A stretch of 64,000 nucleotides of DNA, taken from contig OX637394.1 of NCBI GenBank assembly GCA_951799425.1, forward strand, positions 38,023,001 to 38,087,000, read 5' to 3'. Under the pieces are notes generated by a model. The model ran no database searches. It saw nothing but the letters and a program-made list of their open reading frames with translations, and was not told the origin of the DNA. How positions within the stretch are numbered: the first letter of the stretch is position 1; every line of letters begins with the position of its first letter. This document shows, one piece after another, positions 1 through 64,000 of this stretch. Origin of the DNA: Ilex aquifolium (taxonomy: Eukaryota > Streptophyta > Magnoliopsida > Aquifoliales > Aquifoliaceae). The translations under genes and the position numbers were made by a program.

Positions 1-1
1 T

Positions 2-2671
2 CAAATGCAAAGAAGACTAAACCCATATCTAAAAGAAGTCGTTCGCAATGAAATACTCAAACTATTAGATGCAAAAATCATCTATCGTATATCTGACAGC
101 AAATGGGTTAGTCCTACACAAGTCGTTCCAAAGAAATCAGGAATCACTGTAATACAAAATAAGGAAAATGAATTAGTCCCAATGCGTACAGTCACAGGCT
201 GGCGAGTATGTATTGATTACAGAAAATTAAACTCTCTTACTAGGAAAGATCATTTTCCATTACCATTCTTAGATCAAGTCTTAGAAAGAATAGCTGGGCA
301 TGCATACTATTGCTTTTTGGATGGATATTCAGGCTACAACCAAATTGAAATTGCAATAGATGATCAAGAAAAAACCACTTTTACATGTCCCTTTGGTACC
401 TTTGCATATAAACGAATGCCATTCGGACTTTGTAATGCACCAGCTACCTTCCAACGTTGCATGTTGAGTATATTCAGTGATATGGTAGAAAGATATTTAG
501 AAGTCTTCATGGACGATTTTTCAGTATATGGAAATTCATTTCAACTCTGTCTAGAAAATCTAGAAAAAGTTCTCATTCGATGTGAGGAAACAAATCTTGT
601 CCTAAACTGGGAAAAATGTCATTTTATGGTAACACAAGGTATTGTTTTAGGCCACATAGTCTCCAAAAAAGGAATCGAAGTAGATAAGTAAAAAATCGAT
701 CTAATAGCAAATCTGCCTCCACCAAAAACAGTAAAAGACATTCGCTCATTTTTAGGCCATGCAGGATTCTACAGAAGATTTATAAAAAATTTTAGTTCAA
801 TCTCTAAGCCTATATGCAATCTATTATGTCAAGATACATCATTTGAATGGAGTGAGACATGTCAATCCGCATTTAACAAACTAAAAGACATGCTTATTTC
901 TGCACTTATTATGCAATCTCCTGATTGGTCCTTACCCTTTGAAATAATGTGTGACGCAAGTGACTATGCAGTAGGAGCTGTATTAGGGCAAAGAAAAGAC
1001 AAGAAACCATACGTGATCTATTATGCAAGCAAAACCTTAAATGATACCCAAATAAACTATTCAACCACAGAAAAAGAACTACTTGCAGTCGTATTTGCTT
1101 TAGATAAATTTCGTTCATATCTGGTGGGGTCGTCTATTGTGGTATTTACAGATCATGTAGCCCTAAAATATCTACTCACAAAGAAAGACACTAAACCACG
1201 TCTCCTACGATGGATACTATTACTCCAAGAATTTGATCTTATAATCAAAGATAAAAAGGGAGTAGAAAACGTAGTAGCAGATCACTTGTCAAGATTAAAC
1301 TATGAAATAAAAGAAGAACCAATTCCAATCAAAGAAACATTTCCAGACGAACAACTTTTCGCAATAGCAGAAGTACCATGGTATGCGGATATAGCTAACT
1401 ATCTAGCTACTGGAGCTATACCTCCTAATTACACTAAATCTGATACAAACAAATTCCTAAGGGAAGTACGTAATTTTTTCTGGGATGACCCTTATTTGTT
1501 TAAATATTGTAAAGATCAAATAATAAGGCGTTGTATACCTAATCATGAAATAAATCAAGTAATTCAGTTCTGCCACTCTGAAGCATGCGGAGGCCATTTC
1601 GCTTCAAGAAAAACCGCTGCAAAAATCATGCAGTGTGGATTTTATTGGCCAACACTTTTTAAAGATACACATATCTTTTGTTTAAACTGTGACAGATGTC
1701 AAAGAATGGGAAATATTTCAAAAAGAAACATGATGCCTCTAAACCCTATTTTAATTATTGAAATTTTTGATTGCTGGGGCATCGATTTTATGGGTCCGTT
1801 CCCCCCATCGTTTGGCTATCTATATATTCTGGTCGCAGTTGACTATGTCTCTAAATGGATCGAGGCAGTTTCTTGTCGAAATAATGATCATAAAACAGTG
1901 ATCAGATTTTTAAAAGAAAATATTCTATCTAGATTTGGAATTCCTCGCACCATTATAAGCGACGGTGGATTACATTTTTGCAATAAAATTTTTGAAAACC
2001 TCATGAAAAAATATTCCATTTCACACAAAATATCCACCCCATACCATCCGCAGACCAGTGGCCAAGCTGAATTAGCCAATAGAGAAATAAAATACATCTT
2101 AGAAAAGACAGTAAACCCAGATCGTAAAGATTGGTCTTTACGATTAACTGATGCACTGTGGGCATACCGTACTGCATATAAAACTATTTTAGGAATGTCT
2201 CCTTATAGACTAGTGTACGGAAAACCATGTCATCTCCCTGTAGAATTGGAACATCGAGCATATTGGGCAATTAAAACAATGAATTTTGATTTAGACAAGG
2301 CTGGAATAGCTCGAAAATTGCAAATCAATGAATTAGAAGAATTACGAAACGAAGCATATGAAAACACTAAAATCGCAAAATCAAGAACAAAAATTTTCCA
2401 TGATAAAAATATCATGCGAAAATCTTTCGAACCATCTCAAAAAGTTTTATTATACAATGCAAAGCTTCGTTTATTTCCAGGTAAATTAAGATCAAGATGG
2501 AGAGGTCCCTACATCGTCAAACAAGTATTTGACTACGGAGCAGTTGAAATCGAAAATCCAGTAACTGGAACTATCTTTAAAGTAAACGGTCAAAGACTTA
2601 AACCGTATTATGAAACTTTTACTCAAAACATCACTGATGTACACCTTTCTGATCCTGTCTATTTACTTTGA
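2..2671 (+). pseudogene. Athila pol: RT-RNase H-integrase, one in-frame stop
   Basis: One reading frame is open from the left edge to 2671 except for a TAA at 689-691, between the RT and the connection domain. RT has the FMDD catalytic motif at 506-517. RNase H begins near 944 (CDAS) and includes a TTEKE segment and a TDH segment. Integrase follows with an HHCC zinc module (about 1568-1700), the DDE residues (GIDFMG near 1783, SDGG near 1958, the Glu of GQAELANRE near 2066) and a C-terminal GPYIV segment typical of Ty3/gypsy integrases. Family assignment rests on Athila-like motifs such as MQRRLNP and the strong resemblance to the - strand pol at 59194-64000. The product would act in retroelement particles and at integration. 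The stop makes it probably non-functional. Confidence 0.9.
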
Positions 2672-2817
2672 AAATTTGCACTGAATCTTACTAATTCATT
2701 GTAATTTCTTTGACAGAGGAAACCGCTTGAGTAACAGCCAGAATCCTACTTGGTAAAGCAAGGGTCTACCATCAATGTTGATGATTACTGTGCTTTCATC
2801 ACAACTAGTAATTAGTT

Positions 2818-2831
2818 TAAATTGGGGAGGT
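2818..2831 (+). other. Internal polypurine-tract-like sequence after pol
   Basis: A G-rich purine run (TTGGGGAGG) preceded by A/T lies about 150 bp after the pol stop. The second Athila element has a similar run at 58771-58786 after its own pol. Both differ from the terminal polypurine tract that abuts each 3' LTR. It could be an internal plus-strand priming site or a relic; function is inferred only from position and composition. Confidence 0.4.
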
Positions 2832-2924
2832 ATGAATGTGAATTTACTTTTTAATTTTAAAATAACTCTTCTATTTTAAACAAGATAATCTAAATATATA
2901 TATATATATAAAAATATATATTTT

Positions 2925-2960
2925 GTCTTTGTGACTGGCAGACGTTAAAGAACCGGATAG
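2925..2960 (+). promoter_or_regulatory. Conserved box upstream of the Cys-rich ORF, 3'-splice-site-like
   Basis: GTCTTTGTGACTGGCAG followed by ACGTTAAAGAACC lies 64 nt before the ATG at 3005. The same box precedes both other copies of the ORF (56883-56919 and 58576-58613 on -). Its T-rich start, GTGAC and terminal CAG resemble a branch point plus 3' splice site. It may allow expression from a spliced subgenomic RNA; that is inference. Confidence 0.45.
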
Positions 2961-3004
2961 AGAGTCTTTTTATCTAATATTTAACTAAACCTAGAATATA
3001 CAGT

Positions 3005-3415
3005 ATGGATATAAAACTATTTTGGTTAAGTTTAATTATATTGCGTCATCTTCCAAAAGACGTTCACGCACTGATCATGCAAAAAGCCAGAAGAGTCAGA
3101 AATCTTGAAATATTTGAAAGCCAACCAAAACCACTATGCGGAAAAAGTCTGTATGCTAAACACAGACGAGCAAAGCGTCTCGGTGGTTGTGTCAGATGCG
3201 GTCGAACAGAACATTTAAGACAATACAATCCATGTGCGGAACCGATTTCAGGTCGAGCGTCCGATCGACTACGGTGGATTAGGTATGGGCAGAGTAAGGA
3301 CTACCCTGAGGCGCCATCCTACTCCACCCCGATGTTAACCAAGTACGTTCGAAATGAAGTTCGTCGAGTCACTGGTAATAATGATCCAGACAGTTCTGAC
3401 TCCGACACAATATAA
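3005..3415 (+). CDS. Cys-rich nucleic-acid-binding-like protein, betaflexivirus NABP-type (copy 1)
   Basis: A complete 136-codon ORF lies between pol and the env-like gene of Athila element 1. In order it has a hydrophobic N-terminal segment (residues 1-16), a DVHALIMQKAR stretch, a basic block around AKHRRAKRLGG (residues 51-61), a finger C-x2-C-x4-H-x6-C (about 62-77), an ISGRASDRLRWI box and a Ser/Asp-rich acidic tail. This architecture matches, from family knowledge, the small Cys-rich proteins of Betaflexiviridae (Pfam Viral_NABP type), which bind nucleic acid and in some genera suppress RNA silencing. Two further copies occur on the - strand (56454-56858, 58145-58555), gap-free over most of their length. 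The start at 3005 matches the M-D-x-x-LFW start shared by all three. It is open although pol and env-like here carry stops. A host-derived zinc-knuckle gene is the alternative. Confidence 0.72.
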   Translation: MDIKLFWLSLIILRHLPKDVHALIMQKARRVRNLEIFESQPKPLCGKSLYAKHRRAKRLGGCVRCGRTEHLRQYNPCAEPISGRASDRLRWIRYGQSKDYPEAPSYSTPMLTKYVRNEVRRVTGNNDPDSSDSDTI

Positions 3416-4876
3416 TCAACAGAATTTTGGAAGAAGTATATATGTATATACATAACTATAATGTGAAACCCCGGAAAATTTAAACTTTGACGAACAAGGG
3501 CAATAGGTGAATTGCCACTTCGGTACTAGTTGAAAAACTGAATTTTTCTAGATCTCGGATGACGAAACGGATTTCACCGTTGGATTCGTCTCGCGAAATC
3601 TAGTTACCCTATAAAATTTCATCGAATTCCGAGACAGTCGGATTTTTCGCGTTTTACGAGGCGGTCGAGTCTCGGGTGACCCCAAAAACGAAAATTTTGT
3701 TAAAATATGGAGAATTTGAAAATAATTTAAATAAATTTCATATAAAATATTTTGAACTTGAATCGGGTCGAAATTTAGTCGTTTCGGGATTAAAACGTAC
3801 CCGGAACTAAAAGAGACGTGTGGCCAATTGTGGGCCAAGTATTCTAAAATTATAAATAGGGGTTAAATGGCTGGAAAATCAGATTTTTTCACCCAACTCT
3901 CAGCTGGTCTCACACGTTAGAAAAGAGAGAGAGAGAAAGAGAGAAAACAAGGGTTTCTCAAGACTTTCTTCCGCCGATTCTTCGACTTTCGTCGCTCGGA
4001 TTCCGTCGCGCTAGAAGGGAGAGTTGATCTACGTGACTAGGGCTACGCGTGGACACCAAGAACGACGGTTTTCACCGAAGGTATGAAAACCGAAATTTTG
4101 GAGAAGCTTGGAATGGGCTTGGGTTGGCTTCTTGGAGTTTCCTACGGGGATTCCTCACGCTACAAGAGGTAGGGGTTCTCCTCCCTTGGCATATTCTAGT
4201 CCTTGATGTATGTATATGTGTATATGTATATAAACATATGTGTATATATGCATGGTTCAAAAGGTTGAAATAAGGAAGTGTGATTAATGATGCCTCTTAA
4301 TGAATTCTAGCTTGAATTTGGTGTCTATAAGTTACATGTGATTAGGTTGTAACTTGGGAAAATTTGAGGCATGTTGGGTGATTTATAACTTGTGCCTACA
4401 AGGTATTTGACAAAATGCTTGTGTGAATGTATGTGATTATTGTAATATACATGTATGTCTAGGGTTGTAGAAATGGAAGTTCTTGTGTGATCACTTGGAA
4501 CTTGAGATGGTGGAGGCATGCTATATGTTATATGGTGCCTTGAAGGTATTTGATTAACTGCCTAGAATGATGATAATTGATGTGTGAGGGCTATACCTTG
4601 TGATTACATGACATTATGCTTATATGGCGTTTGATGAAATGCCTTAAAGGATTAAAGTTGTTATTTGGGTGAAAGTGGAATAACATATTTGGGTGGTGTG
4701 ACTCACAATTAAAATTGTATGTTTTTAAGGAAATGAAGAATTGATTATAAGAATAACTTAAGCTAAATTTTAGCTTACAATTGATACATGGAAGTTACTT
4801 GTATTCCTTTGTGGAAGTGAATGAAATAGTGGACTGGTTTATAGCCTATTTCGGGGCTGCTATATAGCTTAATTTG

Positions 4877-4991
4877 GGGACTGTTTTGTGGATAATTAAT
4901 GGACTGTTTTGTGGTTAATTAGTGGAATGTTTTGTGGCTAATTAGTGGACTGTTTTGTGGCTAATTAGTGGACTGTTTTTATGGTTGTTTG
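4877..4991 (+). repeat. Tandem repeat, about 23-bp unit, 4-5 copies
   Basis: The unit GGACTGTTTTGTGG plus TTAATTAGT is repeated with small changes inside the solo LTR. No function is evident. Confidence 0.8.
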
Positions 4992-7317
4992 GGGACTGAA
5001 ATTGTGGTTGCCTTGAGGCTGAAATTGCGGACTGTTTTGAGTTAAACTTATGGGCTGTTTTGGGCTTATTTCATGCTATAATGTTTATGTGGAAGGGGTT
5101 GATGTAGGAGACTTTGTATAGGACTCTTACCCATGGTTGGTGACTTGATTAAATGGGGCTTTTACCTATTGTTGGTGACATGATTAAATGGATGTTGAAA
5201 GTGGATACAATATATTCTATCTTGAAATGGGGGTGTAGAAATTACTTAGAGTAATTTCTTGTGTTACACGATGACGTATAGGATTCTTCCTATTTGGGAT
5301 TATTCCTCACCTTAGTTGCTTATCAAAAAGGGTGATATGGAATGGGTAGGTGTATATATATATATGCATCACTTGCCTATTGTTATTGTTGGGTGAAATG
5401 GGTATTGAAAATGGGTAGAGTAAACTTTACCTTGGATTGGGTATGTAGAGAAATACCTAATGTGATTCTTGATCCATAGGATGAGAATTGGGCATTAAAC
5501 CACTAGCGTAGATCATGTGTGGGGAAATGGGTACCAAATGTGCTAAGCAAAGCTTGTACAAAATGGGTATAGAAATTACTCATTGGGTAAATTTCATAAA
5601 GGAACTTGAAGTGTAAAAAAATGGATATGGGAAAATTGGTAAAGTGAATGTCTAAATGGAATTGACATTTAGAGGTGGTTGCTTTATAATTCTATTGGGA
5701 GATTATGATATGTGGATATTAAGGAATGGATAGAATAAATTCTATCTTGGTATAATGGTGTAGAAATCACTAGATATGATTTCTTGAGCTTGATGATGAA
5801 ATTGAGTACATTATATGATTACATGTTTTGCGTGCTTTGAAGGTGTTGGTTATATGCCTTGGTGAAAATGAAATATGTATTGATGAGTCTAGTATGTTAA
5901 TTGCATGCTTATGTGATAACATGCTTGAAAATGGTTATTGGATGAAATGTTGATATATGCATGCTTGTTATGTGTTGGCAAGGTGTTAAATTATGATATT
6001 TATATGCTTATGATATGAAGTAAATTGGATATGTCGATTTATCCTGACATTGTTCATATGACACTCATACATATCGAACATGTGGTTAGGGTGCAATTGG
6101 TACATTACATTGCATCCTCATGGGTACATCACATTCATGGTTATAAGACATGGGTGTGTGTGTGTGTGAATTGGCATCGCATTCATGGGTCATGGACATG
6201 AGTGTGGGTGTGTGCATGTGTCGTGGATCAAACACCAAATATTGGTGGTTGATATGTGGACTCGGGAAAAAGTGGATCGACTATCCTCTTTGAGTTGCAC
6301 GGTTGCATTGCATAAGGAAAACTTGTGTTGGGTAAAGCAAGAAGGGGCATGGCGACTTCCTTGGGTGAGAAACCCTAAACCACTTGGTTCAGTCACTTTC
6401 CGGAGGTGAAATTCCAGAAAAGTGACATGGCCCACGGAGCCGGCGGTTGTGATACCAAAATCCGTTGCCCAAAGAAAACACAAGGGATTTTTGTTATAAA
6501 AACACCCATTCAATGGGTTGAATCCAAAGATGATCGGATTATTTTATAAAACGAATGATTTCCTATTCAAAACGACCATTGGATGTTTTTCTCCGTCGAA
6601 GGCGGATCATTACACTTTGGCATTACATTGTGTTGTGTGAGTCGGTGAGGACTCGGGTTGAAATGCATGAGTGAGTGTCACCTCATTCCATGGCATGGCA
6701 TTGTTGCATTCCAACATAGAATGCATATTAGCATGAAATGCTAGATTATATGTTTTATGTGATTATTACATGAGCATGAGCATCTAGGGGGAGAGTAGCC
6801 TTTGTAGGATTTTCTCTACTGGGCGTTGGCTCACCCTATACGGGAAACATTTCAGGTGCGGACTATACGCCGGTGGGAGACCCTCATACGGGACCCCAAA
6901 AATGAAGAAAAGCCGACTTGTGGCTTTTATGGTTTAACTTGTAAAGTTTTCGTATAAATTCCATTTTAATGTGTAAATATATGGAATTGTATTAAATGGA
7001 CTTCCATGGACTTTTTATAATGTAGAAAACATGAATATATATGTTTGGGTGACCTTGGAAAGGTTTGAAATGAATTGGAAATGAAAAATTATTGAAATGG
7101 ACAAAATCTGCCTTTGACTATCGGTAGTCAACAGGTAGTCGTGAACCAGAAGCGGGGCCTTAAGGGTGAAAGGGGGGCCGACATGTGGCCTCTAACCAAG
7201 ACTATTTTGTAAACTTATGTTAAAACTACATTTTGGCATGTAATGTATGTAGAAGATTTAAAGTTCTGAACTTGTGTTATATATGTTTAATGCATAAACT
7301 TGTGATATTAGAGTATG

Positions 7318-7411
7318 GATAAATGGACCCGGTGTGGTCAATGTTTTCTTATAAATGGACTCGGTGTGGTCAATGTTTTCTTATAAATGGACCCGGTGTG
7401 GCCAAAGATTT
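7318..7411 (+). repeat. Tandem repeat, 32-bp unit, 3 copies
   Basis: The unit ATAAATGGACCCGGTGTGG plus TCAATGTTTTCTT is repeated near the 3' end of the solo LTR. A single related unit is present at 28702-28722 in the other LTR of this family. Confidence 0.8.
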
Positions 7412-7904
7412 TATAAGAGACCTTGGATAGGTTATGTGTTTGCTTGGTGCACAGGGTGTGTTTGGGTAGAGCTCCCCATACAAAGGAGGCTCTGCCCGAC
7501 TTTTGCTAAATCATGGATCCCGATGAATGGGGCATGACGTGTGATATTGAGTTACACTGTATCCATGAGTATTCCGCGGGTTGATGGGTGATCAACGGAC
7601 CCCCGGATTTTGGGGTGTCACATATAATATATCTAGTTATAAAAATAAACCATGTATATATTTGTATAATGTACATATTTTTATAAATGTACGTGTTTGT
7701 ATAAACGTACATGTTTTTTTTAAATATATATAAGTATAAGAATAAGTAGTTAAAAATGTACATAAATGTAAATAACTATAATTTAAGTAGGCAATTCCGT
7801 AAATAAGCAATAACAAATAAAAAATTAAAAAACCCATTTTTTGATCACAAAAAAAAGAGTGGTGAGCAAAAGTTTTTTTTAGAATGAATATCTATGAACA
7901 TTTT

Positions 7905-8045
7905 GTGTATTGCAGGAAATTGAAGAATCACATTGCAGGAAAAATTCAAGCAAAACGCAAAGGAAAAACATCCAAACCCGAGAGTTGGTACCGTCCGGAC
8001 GGCAGTCCCACCGTCTGGACGGTGGCCCCTATTATATAAACTGTT
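7905..8045 (+). promoter_or_regulatory. Splice-acceptor-like site, 36-nt palindromic module and TATA ahead of env-like ORF
   Basis: A T-rich run ending TGTATTGCAG (AG at 7914-7915) resembles a 3' splice site. At 7990-8025 lies a 36-nt module of two near-palindromes, ACCGTCCGGACGGC and CCACCGTCTGGACGGTGG. A TATA-like TATATAAA follows at 8033-8040, 212 nt before the env-like ATG. The same 36 nt occur in exact reverse complement in the 3' LTR at 11419-11454, also upstream of a TATA box. An internal promoter or a spliced leader for the env-like gene are both possible. Confidence 0.45.
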
Positions 8046-8251
8046 CTCCATGCAGCCCGATCAGTTCTCGCAATTCTCTGCACCAAAAAATTCGGCCAGC
8101 TGAAAATCTCCAACTCCAAACCCTCAAATCTCCTATACCCAACCAATTTCAGTCAAATTTCTTCCGGTTATTTTCTTACCCATCACATTTAGAGCATATT
8201 TACCGATTGAAATCACTCGAAACAGAAAATCTGAGAAGAAATCAAGAAAAC

Positions 8252-9379
8252 ATGGCTTCAAGACAAAGAGGAAGAAGATCTTCAAGAAAGGCACAAAGAG
8301 ATCAACCTCAAGCACCTCCACAGCAACCAGAACAAGAGAATATCTTCAACCAGGTGATATTTGAAAATGTTGAACAACAAGTTTGGTATGATACGAAATT
8401 TTCTATGAAAACTGTTATTGTTGAATGACCAGTTGTGTTTGAAGATTTCGATGCCATAAGAATATGGGAAATTCTTGCTGTTAGAGGATGGTTAGATTAT
8501 GTTAAATTATCTGTCCCTGCATATGATTGCTTGATCCGTGAATTCTATAGTAATGCTCAAATACTGGAAGAAAAACATATACGTGCATTCGTACGGGGTA
8601 GAATTTTTCATGTTACTCCGGCTATTATAGCCAATTTTTTTCAACCCATGCGAAGAGAAGAAAACCCACAGTATCCATACACTGAACTTACATTACCAAA
8701 TTTGGATATTGTAGGAAGAGAAGTTACCGGTAATCCCGAATTTGGTTGGGGTAGACCAAATAAGTATATTAAGCAGGGTGATTTGACTGACACATACCGC
8801 ATCCTGAATTTAATCATAGTAAATAGCCTGTTACCTCGAGCCCAGAAAAATCAAATATATACTGAGCAAGCTTACTTTTTATATGCCTTTGGAATGGGAC
8901 ATACCATAGACTTGCCGAATCTGATCATGGACCAGATGATCCTGACTATAGGAGATAAGAAGCCTTCACTTCCATATGCTATGCTAGTATCTCAATTATG
9001 CAGAAACAATGATGTGATCATTGATCCGCTATGGAAGACTGTGGATCATTATGGGCCATTAGATAAAACTTCATTGAGAAAAAGCCATGGAGCTCAGCCA
9101 GAAATACAACCAGATGCTCAACCAGCAGCTCAACAGGAAGTACCACCCGAACCACAAGAACAACCAATCCAACCTCCTGAAGCATTCATTCCACCCGAAC
9201 AGCAGATACCAGAAGAGCAACCATACATCCCAGTGGATGACAGGACAGACAGACAGATTCTGCTAGGATTGGAAAACACTATCACTCAAATGAGCCGAAG
9301 AATGGAAGACTATGAAAGAAACCAAACAGAAATGTTGAAGCTACTGAAACAGCATTTTGGAGGAGGACCATCCACCTAG
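8252..9379 (+). pseudogene. Athila env-like ORF (putative plant transposon protein type), one stop
   Basis: The frame opens at ATG 8252 (MASRQRGRRSSRK), has a TGA at 8426-8428, then stays open to 9379, about 375 codons. The body has motifs such as VREFYSN-like LIREFYSNAQ and VRGR-like segments, matching from memory the conserved domain annotated as putative plant transposon protein or Athila env-like. A Pro/Gln-rich stretch (about 9100-9240) and a C-terminal coiled-coil-like segment follow. Position between pol and the 3' LTR fits an Athila env-like gene. No signal peptide or clear transmembrane helix is visible, so an envelope role is nominal. The second Athila element shows no such ORF, only extra Cys-rich ORFs. 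The stop makes it a probable pseudogene. Confidence 0.7.
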
Positions 9380-11140
9380 ACTGGGGATTCTACTTAAAAC
9401 TTTGTTTTCTTTCACTCACCCTTTTACTTTATGCATTTTAAATTTCTGCACTTAAAACTTGAAGTTATGTTTTATGTTTTATGCTTGTGTGATTTAAACT
9501 TAGTTAAGTTTTGCTTATATATGTTTGAACTAGTATGGTTGAAATTTAAATATGTTTAAATTGTTTTTGTCAAAATGAGAGCATATATTGCTAAAGTAGG
9601 AAACATATTTCATACAATTCACAGTTAGATTAGGGTTATATTCTAAATGCCTTACGAAAATACTCTCGATCTGATCTCATGAGACTTTCATATTTTAGCT
9701 GTACGTTATCTCAATATTTTTATTCGAACTTAACCTTAGAAGCACAAATAGATGTCTTTATTTTTGAAAACCATGCAAAATATTATACTCTTTCTATATA
9801 TAGTGGAGATGTAAAAACCAAATGCAGAATTAGAGCCATTCTTTCTTGGAGAGAAATGCTACATCTACTCAACTACGAATCTTCGACTCAGCGGTAACTT
9901 TTCTTTGAATAATCTCATTTATTTGCTTTGATTAGCACGTATTGAAATATATTATGTACATTGCCCTTAATTGTTTCTCTAGAAAGAATACAAATATAGG
10001 ATTTCTGGAAAATGATCTTAGGCCATGTTTCATTAATCTTGAGCCTAAACCATTTCTTTTACAAAATTATCCCTAGTCAGCCGTGATTGAGCCTGAAAGA
10101 AAATAATAGTCTTTTCTTAAACCCTAAGAAACACCCGAGCCACATAAACATATGATACACCTACCTTTGCTACATAATTTTCTTGCACCCTCGATTTAAA
10201 CAGCAGGATACAGAAAAGCAGGAAAAAAAAAAAAAAAAAAAAACAAAGAAAAGGGAGAAAAGAAAATCCTGGCTCGAAAGAAAAGTCTAGAAAAGAAAAC
10301 AAAAGAAAGAAAGAAAATAGCCAAGAAAGTGAAAAAAGAGAAAAATAAAAATAACCTGCAAAGTCATAAGAAAAATAAACTGAGGTGTGCCACAATGTTA
10401 AACGATAGCATTTGAATCCCACCGATGTCAGTTCTTAAACCCCGACCCCTGACCACGTTACAACCTTAACAAAGTCCTTTTTGATTCCAGAAATCATATA
10501 TTTGCATCCATTCTAGCAATCTAAAAAGGAAAATGTTAATAATATATTTAATACAGTGTTAATATTCTTTCATGAGATTATGTCAATTTCCAGTTTATTC
10601 AAAATAACCGCTCCTTTCTATTACATGTGAAATAATTTGTTTTGTTATCAATATTCCAATCACATGTAAAATTGTGAGAACAGTCACTATAACATGTGTG
10701 CTATTCTTACTGAGTGTATTCCAGGGAAGGATTGACATCAAGACTACCATGAAAGAGGGTAATATTTTTCAAGTGATTTCTGAAAATAAAAACATCACTA
10801 CACACACACACAAGTTTTCATAAAAATATATAGATAATACTACACCCAACATATGATACTCTCAAGGTGATCAGAAAAGGAAGTATTCTAGCAAGACAGA
10901 AGAAATATCATTCTAATCCACCATGTGAAAAATATGAAATATGCATTCCTAATTACTGAAGTTTGTAGGTAGCTTCACTGAAAACCTTCACGAGACACAA
11001 CTCGTCCACTAGGGATCACCTAGGGGTTTAACGGCATATTGCATATGCTAAATGCAATCGTGAAAAAATCTACGAAAATGATTTTACCTCTACTTTTATT
11101 ATATTTTCTTTTTATTTTACTAGGGACTAGTAAAGTCTAA
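9380..11140 (+). other. Athila element 1 untranslated tract before the 3' LTR
   Basis: There is no supportable gene. It contains a poly-A run (about 10222-10242), a purine-rich stretch and a short CA repeat (10801-10812). The last 170 bp match 54586-54730 of the second Athila element in reverse, including ACTAGGGACTAGTAA just before the polypurine tract. Confidence 0.6.
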
Positions 11141-11149
11141 GTTAGGGGG
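11141..11149 (+). other. Terminal polypurine tract of Athila element 1
   Basis: GTTAGGGGG directly abuts the LTR start TGTGATTAACC. The counterpart in the second element is at 54576-54585 on -. Confidence 0.85.
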
Positions 11150-11418
11150 TGTGATTAACCTAATTAGTATGTAAATTAAAAAAAATCAAAAAACTCGAAT
11201 TAGTATAATGAACGCACTAAAAATAAGTACTTAGAGTGAATTAGGGTTTGTGCGGGAATGATACTAGTTGTAACATTTTATTTAAAAGTTGCAGGACAAA
11301 TGCTGAATAAACACAAGATGCAGGAGCAATGTCAAGAGAATGGAACATTGGAGGCCAAAGTGTAAATAACCATACGTGAAGAGTCAGCATGCATGCAAGT
11401 GGATTTTCCAGCAAAGCA

Positions 11419-11513
11419 CCACCGTCCAGACGGTGGGACTGCCGTCCGGACGGTCACCCTTGTCAGACACAAGTTGATCTCCTTGCCCACTTGCCTTCCC
11501 ACGCCTATAAAAA
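11419..11513 (+). promoter_or_regulatory. LTR promoter: 36-nt palindromic module plus TATA box
   Basis: Two near-palindromes (CCACCGTCCAGACGGTGG and GCCGTCCGGACGG) at 11419-11454 are followed by CCTATAAAAAGG (TATA at 11506). Transcription would start around 11535. The module is the exact reverse complement of 7990-8025. Confidence 0.6.
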
Positions 11514-11986
11514 GGCTTCTCCACTTCAGCTTCAGAAGGCCGGACCAGAAGGAGAAATTAAGAAAGGAACTGAGAGAGATACGAGAGGAGTCTGAGAGTT
11601 CTGAAGCTTGTCCAAGCAAGTCAGAAGAGAGAAAAAGAGAGAAAGAAAAGAGAAAGCACATTCCGGTCCGTGTTATATTTCAGTCCTACGTCCTGTACTG
11701 TTCTATTTTCATTGTATCTTTCCATTCGGATAGTTGAACTGCTGCCACTTTTTTATCTTAATCAAGCATAAGAGTGGTTGTGTTTCAATCGTTCCCTGCG
11801 AAAGACATTTAAATTCCGCACTTTACTTTCTGTTATAATGACAACTGCTAGCTCTCCTTGCTTGTCTATAGCAATGGAGCGTGAGTAGTTCCGTATATCC
11901 TCCGGTTCGAGGGGAACACATGTATAATATTGATCTGTTTATGGAATTGCTGATGTTTTATTTATACGTTTATTATATATATGAGA

Positions 11987-12167
11987 CGGGCCAGCTAGAA
12001 TGACCCCGGCGTTCCTACCGGTATGGTTAACCCTCCACCGGAATGCTGAGGAAGTTCCACTGACGCCTGGTATTACTATATATAATAATATTGCCTGCTA
12101 GAATAACCCCGGTGATCCTATCGGTATGGCTAGTCCTCCACCGGAACGCTGAGGAAATTCTACTGTC
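11987..12167 (+). repeat. Diverged direct duplication inside the LTR
   Basis: Two units of about 75 bp, each with CCGGT...CCTACCGGTATGG-like text and CCTCCACCGGAA, lie at about 11990-12062 and 12095-12167. Weaker related units continue to about 12330. Confidence 0.6.
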
Positions 12168-12883
12168 AATATATATATTACAAGATAACCTATTGAATAA
12201 TTCAAGTATTCTGTTGGAATGACTTCACTTTCTGGGTGACATATCTAAATACAGTTAGTCTAAGAAGCGGCTGTATTATGATTAACTACCACCGGTTGAC
12301 CTGACAAGTTACCGGAAGATAGTCTATACCACCTGCGGATTCTGCTTGAATTAATCAATTGGACATCTATAACCAGTGTAGCCTAAGGAGCAGCTGAGTT
12401 ATAATATATTACTACCACAATGAGCTTAAGAAGCTATTGTGTTCTTATTTGCATACATCAGACCTGCCGATTGACTTACCAGTAAAATGGAAGTTAATTG
12501 ATGTAAGGTAGCAATTCCATAATACGACTAATCTAACGCATGTGGGATCCTTGAACTGAAGGATATCTTTTATATTTCTGTCATTAATCTACTTTACTTA
12601 CGCATTTCATTATTGTTGCAATTTAATTCCGTCTTTTACTTAAGTTAAGTTACTCGAACAGACTAAGCTCACACCACAAGCTATCAAACATCAAACTACC
12701 CTAAACAACCTTTTTATGGATTTATTTTTATTTTATTGTTTTTATTTTATCTTTAACCTCTAATTACTAAAACTCTCTGTGGGATCGATACTTGGACTTA
12801 AAACCGAGAAAACTACAATTTGACCACTTATACTTGGGTGTAATATAATAATATAATTCAGACACACTAAAAAGTGCGAATCA

Positions 12884-13617
12884 GAGAATACCACCGTATC
12901 CAATGTCGGAGGCATCAGTTTGAATAATTTTAAAAGAATCAACTGAAGGAATACCAAGACAAGGCAAAGTTTTAATGTATTTTTTGACTTGTTGGATAAT
13001 AGAAGTATGTTCAGAGGTCCAAGGAGAAGGGTTTCCTTTGAGTCTGTCATACAGAGGTTTGACGGTTGGTCTGAGATTCTGATAGAAGTCAGAAACATAA
13101 TTCACAGAACCTAAAAATCTTTGAAGTTGAGTCTTATCAAGAATTTCATCAGGAAATTTATCAGCAAACTGAATAGCTCGACTGATGGGAACAATGGTGG
13201 ATTGTCGGATATCATATCCAAGAAATCTAACAGAAGTTTGGAACAATTTTATTTTTCTGGCAGAGATGACAAGACCACTGTGTCTAACAGTCTCTACAAA
13301 TGCATTTAAGTGTTTCCAATGTTCTTCTATAAACCTGCTAAAGATGAGAATGTCATCAATATAGGTTATAGAACAGTAACTTAAATGGTTAAAAATTTCA
13401 TTGATAATATTCTGAAATTCACTAGGTGCATTTTTTAACCCAAAAGGTACAACATTCCATTCATAATGTCCGAATGGAGTTACAAATGCAGTCTTGTACC
13501 TATCTTCAGGAGATATCTGTATTTGCCAGTATCCACTTTTCAAATCAAATTTTGAAAATATAACAGAATTTTTTAATCTTTTAATTAAATTTTGTTTGTT
13601 TGGAATAGGATACCTGA
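12884..13617 (-). pseudogene. Pararetrovirus RT and partial RNase H (fragment A)
   Basis: Reading right to left, RT begins just after a junction with intergenic sequence near 13617 and carries FDLKSGYWQI, the catalytic YIDD (13352-13363) and FLGYDI. It then enters RNase H, ending at QTDASDIGYGG near 12890, where the Athila LTR interrupts. The frame is open, but its apparent N-terminus (13618-13705) is intergenic viral DNA read by chance, so RT has lost its start. In the virus the domain copies pregenomic RNA. It is the only RT core left in the cluster; fragment B stops just before it. Confidence 0.85.
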
Positions 13618-13701
13618 TCTTATCCTTACATGTGACAGACAGCTTTTCCCTCTTGTGTGAGAAGAGAGTAGTGAGTGAAGCTGTCACAAGTAAAAACAAC
13701 A

Positions 13702-14152
13702 TCACGGGGTGGTGATGTCTGCTTCATCAAGGTCATCATATCCTTCATATGGATCTTGGGCATCCTGGTATGGGTCCAGGGCTGGAGTAACAGATCCGGC
13801 TGAAGAGCTGGGAGATGATGAACTTTGGCTGGCAGCTTGCTGGATCAAATCCTGAGCCATTTTGAGAAGCTCCGCAGCTGACGGCTTAATTGGCTTACTG
13901 GAGTCCTTAGATGAGGACTTCTTCGGCTTCACTTTGGGGGGTCCTGTAGACTCTTTAGGTTTTTCTTCTGGGGAAACCCTTAGAGTAGGCAAGGCCTTCT
14001 TAGCTGGAGTAGAAGGATGTAAGGCAGTATGGACCACTACTGGGGTCGGCACCTTGACAGGAAAGTCCTTCTGAACATCAGCAATTATGGCATCATATTT
14101 AAATCTGGGCCACCATTTGACAGAGAACTGCCTGGCGACATAGTTAGAAATT
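13702..14152 (-). pseudogene. Pararetrovirus ORF2 C-terminal part (fragment A)
   Basis: It encodes the Lys/Ser/Pro-rich end of ORF2 (KPKKSSSKDSSKPIKPSAAE, then a Gln/Ser stretch and the acidic end DEADITTP). Matching copies are at 21288-21578 and 25629-25919. It is joined head-to-head with fragment B at 14152/14153. ORF2 has no known function that I can assign. Confidence 0.8.
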
Positions 14153-14570
14153 GACAGAAGATACTTCCCCAGTTTCCTATGTTCTGTAGGTTTATTCTTT
14201 CTTTGTCAATTTATTTGTTTAAATTTCATATATTCATCATCTTCATCCTTCCGCCTATTTTTGGTATCAGAGCCATTTGACGACCTGGATAGCCAGTTAT
14301 GAAATTATATTTGAACACTATTATTCGTGTTAAATCTCTATTTCTTTCAATTCCATTAAATCAGTTATAAGTTTTTTCTTAACCTGATCACCTAGCCTTT
14401 GTCCTAATCCAAGAGTGTGTAAGCCTCTTTGTTTTCCCGTTTGTAAGTCCAAGTGTGGCAGTCTAGGGAATTTTAGGCAAGAAACTGAGGATTTTGTATG
14501 TTAGGGGGTATGCATCATGTGGTTAAAACTTATTTTTGATTTATAAAATTGAAGAAATTTTGATTTAATA
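14153..14570 (+). promoter_or_regulatory. Pararetrovirus leader end and tRNA-Met primer-binding site (fragment B)
   Basis: TGGTATCAGAGCC at 14262-14274 matches the plant initiator tRNA-Met 3' end used by caulimovirids as minus-strand primer. The preceding 110 bp recur at 19033-19142, so the ORF1 fragment is terminally redundant. The 300 bp between PBS and ORF1 contain no credible ORF. Confidence 0.8.
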
Positions 14571-17500
14571 ATGAATAGATTGTTTAGATCTAATTCCACA
14601 ATTAGCTCTAGATCTTCATCTAGTACTATACCTAATATAGTAAATGAAGAAGATTTTGAATGTGAAATTAAACAATCTAATTGGATAGGATGGAATATAC
14701 CTAAAGTCCCCAGAAGGGAAATTTACAAAACAAGTTGGATGCCAACAGCATTCAATGAAGAATTGCAAGTTAAAACTGTTGAACAAGTTCATCCTCTAAA
14801 AAATGATGAAGAAGTGGTCAGACTTCTTGATAAAGATGTTCTGAAAAGACACAGGTCTAAAGGATTCAAATTCATCCATTTAGGTCTTGTCCAGATTGCA
14901 ATTAAACCTTTGTTAACAAAAGGAAAAAATGCTGTTGTTTTGTTAACACTAAGAGATGGTAGGTTCATTGAATACCAGCCTAGTCTTTTAGGAATTATGG
15001 AAACAGGTCTTCATCAAGGTCCTGTATATTTCAATTGTTTCCCAGATTTTACTCTAAGTCTAACTTGTAAGAACACTTACAAAGCACTTACTTTGGGAAT
15101 CAAGCTATTTGGTGAAATTACAAAACTTGAAGCAGATACTGATTCTATTGTACTCATTTATAGAATTTATTACAAATGCATGACCACAAATCTAAATGTT
15201 AATGCATTATGTAAGAGTCCTACAGATAGTACTTTGTTATTACAATCCAGTACTTCTAATTCAAATATTCAAATTCGTAAAACAATTTTATGGAAAGATG
15301 TTACTCTTCCAGAACATTGGATTGTTGAAAATGAAAATTTTGAAAAAGATTGTAAAGTTTCTACTTCTAGTGTAGAAAACATTCACCAACTTACTGATGG
15401 CTCAGTAAGAATTTCATTTGGTGATACTGGATCACGTAGATCTAGTACATCGTCAATACCTCCTAATTTGTTTAAAAAACCTTTTCAGATCAATGAGGGA
15501 AGAAGATTTGAATCCTGTTCCAGAATCTCCAAAAGAGATAAGGAAATTGCTGAAGAAATTGATCAAAGACTTAAAATGAAAGGAATTGATAATTCTCCAC
15601 CCCAAATTAGTAGACCTTATTACACTCCTTATAATTCTTCTTATTCCAGATTTAAAGAGCAAGAAAAAAGGGATAAAAGGGAAGATGATTTTACTCCATC
15701 TCCTACCTTGAGTCCTTCCAGGAGTGAATTAGAAAGTCAAGTTGATGAACCCATCAATCATCAACTCCGAGTTATTAAAAAAGAATCTAATTTTTGTTTT
15801 ATGCCCAACATGTTTAAATTGTTAAAAGAAATTGAATCTGAAGGAAATAAATCTAAGAAGAAAGATTTCTTTGAAAGATTTAATCCTCAACAGATCCAAG
15901 AAATAAAAATTCAATGGATAAAAACCATGCACAAATTAGAATCTGAAATTCAATTTTTTGATTATATTGATTCTTGTTGTAAAGATTTAAAAGTCATTAC
16001 AAAACATAAGTGGAAAACTGCTGACTCAGGAATTATGTCCTCTAGTCATCCTCCCACTGAAACTTTTAACTTTACACATGCTGATACTGAACTTATTGCG
16101 TCTCCCTTTAAGGTTCCCTCAAGTGAATCAGATAAAAAGACAGCAGAACAAAATAGTTTGGCAAAATTTGAAAAGAAAATTGTTGAACAGACCAATTTTA
16201 CTAACCAAAGCCTAATTACCATAGGAAGACAGTTAGATAAAATTGAAACAAAAATTGATAAAATTGATTTGTCATCTACAGGTAAAAATTTAGAAAAACC
16301 CCTAGTTACCTTACCTGAAGACAGATCTAAGTTAGGAATTGCTGATACACTCAGAATTCAGAAGATTGACCAATTACTTAGGAAGTTAGATGCTCAGCCT
16401 GAAGCATCAGGAACCTCCCAAGTAACTGTCATTAATCAAACTTCAGATGCAGAAACCGGCACTGATGAAAGTTTTTCTGATCCTGAAATTAAAGAATTAG
16501 AAAATGCTTTTGAAAAGCAACAAATTAATAAATTAGTTTTTTCAAATGTTAATCCAACCAGTACCACAAAAAACTGGTACCCTAGACCTACACCTCCTGA
16601 TTTACAATTTGAAGAAAAAAATATTTCAAACCAATTTTCTGTTCAGTCAAACAAACTCTATGAATGGAACATAGATGGTTTAAGTGAACAAGAAATTTTG
16701 AATAAAATTCATCACATGTCTATGGTTATTAACAGTTATGTTACTAACCAGGATACTCCTGAACCTGACCTAGTTGATTTAATAGCCTCAGGTTTCACTG
16801 GAGTCCTTAGAAGCTGGTGGGATAATTATCTTACCCAAGAATCTAGGGATGATATTAGACATGCTGTTGTTTTAAATGATGAAGGTACCCCAGTTTTTGA
16901 TGAAAGAATTGGAAGAGCAAAACCTGATGGTTTAAATACCTTAATTTTTACCATTATTAAACATTTTGTTGGAACCCCTAGTAACATTGAAGCTAGGATC
17001 CATGACCAGCTTAGTAATCTTAAGTGTCCCACACTTAGTGATTTCAGATGGTATAAAGATGTTTTTGTCTCACGAGTAATGAACCGTGCAGACTGTAATA
17101 AATCTTTTTGGAAAGAAAAATTTGTTAATGGTTTGCCTAGTTTATTTGCTCATAAGATTAGAGAAGCCCTTGCTAAGGACACAGGAATCATAGAATATGA
17201 CTCCCTGACTTATGGTCAACTAATCAGTACTATCCAAAAGGAAGGTCTTAGGATGTGTATTGATTTAAAACTCAGCAAACAATTACAAAATGATAAAAAT
17301 AAAGCTAAATATGAAATGGGAAATTTCTGTGAACAATATGGTCTCCCTCCTGTAGCTCCATCATCTAGCCACAGGAAACATAGATCCCATAAATCACATA
17401 AGTCCTATTCTAAATCTAAATCTCACTACAAACGTAGTAAGAAAGATTTTTCTAAACCTGAATTTTATAAAAAATCCAGTAGGAAATCTCACAGATCTTC

Positions 17501-19019
17501 TAAATCTAAGAAAGATTCTAGGAAGAAAATTTTTGGTAAAGGCAAAGCCCAAGATGATATTAAATGTTTTAATTGTGGAAAACCAGGTCATATCAGCCCT
17601 GAATGTCCAATTAAAAAACAAGTTAAGTTATTAAATTTAGCTGAAAATGAAACAGAAGAAATCCTTAGGATTTTCAGATTAAATAACCCAACTCCTGAAA
17701 TTGAAGAAATTCCAGACTCCACTAGTAGTCCAGAAGACTCTTCAGATGATCACCCTAGTACAGAGGAATCCACTGAACCTAACATCAAATTAGGATGTAA
17801 GGATAATTGTTGTAAAAAAGTTAGGGTAATCACAAAACAAGCTGAAGAATAACAAATCCTGATAGATTTGATCAGCAAAATTGAAGACCCTGAACTTAAA
17901 TTAAAATACATAAAAAATCTCAAAGATTTGTTTGTTAAAAAGGATAACAAACATTTATCAAATGAAAAACAATTAATTAGTATTAACAAAACAATGAAAA
18001 GATTTAGTAAAGAGAAAAAGAAAGAACTCACTTTACAAGATCTCCAATGTGAAGTTAATAAATTAAAAGTTGAGATAAAAAATTTAAAAGCACAAGATAA
18101 AATCTTTGCTGAAACTCTGAGTTTTTTATCTATGTCCAACACCAGTCCCCTTGAACCTACAGTTCAAGATAATAACCAATCTGATGTTGAAACTTCAAAT
18201 AGAACACTTCCCCAGCGGATACCAGCAACCTCCGGTGCATTGGAAACTGCAGGTTTAACGAAGCTGCCATCGCAAGATGAGTGTTCACAAAGTGATAACC
18301 AAATTAACTCTATTAATAAAATTAATTTACAAAAATGGTATTCTCAAGTACGAATAATCATCAATAATGATTTTATACTTGACACCATTGCTCTTATTGA
18401 TACAGGAGCAGATGTAAATTGTATTCAAGAGAGAATTGTTCCCACCAAATTCTATGAAAAAACTCTTGAAAGATTAAGTTCTGCCAATGGCAGTAAAATG
18501 AATGTTGCTTACAAATTACCTAAAGCTCATATTTGTCAAGATAATGTTTGTTTTAAAACATCATTTATCTTAGTAAAAGATATGACAGATCAGGTTATCT
18601 TAGGATTACCTTTCATCTATTTGTTATACCCTTTTACTACAAATATTGAAGGTTTGTCTACAAAACCTTTAGGTCAATCTGTAACATTTAAGTTTATTCT
18701 TAAACCTGAGATTAAAGAATTAAAACAACTTAAAACTGATTCTATTTATCTCAGAATAATTAATCAGAAAAAGAATCAAGTGAAATTTCTTCAAGAAGAA
18801 ATAAATCACAAAAGAATTTCTAATCAATTAACTGATCCAATTTTAATTGAAAAAATTAATCAATTTCAACAGAAAATTGAAGAAGAAGTTTGCTCTAACC
18901 TTCCTACAGCCTTCTGGCATAGGAAAAAGCATAGTGTAAAACTTCCTTATATTAAAGGATTTAGTGAAAAAGATATTCCCACTAAATCCAGACCAATTCA
19001 AATGAATATGCTGTCTTAG
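14571..19019 (+). pseudogene. Pararetrovirus ORF1: movement protein, coat protein, protease, start of RT (copy B)
   Basis: A single frame runs 14571-19019 with one TAA at 17850-17852; copy C is open at that codon. Residues about 50-260 form a 30K-type movement protein (KTSWMPTAFNEE, HRSKGFKFIHLG, DGRFIEYQPSLLG). A charged linker follows, then the coat region with GFTGVLRSWWDNYL and a zinc knuckle CFNCGKPGHISPEC (about residues 999-1012) after a basic Ser/Lys-rich stretch. After the stop, a coiled-coil-like region leads to an aspartic protease (DTGA at 18399-18410) and the first residues before RT (KSRPIQMN), where the frame meets a leader repeat. It is the longest viral copy here, truncated before RT. 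Confidence 0.88.
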
Positions 19020-19142
19020 CTGTCACAGTAAGGACAGAAGATACTCCCCCAGTTTCCTATGTTCTGTGGGTTTATTCTTTCTTTGTCAATTTATTTGTTT
19101 AAATTTCATATATTCATCATCTTCATCCTTCCGCCTATTTTT
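19001..19142 (+). repeat. Second copy of pararetrovirus leader segment, with end of a leader ORF
   Basis: It nearly repeats 14153-14262. The frame 19001-19102 encodes 33 residues ending SYVLWVYSFFVNLFV and is homologous to the C-terminal part of the 54-codon ORF at 57093-57257 (-). The ORF1 fragment is therefore flanked by direct leader repeats, as expected for a terminally redundant or tandemly integrated molecule. Confidence 0.7.

Positions 19143-19144
<2 letters not shown>

Positions 19145-19175
<31 letters not shown>
19145..19175. repeat. (TA)n microsatellite at a viral junction
   Basis: About 15 TA units join two viral fragments in opposite orientation. The virus text stops at TTTTTGGTA on the left and at the complement of AAAAATGG on the right. 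Confidence 0.9.
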
Positions 19176-19176
<1 letters not shown>

Positions 19177-19177
<1 letters not shown>

Positions 19178-20597
19178 ATTTTTGTAAATTAATCTTATTA
19201 ACAGAATTAATCTGATTATCAATTTGTGGACACCCATCTTGAGATGGCAGCTTCGTTAAACCAGAAGTTTCCATCAATACAGGGGAAGTTACTGGTATCC
19301 GCTGAGAAAATGTCCTAGTTAATGTTCCAATATCAGATTGTTCATTATCTTGAACTGTGGGCTCAAGAGGACTAGTATTGGACATGGATAAAAAACTCAA
19401 AGTTTCAGCAAAGATGTTATCTTGTGCTTTTAAGTCTTTTATCTCGACTTTTAATTTATTAACTTCACATTGGAGATCTTGTAAGGTGAGTTCTTTCTTT
19501 TTTTCTTTACTAAATCTTTCCATTGTTTTGTTAATACCAATTAATTGTTTTTCACTGGACAAGTGTTTGTTATCTTTTTTAACAAACAAATCTTTGAGAT
19601 TTTTAATGTATTTTATCTTAAGTTCAGGATCTTCAATTTTGCTGATTAAATCTATTAGGATCTGTTCTTCTTCCGCTTGCTTTGTGATTACCCTAATTTT
19701 TTTACAACAATTATTCTTACATCCTAGTTTGATGTCAGGTTCAGTAGAATCATCTGTACTAAGGTGATCATCCGAAGAATCTTCTGGACTACTAGTAGAG
19801 TCAAAGCTTTCTTCTTTTTCTGGGGGGTTACTTAATCTGAAAATTCTAAGAATTTCTTCTGTTTCATTTTCAGCTAAATTTAATAATTTAACTTGTTTTT
19901 TAACTGGACAATCAGGACTAATATGACATGTTTTTCCACAGTTAAAACATTTAATATCATCTTGGGATTTACCTTTACCAGATGTTTTCTTTTTAGAATC
20001 TTTTCTAGATTTAGAAGACCTGTGAGGTTTTCTGCTAGATTTTTTATAAAAATCAGGTTTAGAAAATCTTTTCTTATTACGTTCATAGTGAGAATTGGGC
20101 TTAGAATAAGACTTATGTCTTTTATGTGATTTATGTTTTCTGTGGCTAGTTGATGGTGCTACTGGAGGGAGACCATATTGTTCACAGAAATTTTCCATTT
20201 CATATTTAGCTTTTTTCTTATCATTTTGTAATTGTTTACTAAGTTTCATATCAATACACATCCTAAGACCTTCCTTTTGGATGGTACTGATTAATTGACC
20301 ATAAGTCAGGGAGTCATATTTTATGATTCCTGTGTCTTTAGCAAGGGCTTCTCTAATCTTATGGGCAAACAAATTAGGTAAACCATTGACAAATTTTTCT
20401 TTCCAAAATGATTTATTACAGTCTGAACGGTTCATTACTCGTGAGACAAAAACATCTTTGTACCATCTAAAGTCACTAAGTGTGGGACACTTAAGATTAC
20501 TTAGTTGGTCATGGATCCTAGCTTCAATGTTACTAGGAGTTCCAACAAAATGTTTAATTATGGTAAAGATCAAGGTATTAAGTCCATCAGGTTTTGT
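19177..20597 (-). pseudogene. Pararetrovirus coat-protease fragment (copy C)
   Basis: It is homologous to 16918-18338 of copy B, inverted. It runs from KPDGLNTLIFTIIKHF through the coat region, the zinc knuckle (CFNCGKTCHISPDC, with Gly replaced by Cys before the His) and the pre-protease coiled-coil region to NLQKW, where the TA repeat begins. The frame is open throughout, including the codon that is TAA in copy B. It lacks the movement protein and the protease active site. Confidence 0.85.
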
Positions 20598-20646
20598 CTA
20601 ATTATAAACCATTAAAAACCCGGGGAAGGGTGATAATAAGCTAATT

Positions 20647-21578
20647 TTGGGTCCTCCAAATCCAAAACCAATTACCCAAATACCAGGCCCATCTAGTGTC
20701 ATATCCATTGCAAACAGATTCCAGTCTCTTGGTAGACCAGTCAGTCACCATCTCAGGCCTACTATTGTCCCTGTTGCCACTTTCTCTCAAATAGCCCAAT
20801 TAGCACCACCAAATGTCAACCTCCTTGTTAATAACTATTCTCGTTTTGGATCAGCCCAAACTGGCCCTAAGACAGAATATATTGACAAGCCCAATTTTCA
20901 TAATGTTTTTGTTATTGAGCCAGCCCATGCTCACATAAGTAATATTAAAATTCTGCTTAAAATCTATCTTGGAGAAGGATGGACTTTTGTCCCTCATGAT
21001 CCAGAAAGAACATTTGAATTTTACCAAGATATCCTATTTTTTACTGGAATTATTCATATCAAACCTATTCCTGATAAGAATGACCCCAGTACAGGATAGC
21101 TTGGATTTGCAGATGGCAATGGCAATTAATTTCCCACTATGTCGCCAGACAGTTCTCTGTCAAGTGGTGGCCCAGATTTCAATATGATGCCATAATTGCC
21201 ACTATTCAGAAGGATTATCCAGTCAAGGTTCCGACCCCAGTAGCGGTCCCCACAGCCTTACCTCCTTCTACTCCAGCTAAGAAGGCCTTGCCGACTCTGA
21301 GGATTTCCACAGAAGAAAAGCCTAAAGAGTCTACAGGACCCTCCAGTGTGAAGCCGAAAAAGTCCTCCTCTAAGGACTCCAGTAAGCCAATTAAGCCGTC
21401 AGCTGCCGAGCTTCTCAAAATGGCTCAGGATCTGATCCAGCAAGCTGCCAGCCAAAGCTCATCATCTCCTAGTTCATCAGCCGGATCCGTTACTCCAGCC
21501 TTGGACCCATGTCAAGATGCCCAGGACCCGTATGAAGGATATGATGATCTTGATGAAGCAGACATCACCACCCCGTGA
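20647..21578 (+). pseudogene. Pararetrovirus ORF2, copy D, with a 373-nt internal gap
   Basis: It matches copy F (25629-26910) up to 21088 and again from 21089, lacking 373 nt relative to F. The missing block begins GTAAGA and ends TTTGTTTGCAG in F, i.e. like an intron, and the join brings a stop in frame (21097-21099). The C-terminal part (21288-21578) is open and ends DEADITTP. No domain is recognised; the N-terminal half is globular-looking (GEGWTFVPHDPERTFEFYQD) and the C-terminal third is basic and Ser-rich, then acidic. Confidence 0.8.
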
Positions 21579-22314
21579 TGTTGTGATGCTTGTTTTTTAC
21601 TTGTGACAGCTTCACTCACTACTCTTTTCTCACACAAGAGGGAAAAGCTGTCTGTCACATGTAAGGATAAGATATCACCTAATCTACCCGGTGCTTTCCC
21701 CCTAGTAAAGCAACCGACAAATTTCAGACAGATTCTCAAATCAGTTTGTTTTTCCTTTAGTAAAAGCATTCTACCTCTGCTTTTTACCAAAAGATGCTCT
21801 CCAGACAAAACCAGGACCCTTTAGTCCCGTTTGTCAAACTTTACCCTGAGTAAAAGCATTTTACTCCACCTTTCCAGCCAAAAGCAAAAGGTGAAAGCTG
21901 TTTACCCAGAGTTGATTTCAAAAAGAAATGATTGCTTCAAAAATCCTTACGCCTATATAAGGATTTCCAATTTCATTTGATAGGTAAGTCTGGTTAGACT
22001 ACTACAAGCCTTGTAAACACTCTCCCTACCTTCTCTGATAATTGTAAGCCTCAAATGAAGAGCTTTTATTTTTTGGATGCTTACAATGCTGATTTCTTTT
22101 CTACTTATGCAACCTTATTTCCACTAGCCCACTAGTGCTAGTGTTGTAAGTATTGCTTGTTTGTAATTTCAATTAAATATTTGGAATTTGTTTATATCTA
22201 CAGCTTGTGATTCTGTTAAATCTCATATATTCCTCTTCTTTTTCTTCCGCTAAAAATTTGGTATCAGAGCTGGATTGAATATTTGAATTATGGTAAAAAT
22301 TTGGTATCAGAGCC
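21579..22314 (+). promoter_or_regulatory. Pararetrovirus intergenic region: TATA promoter, leader and two tandem PBSs
   Basis: After ORF2 the region holds repeated AGTAAAAGCATT motifs (about 21759 and 21851), a TATA box in GCCTATATAAGG (21951-21962), a leader, and primer sites at 22259-22270 (TGGTATCAGAGC) and 22302-22314 (TGGTATCAGAGCC). The two PBSs have different contexts. An inverted copy lies at 24870-25628. This would be the pregenomic RNA promoter and its leader. Confidence 0.75.
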
Positions 22315-22611
22315 ATTTGACGACCTGGATAGCCAGTTATGAAATTATATTTGAACACTCTTATTCATTTTATTTCAGTATTTCTTTCAATTCCACTAAA
22401 TCAGTTATAAGTTTTTTCTTAACCTGATCACCTAGCCTTTGTCTAGCCCAAGAGTGTGTAAGCCTCTTTTGTTTTCCCGTGTGTAAGTCCAGGTGTGGCA
22501 GTCTAGGGAAATTTTAGGCAAGAAACTGAGGGTTTTGTATGTTATGGGGTATGCATCATGTGGTTAAAACTTATTTTTGATTTATAAAATTGAAGAAATC
22601 TTGATTTAACA

Positions 22612-24789
22612 ATGAATAGATTGTTTAGATCTAATTCCACAATTAGCTCATCTGGATCTTCATCTAGTACTATACCCAATATAGTTAATGAAGAAGATTT
22701 TGAATGTGAAATTAAACAATCTAATTGGTTAGGATGGAATATACCTAAAGTCCCCAGAAGGGAAATTTACAAAACAAGTTGGATGCCAACCGCATTCAAT
22801 GAAGAATTGCAAATTAAAACTGTTGAACAAGTTCATCCATTAAAAAATAATGAAGAAATTGTCAGACTTCTCAGCAAAGACGTACTAAAAAGACACAGGT
22901 CTAAAGGATTTAAATTCATCCATTTAGGTCTTGTCCAAATTGCAATTAAACCTTTATTAACAAAAGGAAAAAATGCTGATGTTTTGCTAACTCTAAGAGA
23001 TGGTAGGTTTACTGAATATCAACCTAGTCTTTTAGGAATCATGGAAACAGGTCTTCATCAAGGACCTGTATATTTTAATTGTTTCCCAGATTTTACTCTA
23101 AGTCTAACTTGTGAAAACACTCACAAAGCACTTACTTTGGGAATCAAATTATTCGGTGATATTACAAAACTTGAAGCAAACACTGATTCAATAGTACTTA
23201 TTTATAGAATTTATTACAAATGCATGACCACAAATTTAAATGTTAATGCATTATGCAAAAGTCCTACAGATAGTACTTTGTTGTTACAAGCTAGTACTTC
23301 TAATTCAAATATTCAAATCCCCAAAAAAATTTTATGGAAAGATGTTGATCTTCCAAAACACTGGATTGTTGAAAATGAAAATTTTGAAAAAGATTGTGAA
23401 GTTTCTACCACTAGTATAGAACACATTCACCAACTTACTGACGGTTCAGTAAGAATTTCATTTGGTGACACTGGATCATGAAGGTCTAGTACATCATCTA
23501 TCCCTCCTAATTTGTTTAATAAACCTGTTCAGATCAATGAAGGAAGAAGATTTGAATCCTTGTCCAGAATCTCCAAGAGAGATAAAGAAATTTCTGAAGA
23601 ATTAAATCAAAAATTTAAAATGAAAGGAATTGATAATTCTTCACCCCAAATTAGTAGACCTTATTACACTCCTTACAATACTTCTTATTCTAGATATAAA
23701 GATCAAGAAAGAAAAGAGAAAAAAGAAGATGATTTTACTCCATCTCCTACTCTAAGTCTTTCTAGGAGTGAATTAGAAAGCCATGTTGATGAGCCTATAA
23801 GTCACCAACTTCTAGTAATTAAAAGAGAATCTAATTTTTGTTTTATGCCTAATATGCCTAAATTATTAAAAGAAATTGAATCTGAAGAAAATAAATCTAA
23901 GAAGGAAGATTTATTTAAAAAATTTAATTCTCAACAGATCCAAGAAATAAGAATTCAATGGGTAAAAACAATGCACAAATTAGAATCTGAAATTCTATTT
24001 TTTAATTACATTGATTCTTGCTGTAAAGCTGTAAAAGTCATAACAAAACATAAGTGGAAAACAGCTGACTCAAGAATTGTGTCCTCCAGTCACCCTCCCA
24101 CTGAGACTTTTACTTTCACACATGCTGATGCTGAACTTACTGCGTCTACCTATAAGATTCCCTGTAGCGAATCAGATAAGAAGACAGCTGAACAAAATAA
24201 TTTAGCAAAATTTGAAAAGAAAATTGTTGAACAAACCAATTTTACTAACCAAAGCCTAATTACCATATGACAACAGTTAGATAAAATTGAAACAAAAATT
24301 GATAAAATAGAATTATCATCTATAGGTAAAAAATTAGAAAAGTCTTTAATTACCTTACCAAAAGATAGATCTAAATTAGGAATTGCTGATACACTCAGAA
24401 TTCACAAAATTGACCAATTACTTAGGAAATTAGATGCCCAACCAGAGACATCACAGACCTCCCAAGTAACTGTTATTAATCAAACTTTAGATGCAGAAAC
24501 CAGCACTGATGAGAGTTTTTCTGACCTTGAAATAAAAGAATTGGAAAAAGCTTTTGAAACTCAACAAATTAATAAATTGTTTCTTTCAAATGTTAATCCA
24601 ACCAGTACCACAAAAAATTGGTACCCCAGACCAACACCTCCTGATTTATAATTTGAAGAGAAAAATATTTCTAACCAATTCTCTGTTCAGTCAAACAAGC
24701 TATATGAATGGAACATAGATGGTTTAAGTGAACAAGAAATTTTGAATAAAGTTCATCACATGTCTATGGTTATTAATAGTTATGTTAGT
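22612..24789 (+). pseudogene. Pararetrovirus ORF1, copy E (movement protein and part of coat)
   Basis: It is collinear with 14571-16750 of copy B and similar over the movement protein and linker. It has in-frame stops at 23479-23481 (TGA), 24268-24270 (TGA) and 24648-24650 (TAA), then ends abruptly at 24789 at a junction with an inverted fragment. The serine-rich N-terminus has a small insertion relative to B. Confidence 0.85.
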
Positions 24790-25628
24790 AACCTTTTTTT
24801 CTCCCCAAATTTTACCAATATATTCTGTCTTAGGGCCAGTTATCCCACCAGCGAATATCTACAGCTTTGATACCAAATTGTTTCAGGAAGAAAAAGAAGA
24901 GGAATATATGAGATTTAACAGAATCACAAGCTGTAGTTATAAACAAATTCCAAATATTTAATTGAAATTACAAACAAGCAATACTTACAACACTAGCACT
25001 AGTGGGCTAGTGGAAATAAGGTTGCATAAGTAGAAAAGAAATCAGCATTGTAAGCATCCAAAAAATAAAAGCTCGTCATTTGAGGCTTACAATTATCAGA
25101 GAAGGTAGGGAGAGTGTTTACAAGGCTTGTAGTAGTCTAACCAGACTTACCTATCAAATGAAATTGGAAATCCTTATATAGGCGTAAGGATTTTTGAAGC
25201 AATCATTTCTTTTTGAAATCAACTCTGGGTAAACAGCTTTCACCTTTTGCTTTTGGCTGGAAAGGTGGAGTAAAATGCTTTTACTCAGGGTAAAGTTTGA
25301 CAAACGGGACTAAAGGGCCCAAAGGTTAACAGGGAATCCTCTTTCGGTGGAAAAGATGGACTGATGGTTTTGACAAACGGGACTAGTGGGTCCTGGTTTT
25401 GTCTGGAGAGCATCTTTTGGTAAAAAGCAGAGGTAGAATGCTTTTACTAAAGGAAAAGCAAACTGATTTGAGAATCTGTCTGAAATTTGTCGGTTGCTTT
25501 ACTAGGGGGAAAGCACCGGGTAGATTAGGTGATATCTTATCCTTACATGTGACAGATAGTTTTTCCCTCTTGTGTGAGAAGAGAGTAGTGAGTGAAGCTG
25601 TCACAAGTAAAAAACAAGCATCACAACA
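24790..25628 (-). promoter_or_regulatory. Pararetrovirus leader and intergenic promoter, inverted copy F
   Basis: It is the reverse complement of 21579-22260, with a TATA box at 25171-25180 (-). A decayed PBS lies near 24870-24880 (GGTATCAAAGC on -), and a 24-bp ORF2 scrap at 24817-24840 marks the rearranged junction with copy E. Copy F has about 66 bp that D lacks, bounded by direct repeats of TTTGACAAACGGGACTA. Confidence 0.75.
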
Positions 25629-26910
25629 TCACGGGGTGGTGATGTCTGCTTCATCAAGATCATCATATCCTTCATACGGGTCCTGGGCATCTTGACATGG
25701 GTCCAAGGCTGGAGTAACGGATCCGGCTGATGAACTAGGAGATGATGAGCTTTGGCTGGCAGCTTGCTGGATCAGATCCTGAGCCATTTTGAGAAGCTCG
25801 GCAGCTGACGGCTTAATTGGCTTACTGGAGTCCTTAGAGGAGGACTTTTTCGGCTTCACACTGGAGGGTCCTGTAGACTCTTTAGGCTTTTCTTCTGTGG
25901 AAATCCTCAGAGTCGGCAAGGCCTTCTTAGCTGGAGTAGAAGGAGGTAAGGCTGTGGGGACCGCTACTGGGGTCGGAACCTTGACTGGATAATCCTTCTG
26001 AATAGTGGCAATTATGGCATCATATTGAAATCTGGGCCACCACTTGACAGAGAACTATCTGGCGACATAATGGGAAATTAATTGCCATTGCCATCTGTAA
26101 ATCCAAGCTATCATGTACCTGCAAACAAACGTTAGCAAATTTGGAATAGGAAATAAGGACTGCTGTTTACTAGGAATATCAGCAGAGCAGAAGTAAGAAT
26201 ACTGATCTAGAAGATCAGCTGGAAAGATTTCAAGTATGGGGCCATGAACTTGCCACCACCTTACAAACCAGGAAGGAATCTGGCTTTTGAAATCTTTATC
26301 AAATTGAACGAACCAGGAATGAGTTAATGACCCATCCTGATAGAGCATAAGAATAGTCCATGACTCAATGTAGTCATAGTAGTTGAACTTCTTATGGGTT
26401 CCTTCGAGATCTCTAAGTAAAGAAGGGTGAGATCCCCATTCTTTGATAGATAAAATCTTTTTAATAAAAAGAGAATGATAAATTGTCTTACTGGGGTCAT
26501 TCTTATCAGGAATAGGTTTGATATGAATAGATCCAGTAAAAAATAGGATATCTTGGTAAAATTCAAATGTTCTTTCTGGATCATGAGGGACAAAAGTCCA
26601 TCCTTCTCCAAGATAAATTTTAAGCAGAATTTTAATATCACTTATGTGAGCATGGGCTGGCTCAATAGCAAAAACATTATGGAAATTGGGCTTGTCAATA
26701 TATTCTGTCTTAGGGCCAGTTTGGGCTGATCCAAAACGAGAATAGTTATTAACAAGGAGGTTGACATTTGGTGGTGCTAATTGGGTCATTTGAGAGAAAG
26801 TGGCAACAGGGACAATAGTAGGTCTGAGATGGTGACTGACTGGTCTACCAAGAGGCTGGAATCTGTTGGAGAGGTTTGGGATGGATTTAGTTGGCTTAGG
26901 AATGGATTGG
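25629..26910 (-). pseudogene. Pararetrovirus ORF2, nearly full-length copy F
   Basis: One frame of roughly 430 codons runs leftwards with a single TAG at 26055-26057. The region absent from copy D is 26119-26491. Near the right end (about 26890-26925) similarity to copy D fades and a purine run marks the join with a plant LTR, so the true start is uncertain. The middle has a Trp/Tyr-rich stretch (WYRWQ-like, RYMIAWIYRWQWQL). I can assign no function. Confidence 0.75.
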
Positions 26911-26925
26911 AAATGGAAAAAAAAA

Positions 26926-28897
26926 AAGGGGGATGAAACAGGCTGGGAACAGTGCACGTGAACAGTGCACTGGCTGCAACTTCAAGCGCGATTTCTACCT
27001 TGATGCAGTCAATATCTCTCAAAACTCAAAACATGAAAGTTGTAGAGCTCTTTCTTAGCATTCCATATCATCTTGAATCATCTCAATTGGAGCTCGGATG
27101 AGAGAGTTATGCCCATTCTACGAAGACTGATCTGGAGCAGAGTGTTTGCCGAAACAGTAACAAAAAATCGGGATTCTTGTGTTTTAAAACACCATTTTAA
27201 GCCCCATTTGTCCCATTCTTCCATTCCACTCTCACCACAAACCTCTTAGAGCCCTAGGAGAAGATAAAGGGAAGAAGAAAAGGGAGAAAGAGAGTCTCTA
27301 AAGCTTGGGCTTTGGTTTGAAATTCTTGATTTCAAGGTAGGGTTTTCTTCCATTCTTGTCCATTGATGTTAGGGTTATTATACATGTAGAATTTGGCTCT
27401 TAATAGTATGTATTTGTTATGGGTTCCTTGTTCCTTGGTATGTTTACAAACATTCACATGATTTGAACAAAATGATGGTTGGAAATCCATCAAACTCTAG
27501 TTTTTTGGAGAAATATGGATTTTTCTCTATATCTTCACATCATTTTGATTTCGAAAATTCTAGAACTTTGTGTTAGGTAGTAAAATGATTGTATTGATGA
27601 TCTCATGCTTATTTCCTTTAAACTTGTCTCTTGTAACATGATTTGCGAAATGGGTATGTTTTCTTAAATTGTTCTATTATGTATCTTGCTTGTGAAAATT
27701 GGGGAAAATCATGGAATTTGCTTGTATATGAGGTTGAGTATATTGTTGGTATGTCACTCTTGTGTATGGTGTTGTGAGGGACTTGGATTACCTTTGAAAA
27801 CTGTCGTAGAGCGTTAGAGGTTAGTTTATCCCAATGGGGGGTGAGATGGTTGCCTAATGCTCGTAGTGGATCATTGTGGTGACAGTGACCACTATTGTTC
27901 ACGGATACCGGGAAAAAGGGTTAGTATACTAGACACCTTGGGAGGATCTCGTCAATGCCGTATGAGACGGTACACGCCCTTCCTAAATTGGTCTGTGATT
28001 GTTAGTGGAAATGGGTGAACGAGGTAGAATCGTCGGGTAGATTCATGAGAAGCGACAACCTACTTGAGTGGTACCAAATATAAATTATTGTTCATTGTAC
28101 CAAATATTATTTCTCCAAGAGTTTCGGGTATTATGGGGTGCCGCGATAACTTGTGGAAATGGTGTATGGTGGAGTGGATTATGTTGGAAATTGTTTGTCA
28201 ATTAAACGTGGTTTTATTCTCTTTCAATTCCTTATTATTGTACAAACTTGAGATCTCCTTTAAAATGTCCTTATTTTATTTTAGAAATTTATTTATATGT
28301 ATGTGCGAAATGTGACCTTCCTGTTTTACTTGATTTCAAAACGTTGAATGGGTTTGGAAGGATCCTCCTACAGAGCCTTGTGCTCACCCCCCCCCCCCCC
28401 CCCCCTTACTTCCCCACCTTTCAGATTTTGCCTTTGACGAGGAGCTGGGAGTCGAGGGGCCGACACATTGGGAGACTCCGACAGAAGAGAGCGTGGATCC
28501 CAAGGTGGACGCGTAGAGCGACCCTCCTCCCCCCCTTTCTTTTGTTATAGACTTGGATAATCTTTTGGGAGAATTGTATAGCCTAGTTTTATTTTGTAAA
28601 TTCCGTTGTGTATTATAGTACTTTTGTGGGGATTTAAAGGCCCTAGCTTGACCTATTCTTTTGGGATAACATGTAAATTTGATGTATTGATTTTATGGTA
28701 GTTAAATGGACCCGGTGTGGTCATTATAGTAGAATTGCACAGGTTGTGTTTTGGGTAGAGCTCCCCGAACAAAGGAGACTCTGCCTGAATTTTGTTAAAT
28801 TAAGGACCCCCTGTTATTTATGGATTTATTAGTTGCTCTCATGATATGAATGGTTGTTGAATGTAATGTCGTCTAGGGTGGTATTTGGGGCGTTACA
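26926..28897 (+). repeat. 5'-truncated large LTR, solo-LTR family
   Basis: The right end GGGGCGTTACA is followed by a tRNA-Met-type PBS (28902-28913), so this is a 5' LTR on +. The region around 27030-27120 (CATGAAAGTTGTAGAGC, ATCATCTTGAATCATCTC, GAGAGTTATGCCCAT) is typical, from memory, of plant Tekay/Del LTRs. Its 28700-28790 part matches 7385-7510 of the solo LTR. The left end is lost at the viral junction. It contains a poly-C run at about 28387-28406. Confidence 0.7.
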
Positions 28898-30869
28898 GAA
28901 ATGGTATCAGAGCTTAGGCTTTAGGTCTTACATGGGAGCTGTAGGTTATGGATTATCACTGGAGTATTAGGTTGGGTTGAAGGAACTCTAGGCTTGAATT
29001 CGTTTGAAGTTATATGTGTAGAGAATAAGTGTTGATTTAAATCTTATACAAACCTCTCGTTTAGATCAAGTCATCCTAACTACGTCTTGTACATCAAGGA
29101 AGACGTTTCCAATACAGTTGTGGAAGGTATCGTTCTCCCTTCTAATTCTTGGACACGTATTTTATTTGACCTTAGCGCTATTCATTCCTTCCCACGTACC
29201 ATATATATAATTAATTTGGGAATCTAGAACATGTATTGAGTATAGACATGCCCACGGGATAACGGTTGGATACTAAGAGGATGTGTAGAGGTGTGTGTGC
29301 TTAGAAGTGGTGAGTAGGAATGGATTATTGACATAGTTGCCTTTCCAATGGCAAAACTCTATGAATATCGTATACAGAGAGAGCCTGAGCTCCAATGATG
29401 CCGAGCAGATTCTAAGTGGTGTTGAGTATATTTTCCTAGATGAAATAGCTTCTGGGTGATAGATTGAACTTCTGGGCTTTGTTGAAGCCACTAAATACCT
29501 ATTGCACAATATGCATGAGGTAACTTTATGTCTTTTTCTTTTTCCCCCGAGTCATAAACGGTGAACCGATGCTATAACAGTAGCTTGCCTAACATTTTCA
29601 AACCCATCTATTGTAAAGAATCAATGGAACTCGCCCAAGTTGAAAAATACTTTGATATAAGCCTCTGCTCAAGGGCATTAAGGAGAGAGTGGGACGAGCA
29701 ATGTGGCTGCAAGTACCGACTCCTAAGTGACTGATTGGAGACACTGAAAGACTCCTATGAGTTTTGTTGATCATGTCAATTGAAAATATTGAAGTCTAAG
29801 CAATGGTCTGTGAGCGCACTATTAATGTTGGGTCAAATGTCCGAACAAATATTTCCTTCGAGAACGAGCTACGACAACAAATTTGAGGCCTGGCCAAGGG
29901 GTGTGTCATCCTTAGCTGATGCCACCGCAAATGATATTGGCCAGGATGCCAAAGTGTCAGTTCCTACGCAAAAAGAGAGCTTTGGTCATGCTGAGCGGCT
30001 AATTCGTGTTTTGGCACTTAATTATGAAGACCCAGTAACTATTGCATCTTTTCATTGCGGGTGAATGAATCAGGAAGCTCCTCTAGTGAAGCTTGTTGGT
30101 CAAAACTTATCATCGATGTCGAATATCATTTAGAAATCTTTTTGGAGTAAATAAGAGAGACTGAGCAAGGTCCCTTTTCTGGGTATGTAATTTACTCACA
30201 CTCGCAGCAGAGAGAGAATTCGTTCGGTTCGACTCTTGACATATAATGCTTGTTAACGCCGAGTTCAAATAAGAACATAATAATTTCAGTCAAGGCTAGA
30301 TTTGATATGCATCAACACATGGGTTTATGGACTTGTGTCTTTGTTGCCAATGATATACTGCTTGCAAGTGATACCACCGATTACTTTCCTTAGAACCAAA
30401 GAGAAGTTCGAGTGATTCCACAATCACTAACTTTCTTTGGTGCCAAAGACAAGTATCATGTCCTTTAGTCCCGAATTGGTCCATGGTTTGAGGGCAGAAT
30501 GCTTCTTTGAATCTGTCGAACTTCTCGTTGTCTATATAACAGAGAGACACTTCGAGCTTCATGAATACTTTGCACTTTTAACCTAAGCATAGAGGAACTT
30601 GTGGTAGGAGAAATAGAACTCCGAATGGCTTTCTCATTGCATTCAAATATGATGAAAACTCTTGAGTATAATCCACCGAGGGGCTCAAAGTGATACACCC
30701 ACTTGTGGCTAAGGAAAGTCGGAGAGATGGTGCGCCGACCAATTTTTAAGTTTGCAAACATTTGAACTTCTCCATTGCATTTCTCCAGAGACAAAAGATG
30801 TGGCCCATGCCCTAACCAAGATCTTGAGGGGGCTGGAATAGGACCGTTGCAGTCGTTGTACATTGGTTT
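28898..30869 (+). other. PBS followed by degenerate internal DNA without a supportable gene
   Basis: TGGTATCAGAGC at 28902-28913 starts the internal domain of the preceding LTR. Beyond it only short, unrecognised frames exist (for example 29780-30064 + and 30465-30863 -). I found no gag or pol motif. It is most likely a heavily decayed retroelement interior into which the copia element inserted. Confidence 0.5.
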
Positions 30870-31200
30870 TGTTGGATGTAATCCAAACTTGGTTAAATTC
30901 TCACGTCTTTTAGGTTGCTAAAAGTAGTTAGACTTTGTCAATTTAAGTTCTTGTTGAATAAGTCATATGCTGACTATTAGTGTGCAAGTTGTTATCTATA
31001 AGTCAGCAAGTTACTATTTTGTAGGACATAGTTGGAGTAAAAGTAGGAAAATTTGTTTACTAATTGATCTATTTAAGAATCATGCAATTTGCAAGTTGGT
31101 AGCAACTCAAAAAATTTTAGCAGCAAATAAAGTTATATTTTCTTCTCTGTTTTTTTTTTTAGCCTATCATTTCCTTTTCTCTATTTCTTGTTTTCCTACA
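30870..31200 (+). repeat. 5' LTR of copia element 1
   Basis: 331 bp, TG...CA, followed by the PBS-like sequence. It differs from the 3' LTR by a few substitutions and small indels, suggesting a moderately old insertion. Confidence 0.92.
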
Positions 31201-31261
31201 GATTAGTATCAGAGCCAGGTTAAGAGCTGGAAGTGAGCAGCAGAGTTCCAACGTAGCAGTG

Positions 31262-33747
31262 ATTGCAAAGTGTTTATGGAAAAATATGTGAAGCTTGTGT
31301 TTTTGGGAAACATCATCGTGAACAATTTTCGGTTGGTAAAGCTTGGAGGGCAAATAGATCATTAATGCTTGTGCATGCTGATCTTTGTGGTCCAGTGGAA
31401 ACACTATCCTTGAATGGGAACAAGTACTTTATCATATTTGTTGATGATTATAGTAGAATGACATGGGTTTATTTCTTGAAAGAAAAATTTGAATCCTTCT
31501 CTACATTCAAGAAGTTTAAGTCTCTTGTCAAAAAACAAAGTGGTCATTCTATTATTACATTGCGTACTGATCGTGCAGGTGAGTTTACTTCTCTAGATTT
31601 CAGCAGGTTTTGCAATGATATGGGTATCCAAAGGCAGTTGACAGCAAGTTACACTCCACAACAAAATGGAGTGGCCGAGCGCAAAAAAATTAACCATAGT
31701 TGAAGTGGCAAGAAGTATGCTAAAAGACAAGGATCTTTCAAATAGCTATTGGGCTGAAGCAATGTCAACAGCAGTTTATTTGATCAATCGGTTTCCTACA
31801 AGGGCGGTGCAAGAAAGAACCCCATATGAAGCTTGGAGAGGAAAGAAACCCAGTGTAATTCATTTAAGGATTTTTGGTTCTATAGCTTATGCCTTTGTGC
31901 CATCAGAGAAAAGACATAAGCTAGATCACAAAAGTACAAAATGCATTTTCATAGGCTATAGTGAGGAGACTAAAGGATACCGGCTTTATGATCCTATTTC
32001 TGAAAAATTGATTATAAGCCGAGATGTTAAATTTAATGAGAATTAAGCTTGGAATTGGAAACATGAAGAAAGAGTTTCCCTTGAACTAGCTGCTCCTATG
32101 ATTCCTCCACCTTATTTGAGTGAGTCATCAAGCTCATCTCGTGATTCAACCCCTCGAAAGGTAAGAAGTCTTGTTAATATCTATGATTAATGTGAGTTTG
32201 CTTGTTTTGCTATGGAACCAACTTGTTTTGAAGAAGCATTGACAAATAAAGAATGGTGTAGTGCAATGAATGATGAGATTTAAGCAATTGAGAAAAATAA
32301 CACTTGGAACTTGGTAGATCTACCTACCAGGAAGGAAACTATTGGACTCAAATGGATCTACAAGTTAAAGTTTAATTCTGATGGGTCTTTACAAAGGCAC
32401 AAAGCACGACTAGTTGCTAGGGGATTTGCACAACAACCAGGTATTGATTTCTTTGAAACTTTTGCACCGGTTTCTAAGATTGACACTATTAGGACTGTTT
32501 TGGTTGTAGCAGCTCAAAGGAATTGGCAAGTTTTCCAATTGGATATTAAATCTGCTTTTCTTAATGGAGAACTTGAGGAGGAGGTGTATGTGGTGCAGCC
32601 CCAAGGTTATGAAATTGAGGGAATAGAGCACAAGGTGTATGAGTTAAAGAAGGCACTTTATGGGCTCAAACAAGCACCAAGGGCATGGTATAGCAAAATT
32701 GACAGGTATTTTCTGGACAATGGTTTCTGTAAAAGTGCAAGTGAACCTACTCTTTATGTGAAAACTCATGCCAATGATGACTTGTTAATTGTGTGCTTAT
32801 ACGTTGATGATATGATATATACTGGTAACTCTCCAAGGATGATCAGGGAATTTAAGGATAAGATGATGCAGAATTTTGAAATGACAGATTTGGTTCTTTT
32901 GCATTATTTTCTTGGAATTTAGGTGATTCAAGATTCAAATGGGATTTTTGTAAGTCAGAAAAAATATGCTTTGGATTTGTAAAAGAAATTTGGTATTTCA
33001 AATTGTACACCTGCAAAGATTCCTATGAATGTGAATGAGAAGCTTGTTGTGGTAGATGGTACTGGAACTACTGATGAGAGGTCCTTTAGAAGTATTGTGG
33101 GAGGGCTGCTTTATCTCACACACACAAGACCTGATATTATATTTTCTTTGAGCATCATCTCCAGGTTTATGCAAAATCCAAGCAAGCATCATCTTGGGGC
33201 AGCAAAGAGGATCATGAGATACATACATGGCACTCTTGATTATGGGATTCAGTATACACAAGTCACTAACTTTAAACTTATATCGTTTTCTGATAGTGAT
33301 TGGGCAGGTTGTATCGATGACAGAAAAAGCAATACAGGCTATGTATTTAGTCTTGGTTCGGGAGTGATATCATGGACATCAAAGAAGTAGCTCACTACAG
33401 CACTTTCAAGCACTAAAGCTGAGTACATTGCAACCACAACAACAGCTTGTCAAGCAATATGGCTAATGAGAATCTTGTGTGATTTTAAAAAGAAGCAAGA
33501 GGAGGCCACACGGATGTTTTGCGATAACAAGTCAACCATTGCAATTTCAAAAAATCCAGTACATCAAGGAAGGACTAAGCATATCGAAATTCGGCCTCAT
33601 TTCATTCGTGAAGTCGTGGCAACAGGACAAGTGCAGTTGGAACATTGCAACACTGAAGAACAAATGGCTAACATTTTCACAAAAGCATTGCCTGGTGAAA
33701 AGTTCAAGAATTTTTGCGACATGATGGGAGTGCAGCCACAAGTTTGA
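31262..33747 (+). pseudogene. Copia pol: integrase, RT, RNase H, with frameshift and stops
   Basis: Integrase starts at the CEACVFGKHH end of its zinc module and includes HADLCGP and SYTPQQNGVAE; the reading frame changes near 31690. RT has the LDIKSAFLNGEL stretch and the YVDD catalytic site (32797-32814 region). RNase H follows with SDSDWAGC and ends near 33747. In-frame stops occur at 32044-32046, about 32281, 32920-32922 and 33388-33390. Copia order (integrase before RT) is clear. The product would be non-functional. Confidence 0.88.
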
Positions 33748-33761
33748 ATTAAGGGGGTGTT

Positions 33762-34095
33762 TGTTGGATGTAATCGAAACTTGGTTAAATTCTCACGTCT
33801 TTTAGGTTGCTGAAAGTAGTTAGACTTTGTCAATTTAAGTTCTTGTTGAATAAGTCATATGCTGACTATTAGTGTGCAAGTTGTTATCTATAAGTCAGCA
33901 AGTTACTATTTTGTAGGACATAGTTGGAGTAAAAGTAGGAAAATTTGTTTACTAATTGGTCTATTTAAGAATCATGTAATCTGCAAATTGGTAGCAACTC
34001 AGAATTTTTTAGCAGCAAATAAAGTTATATTTTCTCCTCTGTTTTTATTTTTTTTAGCCTATCATTTCCTTTTCTCTGTTTCTTGTTTTCCTACA
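33762..34095 (+). repeat. 3' LTR of copia element 1
   Basis: 334 bp, matches 30870-31200, preceded by a polypurine run and followed by the GGTTT duplication. Confidence 0.92.
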
Positions 34096-34100
34096 GGTTT

Positions 34101-34992
34101 TACTATCAATACTGGTGATTCTTTGTGAACTAAAAGTATTCAGCTTTCGGAGTACAAATCACAATCAAACTCGCATGAAGCCCAATCTGGGTATCAAAGA
34201 GCCCTAACCAGTAACCATTGGCCATCTGCAACTTGAATTAGTGACTGAGGGACCGCCTCGCGTTTGTGGAGACCCGAGGTAAGTTTGCATCTTTAGGACT
34301 CTGATGTGGCAACGCCGATCTCCAATGAGCTCTGGATGGGTGCGCCAACCATCCACAAGACCTTTGTGTCTCTAGTAGTGATGCTCGCAATGGCACCGAC
34401 CATGGCGTGACAAACCAGTCTCGGACCCAAAAACAAGTCCTGCAACACTCCAAAGCAAAAAGAGCTACACCTTTTTCAAATAGAAAATTTATTCCTTGTT
34501 AGTCATCATGCTTCCTGAAGCGTCAAGAGCTAAAAGAATTATTATCTGGTGGGCCATGCAAACATTCTTGTGTTCTAATTGTTTCGAAGTGCTTTTGTTT
34601 ACATGTCTAAGTTCATATACGGGTGTAGTGACTGTAAAATGACCGGAGCAACATGTCGGTTGACTTGCCCTTGCTAATTGTAAAATTTTTGCCTTCAAGC
34701 TAATATATGGTTCTAACAAAGAGGATTGAACAGGGATTTGGTTTTGACTTATTTATTTATACTTCAAGAGACTCGTGGGTTATTTAACCCGTGCACAATG
34801 AGACAGTGACAAGCTAAGAAACACGAATGACATCCAAAACCCGAGCAAGGTCCTTTTCTTGTATTTTCATTTTACTCATGATAGTAGAAAGAGAACCCGT
34901 TTACTTAGACGAATGACGACGAATGAGCTAGTTGGCCCAAAGATGGTGAACCACACTGTGAGTCATATGCCGAGATATGCACCACATGAATT
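34101..34992. other. Degenerate DNA between the two copia elements
   Basis: No supportable gene. GAGCAAGGTCC-like text at about 34842 resembles 30165, hinting at an old repeat. Confidence 0.4.
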
Positions 34993-35577
34993 TGTTGGGA
35001 ATGAAAGCAAAATAGATTACCAAAGAACACAAAAACAGAGGACAAAAAATCTGTTATACATCCACACCAATTTCACTCAGGAAACACCTTTATATTTCAT
35101 CAAGAATGATCACAATATCAAGGAATACAAGGGGAATAACTTACCTGAATTTTTCAGCAAAAAACCATCCAAGAAATACAAAGGAATAGAGCTTCTGTTC
35201 ATGAACAGCCTGCTGCGTTTTTTCTGGCAGCAAAACAGATTTTTTTACTCTCTTTCTCTCTGTTTTTTTCTGCAGATACACTCTCTGTTTTGGCAGCAGC
35301 AATCCAGCCCCTTTTATATGCCTATGTTCCAGCCAAAAAATCCTTAAATCTGCCCATTCAATGGCCAGCAGCCTCCAAGCATTAAACCAGATTTTGTCTC
35401 TTCATTTTTCCATGTAGCAGTACATGAACACTCCTCCAAAGACATGAACAAACCTCCCAAAAAATCTGGACTCTTCTAGTGATTACCTCTTCAAATACCA
35501 TGACTTTTTCAATATTACATCATAAACCCAAAAATACAAAAACTACCCTTTAAGAATTAAGTTTATAAAAACTAACA
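34993..35577 (-). repeat. 3' LTR of copia element 2 (full U3-R-U5)
   Basis: On - it begins TGTTAGTTTTTATAAAC and ends CATTCCCAACA. A TATA box CATATAAAAG sits at 35311-35320, about 23-25 nt upstream of 35295, the point where the other LTR starts. Confidence 0.85.
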
Positions 35578-35595
35578 TCCACCCTTAAACTCAAT

Positions 35596-38500
35596 TCATT
35601 GGGTTCTCATGCCTAGCATCAATTTCAATCTTCCAAACACATCATGCTTTAATGGCTTCGTAAAAATGTCGGCAACTTGATCTTGAGTCTTGCAATGCAC
35701 CAACTTCACTTCTCCATTCATCACATGTTCTCTAATAAAATGGTAGCGCGTATCAATGTGTTTACTCCTCTCATGAAACCCCGGGTTCTTTGCCAAAGCC
35801 ATCGCCGATCTATTATCAACAAGGATCTCCGTGGGAATTTCTTGAGAAAATCCCAAATAATTCAACAAGTTCCTCAACCAAATAGCATGACACACCGTTG
35901 AATTTGCAGCCACATACTCCGCTTCACACGTAGACAAAGTAACAATTGCTTGCTTCTTAGATGACCAAGTAAAAGTCGTTTCTCCCATGAAAAAACAATA
36001 ACCCAGGGTACTTTTCCTTTCATCCAAGTCTCGTCCCCAATCACTATCCGAATATCCAACAAGTCTAAAATCATTAGTGCAAGAATAAAATGAGCCATCA
36101 TTGAGTGTACCTCTGATGTAACGTAAAATCCTCTTCGCCGCATTAAGATGAGTTTGATTCAGTGTTTCTATGTATCTACTAATCAAGCCAACTCCATAAA
36201 GAATGTCCAGCCTTGTGCAAGTAAGGTACCGAAGACTTCCAACTAAACTTTTAAAGTAAGTTGGATCAACATTTCCACCACTAATGGTCTTCCTCAATTC
36301 CAATCCAATTTCTACGGGTGTGTTCACCGGGTTGCAAGAATCCATCTTGAACTTCTTGAGTATTTCCTTTGCATAACTACTTTGAGAAATAAAAATTTCA
36401 TCTTCACTTTGCTTAACTTCAATGCCAAGGAAATGAGACATCAAGCCAATATCAGTCATTTCAAACTCCTTAATCATACTTCTCTTGAATCCATCAAACA
36501 TCATTGGATCATTGTCGATGAAGATCAAGTCATCAACATAAAGGCAAACAACTAGCACACTTCCATTGCCATCCATCTTCATATATAATGCATGCTCATA
36601 AGGACACTTTTGAAAACCATTCTCACGAAAGTATTTGTCAATTCTAGCATTCCATGCACACGGTGCTTGCTTTAATCCATAAAGAGTTTTTCTCAACTTG
36701 TACACTTTATCTTCATGTCTCCTTTTCACATACCCCAAAGGTTGTTCAACATAAATCTCATCCTCAAGAAATCCATTCAAAAATGCCGATTTCACATCGA
36801 GTTGGTAAATCTTCCACTTGTTTTGTGCCGCCAAAGAAATCATCAACCTAATCATTTTCAAACGAGCAACGGAAGCAAATACCTCATCATAATCAATTCC
36901 GGCCCTTTGCTTGTAGCCTTTAGCAACCAACCTTGTCTTGTATCTTTGGACTTCACCATTTGCATCCTTCTTGGTTTTATATACCCATTTCACACCAATT
37001 GCTTTATGACCTTGGGGAAGATTAACTAGTGCACATGTATCATTCTTTTCAATTGACTTCATTTCTTCATCCATTGCTATTCTTCATTTCTCTTCTTGAA
37101 CCGCTTCTTCAAAACTTAAAGGATCACAATCCATAAACAAACAAAACAAATTCAAGTTACCTTCAAAAATTTTCGTAGATTCATAAATCTCTTGCAAACT
37201 TCTCATTTTCCTTGGTTTTTCACTTGAACTTGAATCCGATGATGAATATGATGATGGTGATGATGATGATTCACCTGTAGAAGATGAGGGGGATCCATGT
37301 GGAGGTGTGTGTGGCTCTCTTTGAACTTCCCTTGGTTCTTCGGACTCTTGTTCAAGCATAAGTTCCACTTCGGTGGCTGAAATTTTTTCTTTCCAATCCC
37401 ACGTGTCTTCCTCTTCAAAGATTACATCTCTAGTCATGATCACTTTCTTGGTAATGGGGTTGTATAACTTGTACCCCATTGTTCTATCACCATACCCAAG
37501 AAAAATGCATTTTTCACCTTTATCATCAAGTTTTGTCCTCCTTGCTTCGGGAATCTTCGCATAAGCAATACATCCAAAAACTCTAAGATGGGCTACACTT
37601 GGCTTGAATGAACACCAAACTTCCTCCGGGGTCTTGAAACGAACACTTTTGGTTGGACATCGATTCAATAAGTACACTGCACATGCTACAGCTTCGGCCC
37701 AAAATTCTCTAGGCAATCTTTTTCCTTTCAACATGTTTCTAGCCATATCAAGAATAGTCCTATTTTTTCTTTTCGCAACTCCATTCAATTGAGGTGTGTA
37801 GCTTGGCATGAATTGATGCACAATTTCATGCTCCTTGCAATAGTCTTCAAATAAATAGGAACTATACTCACCACCTTGATCGGATCTCAACCTCTTGATA
37901 AAATAGTCACTTTGCTTCTCAATAAGATTCTTGAACTCCTTAAAAACTTCAAACACTTCGGACTTCCTTTTTAAAAAATACACCCAAGTCTTCCGACTAT
38001 AGTCATCAATAAAAGTAATAAAGTAGCAATTCTTACCATTTGACATAGGCTTCAAAGGACCACAAACATCGGTGTGCACAAGCTCCAAGGGTCGTGATGA
38101 TCTCCACTTGACTTCTCTTGAGAAGCTTAATCTGTGAGACTTGCCAAGAATACACCCTTCACATAACTCATCTAGATGGTCTATGTAGGGTAGACCCTTC
38201 ACCATTTTCTTGCTAGATAAAAGCTTCAAGCCACCAAAATTAAGATGTCCAAGTCTCAAGTGTCACAACCAAGAATCATTTTTAATAATAGCATTCAAAC
38301 ATCTCATAGCATCATGTTGAATATTCAAAAGAAACATTCTATCTTGGACATGTCCACATTAGCAATCAAATTACCACGAGCATCTTTAATTGTAAGGTTA
38401 AGATTCTTCATGCTAATATCATATCCCTTTTCTAAAAGTTGCCCCAAACTCAAAATGCTATTCTTCATATCCGGCACATAATAGACATCGAAAATAAAAT

Positions 38501-38750
38501 CATGATTGCCATTCTTGAGTTTAATAAGAATTTTACCTTTGTCTTTCACCGGAATGTTGGAGGAGTCGCCAAAAGTAACTTTGTCTTGCGCTTCTTCATC
38601 AAGTTCTACAAACATATGCTTTTTGCCACACATATGGTTGCTCGCCCCGGAATCAAGAAACCACACGTTGCCATTATCTTCCTCGGATCTATCGTAGGCT
38701 AACAACAAAGTAGATGCCGCTTCATTACTTGCTTTCTCGGCATAATTCAC
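35596..38750 (-). pseudogene. Copia element 2 pol: protease, integrase, RT, RNase H
   Basis: Protease appears as FLDSGASNHM near 38655. Integrase contains [20 protein letters not shown] and [13 protein letters not shown] contains LDVKSAFLNG and the YVDD site near 36530, and RNase H ends with DIFTKPL close to the polypurine run. Defects: a frameshift near 38270-38325, a TGA for Trp near 38262, and a TGA at 37084-37086 between integrase and RT. The acidic Ser-rich linker (37200-37350) is normal for copia. Coding capacity is broken but recent enough to read easily. Confidence 0.9.
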
Positions 38751-38803
38751 ATGTTCTTCAACGCCTGTATTTGCACTAGCCCAACACTCATTGCTATAAT
38801 GCT

Positions 38804-39758
38804 TTAACTTGTGACAATTGAAGCATTCAACATTCCTCTTGTCAAAACCTTGATTGTTGTAATTGCCGCTTGCTCTTCCTCTTCCTCTACCTCTTGAACC
38901 ATAAGAATTTTGATTTCTTGCATCATTAGTGAATTGGCCTCTTCCTCCTCTACCTTTATTAGCATAGCCTCTTCCATGAGCTTAGTAGCCTCTTCCTCGA
39001 TTGCCATAACCTCTACATCGTGTTCCATTACCTCTTCCTCTTTGAGATGTACTACCTTGAAATTATCTTTTTTCATCTTTCAAAGAAAGCTTGGATTGGA
39101 GAGCTTGTTCAAGAGAACTTGAAGTCTTTTTATTAATACGTTGCTCATGTATTTTCAATGTCGCCATCAATTCATCAATGCTCGTAGTCTTGAAATCCAT
39201 GGATTGCTCAACAGCTACAACAACATGCTCAAATTTTGGGGTTAAGGTTCGTAGTATTTTTTCCATAACTCGAACATCATCAATGTCTTCTCCATACCTT
39301 CGCATTTGATTCACAATCACCAAAGTTCTTGAAAAATACTCCGAAATTAACTCGACTCCATTCATATTCAACCCTTCAAATTCACTTCGCAATATTTGAA
39401 GATGAACCTGAATTGTTTTATCAATGCCTCTATGCATACTCTTCAAAATTTCTCAAGCTTACTTCGAGGTGGAAGCGGAAGAAATCTTCTCAAAAGTGTT
39501 ATCGTCAATACATTGGTAAAGTAGGAATAAATCTTTCTTATCCATCTTTCTTGATTGCTTAAGCACCGTCTTTTGAGCATCATTAAGTGTTTGCTCTTCC
39601 TCCGTAGTCGGTTCGATGTAACATTTTTCAACAATTTCCCAAAGGTCTTGTGATTGTAACAACACCTTGATTTGAATACTCCAATTCCCATAATTATCTT
39701 TCCCCAATTTAAAAAATTGGGGTTGAAGCACATTATTCATAGTAGCCATAACAACCAA
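38804..39758 (-). pseudogene. Copia element 2 gag
   Basis: It begins near 39758 with MNNVLQPQFFKLGKDNYGNW and continues through a gag (UBN2-type) helical region. Adjacent in-frame stops near 39455-39460 separate it from the next segment (39446-39063, LNMNGVELISEYFSR-like). A Glu/Val-rich decayed tract (39076-38804) sits where a Gly/Arg-rich zinc-knuckle linker would be expected. The knuckle is recognisable only as a C-x-x-C-H-like scrap near 38800-38830. Confidence 0.75.
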
Positions 39759-39774
39759 GCTCTGATATCACTTT

Positions 39775-40077
39775 TGTTGGGAATGAAAGCAAAATAAATT
39801 ACCAAAGAACACAAAAACAGAGGACAAAAAATATGCTCCACTACCACACCAATTTCACTCAAGAAACACCTCTATATTTCATCAAGAATGATCACAATAT
39901 CAAGGAATACAAGGGGAATAACTTATCTGAATTTTTCAGCAAAAAACCATCCAAGAAATACAAAGGAATAGAGTTTCTGCTCATGAACAGCCTGCTGCGT
40001 TTTTTCTGGCAGCAAAACAGATTTTTTTACTCTCTTTCTCTCTGTTTTTTTCTGCAGATACACTCTCTGTTTTGGCA
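39775..40077 (-). repeat. 5' LTR of copia element 2, R-U5 only
   Basis: It matches 34993-35295 closely and then stops at the exact start of R; U3 is absent and GAATT host duplication follows. Confidence 0.82.
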
Positions 40078-40082
40078 GAATT

Positions 40083-40821
40083 TTCTATTACGTATATGGA
40101 ATAAGAGGAACACTTATATGCATCACCTATTCATGGAAGTATTATCCGAACTCGATTGAAACATGTGAGAATGACACTTATCTTTGTATTTTCCGAATTC
40201 TGTGCACAGAAATAACATGGTGAGATATCCCGAGCTCAATAAACATTTGAAATGAGTAATACATCGGTCACCTCCTTTGTTTGCTTAATGCCGATACATC
40301 TCGATGGGGGAGTATGAGACGATTCGCCATCTCCGTCGGTTTGATGGCATTGTCGATGGTTTACTTTGGCATGGCTGATGATAACGCCGACTTTGATAAG
40401 AGCAAAAGCAAAAAAAAGAAACATAATGGAGTGACCAAATATGAAGAAACTTTGATATGGGATGGATTATTCTCATGGCAGAACATTGTCTTGCACTAAA
40501 GGACAAATTCACAAACTTGATGCTTTTGTGAAAAATTGAACATCTGTATGCTGCCAATGCTTATGGGACAAAGACCAAGTCCCCATAAATAGAATAAGAG
40601 AGTCTGAACTTCAAGAAGGGCCGATCAGATTCATGTCAAAGCTTTCATGGTGATTTTTTGTGTTTTTATGAATTCGAAAGGCAGACCGAATCCTATTACT
40701 CGACTGTAAGAAAGACCGAACTCTAAAAATTTGAGCAGATACGAGATATGTCAACGACCCCGAGGGTTGAACAAGTCTCACGAACTGGGTTATATGAAGA
40801 TTTCGGGACACGCTTGTTTCG
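40083..40821 (-). other. Degenerate interior next to a Tat-like LTR
   Basis: No supportable gene; frames up to 84 codons lack recognisable motifs. By position it is the start of the internal domain of the LTR at 40842-41345, cut by copia element 2. Confidence 0.4.
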
Positions 40822-41345
40822 TTTCCCACATACAGCGCCAAATTACACGGGTAAGAATCCGCCAATAGTTGAAATATGTCGAGGTGTGTTCCTATTCTTC
40901 GAGTATCATCCAGTCCATGAGCTGCAAGGCAAAAAAAGGTTAGAGGGACCCCCGGCGTTAAGCCAGATGAGGTCCATCCGATGCCTTAAGTCAGTATTGC
41001 GATCAATACCTGAATCGACGAGTGTATAAACTAGAAAAATAATATAGGGGTGTGTGCGTGAAGTATAGAGCCGAGGTGCCCATACTTGAGGCCCCCTCTT
41101 TCTTGGGCCTTCACCCCTATTTATAGAGAAAAAGTAGAGAGTCCCTTACCGGTCAACAATGAAGACCCTCTAGAAGATAGGTATAGGGTAGCCTACTAAA
41201 ATACTCATTATCTGCCATATATTTTTTGTAGTGCGTCCTACTTGTGATATATGTCAATTCTTTCATTAGGTGTAGGACTGGTGGACCCACTTGACAGAAA
41301 TGTCCCGTCACATGTCGTGTCGAAAATTATCACCTCTAACTAAAA
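40822..41345 (-). repeat. Tat-like LTR 3' portion with PBS (- strand)
   Basis: On - a TATA box CTCTATAAATAGGGG (about 41112-41126) is followed by a leader and TTGGCGCTGTATGTGGGAA at 40824-40842, which parallels the PBS of the Tat element at 47757-47775 (TTGGCGTCGTCTGTGGGAA). The CGCCGGGGGTCCCT-like text near 40950 is also typical of Tat LTRs. The outer (right) end is not certain; 41345 is a guess. Confidence 0.6.
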
Positions 41346-41888
41346 ATATATTTTACCTAAAATAAAAAAAGCATAAGAACGACCTGAATTATTTAGATCC
41401 CACAACTTATGTTATAACTTACCTTTTAACCACAATAAACATTTTAATCGTGCTTACCATTGAACCCCAATTAAAGCATTTTAATTAATTTATTTTAATC
41501 ACAATAAACATTTTAACCATAGTATCGGGTTCCCTAATCTCTCTCTCTCTCCATCCATATACTATCAATTGAATTGGTACACAGTTCCATGATACTCAAA
41601 TAACATTTTGTTGTATTCTGATTCTGGAGGGGAGCCAGAAAAAACCAGCAAACTACATTGAATTGCAGGGCATTTACAATTGGGATATGAGTTAACTGTT
41701 TATTTGAAGTCAACACTTATCATCCTTTAATGTCTCATCAAGAGAGATGCTTGTGAACACAAGCATAACATTGACCTAATGCCTCCAAAAGACAAGGAAT
41801 GATTGTTTTTTTTAAGATATTAAGTTGCATTAACCAATATAAGTAAATTGTATTCTACTTCCATGTGAGGGTTCGAGACACTTAACCC
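41346..41888. other. Gene-free stretch
   Basis: A+T-rich, with repeats of CACAATAAACATTTTAA (about 41430 and 41500) and a short CT run (41537-41550). Nothing else recognised. Confidence 0.4.
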
Positions 41889-42810
41889 TTGGGTTCGTTT
41901 GGTTGCCGAAAGAATGAATTGTAGTTGGTAATACAGGCTAATTTCATATAGGTGGATAAAATACATGATTAAATATGAGAAAAAAATATTACGTATTGTA
42001 ATCCAGTATTTGGTAAGACTCTGAATTAAGAATGGGATAATAGAATAACAATTACATGTTGACTAAAAAACTATCAATATTGTATAGTTATTAATGTTTT
42101 TGTTTTCTATTGCGTAAAATAGTGAATTTACAAAAGTAATAAGTTTGAATTGGATTATAATACCACCTCCTCATGTGGTATTATAATCGGCTTAATAATA
42201 CGAATACAGTGTATTATTTGGATAAGCAATGTATTATTTGGATAAGAATTTTAAATAAGACTATATATAATACAAATGGCTTGTTTGGTTGTCATATTAA
42301 AAATGGATGGATTAAATAAAGTAATTCAGTCTAATACAATACAGATGGACAAAAGACAAGATTAAATAGGGTATTAGAAAAATACGTAATTTTAACTAGT
42401 GTTTGGCAATACACAACATAAACGTTGGATAGTAGTTATTTAATCCAATCAGTTGTTTGGTTAGGAAATTATTTCATCGTATTAATATTGAATTAGCAAA
42501 AATACCCTCAATTAGCGTTTGTTACATTGATGACAGCTTGATTTTATCAATTGAGGGATTATAATAGTAAATGTGTAGAATAATACTTTTGAGTTTGATT
42601 ATAATATCACATCTATTGGTGGTATTAAAATACTCCTATAATACAGGTCTATCGTACAAAAAATATATTATAAGTATACTATTAATATACTTTTTAAAAA
42701 TTAATACAGTATTAAATTGCTTACCAAATAAAATATTAGGCTCGATTAAATAAAAAATAATACAATCTAATATTTAATCCCCTCATAATACGTCTACCAA
42801 ACGAGCCCAA
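41889..42810. mobile_element. Probable MITE(s) with TTGGG(C/T)TCGTTTGGT ends
   Basis: TTGGGTTCGTTTGGTTG at 41889 and the inverted CCAAACGAGCCCAA at 42797-42810 form terminal inverted repeats. An internal GGCTTGTTTGGTTG at about 42279 suggests two related elements fused or nested. The interior is A+T-rich with many TAATACA-type repeats and no ORF. The target duplication could not be fixed, so superfamily is left open. Confidence 0.5.
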
Positions 42811-43166
42811 AATATTTTTCGTAACCAAATATTGTATAAGATTAAATTATAGAGTCTCAATCTGACTTTGTAATGTACCCTTTAATATTGTAACTAAAAG
42901 ACCCCTTATGGTTTAAAAGTCTACATTTCACGCACTCAATATTTTTTACTAAAGCACAAATAGTTAATGATTTAACTGTTCATTAAGTCCATTTTCAATT
43001 AAAACTCAAACTCTTATCCAAATTTGAGTAAAAAAATAGTAACAAACTTGATTTGATATAGACATTTCTAATGGAAAAACTCAAATTTAAAGGAAGAGAA
43101 ACCTAAATTTAAATATAGATAAACCTAAATTTAAATGAGGATAAAATATGATCATTAGATCTTTAA
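42811..43166. other. Gene-free stretch between MITEs
   Basis: A+T-rich DNA; CCTAAATTTAAAT-like text (43110-43130) resembles the MITE to the right. No gene seen. Confidence 0.4.
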
Positions 43167-43952
43167 GAGCATCTCCAATCCTTACCATTTTTTTAAACCC
43201 AAATTTAAAATTTGGGTTTAAAAAAAACTCTTAAAAACCTCTTCAATACTAGACCTATACTCATATCAAATCAAGGAAAACTCATTTTTTTACTTAAATC
43301 AAGGAAAACTCAAATTCATATCCAAATATTTAACGGTGAGATTTCACCCTCATTTAAAAATTCAATGGTCATATTTTACCCTCTTTTAAATTTCGGTTTG
43401 TCTTCATTTAAATTTAGGTTTGTCTTCCTTTAAATTTAAGTTTCTCCATTTTAGAGATCTATAACAAATCAAATTTTTTACTCTTTTTTTACTCAAATTT
43501 GAGTAAAAATTTGAATTTTCATTAGAGATGGTCAAGAGGATGAAATCTCACCATTCAATATTTGGATATAAATTTGAGTCTCCAGTAAAAAAATGAGTCT
43601 TCCTTTATTTGAAGAAAATATTCATTACAATGGTGATCACATTGTCATATAGTATCATCAATCAATAATATTAAAACAAATAAGTAAATAGACCCCACAA
43701 AAATTAATAATTAACCTGTCATATAAGCAAATAATTCTTTAATTTTCCTCCATGTAAGCTCAAGTGGGATTCACCTTACCCACTTAGAATTTTATTATTG
43801 ATTAGTGATACCATATCATCAACGGTGACATGGTATCACCATTACATTTAATATTTACTCCTTGATTTGATATGAGTATTGGTCTAGGGAGAAGATCTTT
43901 AAGAGTTTTTTTACCCAAATTTAAAATTTGGGTTTAAGGATTGGAGATGCTC
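43167..43952. mobile_element. PIF/Harbinger (Tourist-like) MITE, 786 bp, TSD TAA
   Basis: Ends are GAGCATCTCCAATCC and its inverted copy GGATTGGAGATGCTC, flanked by TAA at 43164-43166 and 43953-43955. The terminal inverted repeat extends about 100 bp and contains AAACCCAAATTTAAAATTTG, itself palindromic. No transposase. The 3-bp TAA duplication and GAGCATCTCC ends fit PIF/Harbinger MITEs. Confidence 0.82.
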
Positions 43953-44559
43953 TAAGAAAGCAAAAAGAAAGTGATTTTCTTTTTCATAAAAAAGGAAGGG
44001 ATAATGTAGACAAGCTTATAAAAGTACTTAGTTTGTGATTTTATTGAAAATTTTGATTTTTATCCTTTTGATGGTGAATTTGAATGAAAATTCTGGCAGT
44101 AATATTTTCAACCGAAACTGGAAGGATGCAACAGATGGAGTTTCAATTATAGGGAAGTAAAGTTTTAAGAGCCCAAATTACATGAAGATTAAGTGTAATT
44201 TGCTCTTAAAACAATACCACAAACTCTCCCCTCTGAATTTAGTAGAGTTTTCTTGCAAATATCAGTAGAAAACAAATGGATCTTTCAGCCATCAAACAAC
44301 ATTTTCAGGAAATGAATACAGAATAATACTTGACAAAAGATCATCTGACATTTATTCCCCATATCAAAGGTTTTACAAGTACTGACATTAATCTGTTCAA
44401 GGGTCTCAAGATCACATTTAATATGAACTTGGAAGATGAAGGAACAAGTAATTGTTCATAAATCCCACATTGCAGATAGGATAATATGAGAAAAAAAAGA
44501 CAAAGAAATATACTTATTAACCAGAGGATTTGTGTTGCCACTGCCTGATGAGTTGTTTG

Positions 44560-44655
44560 TCAGTTTGCCTTGACTTCCTTCTCCTTTGGTTTGCCCTTCT
44601 TGGGCTTCATGAAGCAGAAACAGGAACAACAGGGACACTGGAACAAGAACTTCAT
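44560..44655 (-). CDS. Candidate Cys-rich, Lys-rich 31-aa microprotein
   Basis: ATG at 44653-44655 and TGA at 44560-44562 (-) enclose 31 codons. Residues 7-15 are CPCCSCFCF, five cysteines in a hydrophobic run, followed by MKPKKGKPKEKEVKAN, strongly basic. A Cys cluster beside a Lys-rich tail suggests S-acylation and peripheral membrane attachment or metal binding, but that is inference. It lies in the least transposon-like part of the window (43956-45505). GGTTAATAAG at about 44512-44521 (-) could be a 5' splice site in a 3' untranslated exon. Such a composition is unlikely by chance, though no database search was possible. Confidence 0.5.
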   Translation of the reverse strand: MKFLFQCPCCSCFCFMKPKKGKPKEKEVKAN

Positions 44656-45505
44656 TGTTTTCCGTTCACCAGATCTCAAAAATGTTCAGATTTGAGATGA
44701 ACCAGCATACATAGAATAGCTTGGTTGTTTTTCTTCCCACCTTCTTTTCAATCCAGTGCCTTTTTTAATTATATATTTGTTGTTCACGGGATTCCATTTC
44801 AGTCACTATCACTTTAGAAAAGTGCCAGCTTTTAGAAAAGACAGCTTGGGATGGGCAATAATGGTGGGGTTAAGATTAGTCTTCATAATTTTCGACATGA
44901 ATTCGACATGGAATCAAGTACACATGATTAACAAATTGAAGTTTAGTCTTAACGAGTTAGGATAATAAACAGATAAACCCATCAAATTCATTAAATAAAT
45001 GGGTCCACATAAAATCGAGTATACACAACACAATTGTGAATAAATTGTGTATGAGTTGAAAAGATTTTACTCAATAATGTTATACAACTCAAAAACATGT
45101 CACGATAGGAACCATAACAACCCTAATTATGACAGAAATTATTTTAGGGTACCCCTCATAAAGAGAGTGGGTCTATGCTTACCCACTTATGTTGAAAATA
45201 AGGGATTCCTTTTGATTTCTTTGTCTCACTCACTTGAAAAAGGTTGCTGGGCTGGCAAGCAATGAAGAACAGAGCTTGTGAAATTTACCAATGGGTAAAA
45301 ATATACAACAACCGCTTGTAAGTTTGATAAGTAGTGCCACAAATGTCAAAGGATTTATTATTCGACAATCCAAAGTGGACATAACTTTTGATGGCTGTAT
45401 AGAAAATCGCCAATTTGAATGATAGATGTGGCAATTGGAAAATACTGCTTAACTAGAAATCCATATAGATGTGATATGAATGTAAATCCGGTCGTGGCTT
45501 GTTAT
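44656..45505. other. Gene-free flank
   Basis: Upstream side of the candidate microprotein, before the Mutator-like element. No TATA box stands out close to the ORF and no other ORF is convincing. Confidence 0.35.
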
Positions 45506-45515
45506 GTCTACGTTG

Positions 45516-46693
45516 GAGCTTTTCCCCAAACTCAGTCTCCCTACAAACTTCATTCTCAAACTCAATCAGTTTTGAACTTATTTCTCAAACTCTGTCTGTT
45601 TTTAAAAACGTCATTTAGAATGACTCCTTGACGGGTTAAAACGTCATTCAAAATGACGATTTCAAATTGAAATTTTTTTATTTAAATCGTGATTTGAAAT
45701 GATGTCTTTAAAGGCGTCAGTGAGAATGACGTTAAAAAAAGTGAATTGAAAACGATAACATAACAGGCGTTAAAAATTTGATGAGACGTTTTCTGATTGC
45801 TTTGTAACTGATTCTGTTGCCTTAAAAGAAAATTTTAGGACGAGATATATCTCTTGGTAGAAGATTTCAAGCAATGAAAATTTTTAAATATCCTTAGAAC
45901 TAAATAACTTCTGACTCCTGTGTTGTAATGTTGTACAGCAAGGGACCACAAGCTCAGAGATCATATTGCATCTGAGAGAATTTTGTGTTCTCAGTTTTCT
46001 GTGAAGTCAAAAGAACCAGGGGAAAAGATATCCACAATATCATGTGCACTAGCAGAAACAGTTGCCTCTGTTGCAGTTGCTGCCACTGTTGTGGGTGCAG
46101 AAGCTACGTCTATCCCCCTCTATGTCTCACTCAACACTGCAGTAGAAGCTCTAGGTAATTTTGTCTTCTCCCTCTCTGTCCTCTTCCTCCTCTACCCCAA
46201 CGCAGAATCCCCCCCCCCTCCCCCATACACACGACTGTTTGTTAAAATGATGCACATCATCTGTTAAAATGCCTAATACATGCAGCCTTCAATTTTCTGT
46301 CTGGATATGTATGGGTTCTGTTTCTTATAGCAGTGGGGGAGTTGTATCAGCAGTCAACAATTCAATAGTTTTTTTTTTTTTTTACACATTTTTTAAAACG
46401 TCATTTTGAATGACGTTTTCCATCCACCAATTTTTTTAACACTTGTTATATTATCGTTTTTAATTCACTTTTTTTAACGTCATCCTCACTGACACCTTTA
46501 AAGACGTCATTTCAAACGACGATTTAAATAAAAAAATTTCAATTTGAAATCGTCATTTTGAATGACGTTTTAACTTATGAAGGTGTCATTCTAAATTACG
46601 TTTTTAAAAACAGACTGATTTTGGGAAATAAGTTTAAAACTGACTGGATATGAGAATAAAGTTTGTGGAGTGGCTGGGTTTGGGGAAAAGCTC
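45516..46693. mobile_element. Mutator-like non-autonomous element (Pack-MULE type), TSD GTCTACGTTG
   Basis: Ends GAGCTTTTCCCCAAAC and the exact inverse GTTTGGGGAAAAGCTC are flanked by a perfect 10-bp duplication at 45506-45515 and 46694-46703. The terminal inverted repeats extend about 270 bp with many copies of AACGTCATTC. The 10-bp duplication and long inverted ends fit MULEs. The interior (about 45790-46390) is unrelated to the ends and looks like captured gene sequence. Confidence 0.82.
45939..46154 (+). pseudogene. Captured host-gene exon inside the Mutator-like element
   Basis: A 216-bp open block is bounded by a 3' splice-like TTGTACAG (AG 45937-45938) and a 5' splice-like GTAATT (46155). 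The 71 complete codons include CALAETVASVAVAATVVGAEA, an Ala/Val-rich segment resembling a transmembrane or plastid-protein segment. No start codon or upstream exon is retained with confidence. The parent gene was not identified. Confidence 0.55.
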
Positions 46694-46703
46694 GTCTACG
46701 TTG

Positions 46704-46976
46704 ATGTTGTATTTGAATGTGTCATATTTTTGTCGTATTCAAATCAACATTGGTCCAATTATCTTTCATCCAAAATCACCACAATGACCACATAGATTCT
46801 CATAAAATAAAATCTACTTAATCCACAACTTAATAATAACAAAAAAAATTATTTAGATTTATATACAACTCAAGAATACTAAATCAAGAAATAAAAAACT
46901 AAACATTTTCTTTTTACAATACCAATTAAAGAACTTTATAGTGTCAAAATTGAATTATTTATCATTTAATACTACC
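46704..46976. other. Gene-free A+T-rich stretch
   Basis: Target DNA between the Mutator-like element and the Tat LTR; nothing recognised. Confidence 0.4.
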
Positions 46977-47755
46977 TGATAAAGACGGAATTTTGGGCAT
47001 GGGCCGTCGTAACTTCGGAGCCCAATAAGCCCAGAAAACTCCAGTTTGCTCATTAAGAAGTACCCCTGATCAGCCAACATCGAGGGCAGAAAGGGCCAAA
47101 AGGCAAAGCCCAACGGCGCCAGAGGACCAACAGTCCAGCCCAGACCCAATTTAGTCTAACTAAAGTGCAGCCCAGGAAAGATAAGTCAAACCCTTGCCCT
47201 GGAAGGATCCCGTCATGCCACGTGTACAAAGGACAAGGGGACCGTCTCTGATGCCTATGACAGTTACACCCTCCCAGACGTAGAGAGTGGTGGTGCGCGT
47301 AACAATCCAGAGATCATGAGCACAGTAGCCCCGACTAGCAAAGGCTGTTGCAGGACAGCGACGAGAGGTCCCACGGAATCAGCAAAAATATAGAAGGAGC
47401 CACCGAAAGCCCTAGGAGGAACGACTGGTATATATACAACAGTGTTATCCTACCAGGGGGCATCTTCTTCTTCCCCACGGCATACCCCAGCCCTAGATAC
47501 ATAATAAACGAAGCACAAGTCCTTGTAAAGGCCCTGCGCCTGCAACCTCATTGTATTCACCAAAAGATCAATATACAGCCTCAAGGAGCAAGAGACTCAA
47601 TTACAGTGGATGTAGCCTTAGTCCATCGGCTAAGGTGAACCACTTACAATCTGTGTCTTCCATTTTTCACAGATTAACCACTCACTCAACCAAACTCGCT
47701 AACCTCACGAGCCTCCCATTGGCTGGGCTTGGGCCACTATTTTCGGTCATCATCA
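46977..47755 (+). repeat. 5' LTR of the Tat element, followed by PBS at 47757-47775
   Basis: It begins TGATAAAGACGG, holds a TATA box near 47428-47436 (GGTATATATAC) and ends about CATCA just before TTGGCGTCGTCTGTGGGAA. The exact 3' end is uncertain by a few bases because no second LTR is visible. Confidence 0.75.
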
Positions 47756-47837
47756 GTTGGCGTCGTCTGTGGGAACGATTTTCGTCGTTTTCATTCAAAT
47801 TCTCCTATATCCTTGATTACTTTGATGCTTTTGACCC

Positions 47838-49100
47838 GTAATATGAGTAAATCTCACGCCCATCCCCAAGTTCATCAGAACTTACACGAGAACGTCCCGG
47901 CCCCCGACCTGGATGTTGAGGATCACCCCCCAGCGGTGAACCTCCCTCCACTCAATGAACTAGAAGCCTATCATCGAACCACGCGGTGAACCTCTCTCTA
48001 CTCAATGAACTAGAAGCCTATCATCGAACCACAATGCAACTGATGAAGCAGAACCAGGAGCTGATAGCATGGATACAGGCACATCAGCTTCCTCAGTTCC
48101 CACCAGCATGTCAGGAGCCTCATCCGCCCCCGGCAGAGCACGACGCCCCTCCTCAGGAGCGCCAAGCCCCGCCTAATGGAGTCACAGAGCTCCACGAACA
48201 CAACCATTCTGGGGAGAACCACCATAGGAGATTCTCAGAAGAACACGACAAAGATGAGGCCCACAGTCGGGCCAGAGCCGCCTACTAAGAAGATAGACCT
48301 CACCCCCCGCCTGACGCCACAGATCGCTTGTTGGAGCAGAGACTTTGCGAGCTCCAATATGAGGTGGGCAACATGAAAGAGGCGGTTAAGGGAAAGGCCC
48401 CCAATACTATGGACGCCTTGGTCCAGCAAACCGAATCACCATCCGCCCCCGAGGCCCTCCACTTCCCTCTCCCGCAGAAGTTCCGGATGCCATCGATAGA
48501 AGCGTTTGACGGAACCAAGGACCCGGTCGACCACTTGAATTCCTATAAAAATCAGATGGAACTTCAAGGATACCCAGATCCAATTCGCTGTCAGGCTTTT
48601 GCCATCACCCTTAAGGGATCGGCAATAGCCTGGTTTAACAGACTGCAACCAGCATCGATTTCCTCCTTCAGAGAACTCTCTATACAATTTGTATCCCACT
48701 TTATCGGAGTGAGAATCTACAAGAAGCCGTCCTATCACCTCCTGAGTGTCAAACAAGGGCCCAGGAAATCCCTCTGAAGCTATGTGCAGCGCTTCAACCA
48801 AGAGTGTCTGAAGGTGGAAAGTGTGGACGACAAGTTCACACTGACCACTTTCATGTCCGGGCTCGGAGTACAGTCTAAGGACCTCCTCAAGCCACCATGG
48901 CCGAAGTCTTGGCAAAAGCCAAAAAATACATCAACAGCGAAAAGGCCCTCCGCCTCAAGGGGGCACAACGTCGATGGAAGGAGAAAAGAAAAAGAGGGAC
49001 CGTAGTCCCAGGAAGGAGAGGAAATAAGAGTGATCCCCGAGAAGAGACCGCTCATTGAGAAGAGGAAGAGAGCCTTCTCCTAAGAGGAAGGGCAACGTCT
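47838..49100 (+). pseudogene. Tat gag, frameshifted
   Basis: It starts near 47844 (MSKSHAHPQ) and is thrown out of frame by a 50-bp tandem duplication (47933-47982 and 47983-48032). The gag core is readable at 48475-48775 (MPSIEAFDGTKDPVDHLNSY, then ALKG-like ITLKGSAIAWFNRL), broken by a stop at 48775-48777 and a frameshift near 48880. A basic Lys/Arg tract follows. Confidence 0.8.
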
Positions 49101-49150
49101 AAGACCGCCTGGGACCCCCGCCACAGGAACTGCAGCCCCGATATGCCCCG

Positions 49151-52100
49151 GTGAGGCTCCCACCCTTGGTTACCTCTATTGCACAAGTCCTGTATGAGGT
49201 ACAGAACGAGAGGTTCGTCCGATGGCCACCTCGGATGAAATCTGATCCTAGGAAGAGGGATCCCACGAAATACTGTGAATTCCATAAAGACACCGGCCAT
49301 GAGACAAACGATTGTATCCAGCTCAAGAAGGAAATAGAGTATCTGATCCAAAGGGGTCACCTACATCAGTATGTGGCAGGAGAAGGAAGAGAGCAAGACA
49401 ACCAGAGACGAGGTGCTCGAGCTGCGCCTCAGCCCCCACAACAGCACCAGCAAGCTATAGGCGAGATTCGGGTCATCTCGGGAGGATTCCCTGGAGGGGA
49501 TGAATCTAGCTCGGTGCGAAGGGCGTATGCTAGGAAGGCCCGGTCAAAAGATGTCCTTGAAGTCCAGGTCATCCGAAAGGCACCCCGCCGCGAAGTGGAG
49601 ATCACTTTTCCTGATGCAGATCTCGAAGGATGCCAGCACCTGCATGACGACCCTCTGGTCATAAAGGCAATTATCGCGAACAAAACCATATATCGAGTGC
49701 TGGTCGACAACGGGAGCTCGACAGACATCATTTTCTTGTCGGCATTTAACCAACTCAGAATAGAGAGATCGAGGCTCGAACCCGTGAAAACACATCTTTT
49801 GGGCTTCTCGGGTGAGAGAGTCTTGCTGGTTGGCTCTATCCAACTCGTCTTCACCATAGGAGACCAGCCTTGTCAGGTGACAACCACCGTCCGTTTCTTA
49901 GTGGTGGACGCCCCTTCTACATACAACGTTTTGTTGGGAAGACCGTCTCTCAATTCCATCAAGGCGATACCCTCGGCGTATCATTTGGTGATGAAGTTCC
50001 CCACTGAGAATGGGGTCGACACGGTCAGGGGAGACCAGCGCCTTGGCAGAGAATGTTACGTGGCATCAATGAGGCGGAAGGAGGTAGAGTCAGTCCAACT
50101 GGAGGATTTAGACATGAGAGACGAGTTGGAGACACGACCTACCCCCTCTGAACAGCTGGAGCGAGTACAGTTGGGTGAGGACCCAGAGCACGTGGTCATT
50201 GTTGGCTCCATGCTGCTCCCGCTCATCAAGGAAAATCTTATCTCATTTTTTAGAGAAAACGCTGACGTTTTCGCCTAGAAACAGGAGGATATGGAAGGAA
50301 TAGACCCTGTCGTGATCGTACACAGGCTTAGTGTTGACCCGAGCTGCAAACCCGTGAGACAGAGAGAAGGAGTTTCGCGCCAGATAGACAAAAAGCCATT
50401 AACGAAGAGGTGGCAAAGCTGCTGCGAGCCAAAGCCATCAGGGAGGTAGATTACCCGGCCTGGCTAGCTATCGTTGTGCTCGTGAAGAAAGTAAACGGAA
50501 AATGGCGACTTTGCATCGACTTCACCGACCTGAACCGAGCATGCCCCAAGGATAGTTTCCCGTTGTCCCGGATTGACCTAATAGTCGACGCCACAGCTGG
50601 CCATGAGCTCCTCAGCTTCATGGACGCTTTCTCGGGGTATAACCAGATCAGAATGGACCCAAACGACCAAGAGAAAACTTCGTTTATCACAGAACAGGGG
50701 ATCTTCTGTTATCAGGTTATGCCTTTCGGACTAAAAATACTAGGGCCACCTATCAAAGGTTGGTCAACAGGATGTTCCGTGAAAAGCTCGGCTCGACTAT
50801 GGAAGTATATATAGACGACATGCTCGTAAAGTCCCTCAAAGCCGAAGCCCATATCCAGCACCTCGGGGAATCGTTCGATATAATGCGACAGTACAAGATA
50901 AAGCTAAACCCAGCGAAATGTGCCCTTGGAGTATCGGCAGGGAAGTTCCTGGGATTTATAGTCAACAGCAGGGGTATCGAAGCAAACCCTGAAAAGGTGA
51001 AGGCCTTCCTTGAAATGAAGTCCCCCGCCAGCACTCGGGAAATACAGCGCCTGACCGGAAGAATAGCGGCGCTGAACCGATTTGTTTCATGCTCCACTAA
51101 CAAATGCCAGCCATTCTTCAAGGTCCTGAAGGCAGCCTTTCAATGGGACGAAAAATGTGAGAAGGCTTTCCAAGCCCTCAAGGCCTATTTGGCCTCACCA
51201 CCGATACTGGTAAGCCCTCGAGAAAGAGAAGTCATAACCCTCTACCTAGCCGTGTCTTACTTCTCATTCAGCGCCGCCTTGGTAAAGGACAAGGAGAGAA
51301 TCCAGCAACCAGTTTACTTCTGTGGCAAGGCCCTCAAGGGGGGCGAAGAAAGATACTCAAAGATGGAGAAACTCGTGCTTGCCCTCTTAGTAGCGGCTCG
51401 GAGGTTGAGACCCAATTTTCAAGCGCATACCATCGAGATCCTGACTGACCAGCCGATAAGGCAGGTCCTGCATAAGCCGGAAGCGTCCGGGAGACTAGTG
51501 AAGTGGGCTATGGAGCTTAGCGAGTTCGACATCAAGTTCAAGCTGAGAACCACGATTAAGGGACAAGTGTTAGCTGATTTTCTTGCCGAGTTCACCTCTC
51601 TACTTGAAGAGAGCACGGAGAACCAGGACGATGTCCCCGACGTGCCGACCTGGAAACTGTATGTGGATGGAGCTTCAAACGCCCAAGGAAGCAGGGCCGG
51701 ACTCATCCTGACCTCACCAGAGGGATACGACCTGGAATATGCCTTAAGATTTAACTTTCAAGTGTCAAATAACGAGGCAGAATATGAGGTCCTGATAGCG
51801 GGCTTGAACCTGGCTTTATCAATGGAAGCGCATCAGATCACGATCCATAACGACTCGCAGCTGGTGGTAAGGCAGGTCGAAGAAGAATACGCTGCTAGGG
51901 ACGAGAAAATGGCACTCTATGTGATAAAGGTGCGCAACCTGCTGAGGAAATTTGTCTTGGCTGAGCTAGTCCAAGTACCGCGAGCAGCCAATGCCCGAGC
52001 TGACGCCCTGGCCAAGTTAGCAACCGCCACCGACCACGACCTACCAGGGCAGACACCCGTCGAAATCCTGACCGAGCCTAGCGTACAGCTCGACGAAAAG

Positions 52101-52713
52101 TCGACCCAAGAAAACCAAGCCATGCCAATCGAGGAAAGCAATTCGTGGATGGATCCTATCATGTCCTTCCTACAAGACGGAACGCTCCCTAACGACCTGA
52201 AGGATGCATCGAAGCTGAGGGCCAGAGCAGCAAGATTCACGCTAGTCCAAGGTAACCTATACAAAAGAGGCTTTTATTTTCCATTGATGAAGTGTGTATC
52301 TGGAATGGAGGCAGATTATATCCTAAGAGAAATCCACGAAGGCATGTGCAGGAACCATATTGACACAAAGACCTTGGCAAGCAAGGCACTACGGCAAGGT
52401 TACTTTTTACCAACTATGTCCAAGGATGCCAAGGAAATAGTGAAGAGATGCCAAACCGGCCAAATCTACGGCAACCAGCCACACTGCCCGCTTGAGCTAC
52501 TCACCCCCGTGGTCAGCCCTTGGCCCTTTCAACAGTGGGGATTGGATATCTTGGGGCCCTTACCATTTGGGGTCGGACAATGCAAATTCATCGTGATCGC
52601 GGTGGATTACTTCACCAAGTGGGCTGAAGTCGAGCCTCTAGTTAAGATCACGGCGCAGAAGGTCAAGAACTTTGTCTGGAAGTCTATAATATGTCGTTTC
52701 GATGTCCCTGACT
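49151..52713 (+). pseudogene. Tat protease-RT-RNase H-aRNase H-integrase (truncated)
   Basis: A zinc motif CEFHKDTGHETNDC (near 49280) precedes the protease (VDNGSSTDI near 49705). A TAG at 50276-50278 and a frameshift before 50410 interrupt the link to RT. RT has a one-base frameshift near 50740 and the YIDD site near 50806. RNase H is followed by a second, plant/archaeal-type RNase H (LYVDGASNAQGS near 51660, then NEAEY and NDSQLV), the hallmark of the Tat lineage. Integrase begins with a damaged zinc module (CQTGQ instead of two cysteines) and GLDILGPLP, then is cut off by the Athila LTR after CRFDVPD. Confidence 0.88.
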
Positions 52714-53614
52714 TGATCCGAAATGTGTACACCCAAGTGCAGGCGGTCAAGTTGTAGTAATAATCTGGTTTGAGTCCAGAGTCGAATCCTCAGGGAACTA
52801 TGGTTGGTGTTCTTTGAAGTAAATAGTGAGAAAGACTTGTAATTGGAAATATTATGATTTTGAAGTTGTGGGAAGTTTTGGATAGAATGTAAGATTCTTT
52901 CCAATGGGTATTTTGCTAGACAAAATATAAGATGATTAAATGTAACAAACACTCTTTGGTTCGGGAATCAGAATATGTAGTTGATTATCCGGTGCATTAT
53001 GTTTATGCTTTATAACTCAATTAACTCCCGTGTCAACGGCAAATTAATCGGAAGATAGGAATGAAGTGCAATAATGGTGGACATTGAAAGTTTGTCATGA
53101 AGAGTTAGTTAGGGTACTTGCCTTGAATCAATGGATCTTTCCATGTAGGAGTCATCCATTTATCATAGAAAGATCCGTTGATTATACAAAGTACCTTTAC
53201 TTTGCTAGGTGCATTCAATCACCCAAAAATCAAGTGGAGTATAGAACATTTAAGCATAAAGGTGATACACAAACATAATGTCCGGATTAATCTTTTACAT
53301 ATCTATCATCCCTTCCCAAAGAGTGAATGAGGACTACTCACCCTTCATAGCTATGGTAAAGCTAGAATGATGAATGGTACTCATCCCCAAAAGGTGTTAC
53401 AAAGTAAAATGCTCAAGCACTAAAAGTGAAATGCTTTAAAGTAAAATAGCTAAACAAGGAGCCGATCTTCGACAAAGAATGAGTGAATCACGTTCCACCC
53501 TTCACGGCTTTGGTAAAGCTCTAGAAAAGTGGAAGAGTTTCACTCCTCTAAGGGGAAGAAGGAAGCTCCAACAATGGAAGTAAAAGAAAACAATACTTAA
53601 ATTAAAAGAAAGCA

Positions 53615-53940
53615 ATAAATACTTGGTGTTTAATCCACAACCAAGAGATGATAATACATAAAAGAAAACAACAACTTCTTGGTGTTTAATTCACAACCAA
53701 GATCTAATAAAAAGAAAACAACAACTTCTTGGTGTTTAATCCACAACCAAGATATAATAAAAACATAAAAGAAAACAATAACTTCTTGGTGTTTAATTCA
53801 CAACCAAGATCTAAAACATAAAAGAAAACAATAACTTCTTGGTGTTTAATTCACAACCAAGATCTAAAACATAAAAGAAAACAATAACTTCTTGGTGTTT
53901 AATTCACAACCAAGATCTAATAAAAAGAAAACAATAACTC
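53615..53940 (-). repeat. Tandem repeat, about 50-bp unit, 6 copies
   Basis: The unit (on +) includes AACTTCTTGGTGTTTAATTC and ACAACCAAGATCTAA, then an A-rich link. On - it lies downstream of the TATA box, in the probable R-U5 region. Confidence 0.85.
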
Positions 53941-54097
53941 AAGAAAGTAAATAAAGCAATAATACTTGAAAGATGATTCAAGAAAAAGATTCAAGACCTT
54001 TGGAGTGTTTTCCACTAGGAAGAAATGTTCTTTACAAGAAAAATGAAACAAGAGAAGGATGCCCATTACAAGCCCCCAAGGGGGGTATTTATAGGCA

Positions 54098-54306
54098 TCC
54101 AAATTACAAATATCCTAAAAGATATTTATCCTAAAATATATTTAATTACAAATATCCTAAAAGATATTTATCCTAAAAGATATTTAATTACAAATATCCT
54201 AAAAGATATTTATCCTAAAAGATATTTAATTACAAATATCCTAAAAGATATTTAATTACAAATATCCTAAAAGATATTTATCCTAAAAGATATTTAATTA
54301 CAAATA
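54098..54306 (-). repeat. Tandem repeat, about 42-bp unit, 5 copies, next to the LTR TATA box
   Basis: The unit (on +) is AATTACAAATATCCTAAAAG plus ATATTTATCC, with the AAAGATATTT half-unit sometimes single. On - the array lies immediately upstream of the TATA box, an enhancer-like position. Confidence 0.85.
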
Positions 54307-54575
54307 TCAAGAAGATCTTGATTTACACTTTGATCTCCCTTTGTTTTGAGCTTTAATAATTTACACCCTATGCTTTGATAAGTTGCTCTCCATGCTTTGA
54401 TAATTGGCTCCCGTCGTTTTGACGCATAAAAACCTGAAAAGAACAACATTCAATGCATTATCCTTAATTCACACATTAACCCTAATTAGATTTATTTTGA
54501 CTAGTTTAACTTTATTTAATTACACAATTGACCTTTTAATTTAATTACATTTTGCATTAATTAGGGTTAATCACA

Positions 54576-54585
54576 CCCCCCAACC
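54576..54585 (-). other. Terminal polypurine tract of Athila element 2
   Basis: On - GGTTGGGGGG abuts TGTGATTAACCC. Confidence 0.85.
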
Positions 54586-55376
54586 TAAACATTACTAGTC
54601 CCTAGTAATAAATAACAGCATAACAAAATCACTTTCGTAGATAACACGATTGCATTTAGCATATGCAATAAGCCGTTAAACCCCTAGGTGATTCCTAGTG
54701 GACGAGTTTTGTCTCGTGAAGGTTTTCAGTGAAGCTACCTACAAACTCCATTGTGAAAAAAAATGTGTATATGCATTAGCACCATGATAGTTGAAATTTT
54801 TTTTTTTTTTTTTTAGAACATAGAACACTTCTCTGTCATTGGTACGTAATATACGCAAAAATAAACACTTGTTATATTGGTATTTGAAATTCCCTATGTA
54901 GTAAGAATGATCATTCTAGCAACAAGAATTGTTATATAACAAACACTCCACTTTACTACCTTCCATGGATAGCTTCGATTTCACAAACCTCTCGTAGAAT
55001 GCTCTCAGCAAAAATTCACTCCGATTATAGTGACTTGTCTCTCACGGGGCATGTGATCAGAAGGTGGCCAATCGAAAAATCACATGCACAATTAGGAAGG
55101 AAGTGAAGTTTACGGAAACAAACTAATCATGTTTGGCATAATCTCATGAAAGAATATTGATGCAATTTAAAGAAATACTATTTACCATACCCCAATTTTG
55201 ATTAACAACACACACATGTAACAGACTTGAGATCAATTAGGGCTTTTCATAGGTTGTAGCGTGGCCAGAGGTCAGTGGCTAATGAAATGACGTCAGAGGT
55301 TTTCAAAAGCTATCTTTTCATTCTGTAATGTAGCACACTTCTTTCTAGCTTTTCGACATTTTGCCAAGAAATGATT

Positions 55377-55411
<35 letters not shown>

Positions 55412-56453
55412 CATTGATTCTCCTTATCATCGAAAAGTAATCTCCACAGTTTTCCCATTTCTTTGCATTTCTGTGTCATATTAATTAATAAGAGTGTGCA
55501 AGAAAATTAGATAGCAATGGTGTGTCCAGTATGTTTTCTTGTGGCTTGGTAAATATTTGGGTTTATCAAAGAAGAAATCATACTTTGAGGGCTCAAACAT
55601 GGCTGACTAGGGAAATAATTTTGCAGAAAAAATGGCTAAGGCTCAATATCAAATCAAAGATGGCCTAAAATCCTTTCTCAAGTATGTGAACATGTATGTG
55701 TCGTATGAACAGATTTCTTGGGGATATGTCAACAGATTACCTTAGTTGCGTCAATCAAAGCAAATTTAATGAGATTATTCAAAAATAGAGAATGAAAAAC
55801 CTTACTTGAATAAATGTTAATTATCTCTCAAAAGTATGATAAGGCTCAAAACTTACCATGGTATTCTTTATCATCTCCACTGGTAATGTCAGGTTTTTCA
55901 TGGAATGTCGGTTATATACCGATTCTATTTTTGAGTCTGGTCATTCTTTACCTTAAGAATAACAAATAGCAATATACATTTGACATTTAAGCATAGAGAA
56001 AATACCATTTTTCAAGGAAGTGGTTTTTTTTTTTTTTTTTTTTAGAAAACAAGAAAAATAAAATTCAAAATTATAAACATACTCATTTATCTATGAAAAT
56101 TGAAAGAAGACTAGATGCACCAATTAAACTTGAAAAACTATGGCGTCTCAGGATAAGTCCCTACCCACACTACAGGTTGGCATTTTAGGACATTCCTTAC
56201 TCCGCCCACATACTCATTTATCTATGAGAATTGAAAGAAGATAAAATGCACAAATTGAACTTGGAAATTTATGGCGTCTCAGGATCAAATCCCTACCTAC
56301 ACTGTTAGTTGGTAGTTCGGGACGTTCCTTACTCGGCCCATATTTTTATTTCAACAACCAGACTTTGTACAAAAATATTTTACAAAAGAGTTCAGACCCT
56401 TAACCTTCATTCCAAAACACATTTTTCCACAGCTTTGTTTTTATAGTTAAAAT
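54586..56453 (-). other. Athila element 2 untranslated tract
   Basis: No convincing gene. It has long T runs (54801-54815, 55378-55411, 56026-56043). Two repeat units at about 56090-56205 and 56213-56335 contain text resembling the C-terminal codons of the Cys-rich ORF (see findings). Confidence 0.5.
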
Positions 56454-56858
56454 CTAATCCGAGTCATCGCTTGGATCTATGTCATTATCAGTGACCCTTC
56501 CAACTTCTTGTCGCACATAACTTGTAAGTCCCGGACTGGCATAAGATGGTGTGTCAGGATAATCCTTACTCAGCCCATACACTATCCAGTTTAATCGATC
56601 GGTTGCACGACCCGAAATTGGTTCAGAACACTGATTATGTTTTTTCATATGAAATATCCTGCCACAATGGTAACAAGCACCCAGTCGTTTGGAACGACGA
56701 TGTTTAGCAAAATTGCTTCTGCCACACAATGGTTGTTGTTGTTTCTCTCGGATCTCAATTTTTCTCATATCCCTTGCTTTTCTCATTATCACAGCATGCA
56801 CATCAGATGGGAAAATGCGTAGAACTCCTAGACTAAACCAAAAAAGTTTAGGATCCAT
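56454..56858 (-). CDS. Cys-rich nucleic-acid-binding-like protein, betaflexivirus NABP-type (copy b)
   Basis: The start chosen, ATG at 56856-56858, gives M-D-P-K-LFW as in the other copies; an upstream in-frame ATG at 56879 would add seven residues. The 134-codon product has the hydrophobic N-terminus, DVHAVIMRKARD, the basic block AKHRRSKRLGA, the finger CYHCGRIFHMKKHNQC (C-x2-C-x4-H-x6-C), ISGRATDRLNWI, SKDYPDTPSY and an acidic end DPSDDSD. It is closer to copy a than to copy 1. It lies downstream of the leader-like insert, in the 3' part of the element, with the conserved box at 56883-56919. Known relatives in Betaflexiviridae bind RNA and may block silencing; transfer to this protein is inference. 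Confidence 0.72.
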   Translation of the reverse strand: MDPKLFWFSLGVLRIFPSDVHAVIMRKARDMRKIEIREKQQQPLCGRSNFAKHRRSKRLGACYHCGRIFHMKKHNQCSEPISGRATDRLNWIVYGLSKDYPDTPSYASPGLTSYVRQEVGRVTDNDIDPSDDSD

Positions 56859-56988
56859 GCTTGCTAAGACTAAAGACATTCTATCTGGTTCTTTAACGTC
56901 TGCCAGTCACAAAGACAGTTGAAGCTGCATCCGATGTAATCATGAAATACAGGTACAAATACTAAAAAAAACGCGATCCAAAAAAAAT

Positions 56989-57020
<32 letters not shown>

Positions 57021-57054
57021 CAGATCTAAAACTAAAATTACAAATACGAAACTA

Positions 57055-57375
57055 GAGAAAGTATACCAAAATACAAGCGGAAGGAAGAAGATTTAGGATG
57101 AAACAAACAAATTAACGAAGAAGGAATAAACCCAGAATACATAGGATTGAGGAGGATTATTTGGCAAATTATCAGATCTTACTGTAACAGCAATTACAAC
57201 ATAGTCATTGGAGGGCATAGCAAATTCACAAGGAATCTTATAAAGACAAATAGCCATGAGAATCACAAGCTGTAGATATCAAATTTCAAATATATATATA
57301 AATGAAATTACAAACAAGCAATACTTACAACACTAGCACTAGTGGGCTAGTGGAGATAAGGTTGTAAGGTACAGA
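57055..57375 (-). other. Pararetrovirus leader-derived segment inside Athila element 2
   Basis: On - 57375-57262 matches the viral leader of 22120-22215 (ACTAGCCCACTAGTGCTAGT, then AGTATTGCTTGTTTGTAATT and CTACAGCTTGTGATTCT). 57150-57055 matches 14177-14265 (CCTATG...TGGGTTTATTC...CCTTCCGC...TTTTGGTAT). The orientation is the same for both parts, so this is one leader, including an ORF that copies D-F lack. Confidence 0.7.
57093..57257 (-). CDS. 54-codon leader ORF (pararetrovirus-derived)
   Basis: ATG 57255-57257 to TAA 57093-57095. It begins MAICLYKIPCEF and ends with a hydrophobic stretch SYVFWVYSFFVNLFVSS. The C-terminal 33 residues are conserved in frame at 19001-19102, despite many base differences, and in damaged form at 14153-14220. 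The ORF sits upstream of the PBS, where caulimovirid leaders carry short ORFs. Function unknown; a short membrane-associated peptide is possible. Confidence 0.5.
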   Translation of the reverse strand: MAICLYKIPCEFAMPSNDYVVIAVTVRSDNLPNNPPQSYVFWVYSFFVNLFVSS

Positions 57376-57732
57376 TCTGTTCATCTGCCGAAACCTACAA
57401 ACAAAATACAACAATTACTCAACTCAAGGAATATCTGGGTTTCTCTGGAAACTCCTCATCCTAAGTGTGAGAACACAAAGAGCACCCAGGTACACATACA
57501 AACATATAAGACAAATTATTAAACAAAAGACTGGATCGTCGGCGTATATGGTCATGGATTTACAGGGGGTGAGTTGTTTTTACAGAGAACAGAAAGAACG
57601 ACGACGAAGAAGAAGAGAAGAAAAAGAAAGAGAAGAAGATAAGGGAAAGAGAAAAGGGGGGAACCAACACCGGTGATGGTGGAAGAAAAAGAAAAAGGTG
57701 GAAGGCCTAATAAAGGCATTCCTCAGATTTTT

Positions 57733-57774
<42 letters not shown>

Positions 57775-58144
57775 AGAAAGTGTCGGCAGGAGCTGGCAGG
57801 CAGAAGAAAAGAAAAAAAAGAAGAAGAAAGGCAGTGGGAGGCCCCCCCCCTTTTTTTTTCTAACTTTACTTTCGGCAGTGTCGGCAGGCGCAATAATAGC
57901 AGCAGGCGCAATAATGGTGCATAGTAATAAAAATGAGTAGGGTAAGAGAACACCTCGCACTTGAGCTTTGACTCATGCACCAATATCTGAATCTAGGAAC
58001 AACAAAATTATACAACAAAAGAAAGTGATATGCAAAAGAGTTTGTACAGAACATAAAAAAATAAAATAAAATAAAATAAAATAAAATTTACAGACTCGGA
58101 CCTTCAGCTCTCATTCCCAACCTCAGTACACTTTTTCACAGAGG
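57376..58144 (-). other. Low-complexity spacer between the Cys-rich ORFs
   Basis: It contains purine-rich GAAGAA-type tracts (57600-57670), a T run of about 40 (57730-57768), a C/T run (57842-57860) and (AATAA)n (58055-58085). Frames here are low-complexity artefacts. Confidence 0.5.
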
Positions 58145-58555
58145 TCAATCCGATTCCCCCTCCGTATCTGTGTAAAATGGACAACTAGTAACTCTCCCAA
58201 CTTCCTCTCTCACAAATCGGTTAAGCACAGTACCGGAATAGCATGGCGTATCAGGGTAATCCTTACTCAGCCCATGTTTTATCCAGTTTAATCGATCGGT
58301 TGCGCGACCGGAAATTGGTTCAGAACATTTGTTGTATCTTTTCTCATGAAAGTATCTGCCACACTGTTTACAGGCACCAAGTCGTGTAGCACGACGACGT
58401 TTAGAATAACTGCTTCGGCCACAGAGGGGTTTCGCTTGTTTTTCTTTGATTTCAGCCTTCCTTACTAATCTTGCTTTTCTCATGATCATGGTATGTACAT
58501 CAGATGGAAAAGTACGTAGGACTCCTAGACTAAACCAAAAAAGATTTACATCCAT
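58145..58555 (-). CDS. Cys-rich nucleic-acid-binding-like protein, betaflexivirus NABP-type (copy a)
   Basis: ATG at 58553-58555 (M-D-V-N-LFW) is chosen by alignment with the other copies; an upstream in-frame ATG lies at 58576. The 136-codon product has DVHTMIMRKAR, a basic block (SKRRRATRLGA), the finger CKQCGRYFHEKRYNKC, ISGRATDRLNWI, SKDYPDTPCY and an acidic C-terminus TEGESD. It lies about 640 nt after the pol stop, nearest to where copy 1 sits in element 1. The conserved upstream box is at 58576-58613. Being intact, different from copy b, and beside an intact gag-pol, it may still be expressed. Confidence 0.73.
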   Translation of the reverse strand: MDVNLFWFSLGVLRTFPSDVHTMIMRKARLVRKAEIKEKQAKPLCGRSSYSKRRRATRLGACKQCGRYFHEKRYNKCSEPISGRATDRLNWIKHGLSKDYPDTPCYSGTVLNRFVREEVGRVTSCPFYTDTEGESD

Positions 58556-58770
58556 GATTGATACTCTATGACCCATTATCTGGTTTTTTTACGTCTTCCA
58601 GTCACAAAGACGATCAAAACTGACCCACAGATATTATCATTTATACAAGGTACATAATATGAACAGATACAACAATAAAAACAAAAAAAATTTACAGAAA
58701 ATTTTACGGGTTCAACCTGCGCAGATCAACTACTGTAAACTGCAGATCAACTATTGTAAACTGTAGATCT

Positions 58771-58786
58771 CACCCCCCAACCTAGA
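58771..58786 (-). other. Internal polypurine-tract-like sequence of Athila element 2
   Basis: On - GGTTGGGGGGTGAGA preceded by GGGACAATGTTCAGTCTA lies 410 nt after the pol stop. It resembles the terminal tract at 54576 (GGTTGGGGGG). Confidence 0.45.
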
Positions 58787-59193
58787 CTGAACATTGTCCC
58801 CAATGTTTCGAGTTTTTCGGTTTGTAGAGCTTGAATACGCAGTTAACTGTGGAGATCTGTTCAATCGCCGATGACCTATACCAAAAAAAAAAAGAGATTA
58901 AGCATCTTTGGGGTGGTCTGGGTTTTCATTGGGACAAAAACCCTTGATCATCAGTGCGGCCCGAAGAAGAACAGCCATAAGTAAATAATACAAACAAATG
59001 TAGATCATGAGAAGGAGGATAGGGTCATCGAAAAATGCAGACATGGTACTATTATGGGTTGGATCGTGGTACAGAAGACCAGATGCAGTGGAGAAGAAGA
59101 AGAAAAGAGAAGAAGCAGAAGAAGAAAAAGAAAAGAAAAGAGTAAAGGTGTGGTGAGGAAAAGAAAAAAAAGAAAAAAAAAGCGATGGGAGCC

Positions 59194-62100
59194 TTATAAA
59201 GGCAGTCCATCGTGTCGGGTGTCTGACTGACCCGACCCTTTTTTGTGTCGGCAAGCGTAATCTCCGGAGTGATTTCCGGAGATACTTTCTGGATCCATAA
59301 AAAAAATGGTCTCCACATTTTGGACAAAATTCTCCACAAAGGGTTTTAATCGCTGACCATTGACGGTAAAAATGTTACCGTTTGATGGGTTCTCCACTTC
59401 CACTGCCCCATGTTCAAATACCTTTTTAACAATGTATGGTCCAGTCCATCTTGATTTCAACTTACCAGGAAATAGGCGAAGTCTCGAATTGAAAAGTAGA
59501 ACTTTTTGATCAGGTTCAAAAGATTTTCGCACTATGTTCTTGTCATGAAAAATTTTCATCCTGGTTTTTGCAATCTTAGCATTTTCATATGCTTCATTTC
59601 TCAATTCCTCCAATTCATTAATCTGAAGCTTCCGTGACAGTCCAGCCTTGTCTAAGTCAAAATTCATTGCTTTAATAGCCCAGTATGCCCTATGTTCCAA
59701 TTCCACAGGCAAGTGACATGGCTTTCCATAGACTAATCGATAGGGAGACATGCCCAAAATTGTTTTAAAAGCAGTTCGGTATGCCCAGAGCGCATCAGTT
59801 AGTCTTAATGACCAATCTTTGCGATCTGGGTTCACCGTTTTTTCCAAAATTAATTTGATCTCCCGATTAGCTAACTCAGCTTGTCCACTGGTCTGTGGAT
59901 GATAAGGGGTTGCAATTTTGTGAAAAATCAAGTATTTTTTCATTAAATTCCAGAAGGGACGATTGCAAAAATGAGAACCCCCATCACTTATAATGGATTT
60001 TGGAATTCCAAACCGAGATAAAATATTTTCTTTTAAAAACTTGATCACCGTTTGATGATCATTATTTCGGCATGGAATTGCTTCAACCCATTTGGATACA
60101 TAGTCTACGGCTACTAAAATGTATAGATAGCCAAAGGAGGGGGGAAATGGTCCCATAAAATCGATACCCCAACAGTCAAAAATTTCGATCACCAAAATTG
60201 GGTTTAAGGGCATCATGTTTCTTTTTGAAATGTTTCCCAACCTTTGACATCTATCGCAAGTTACGCAAAAAGCATGGACATCTTGGAAAAGTGTGGGCCA
60301 GTAAAATCCACACTGCAAGATTTTTGCAGCGGTTTTTCGAGATGAAAAATGACCACCGCATGCTTCTGAATGACAAAATGTTATTACCTGTCTACTTTCC
60401 TGAGCGGGGATGCAACGTCTTATGATCTGATCCTTACAGTACTTGAATACGTAGGGATCTTCCCAAAAGAAATTGCGGACCTCCCTCAGAAACTTCTTTT
60501 TGTCCATGGGAGTGAAAAATGGAGGAAGTGTTCCGGTAGCAAGGAAATTAGCAATATCAGCGTACCATGGGGTTTCATCAATCCTGAATAGTTGTTCATC
60601 GGGGAATTTTTCATTGATTGGCAGTCCATCCTCATGAAATTCATAAGTTAATCTTGACATATGATCTGCCACCACATTTTCCACACCCTTTTTGTCCTTA
60701 ATGACTAAATCAAATTCTTGGAGCAAAAGGATCCATCTCAAGAGCCTTGGTTTGGCATCTTTTTTTGTAAGCAAAAATTTCAGTGCTGCATGGTCAGTAA
60801 ATACAGTAACAGAAGAACCAACCAGATAAGATCGAAATTTTTCCAATGCAAATACTACAGCAAGTAATTCCTTTTCAGTTGTTGAGTAATTCATTTGGGC
60901 ATCATTTAAAGTTTTACTTGCATAGTAAATCACATGTGGCTTCTTATCTTTTCTTTGTCCCAAAACAGCACCTACAGCATAGTCACTAGCATCACACATC
61001 AATTCAAAGGGTAGAGTCCAGTCAGGAGGTTGCATTATTGGGGCAGAAATTAACATGCCTTTGAGTTTGTCAAAGGATTTTTGGCACGCTTCATTCCAGT
61101 CAAAAATGACATCCTGACTCAAAAGATGACACATAGGTTTTGCTATGGTGCTGAAGTCTTTTATGAACCTTCTGTAGAATCCTGCATGACCTAAGAATGA
61201 TCGAACATCCTTTACAACCCTAGGAGCAGGAAGATTCCTTATCAAATCAATTTTTGCTTTATCAACTTTCATGCCTTCAGACGACACAATGTGACCCAAG
61301 ACAATGCCTTGATTCACCATGAAATGACATTTCTCCCAGTTAAGCACCAGATTTGCCTCTTTGCATCTCATCAAAACTTTTTCTAGGTTAGCTAGACACA
61401 AATCAAATGAGTCACCATATACCGAGAAATCATCCATGAAAATTTCCAAAAAAATTTCGACCATGTCACTGAACAAGCTCAGCATACATCTTTGAAATGT
61501 TGCAGGAGCGTTACAAAGTCCGAATGGCATCCTTTTGAATGCAAAGGTGCCAAATGGACATGTGAATGTGGTCTTTTCTTGGTCATTCAGAGCTATCTCA
61601 ATTTGATTGTATCCGGAATACCCATCCAGGAAACAGTAAAATTCATGGCCTGCTATTCTCTCGAGGACTTGGTCAAGGAAGGGAAGAGGAAAATGGTCTT
61701 TTCTAGTCACCAGATTGAGTTTTCGATAGTCAATGCACATTCGCCATCCTGTGACGACTCGTGTTGGCACGAGTTCATTTGCATCATTTTTGACTACTGT
61801 GACTCCAGATTTCTTTGGTACAACTTGGGTTGGACTAACCCATTTGCTATCGGAGATAGGAAAAATTATCCCTGCATCCAGGAGTTTGAGCACTTCCAGT
61901 CTCACAACCTCTTTCATGTGAGGATTCAATCGTCGCTGCATTTGACGAGAGGGTTTTGAGTCCTCTTCAAGGTATATGGCATGATTACAAATTAACGGGC
62001 TTATACCTTTCAAATCAGCGATGGTCCACCCAATGGTGCTTTTGTGACTTTTAAGAACTTCAATTAATTGAGCTTCTTGCAAGTCTGTGATTTTTGAAGA

Positions 62101-64000
62101 AATTACCACTGGGTAAGATTTATCCTCACCTAAAAATGCATACTTGAGATCAGATGGGAGCGGTTTCAGTTCAGGCTTTGGTGGCCTGTCACTTGAAGAT
62201 AGTGGTTTTGTACCACTTGATGAAATTTCTTCAAATTTAGGAGCCCATGTCCCCACATTGAAGGTAGGACACTCAATGGAGTTTTGTTCCAGAGAGTCAG
62301 ATGAGTCAGATTTTGACAAAGTTGATTCACTAAGATCCTCACAGAATGAGTCATTCAGATGTGCTTGTATTAATGACTCAATGAAATTTATTTCTCCTAC
62401 CTCCTCGTACTCTCTTGGGTGTTTTGCAATGTCAAAGACGTTCATTTCGAGAGTCATATCCCCAAAAGTCAATTTCATAATACCATTCCTGCAATTGATT
62501 AGTGCATTGGAGGTTGCTAGAAAAGGTCGACCAAGAATGACAGGAATTGGAGTTTCTGAATGAACTTCTGGATGAGTATCTAGAACAATGAAGTCTACAG
62601 GGAAGACAAAATTATCCACTTGAACAAGTACATCTTCAACAATACCCCTAGGAATTTTTACAGATCTATCTGCCAATTGGAGTGTGGTGCAAGTGGGTTT
62701 CAGTTCACCTAAACCCAACTGCTGGTAGACAGAGAAAGGAAGCAAGTTGACACTAGCTCCAAGGTCTAACAATGCTTGCTCAATTTTGAAATTTCCAATG
62801 ACACATGACACAGTGGGACACCCTGGATCTTCGCACTTTGAAGGGATTTTGTGTTGAAGTAGGGCACTGGCTTGCTCTGTGAGGAAGGCTCTTTTTTGAA
62901 CATTTTGGCTTCTTTTGACTGTGCACAAGTCTTTTAGAAACTTGGCATAAGCTGGAACCTGTTGGATTGCATCCAGAAGTGGGATGTTGATTTTTACTTG
63001 CTTGAAAAGCTCGTAAATTTCAGACTGATTGTTTGCTTTCTGTATGCTCTTGAGTCTATGAGGGAAAGGAGCAGGAATAGAACACGAGGGTTCTTCTTCC
63101 CTTGATGGCTCTGGTTCTTGTTCAATCATGGGATCACAGTCATTTTTTTTTTCAAGTTCTGGCTCACTTAATGGGTTGGCTGGAATTGAGACTGGTTTTG
63201 GGTCTGGAATCAGCATGTTTCTGATGGACTTGTCAATCTTTTTGCCACTTCTCAATGTGGTGACAGTTTTGGCTTGGTCTTGTGGAGTTTCCATAGTTGA
63301 TGGATTTCCCACCTGAAATTGGCCTTGTGGAGGCTTTGGTTGGGCAGGAAATTTTCCCTTCTCATGTGTGCTCATGGACTGGGTCAGCTTTTGAATGTGG
63401 CCTTTGAGATCCTCAAAAGATTGTGTGGTCTGGGCCTTGAAATCAATAAAAGCCTGAGTAGAACTATTGTTATAGCTCATTTGGGTTTGCATGAATTGAT
63501 TCAATGTATCTTCAAGGTTCCTTTTGTGTGGTGGTTGATATGGAGGATATTGTGGAGGTCCTTGAGGTGGTTGTTGTGGACTTTGTTGCTGATTCATGGG
63601 GGTTGGTTGTGTGTTTCTCCAACTGAAATTTGGGTGGTTCCGCCACCCTGGATTGTATGTTTCAGAGTATGGGTTGGAGTAAGGCTTGTTGAAATTGGAA
63701 ATGGCATTTGTTTGTTCCAACAAAACTTCTTTGAATGCCGGAATGGTCGGGCATTCCCCAGTAGGATGCCCTGTTAGTGCACAAATCCCACACACTTGTT
63801 CTGTGGGAGGGACAACATCAACTTGATGGACCTTTTTCATCTCTAAAGCTTCAAGCTTTCGAGACAAAGTGGACATTTTTGCTCTAAGATCATCATCTTC
63901 TCTCAAGACATACTTACCCCCTTGGAAAGTAGGTGGTTTGGCTTCTACAGTGGTAGGAGATGCTGAGTCCCACATTTGAGAACTGTCAGATATGGTATCA
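59194..64000 (-). CDS. Athila gag-pol polyprotein (5' end outside window), apparently intact
   Basis: The frame is open from the right edge (the first visible Met is at 63975, but codons before it are open too) to TGA/TAA at 59194, about 1600 codons. In order: gag end with a CCHC knuckle [14 protein letters not shown]; a Pro/Gln-rich linker; aspartic protease with DLGAS (near 62770) as in other Athila proteases; RT from about 61945 (MQRRLNP) with FMDD near 61437; RNase H with CDAS, TTEKE and TDHAAL; integrase with an HHCC module (about 60375-60225), GIDFMG, SDGGSHF and GQAELANRE; and a WTGPYIV end. No frameshift or stop was found. It shares most residues with the pol at 2-2671 but is clearly diverged. 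The element may be autonomous if its 5' part is also intact. Confidence 0.9.

What the first reader, a model, noticed from the sequence alone, without database searches (positions are those of the whole stretch)
3005..3415. Athila retrotransposons carry a betaflexivirus-like Cys-rich nucleic-acid-binding gene
Seen: a 136-codon ORF between pol and env-like, with two further copies (56454-56858, 58145-58555) in another Athila element, all open, collinear and sharing a hydrophobic N-terminus, D-V-H-x-x-I-M-x-K-A-R, a basic block, C-x2-C-x4-H-x6-C, ISG-R-x-x-DRL and an acidic tail. Known: small Cys-rich proteins of Betaflexiviridae (Viral_NABP family) have this layout, and some suppress RNA silencing. 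Inferred: an RNA-virus gene was captured by an Athila lineage before the two elements diverged, and may protect the element from silencing. I do not know whether this has been described.
Basis: partly seen in the sequence, partly recalled or inferred. Interest (0 to 1): 0.92.

Follow-up and report, generated by a model that had tools for sequence, protein, structure and literature searches.

The report
Virus-like gene inside plant retrotransposons
Jumping genes in a plant carry, just after their polymerase gene, a small zinc-finger gene related to the silencing-suppressor gene of certain plant RNA viruses, and natural selection appears to be keeping it working.

Summary
Three open frames (3005-3415 +; 56454-56879 -; 58145-58576 -) are related: the second and third are 63% and 57% identical to the first. 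All three pass the Pfam cut-offs for Viral_NABP PF05515 (42.9-48.7 bits, cut-off 23) and Carla_C4. A profile of 17 sequences (3 window, 14 relatives) finds the Peach mosaic virus nucleic-acid-binding protein at E=7e-7 in 5.8 billion proteins and aligns to four trichovirus proteins almost end to end. In the plant's 800-Mb genome, 150 of 150 scored matches to one copy are 98-100% identical and open; diverged subfamilies exist too, some with pol before and a Transposase_32 'env-like' gene after. A contaminant contig shows pol-NABP-PPT. Among 423 database relatives (120 listed) four are named Populus or Orobanche proteins. dN/dS is 0.17-0.43 in 24 pairs. A conserved block precedes the gene in 15 of 15 copies examined. 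Shared ancestry with flexivirus NABP/CRP genes is well supported. Virus-to-Athila capture is only the likelier direction. Anti-silencing function is inferred. My paper searches found no report of it.

The parts
3005..3415 (+). NABP ORF of element 1, 136 aa; PF05515 44.9 bits, PF01623 28.2 bits
58145..58576 (-). NABP ORF copy a of element 2, 143 aa (136 aa from the shared MD start at 58555); PF05515 42.9 bits
56454..56879 (-). NABP ORF copy b of element 2, 141 aa (134 aa from the shared MD start at 56858); PF05515 48.7 bits; 150 of 150 scored genomic matches at 98-100% aa identity
2925..2966 (+). conserved ~40-nt block (GTCTTTGTGACTGGCAGACGTTAAAGAACC...) upstream of the NABP start in element 1; candidate 3' splice acceptor or other RNA signal
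58570..58611 (-). same block upstream of the MD start of copy a
56875..56916 (-). same block upstream of the MD start of copy b
2..691 (+). element 1 pol, reverse-transcriptase part by similarity to element 2 (frame interrupted between 691 and 890)
890..2671 (+). element 1 pol, RNase H and integrase (PF17917, PF17921, PF00665)
8252..9379 (+). element 1 env-like ORF, Transposase_32 PF20167 (99.1 bits on 8435-9379); frame broken at 8428
11150..12883 (+). element 1 3' LTR (left end placed by eye at the PPT-like tract and TGTGATTAAC; right end by the end of the match to the 5' LTR, 99.65% over the 1138 bp compared)
59194..63999 (-). element 2 gag-pol open frame, runs past the window edge
52709..54571 (-). 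element 2 3' LTR; the 5' LTR is outside the window (C4:38087871-38089748); 0 substitutions in 1862 aligned sites, 17 gap columns
58898..59044 (-). small hydrophobic ORF, 48 aa, between pol and NABP copy a; no Pfam match
57424..57555 (-). small hydrophobic ORF, 43 aa, between NABP copies a and b; only a sub-cut-off Pfam match; suggests a duplicated [hydrophobic ORF + NABP] unit

Best explanation
A group of Athila-type Ty3/gypsy retrotransposons carries an extra gene, after pol and in some subfamilies before an env-like gene, that is a true homologue of the cysteine-rich nucleic-acid-binding proteins (NABP/CRP) of flexuous plant RNA viruses. It most likely came from such a virus by template switching during reverse transcription, long before the present subfamilies split, and was later duplicated in the element 2 lineage. 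It is kept by purifying selection. The protein most likely acts in or near the nucleus through its basic block, binds RNA or DNA through its C-x2-C-x4-H-x6-C finger, and dampens RNA silencing or alters host transcription in favour of the element, as viral CRPs do. It is probably translated from a spliced subgenomic RNA whose acceptor is the conserved block upstream. Shown here: homology, position, copy number, open frames, purifying selection between subfamilies, the conserved block. Inferred: direction of transfer, splicing, nucleic-acid binding, location in the cell, anti-silencing role.
For: PF05515 and PF01623 above gathering for all 3 window proteins; 17 of 17 group A sequences hit PF05515 at E<=1e-3, 16 of 17 PF01623. 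A profile of plant sequences alone finds Peach mosaic virus NABP at E=7.1e-7; a further round whose query held those two virus rows also lists Cherry mottle leaf virus and Mexico trichovirus NABPs. hhalign of group A against four trichovirus proteins: 98.6% probability, 119 columns, 31% identity. Same slot in independent elements: L001 pol-NABP-PPT; in 20 own-genome loci with 1.5-kb flanks the pol C-terminus was found in 7, env-like in 14, both in 6. Copies: 150 of 150 scored matches without stops; of 30 copies drawn by non-coding DNA, 24 intact. dN/dS 0.17-0.43 in 24 pairs with dS 0.1-1.2 out of 55 pairs of 11 copies, upper bootstrap bound below 1 in 23 of 24. Element 2 LTRs show no substitution in 1862 sites, so it inserted recently. 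5' block within 1 mismatch of a 14-mer in 15 of 15 own-genome genes examined. Viral CRPs as silencing suppressors, with NLS and zinc finger: PMC12172455 (abstract and passages).
Against: Direction: only four virus proteins, all trichovirus-like, could be fetched; the tree has no true root and long branches meet. The gene could have gone from Athila to viruses. Profile scores put group A nearer to viruses (94.2) than to group B (83.1), so more than one exchange is possible. Among young element 2 copies pN/pS is 0.55 on 15 distinct changes plus a stop shared by 3 occurrences, which does not show selection. NABP dN/dS is higher than that of pol (0.048 at saturated dS). In 5 of 20 own-genome loci (L067, L073, L076, L082, L083) neither pol nor env-like was seen in the flank, and 6 of 20 frames are cut short. 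L001 lacks the 5' block. AlphaFold2 on 17 sequences gave a poor model, pLDDT 52.5, so no structural check was possible. No expression, splicing or binding data.
Confidence: 0.6

Rival explanations
1. Retrotransposon-to-virus: the gene is an old Athila gene, and an ancestor of the flexiviruses that carry it picked it up by RNA recombination with an abundant Athila transcript.
For: The non-viral side is large and diverse: 423 database relatives at E<=0.01 (120 listed), the four named plant ones being from Populus and Orobanche (their element context was not seen), with groups A, B and C far apart in the tree. RNA viruses recombine with host RNAs (general knowledge).
Against: The Viral_NABP profile gives the window proteins 42.9-48.7 bits and L001 34.1, but a true trichovirus NABP only 17.9, as expected if Athila falls within the viral diversity; the profile's seed was not inspected, so this is weak.
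Confidence: 0.3
2. Both viruses and Athila took the gene independently from a host zinc-finger gene.
For: PDB search with P0002 gives only weak hits, best to ribosomal protein eL37 (E=0.065), and zinc-ribbon or zinc-finger families appear at E about 0.1 for two of the three proteins.
Against: The Pfam matches above cut-off for the three window proteins are the two viral NABP families only. The match runs along about 110 residues, not the finger alone. Plant proteomes as such were not searched.
Confidence: 0.08
3. The protein is a silencing-neutral accessory, for example a nucleocapsid-like chaperone helping packaging or reverse transcription.
For: A basic block plus one Cys/His knuckle also fits RNA chaperoning. 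The gene lies after pol in a retroelement.
Against: Element 2 already has a gag-like Cys/His knuckle in its long frame (read by eye). The closest relatives with tested function are silencing suppressors and pathogenicity factors (PMC12172455, abstract and passages).
Confidence: 0.3
4. Chance ORF or repeat artefact.
For: None of weight.
Against: E-values, copy number, dN/dS and an independent contig.
Confidence: 0.01

Closest known systems
Viral_NABP PF05515 / Carla_C4 PF01623: NABP/CRP of flexuous RNA viruses (carla-, tricho-, allexi- and mandariviruses)
   Same: Profile scores above gathering, CGRS-x2-AK-x-RRA block followed by the C-x2-C finger, similar length, near end-to-end alignment with trichovirus proteins.
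   Different: Encoded inside an LTR retrotransposon in many genomic copies; acidic C-terminal tail in group A; about 30% identity to the trichovirus proteins.
Athila clade of Ty3/gypsy with env-like / Transposase_32 aORF
   Same: pol domains in order, Transposase_32 aORF after pol as in sunflower Athila 14 (PMC11728184, passages), PBS-like TGGCGCCGTTGCCGGGG next to the 5' LTR (that it is an Athila-type PBS is recalled).
   Different: An additional small NABP gene, once (element 1) or twice (element 2), after pol.
AlkB demethylase acquired by orchid Gypsy elements (PMC9289625)
   Same: A plant Gypsy element with an added RNA-acting domain of a kind that flexiviruses also carry.
   Different: A different domain, in Phalaenopsis. 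The section read names nine of its 15 extra domains, none of them NABP; figure and supplements not seen.
Nodavirus-like element captured by a retrotransposon in Bursaphelenchus (PMC5177903)
   Same: RNA-virus sequence within a retrotransposon.
   Different: A nematode and a different virus; seen only as a search listing with the start of the abstract.

Membership tests
Viral_NABP (PF05515) | score above Pfam gathering (23 bits) | tested here: met
   P0001 44.9, P0002 48.7, P0003 42.9; L001 34.1
Viral_NABP (PF05515) | basic block plus Cys/His finger in register with named viral members | tested here: met
Viral_NABP (PF05515) | encoded by a flexivirus RNA genome | tested here: not met
   it lies in genomic LTR retrotransposons; so it is a homologue within the domain family, not a viral gene
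Viral_NABP (PF05515) | nucleic-acid binding / silencing suppression | not testable with these tools
   needs bench assay
Carla_C4 (PF01623) | score above gathering (20.9 bits) | tested here: met
   28.2, 23.5, 26.3 bits for the window proteins; L001 is just below at 20.4
Athila (Ty3/gypsy) | PROT-RT-RH-INT order with LTRs, PBS and PPT | tested here: met
   protease, RT, RNase H and integrase zinc-binding domain above cut-off in element 2, integrase core in element 1 (in element 2 the stretch given cut the core short); LTRs; PBS and PPT read by eye
Athila (Ty3/gypsy) | Athila-type aORF after pol (Transposase_32) | tested here: inconclusive
   met in element 1, 99.1 bits; no counterpart found for element 2
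Athila (Ty3/gypsy) | RT phylogeny with reference Athila; no additional RNase H | not tested

The most novel reading that the evidence does not exclude
Athila retrotransposons and flexuous RNA viruses share, and have exchanged at least once and perhaps repeatedly, an anti-silencing gene. Plant retrotransposons are then a standing reservoir of a viral suppressor family, and may even be its source.
Probability: 0.35. Interest if true: 0.93.

Novelty: new variant of a known kind. Interest (0 to 1): 0.82.

Why it matters
Most extra ORFs of plant LTR retrotransposons match no known domain (21.4% matched one in PMC6317226, passages), and a 2020 review gives lack of similarity to viruses as a reason to leave the origin of antisense ones open (PMC7264820, part 1 of 3 read). 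Here a sense ORF has a clear viral family, a conserved slot, very many copies (4093 loose first-look candidates in one genome, 150 scored) and signs of selection. It offers a directly testable case of a transposable element using an RNA-virus type suppressor against host silencing, and of gene trade between RNA viruses and retrotransposons. It may have been overlooked for its size: the 2019 survey counted only extra ORFs of at least 250 codons.

Tried and rejected
Contig scans with group A profiles gave no relative in the viral or the genome collection, nor did the viral collection with the group B or trichovirus profile. Structure prediction with 17 sequences was too poor for a fold search, and a second job with 127 sequences could not be placed. 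Rfam gave nothing for 2680-3100, which holds the 5' block of element 1. The small hydrophobic ORFs were considered as TGB3 relics; no Pfam match supports that. The look at variation mixed strands and was discarded. A tree drawn with the viruses as outgroup was built only for grouping; it cannot give direction. Whole-genome searches with P0001 and P0003 (asked once) did not complete, so the copy number of element 1 is unknown.

Full report
Observation. The ORF at 3005-3415 is open and codes for 136 aa. The other two copies are on the minus strand, 58145-58576 and 56454-56879. The three align over their length; the second and third are 63% (P0002) and 57% (P0003) identical to the first. Their other frames hold 3-13 stops each. 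Pfam gives Viral_NABP at 1.7e-11, 1.3e-12 and 7.3e-11 and Carla_C4 at 1.9e-6, 5.4e-5 and 7.3e-6, all above the curated cut-offs; the next families are at E about 0.1, far below theirs.

The elements. Element 1 (+) has pol (2-691, then 890-2671; the frame is interrupted between), NABP, an unrelated 4.16-kb insertion (about 3462-7622, TGT...ACA, TATAA on both sides, read by eye), an env-like ORF with Transposase_32 (99.1 bits; frame broken at 8428) and a 3' LTR. Its LTRs are 99.65% identical over the 1138 bp compared. Element 2 (-) has an open gag-pol frame, two NABP copies, no env-like counterpart found, and LTRs with no substitution in 1862 aligned sites and 17 gap columns; it is a very recent insertion. 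No target-site duplication was found by the script. Each NABP copy of element 2 has a small hydrophobic ORF before it (48 and 43 aa), which suggests duplication of a two-gene unit; element 1 has none that I could see. In the tree copy a groups with P0011, P0012, P0013, P0015 and P0016 (100/100) and copy b with P0008 and P0014 (98/97), so the duplication is older than these sequences. P0016 (type a) and a shortened relative, P0022, both report a longest contig of 2941 bp, as if on one contig (not verified).

Relatives. The first profile search gave 14 proteins at E<=10, the second 25, among them two Peach mosaic virus entries at 7.1e-7 and 1.7e-6, the third 423 at E<=0.01 with 120 listed. The third query itself contained the two Peach mosaic virus rows. 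Also listed were Cherry mottle leaf virus, Mexico trichovirus, and four named plant proteins, from Orobanche hederae, O. gracilis, Populus alba and P. x canadensis; most listed relatives are unnamed metagenome proteins, and whether they lie in retroelements was seen only for L001 (its ORF is P0061). Of 17 group A members, 17 hit PF05515 and 16 PF01623 at E<=1e-3. Of 10 further proteins, 6 pass the PF05515 cut-off; P0022, P0028, P0030 and P0032 do not. The true virus protein P0028 scores only 17.9 there but passes Carla_C4 (26.6). Profile against profile: group A with trichovirus 98.6% (119 columns), group B with trichovirus 97.2%, A with B 97.9%.

Tree. Forty-five proteins, of the 133 held, were put in a tree. 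Viruses (100/99), group C (99/98) and the 182-aa group B (100/99, 19 rows) are each one side of a branch; group A has weak support (70/5), because P0042, which I had labelled B, falls beside it on a very long branch. The program warns that long branches meet between B and the viruses. The tree is unrooted in truth and says nothing of direction.

Context elsewhere. The one contig of the genome collection that encoded a relative, L001 (3330 bp, filed under a bacterial MAG, by its content plant contamination), holds pol (about 73% identical to the window's by tblastx), then a 186-aa group B NABP, then a PPT-like tract. In the own genome, P0002 has 150 of 150 scored matches at 98-100% identity without stops, 149 over the whole protein and one over 140 of 141 residues; the window copy is one of them; there were 4093 candidates and only the best were scored. 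To lessen that bias 30 copies were taken by non-coding DNA (30 of the 40 scored of 3318 candidates): 24 intact, 3 with indels or partial, 3 others not open (the script counts 3 occurrences of one stop change); these are still the best DNA matches. With a group B query 150 of 150 scored matches (2957 candidates) reach E 3.7e-8 to 5.5e-6; the 20 held as loci are all group A-like. Of these 20, 14 have a full 134-136 aa frame and 6 are cut short; pol was seen within the 1.5-kb flank in 7, env-like in 14, both in 6, neither in 5.

Selection. Nei-Gojobori dN/dS is 0.13-0.32 among the three window copies, with dS high or saturated for the pairs with element 1. Among 11 copies, 24 of 55 pairs had dS 0.1-1.2: dN/dS 0.17-0.43, upper 95% bootstrap bound below 1 in 23 (these pairs share copies and are not independent; L067 entered with 110 codons because my start rule cut it). 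The pol comparison is 0.048 at saturated dS, so NABP evolves faster than pol. Element 2 copies drawn by non-coding DNA show 10 non-synonymous, 5 synonymous and 1 stop distinct changes, pN/pS 0.55, too few to show selection.

A conserved 5' block. In 15 of 15 own-genome genes examined (3 window, 12 of the 20 loci, chosen with usable starts) TTTGTGACTGGCAG or a form with one mismatch lies 47-97 nt before the start, within about 40 nt of strongly conserved sequence (28 invariant columns among 11 aligned). In the 64-kb window, with up to 2 mismatches, it occurs 3 times on the two strands, that is, only at these genes. L001 lacks it (7 of 14) but has a pyrimidine-rich tract ending in CTGCAG after pol. 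Both look like 3' splice acceptors; this is inference. No Rfam match.

Mechanism. Viral CRPs of carla- and mandariviruses are reported to suppress silencing; those of mandariviruses carry an NLS and a zinc finger and raise virus accumulation (PMC12172455, abstract and passages). By homology the Athila protein most likely does something similar for the element. That is not shown.

Literature. Searches for Viral_NABP and PF05515 gave 0 papers. Athila with retrotransposon and carlavirus gave one review on plant viral proteases, seen as a listing. 'viral nucleic acid binding' with retrotransposon and plant genome gave 0. Searches list related work; no title or abstract start shown there reports this gene. 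The 121-genome screen for extra domains (PMC9289625; parts 1-2 of 7, section 12 and passages) does not name this domain in what I read; figures and supplements were not seen. The 2019 survey used extra ORFs of at least 250 codons (PMC6317226, passages); its Additional file 4 was not seen. The 2025 Retand paper was looked at by passages only (PMC11963269). Most subscription journals are outside the library, so a prior mention is possible.

Verdict. A real, conserved gene of an Athila group, under purifying selection between subfamilies and homologous to a flexivirus silencing-suppressor family. Direction and function are open.

Noticed in passing
window 3462-7622: A 4.16-kb insertion with TGT...ACA ends and TATAA on both sides splits element 1 between NABP and the env-like ORF; by eye it looks like a long solo LTR.
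   Followed up: partly
window 58898-59044 and 57424-57555 (-): Two small hydrophobic ORFs, one before each NABP copy of element 2; no known family.
   Followed up: partly
window about 58890-58845 and 57405-57365 (-): Pyrimidine-rich tracts ending in TATAG|GTCATCGGCG... and TGTAG|GTTTCGGCAG..., each followed by a shared GAACAGATCT, precede the NABP copies of element 2; possible further splice acceptors.
   Followed up: no
L001:1-3330: A contig filed in a Candidatus Nomurabacteria MAG carries plant retrotransposon genes, apparently contamination.
   Followed up: no
P0023-P0027, P0033-P0035: A third group (C) of NABP proteins from metagenomes, mostly 129-133 aa and about 40% identical to element 1; whether virus or retroelement is unknown.
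   Followed up: partly
window 13617-26867: A cluster of repeats at 89-99% identity in direct and inverted order, apparently nested retroelements.
   Followed up: no
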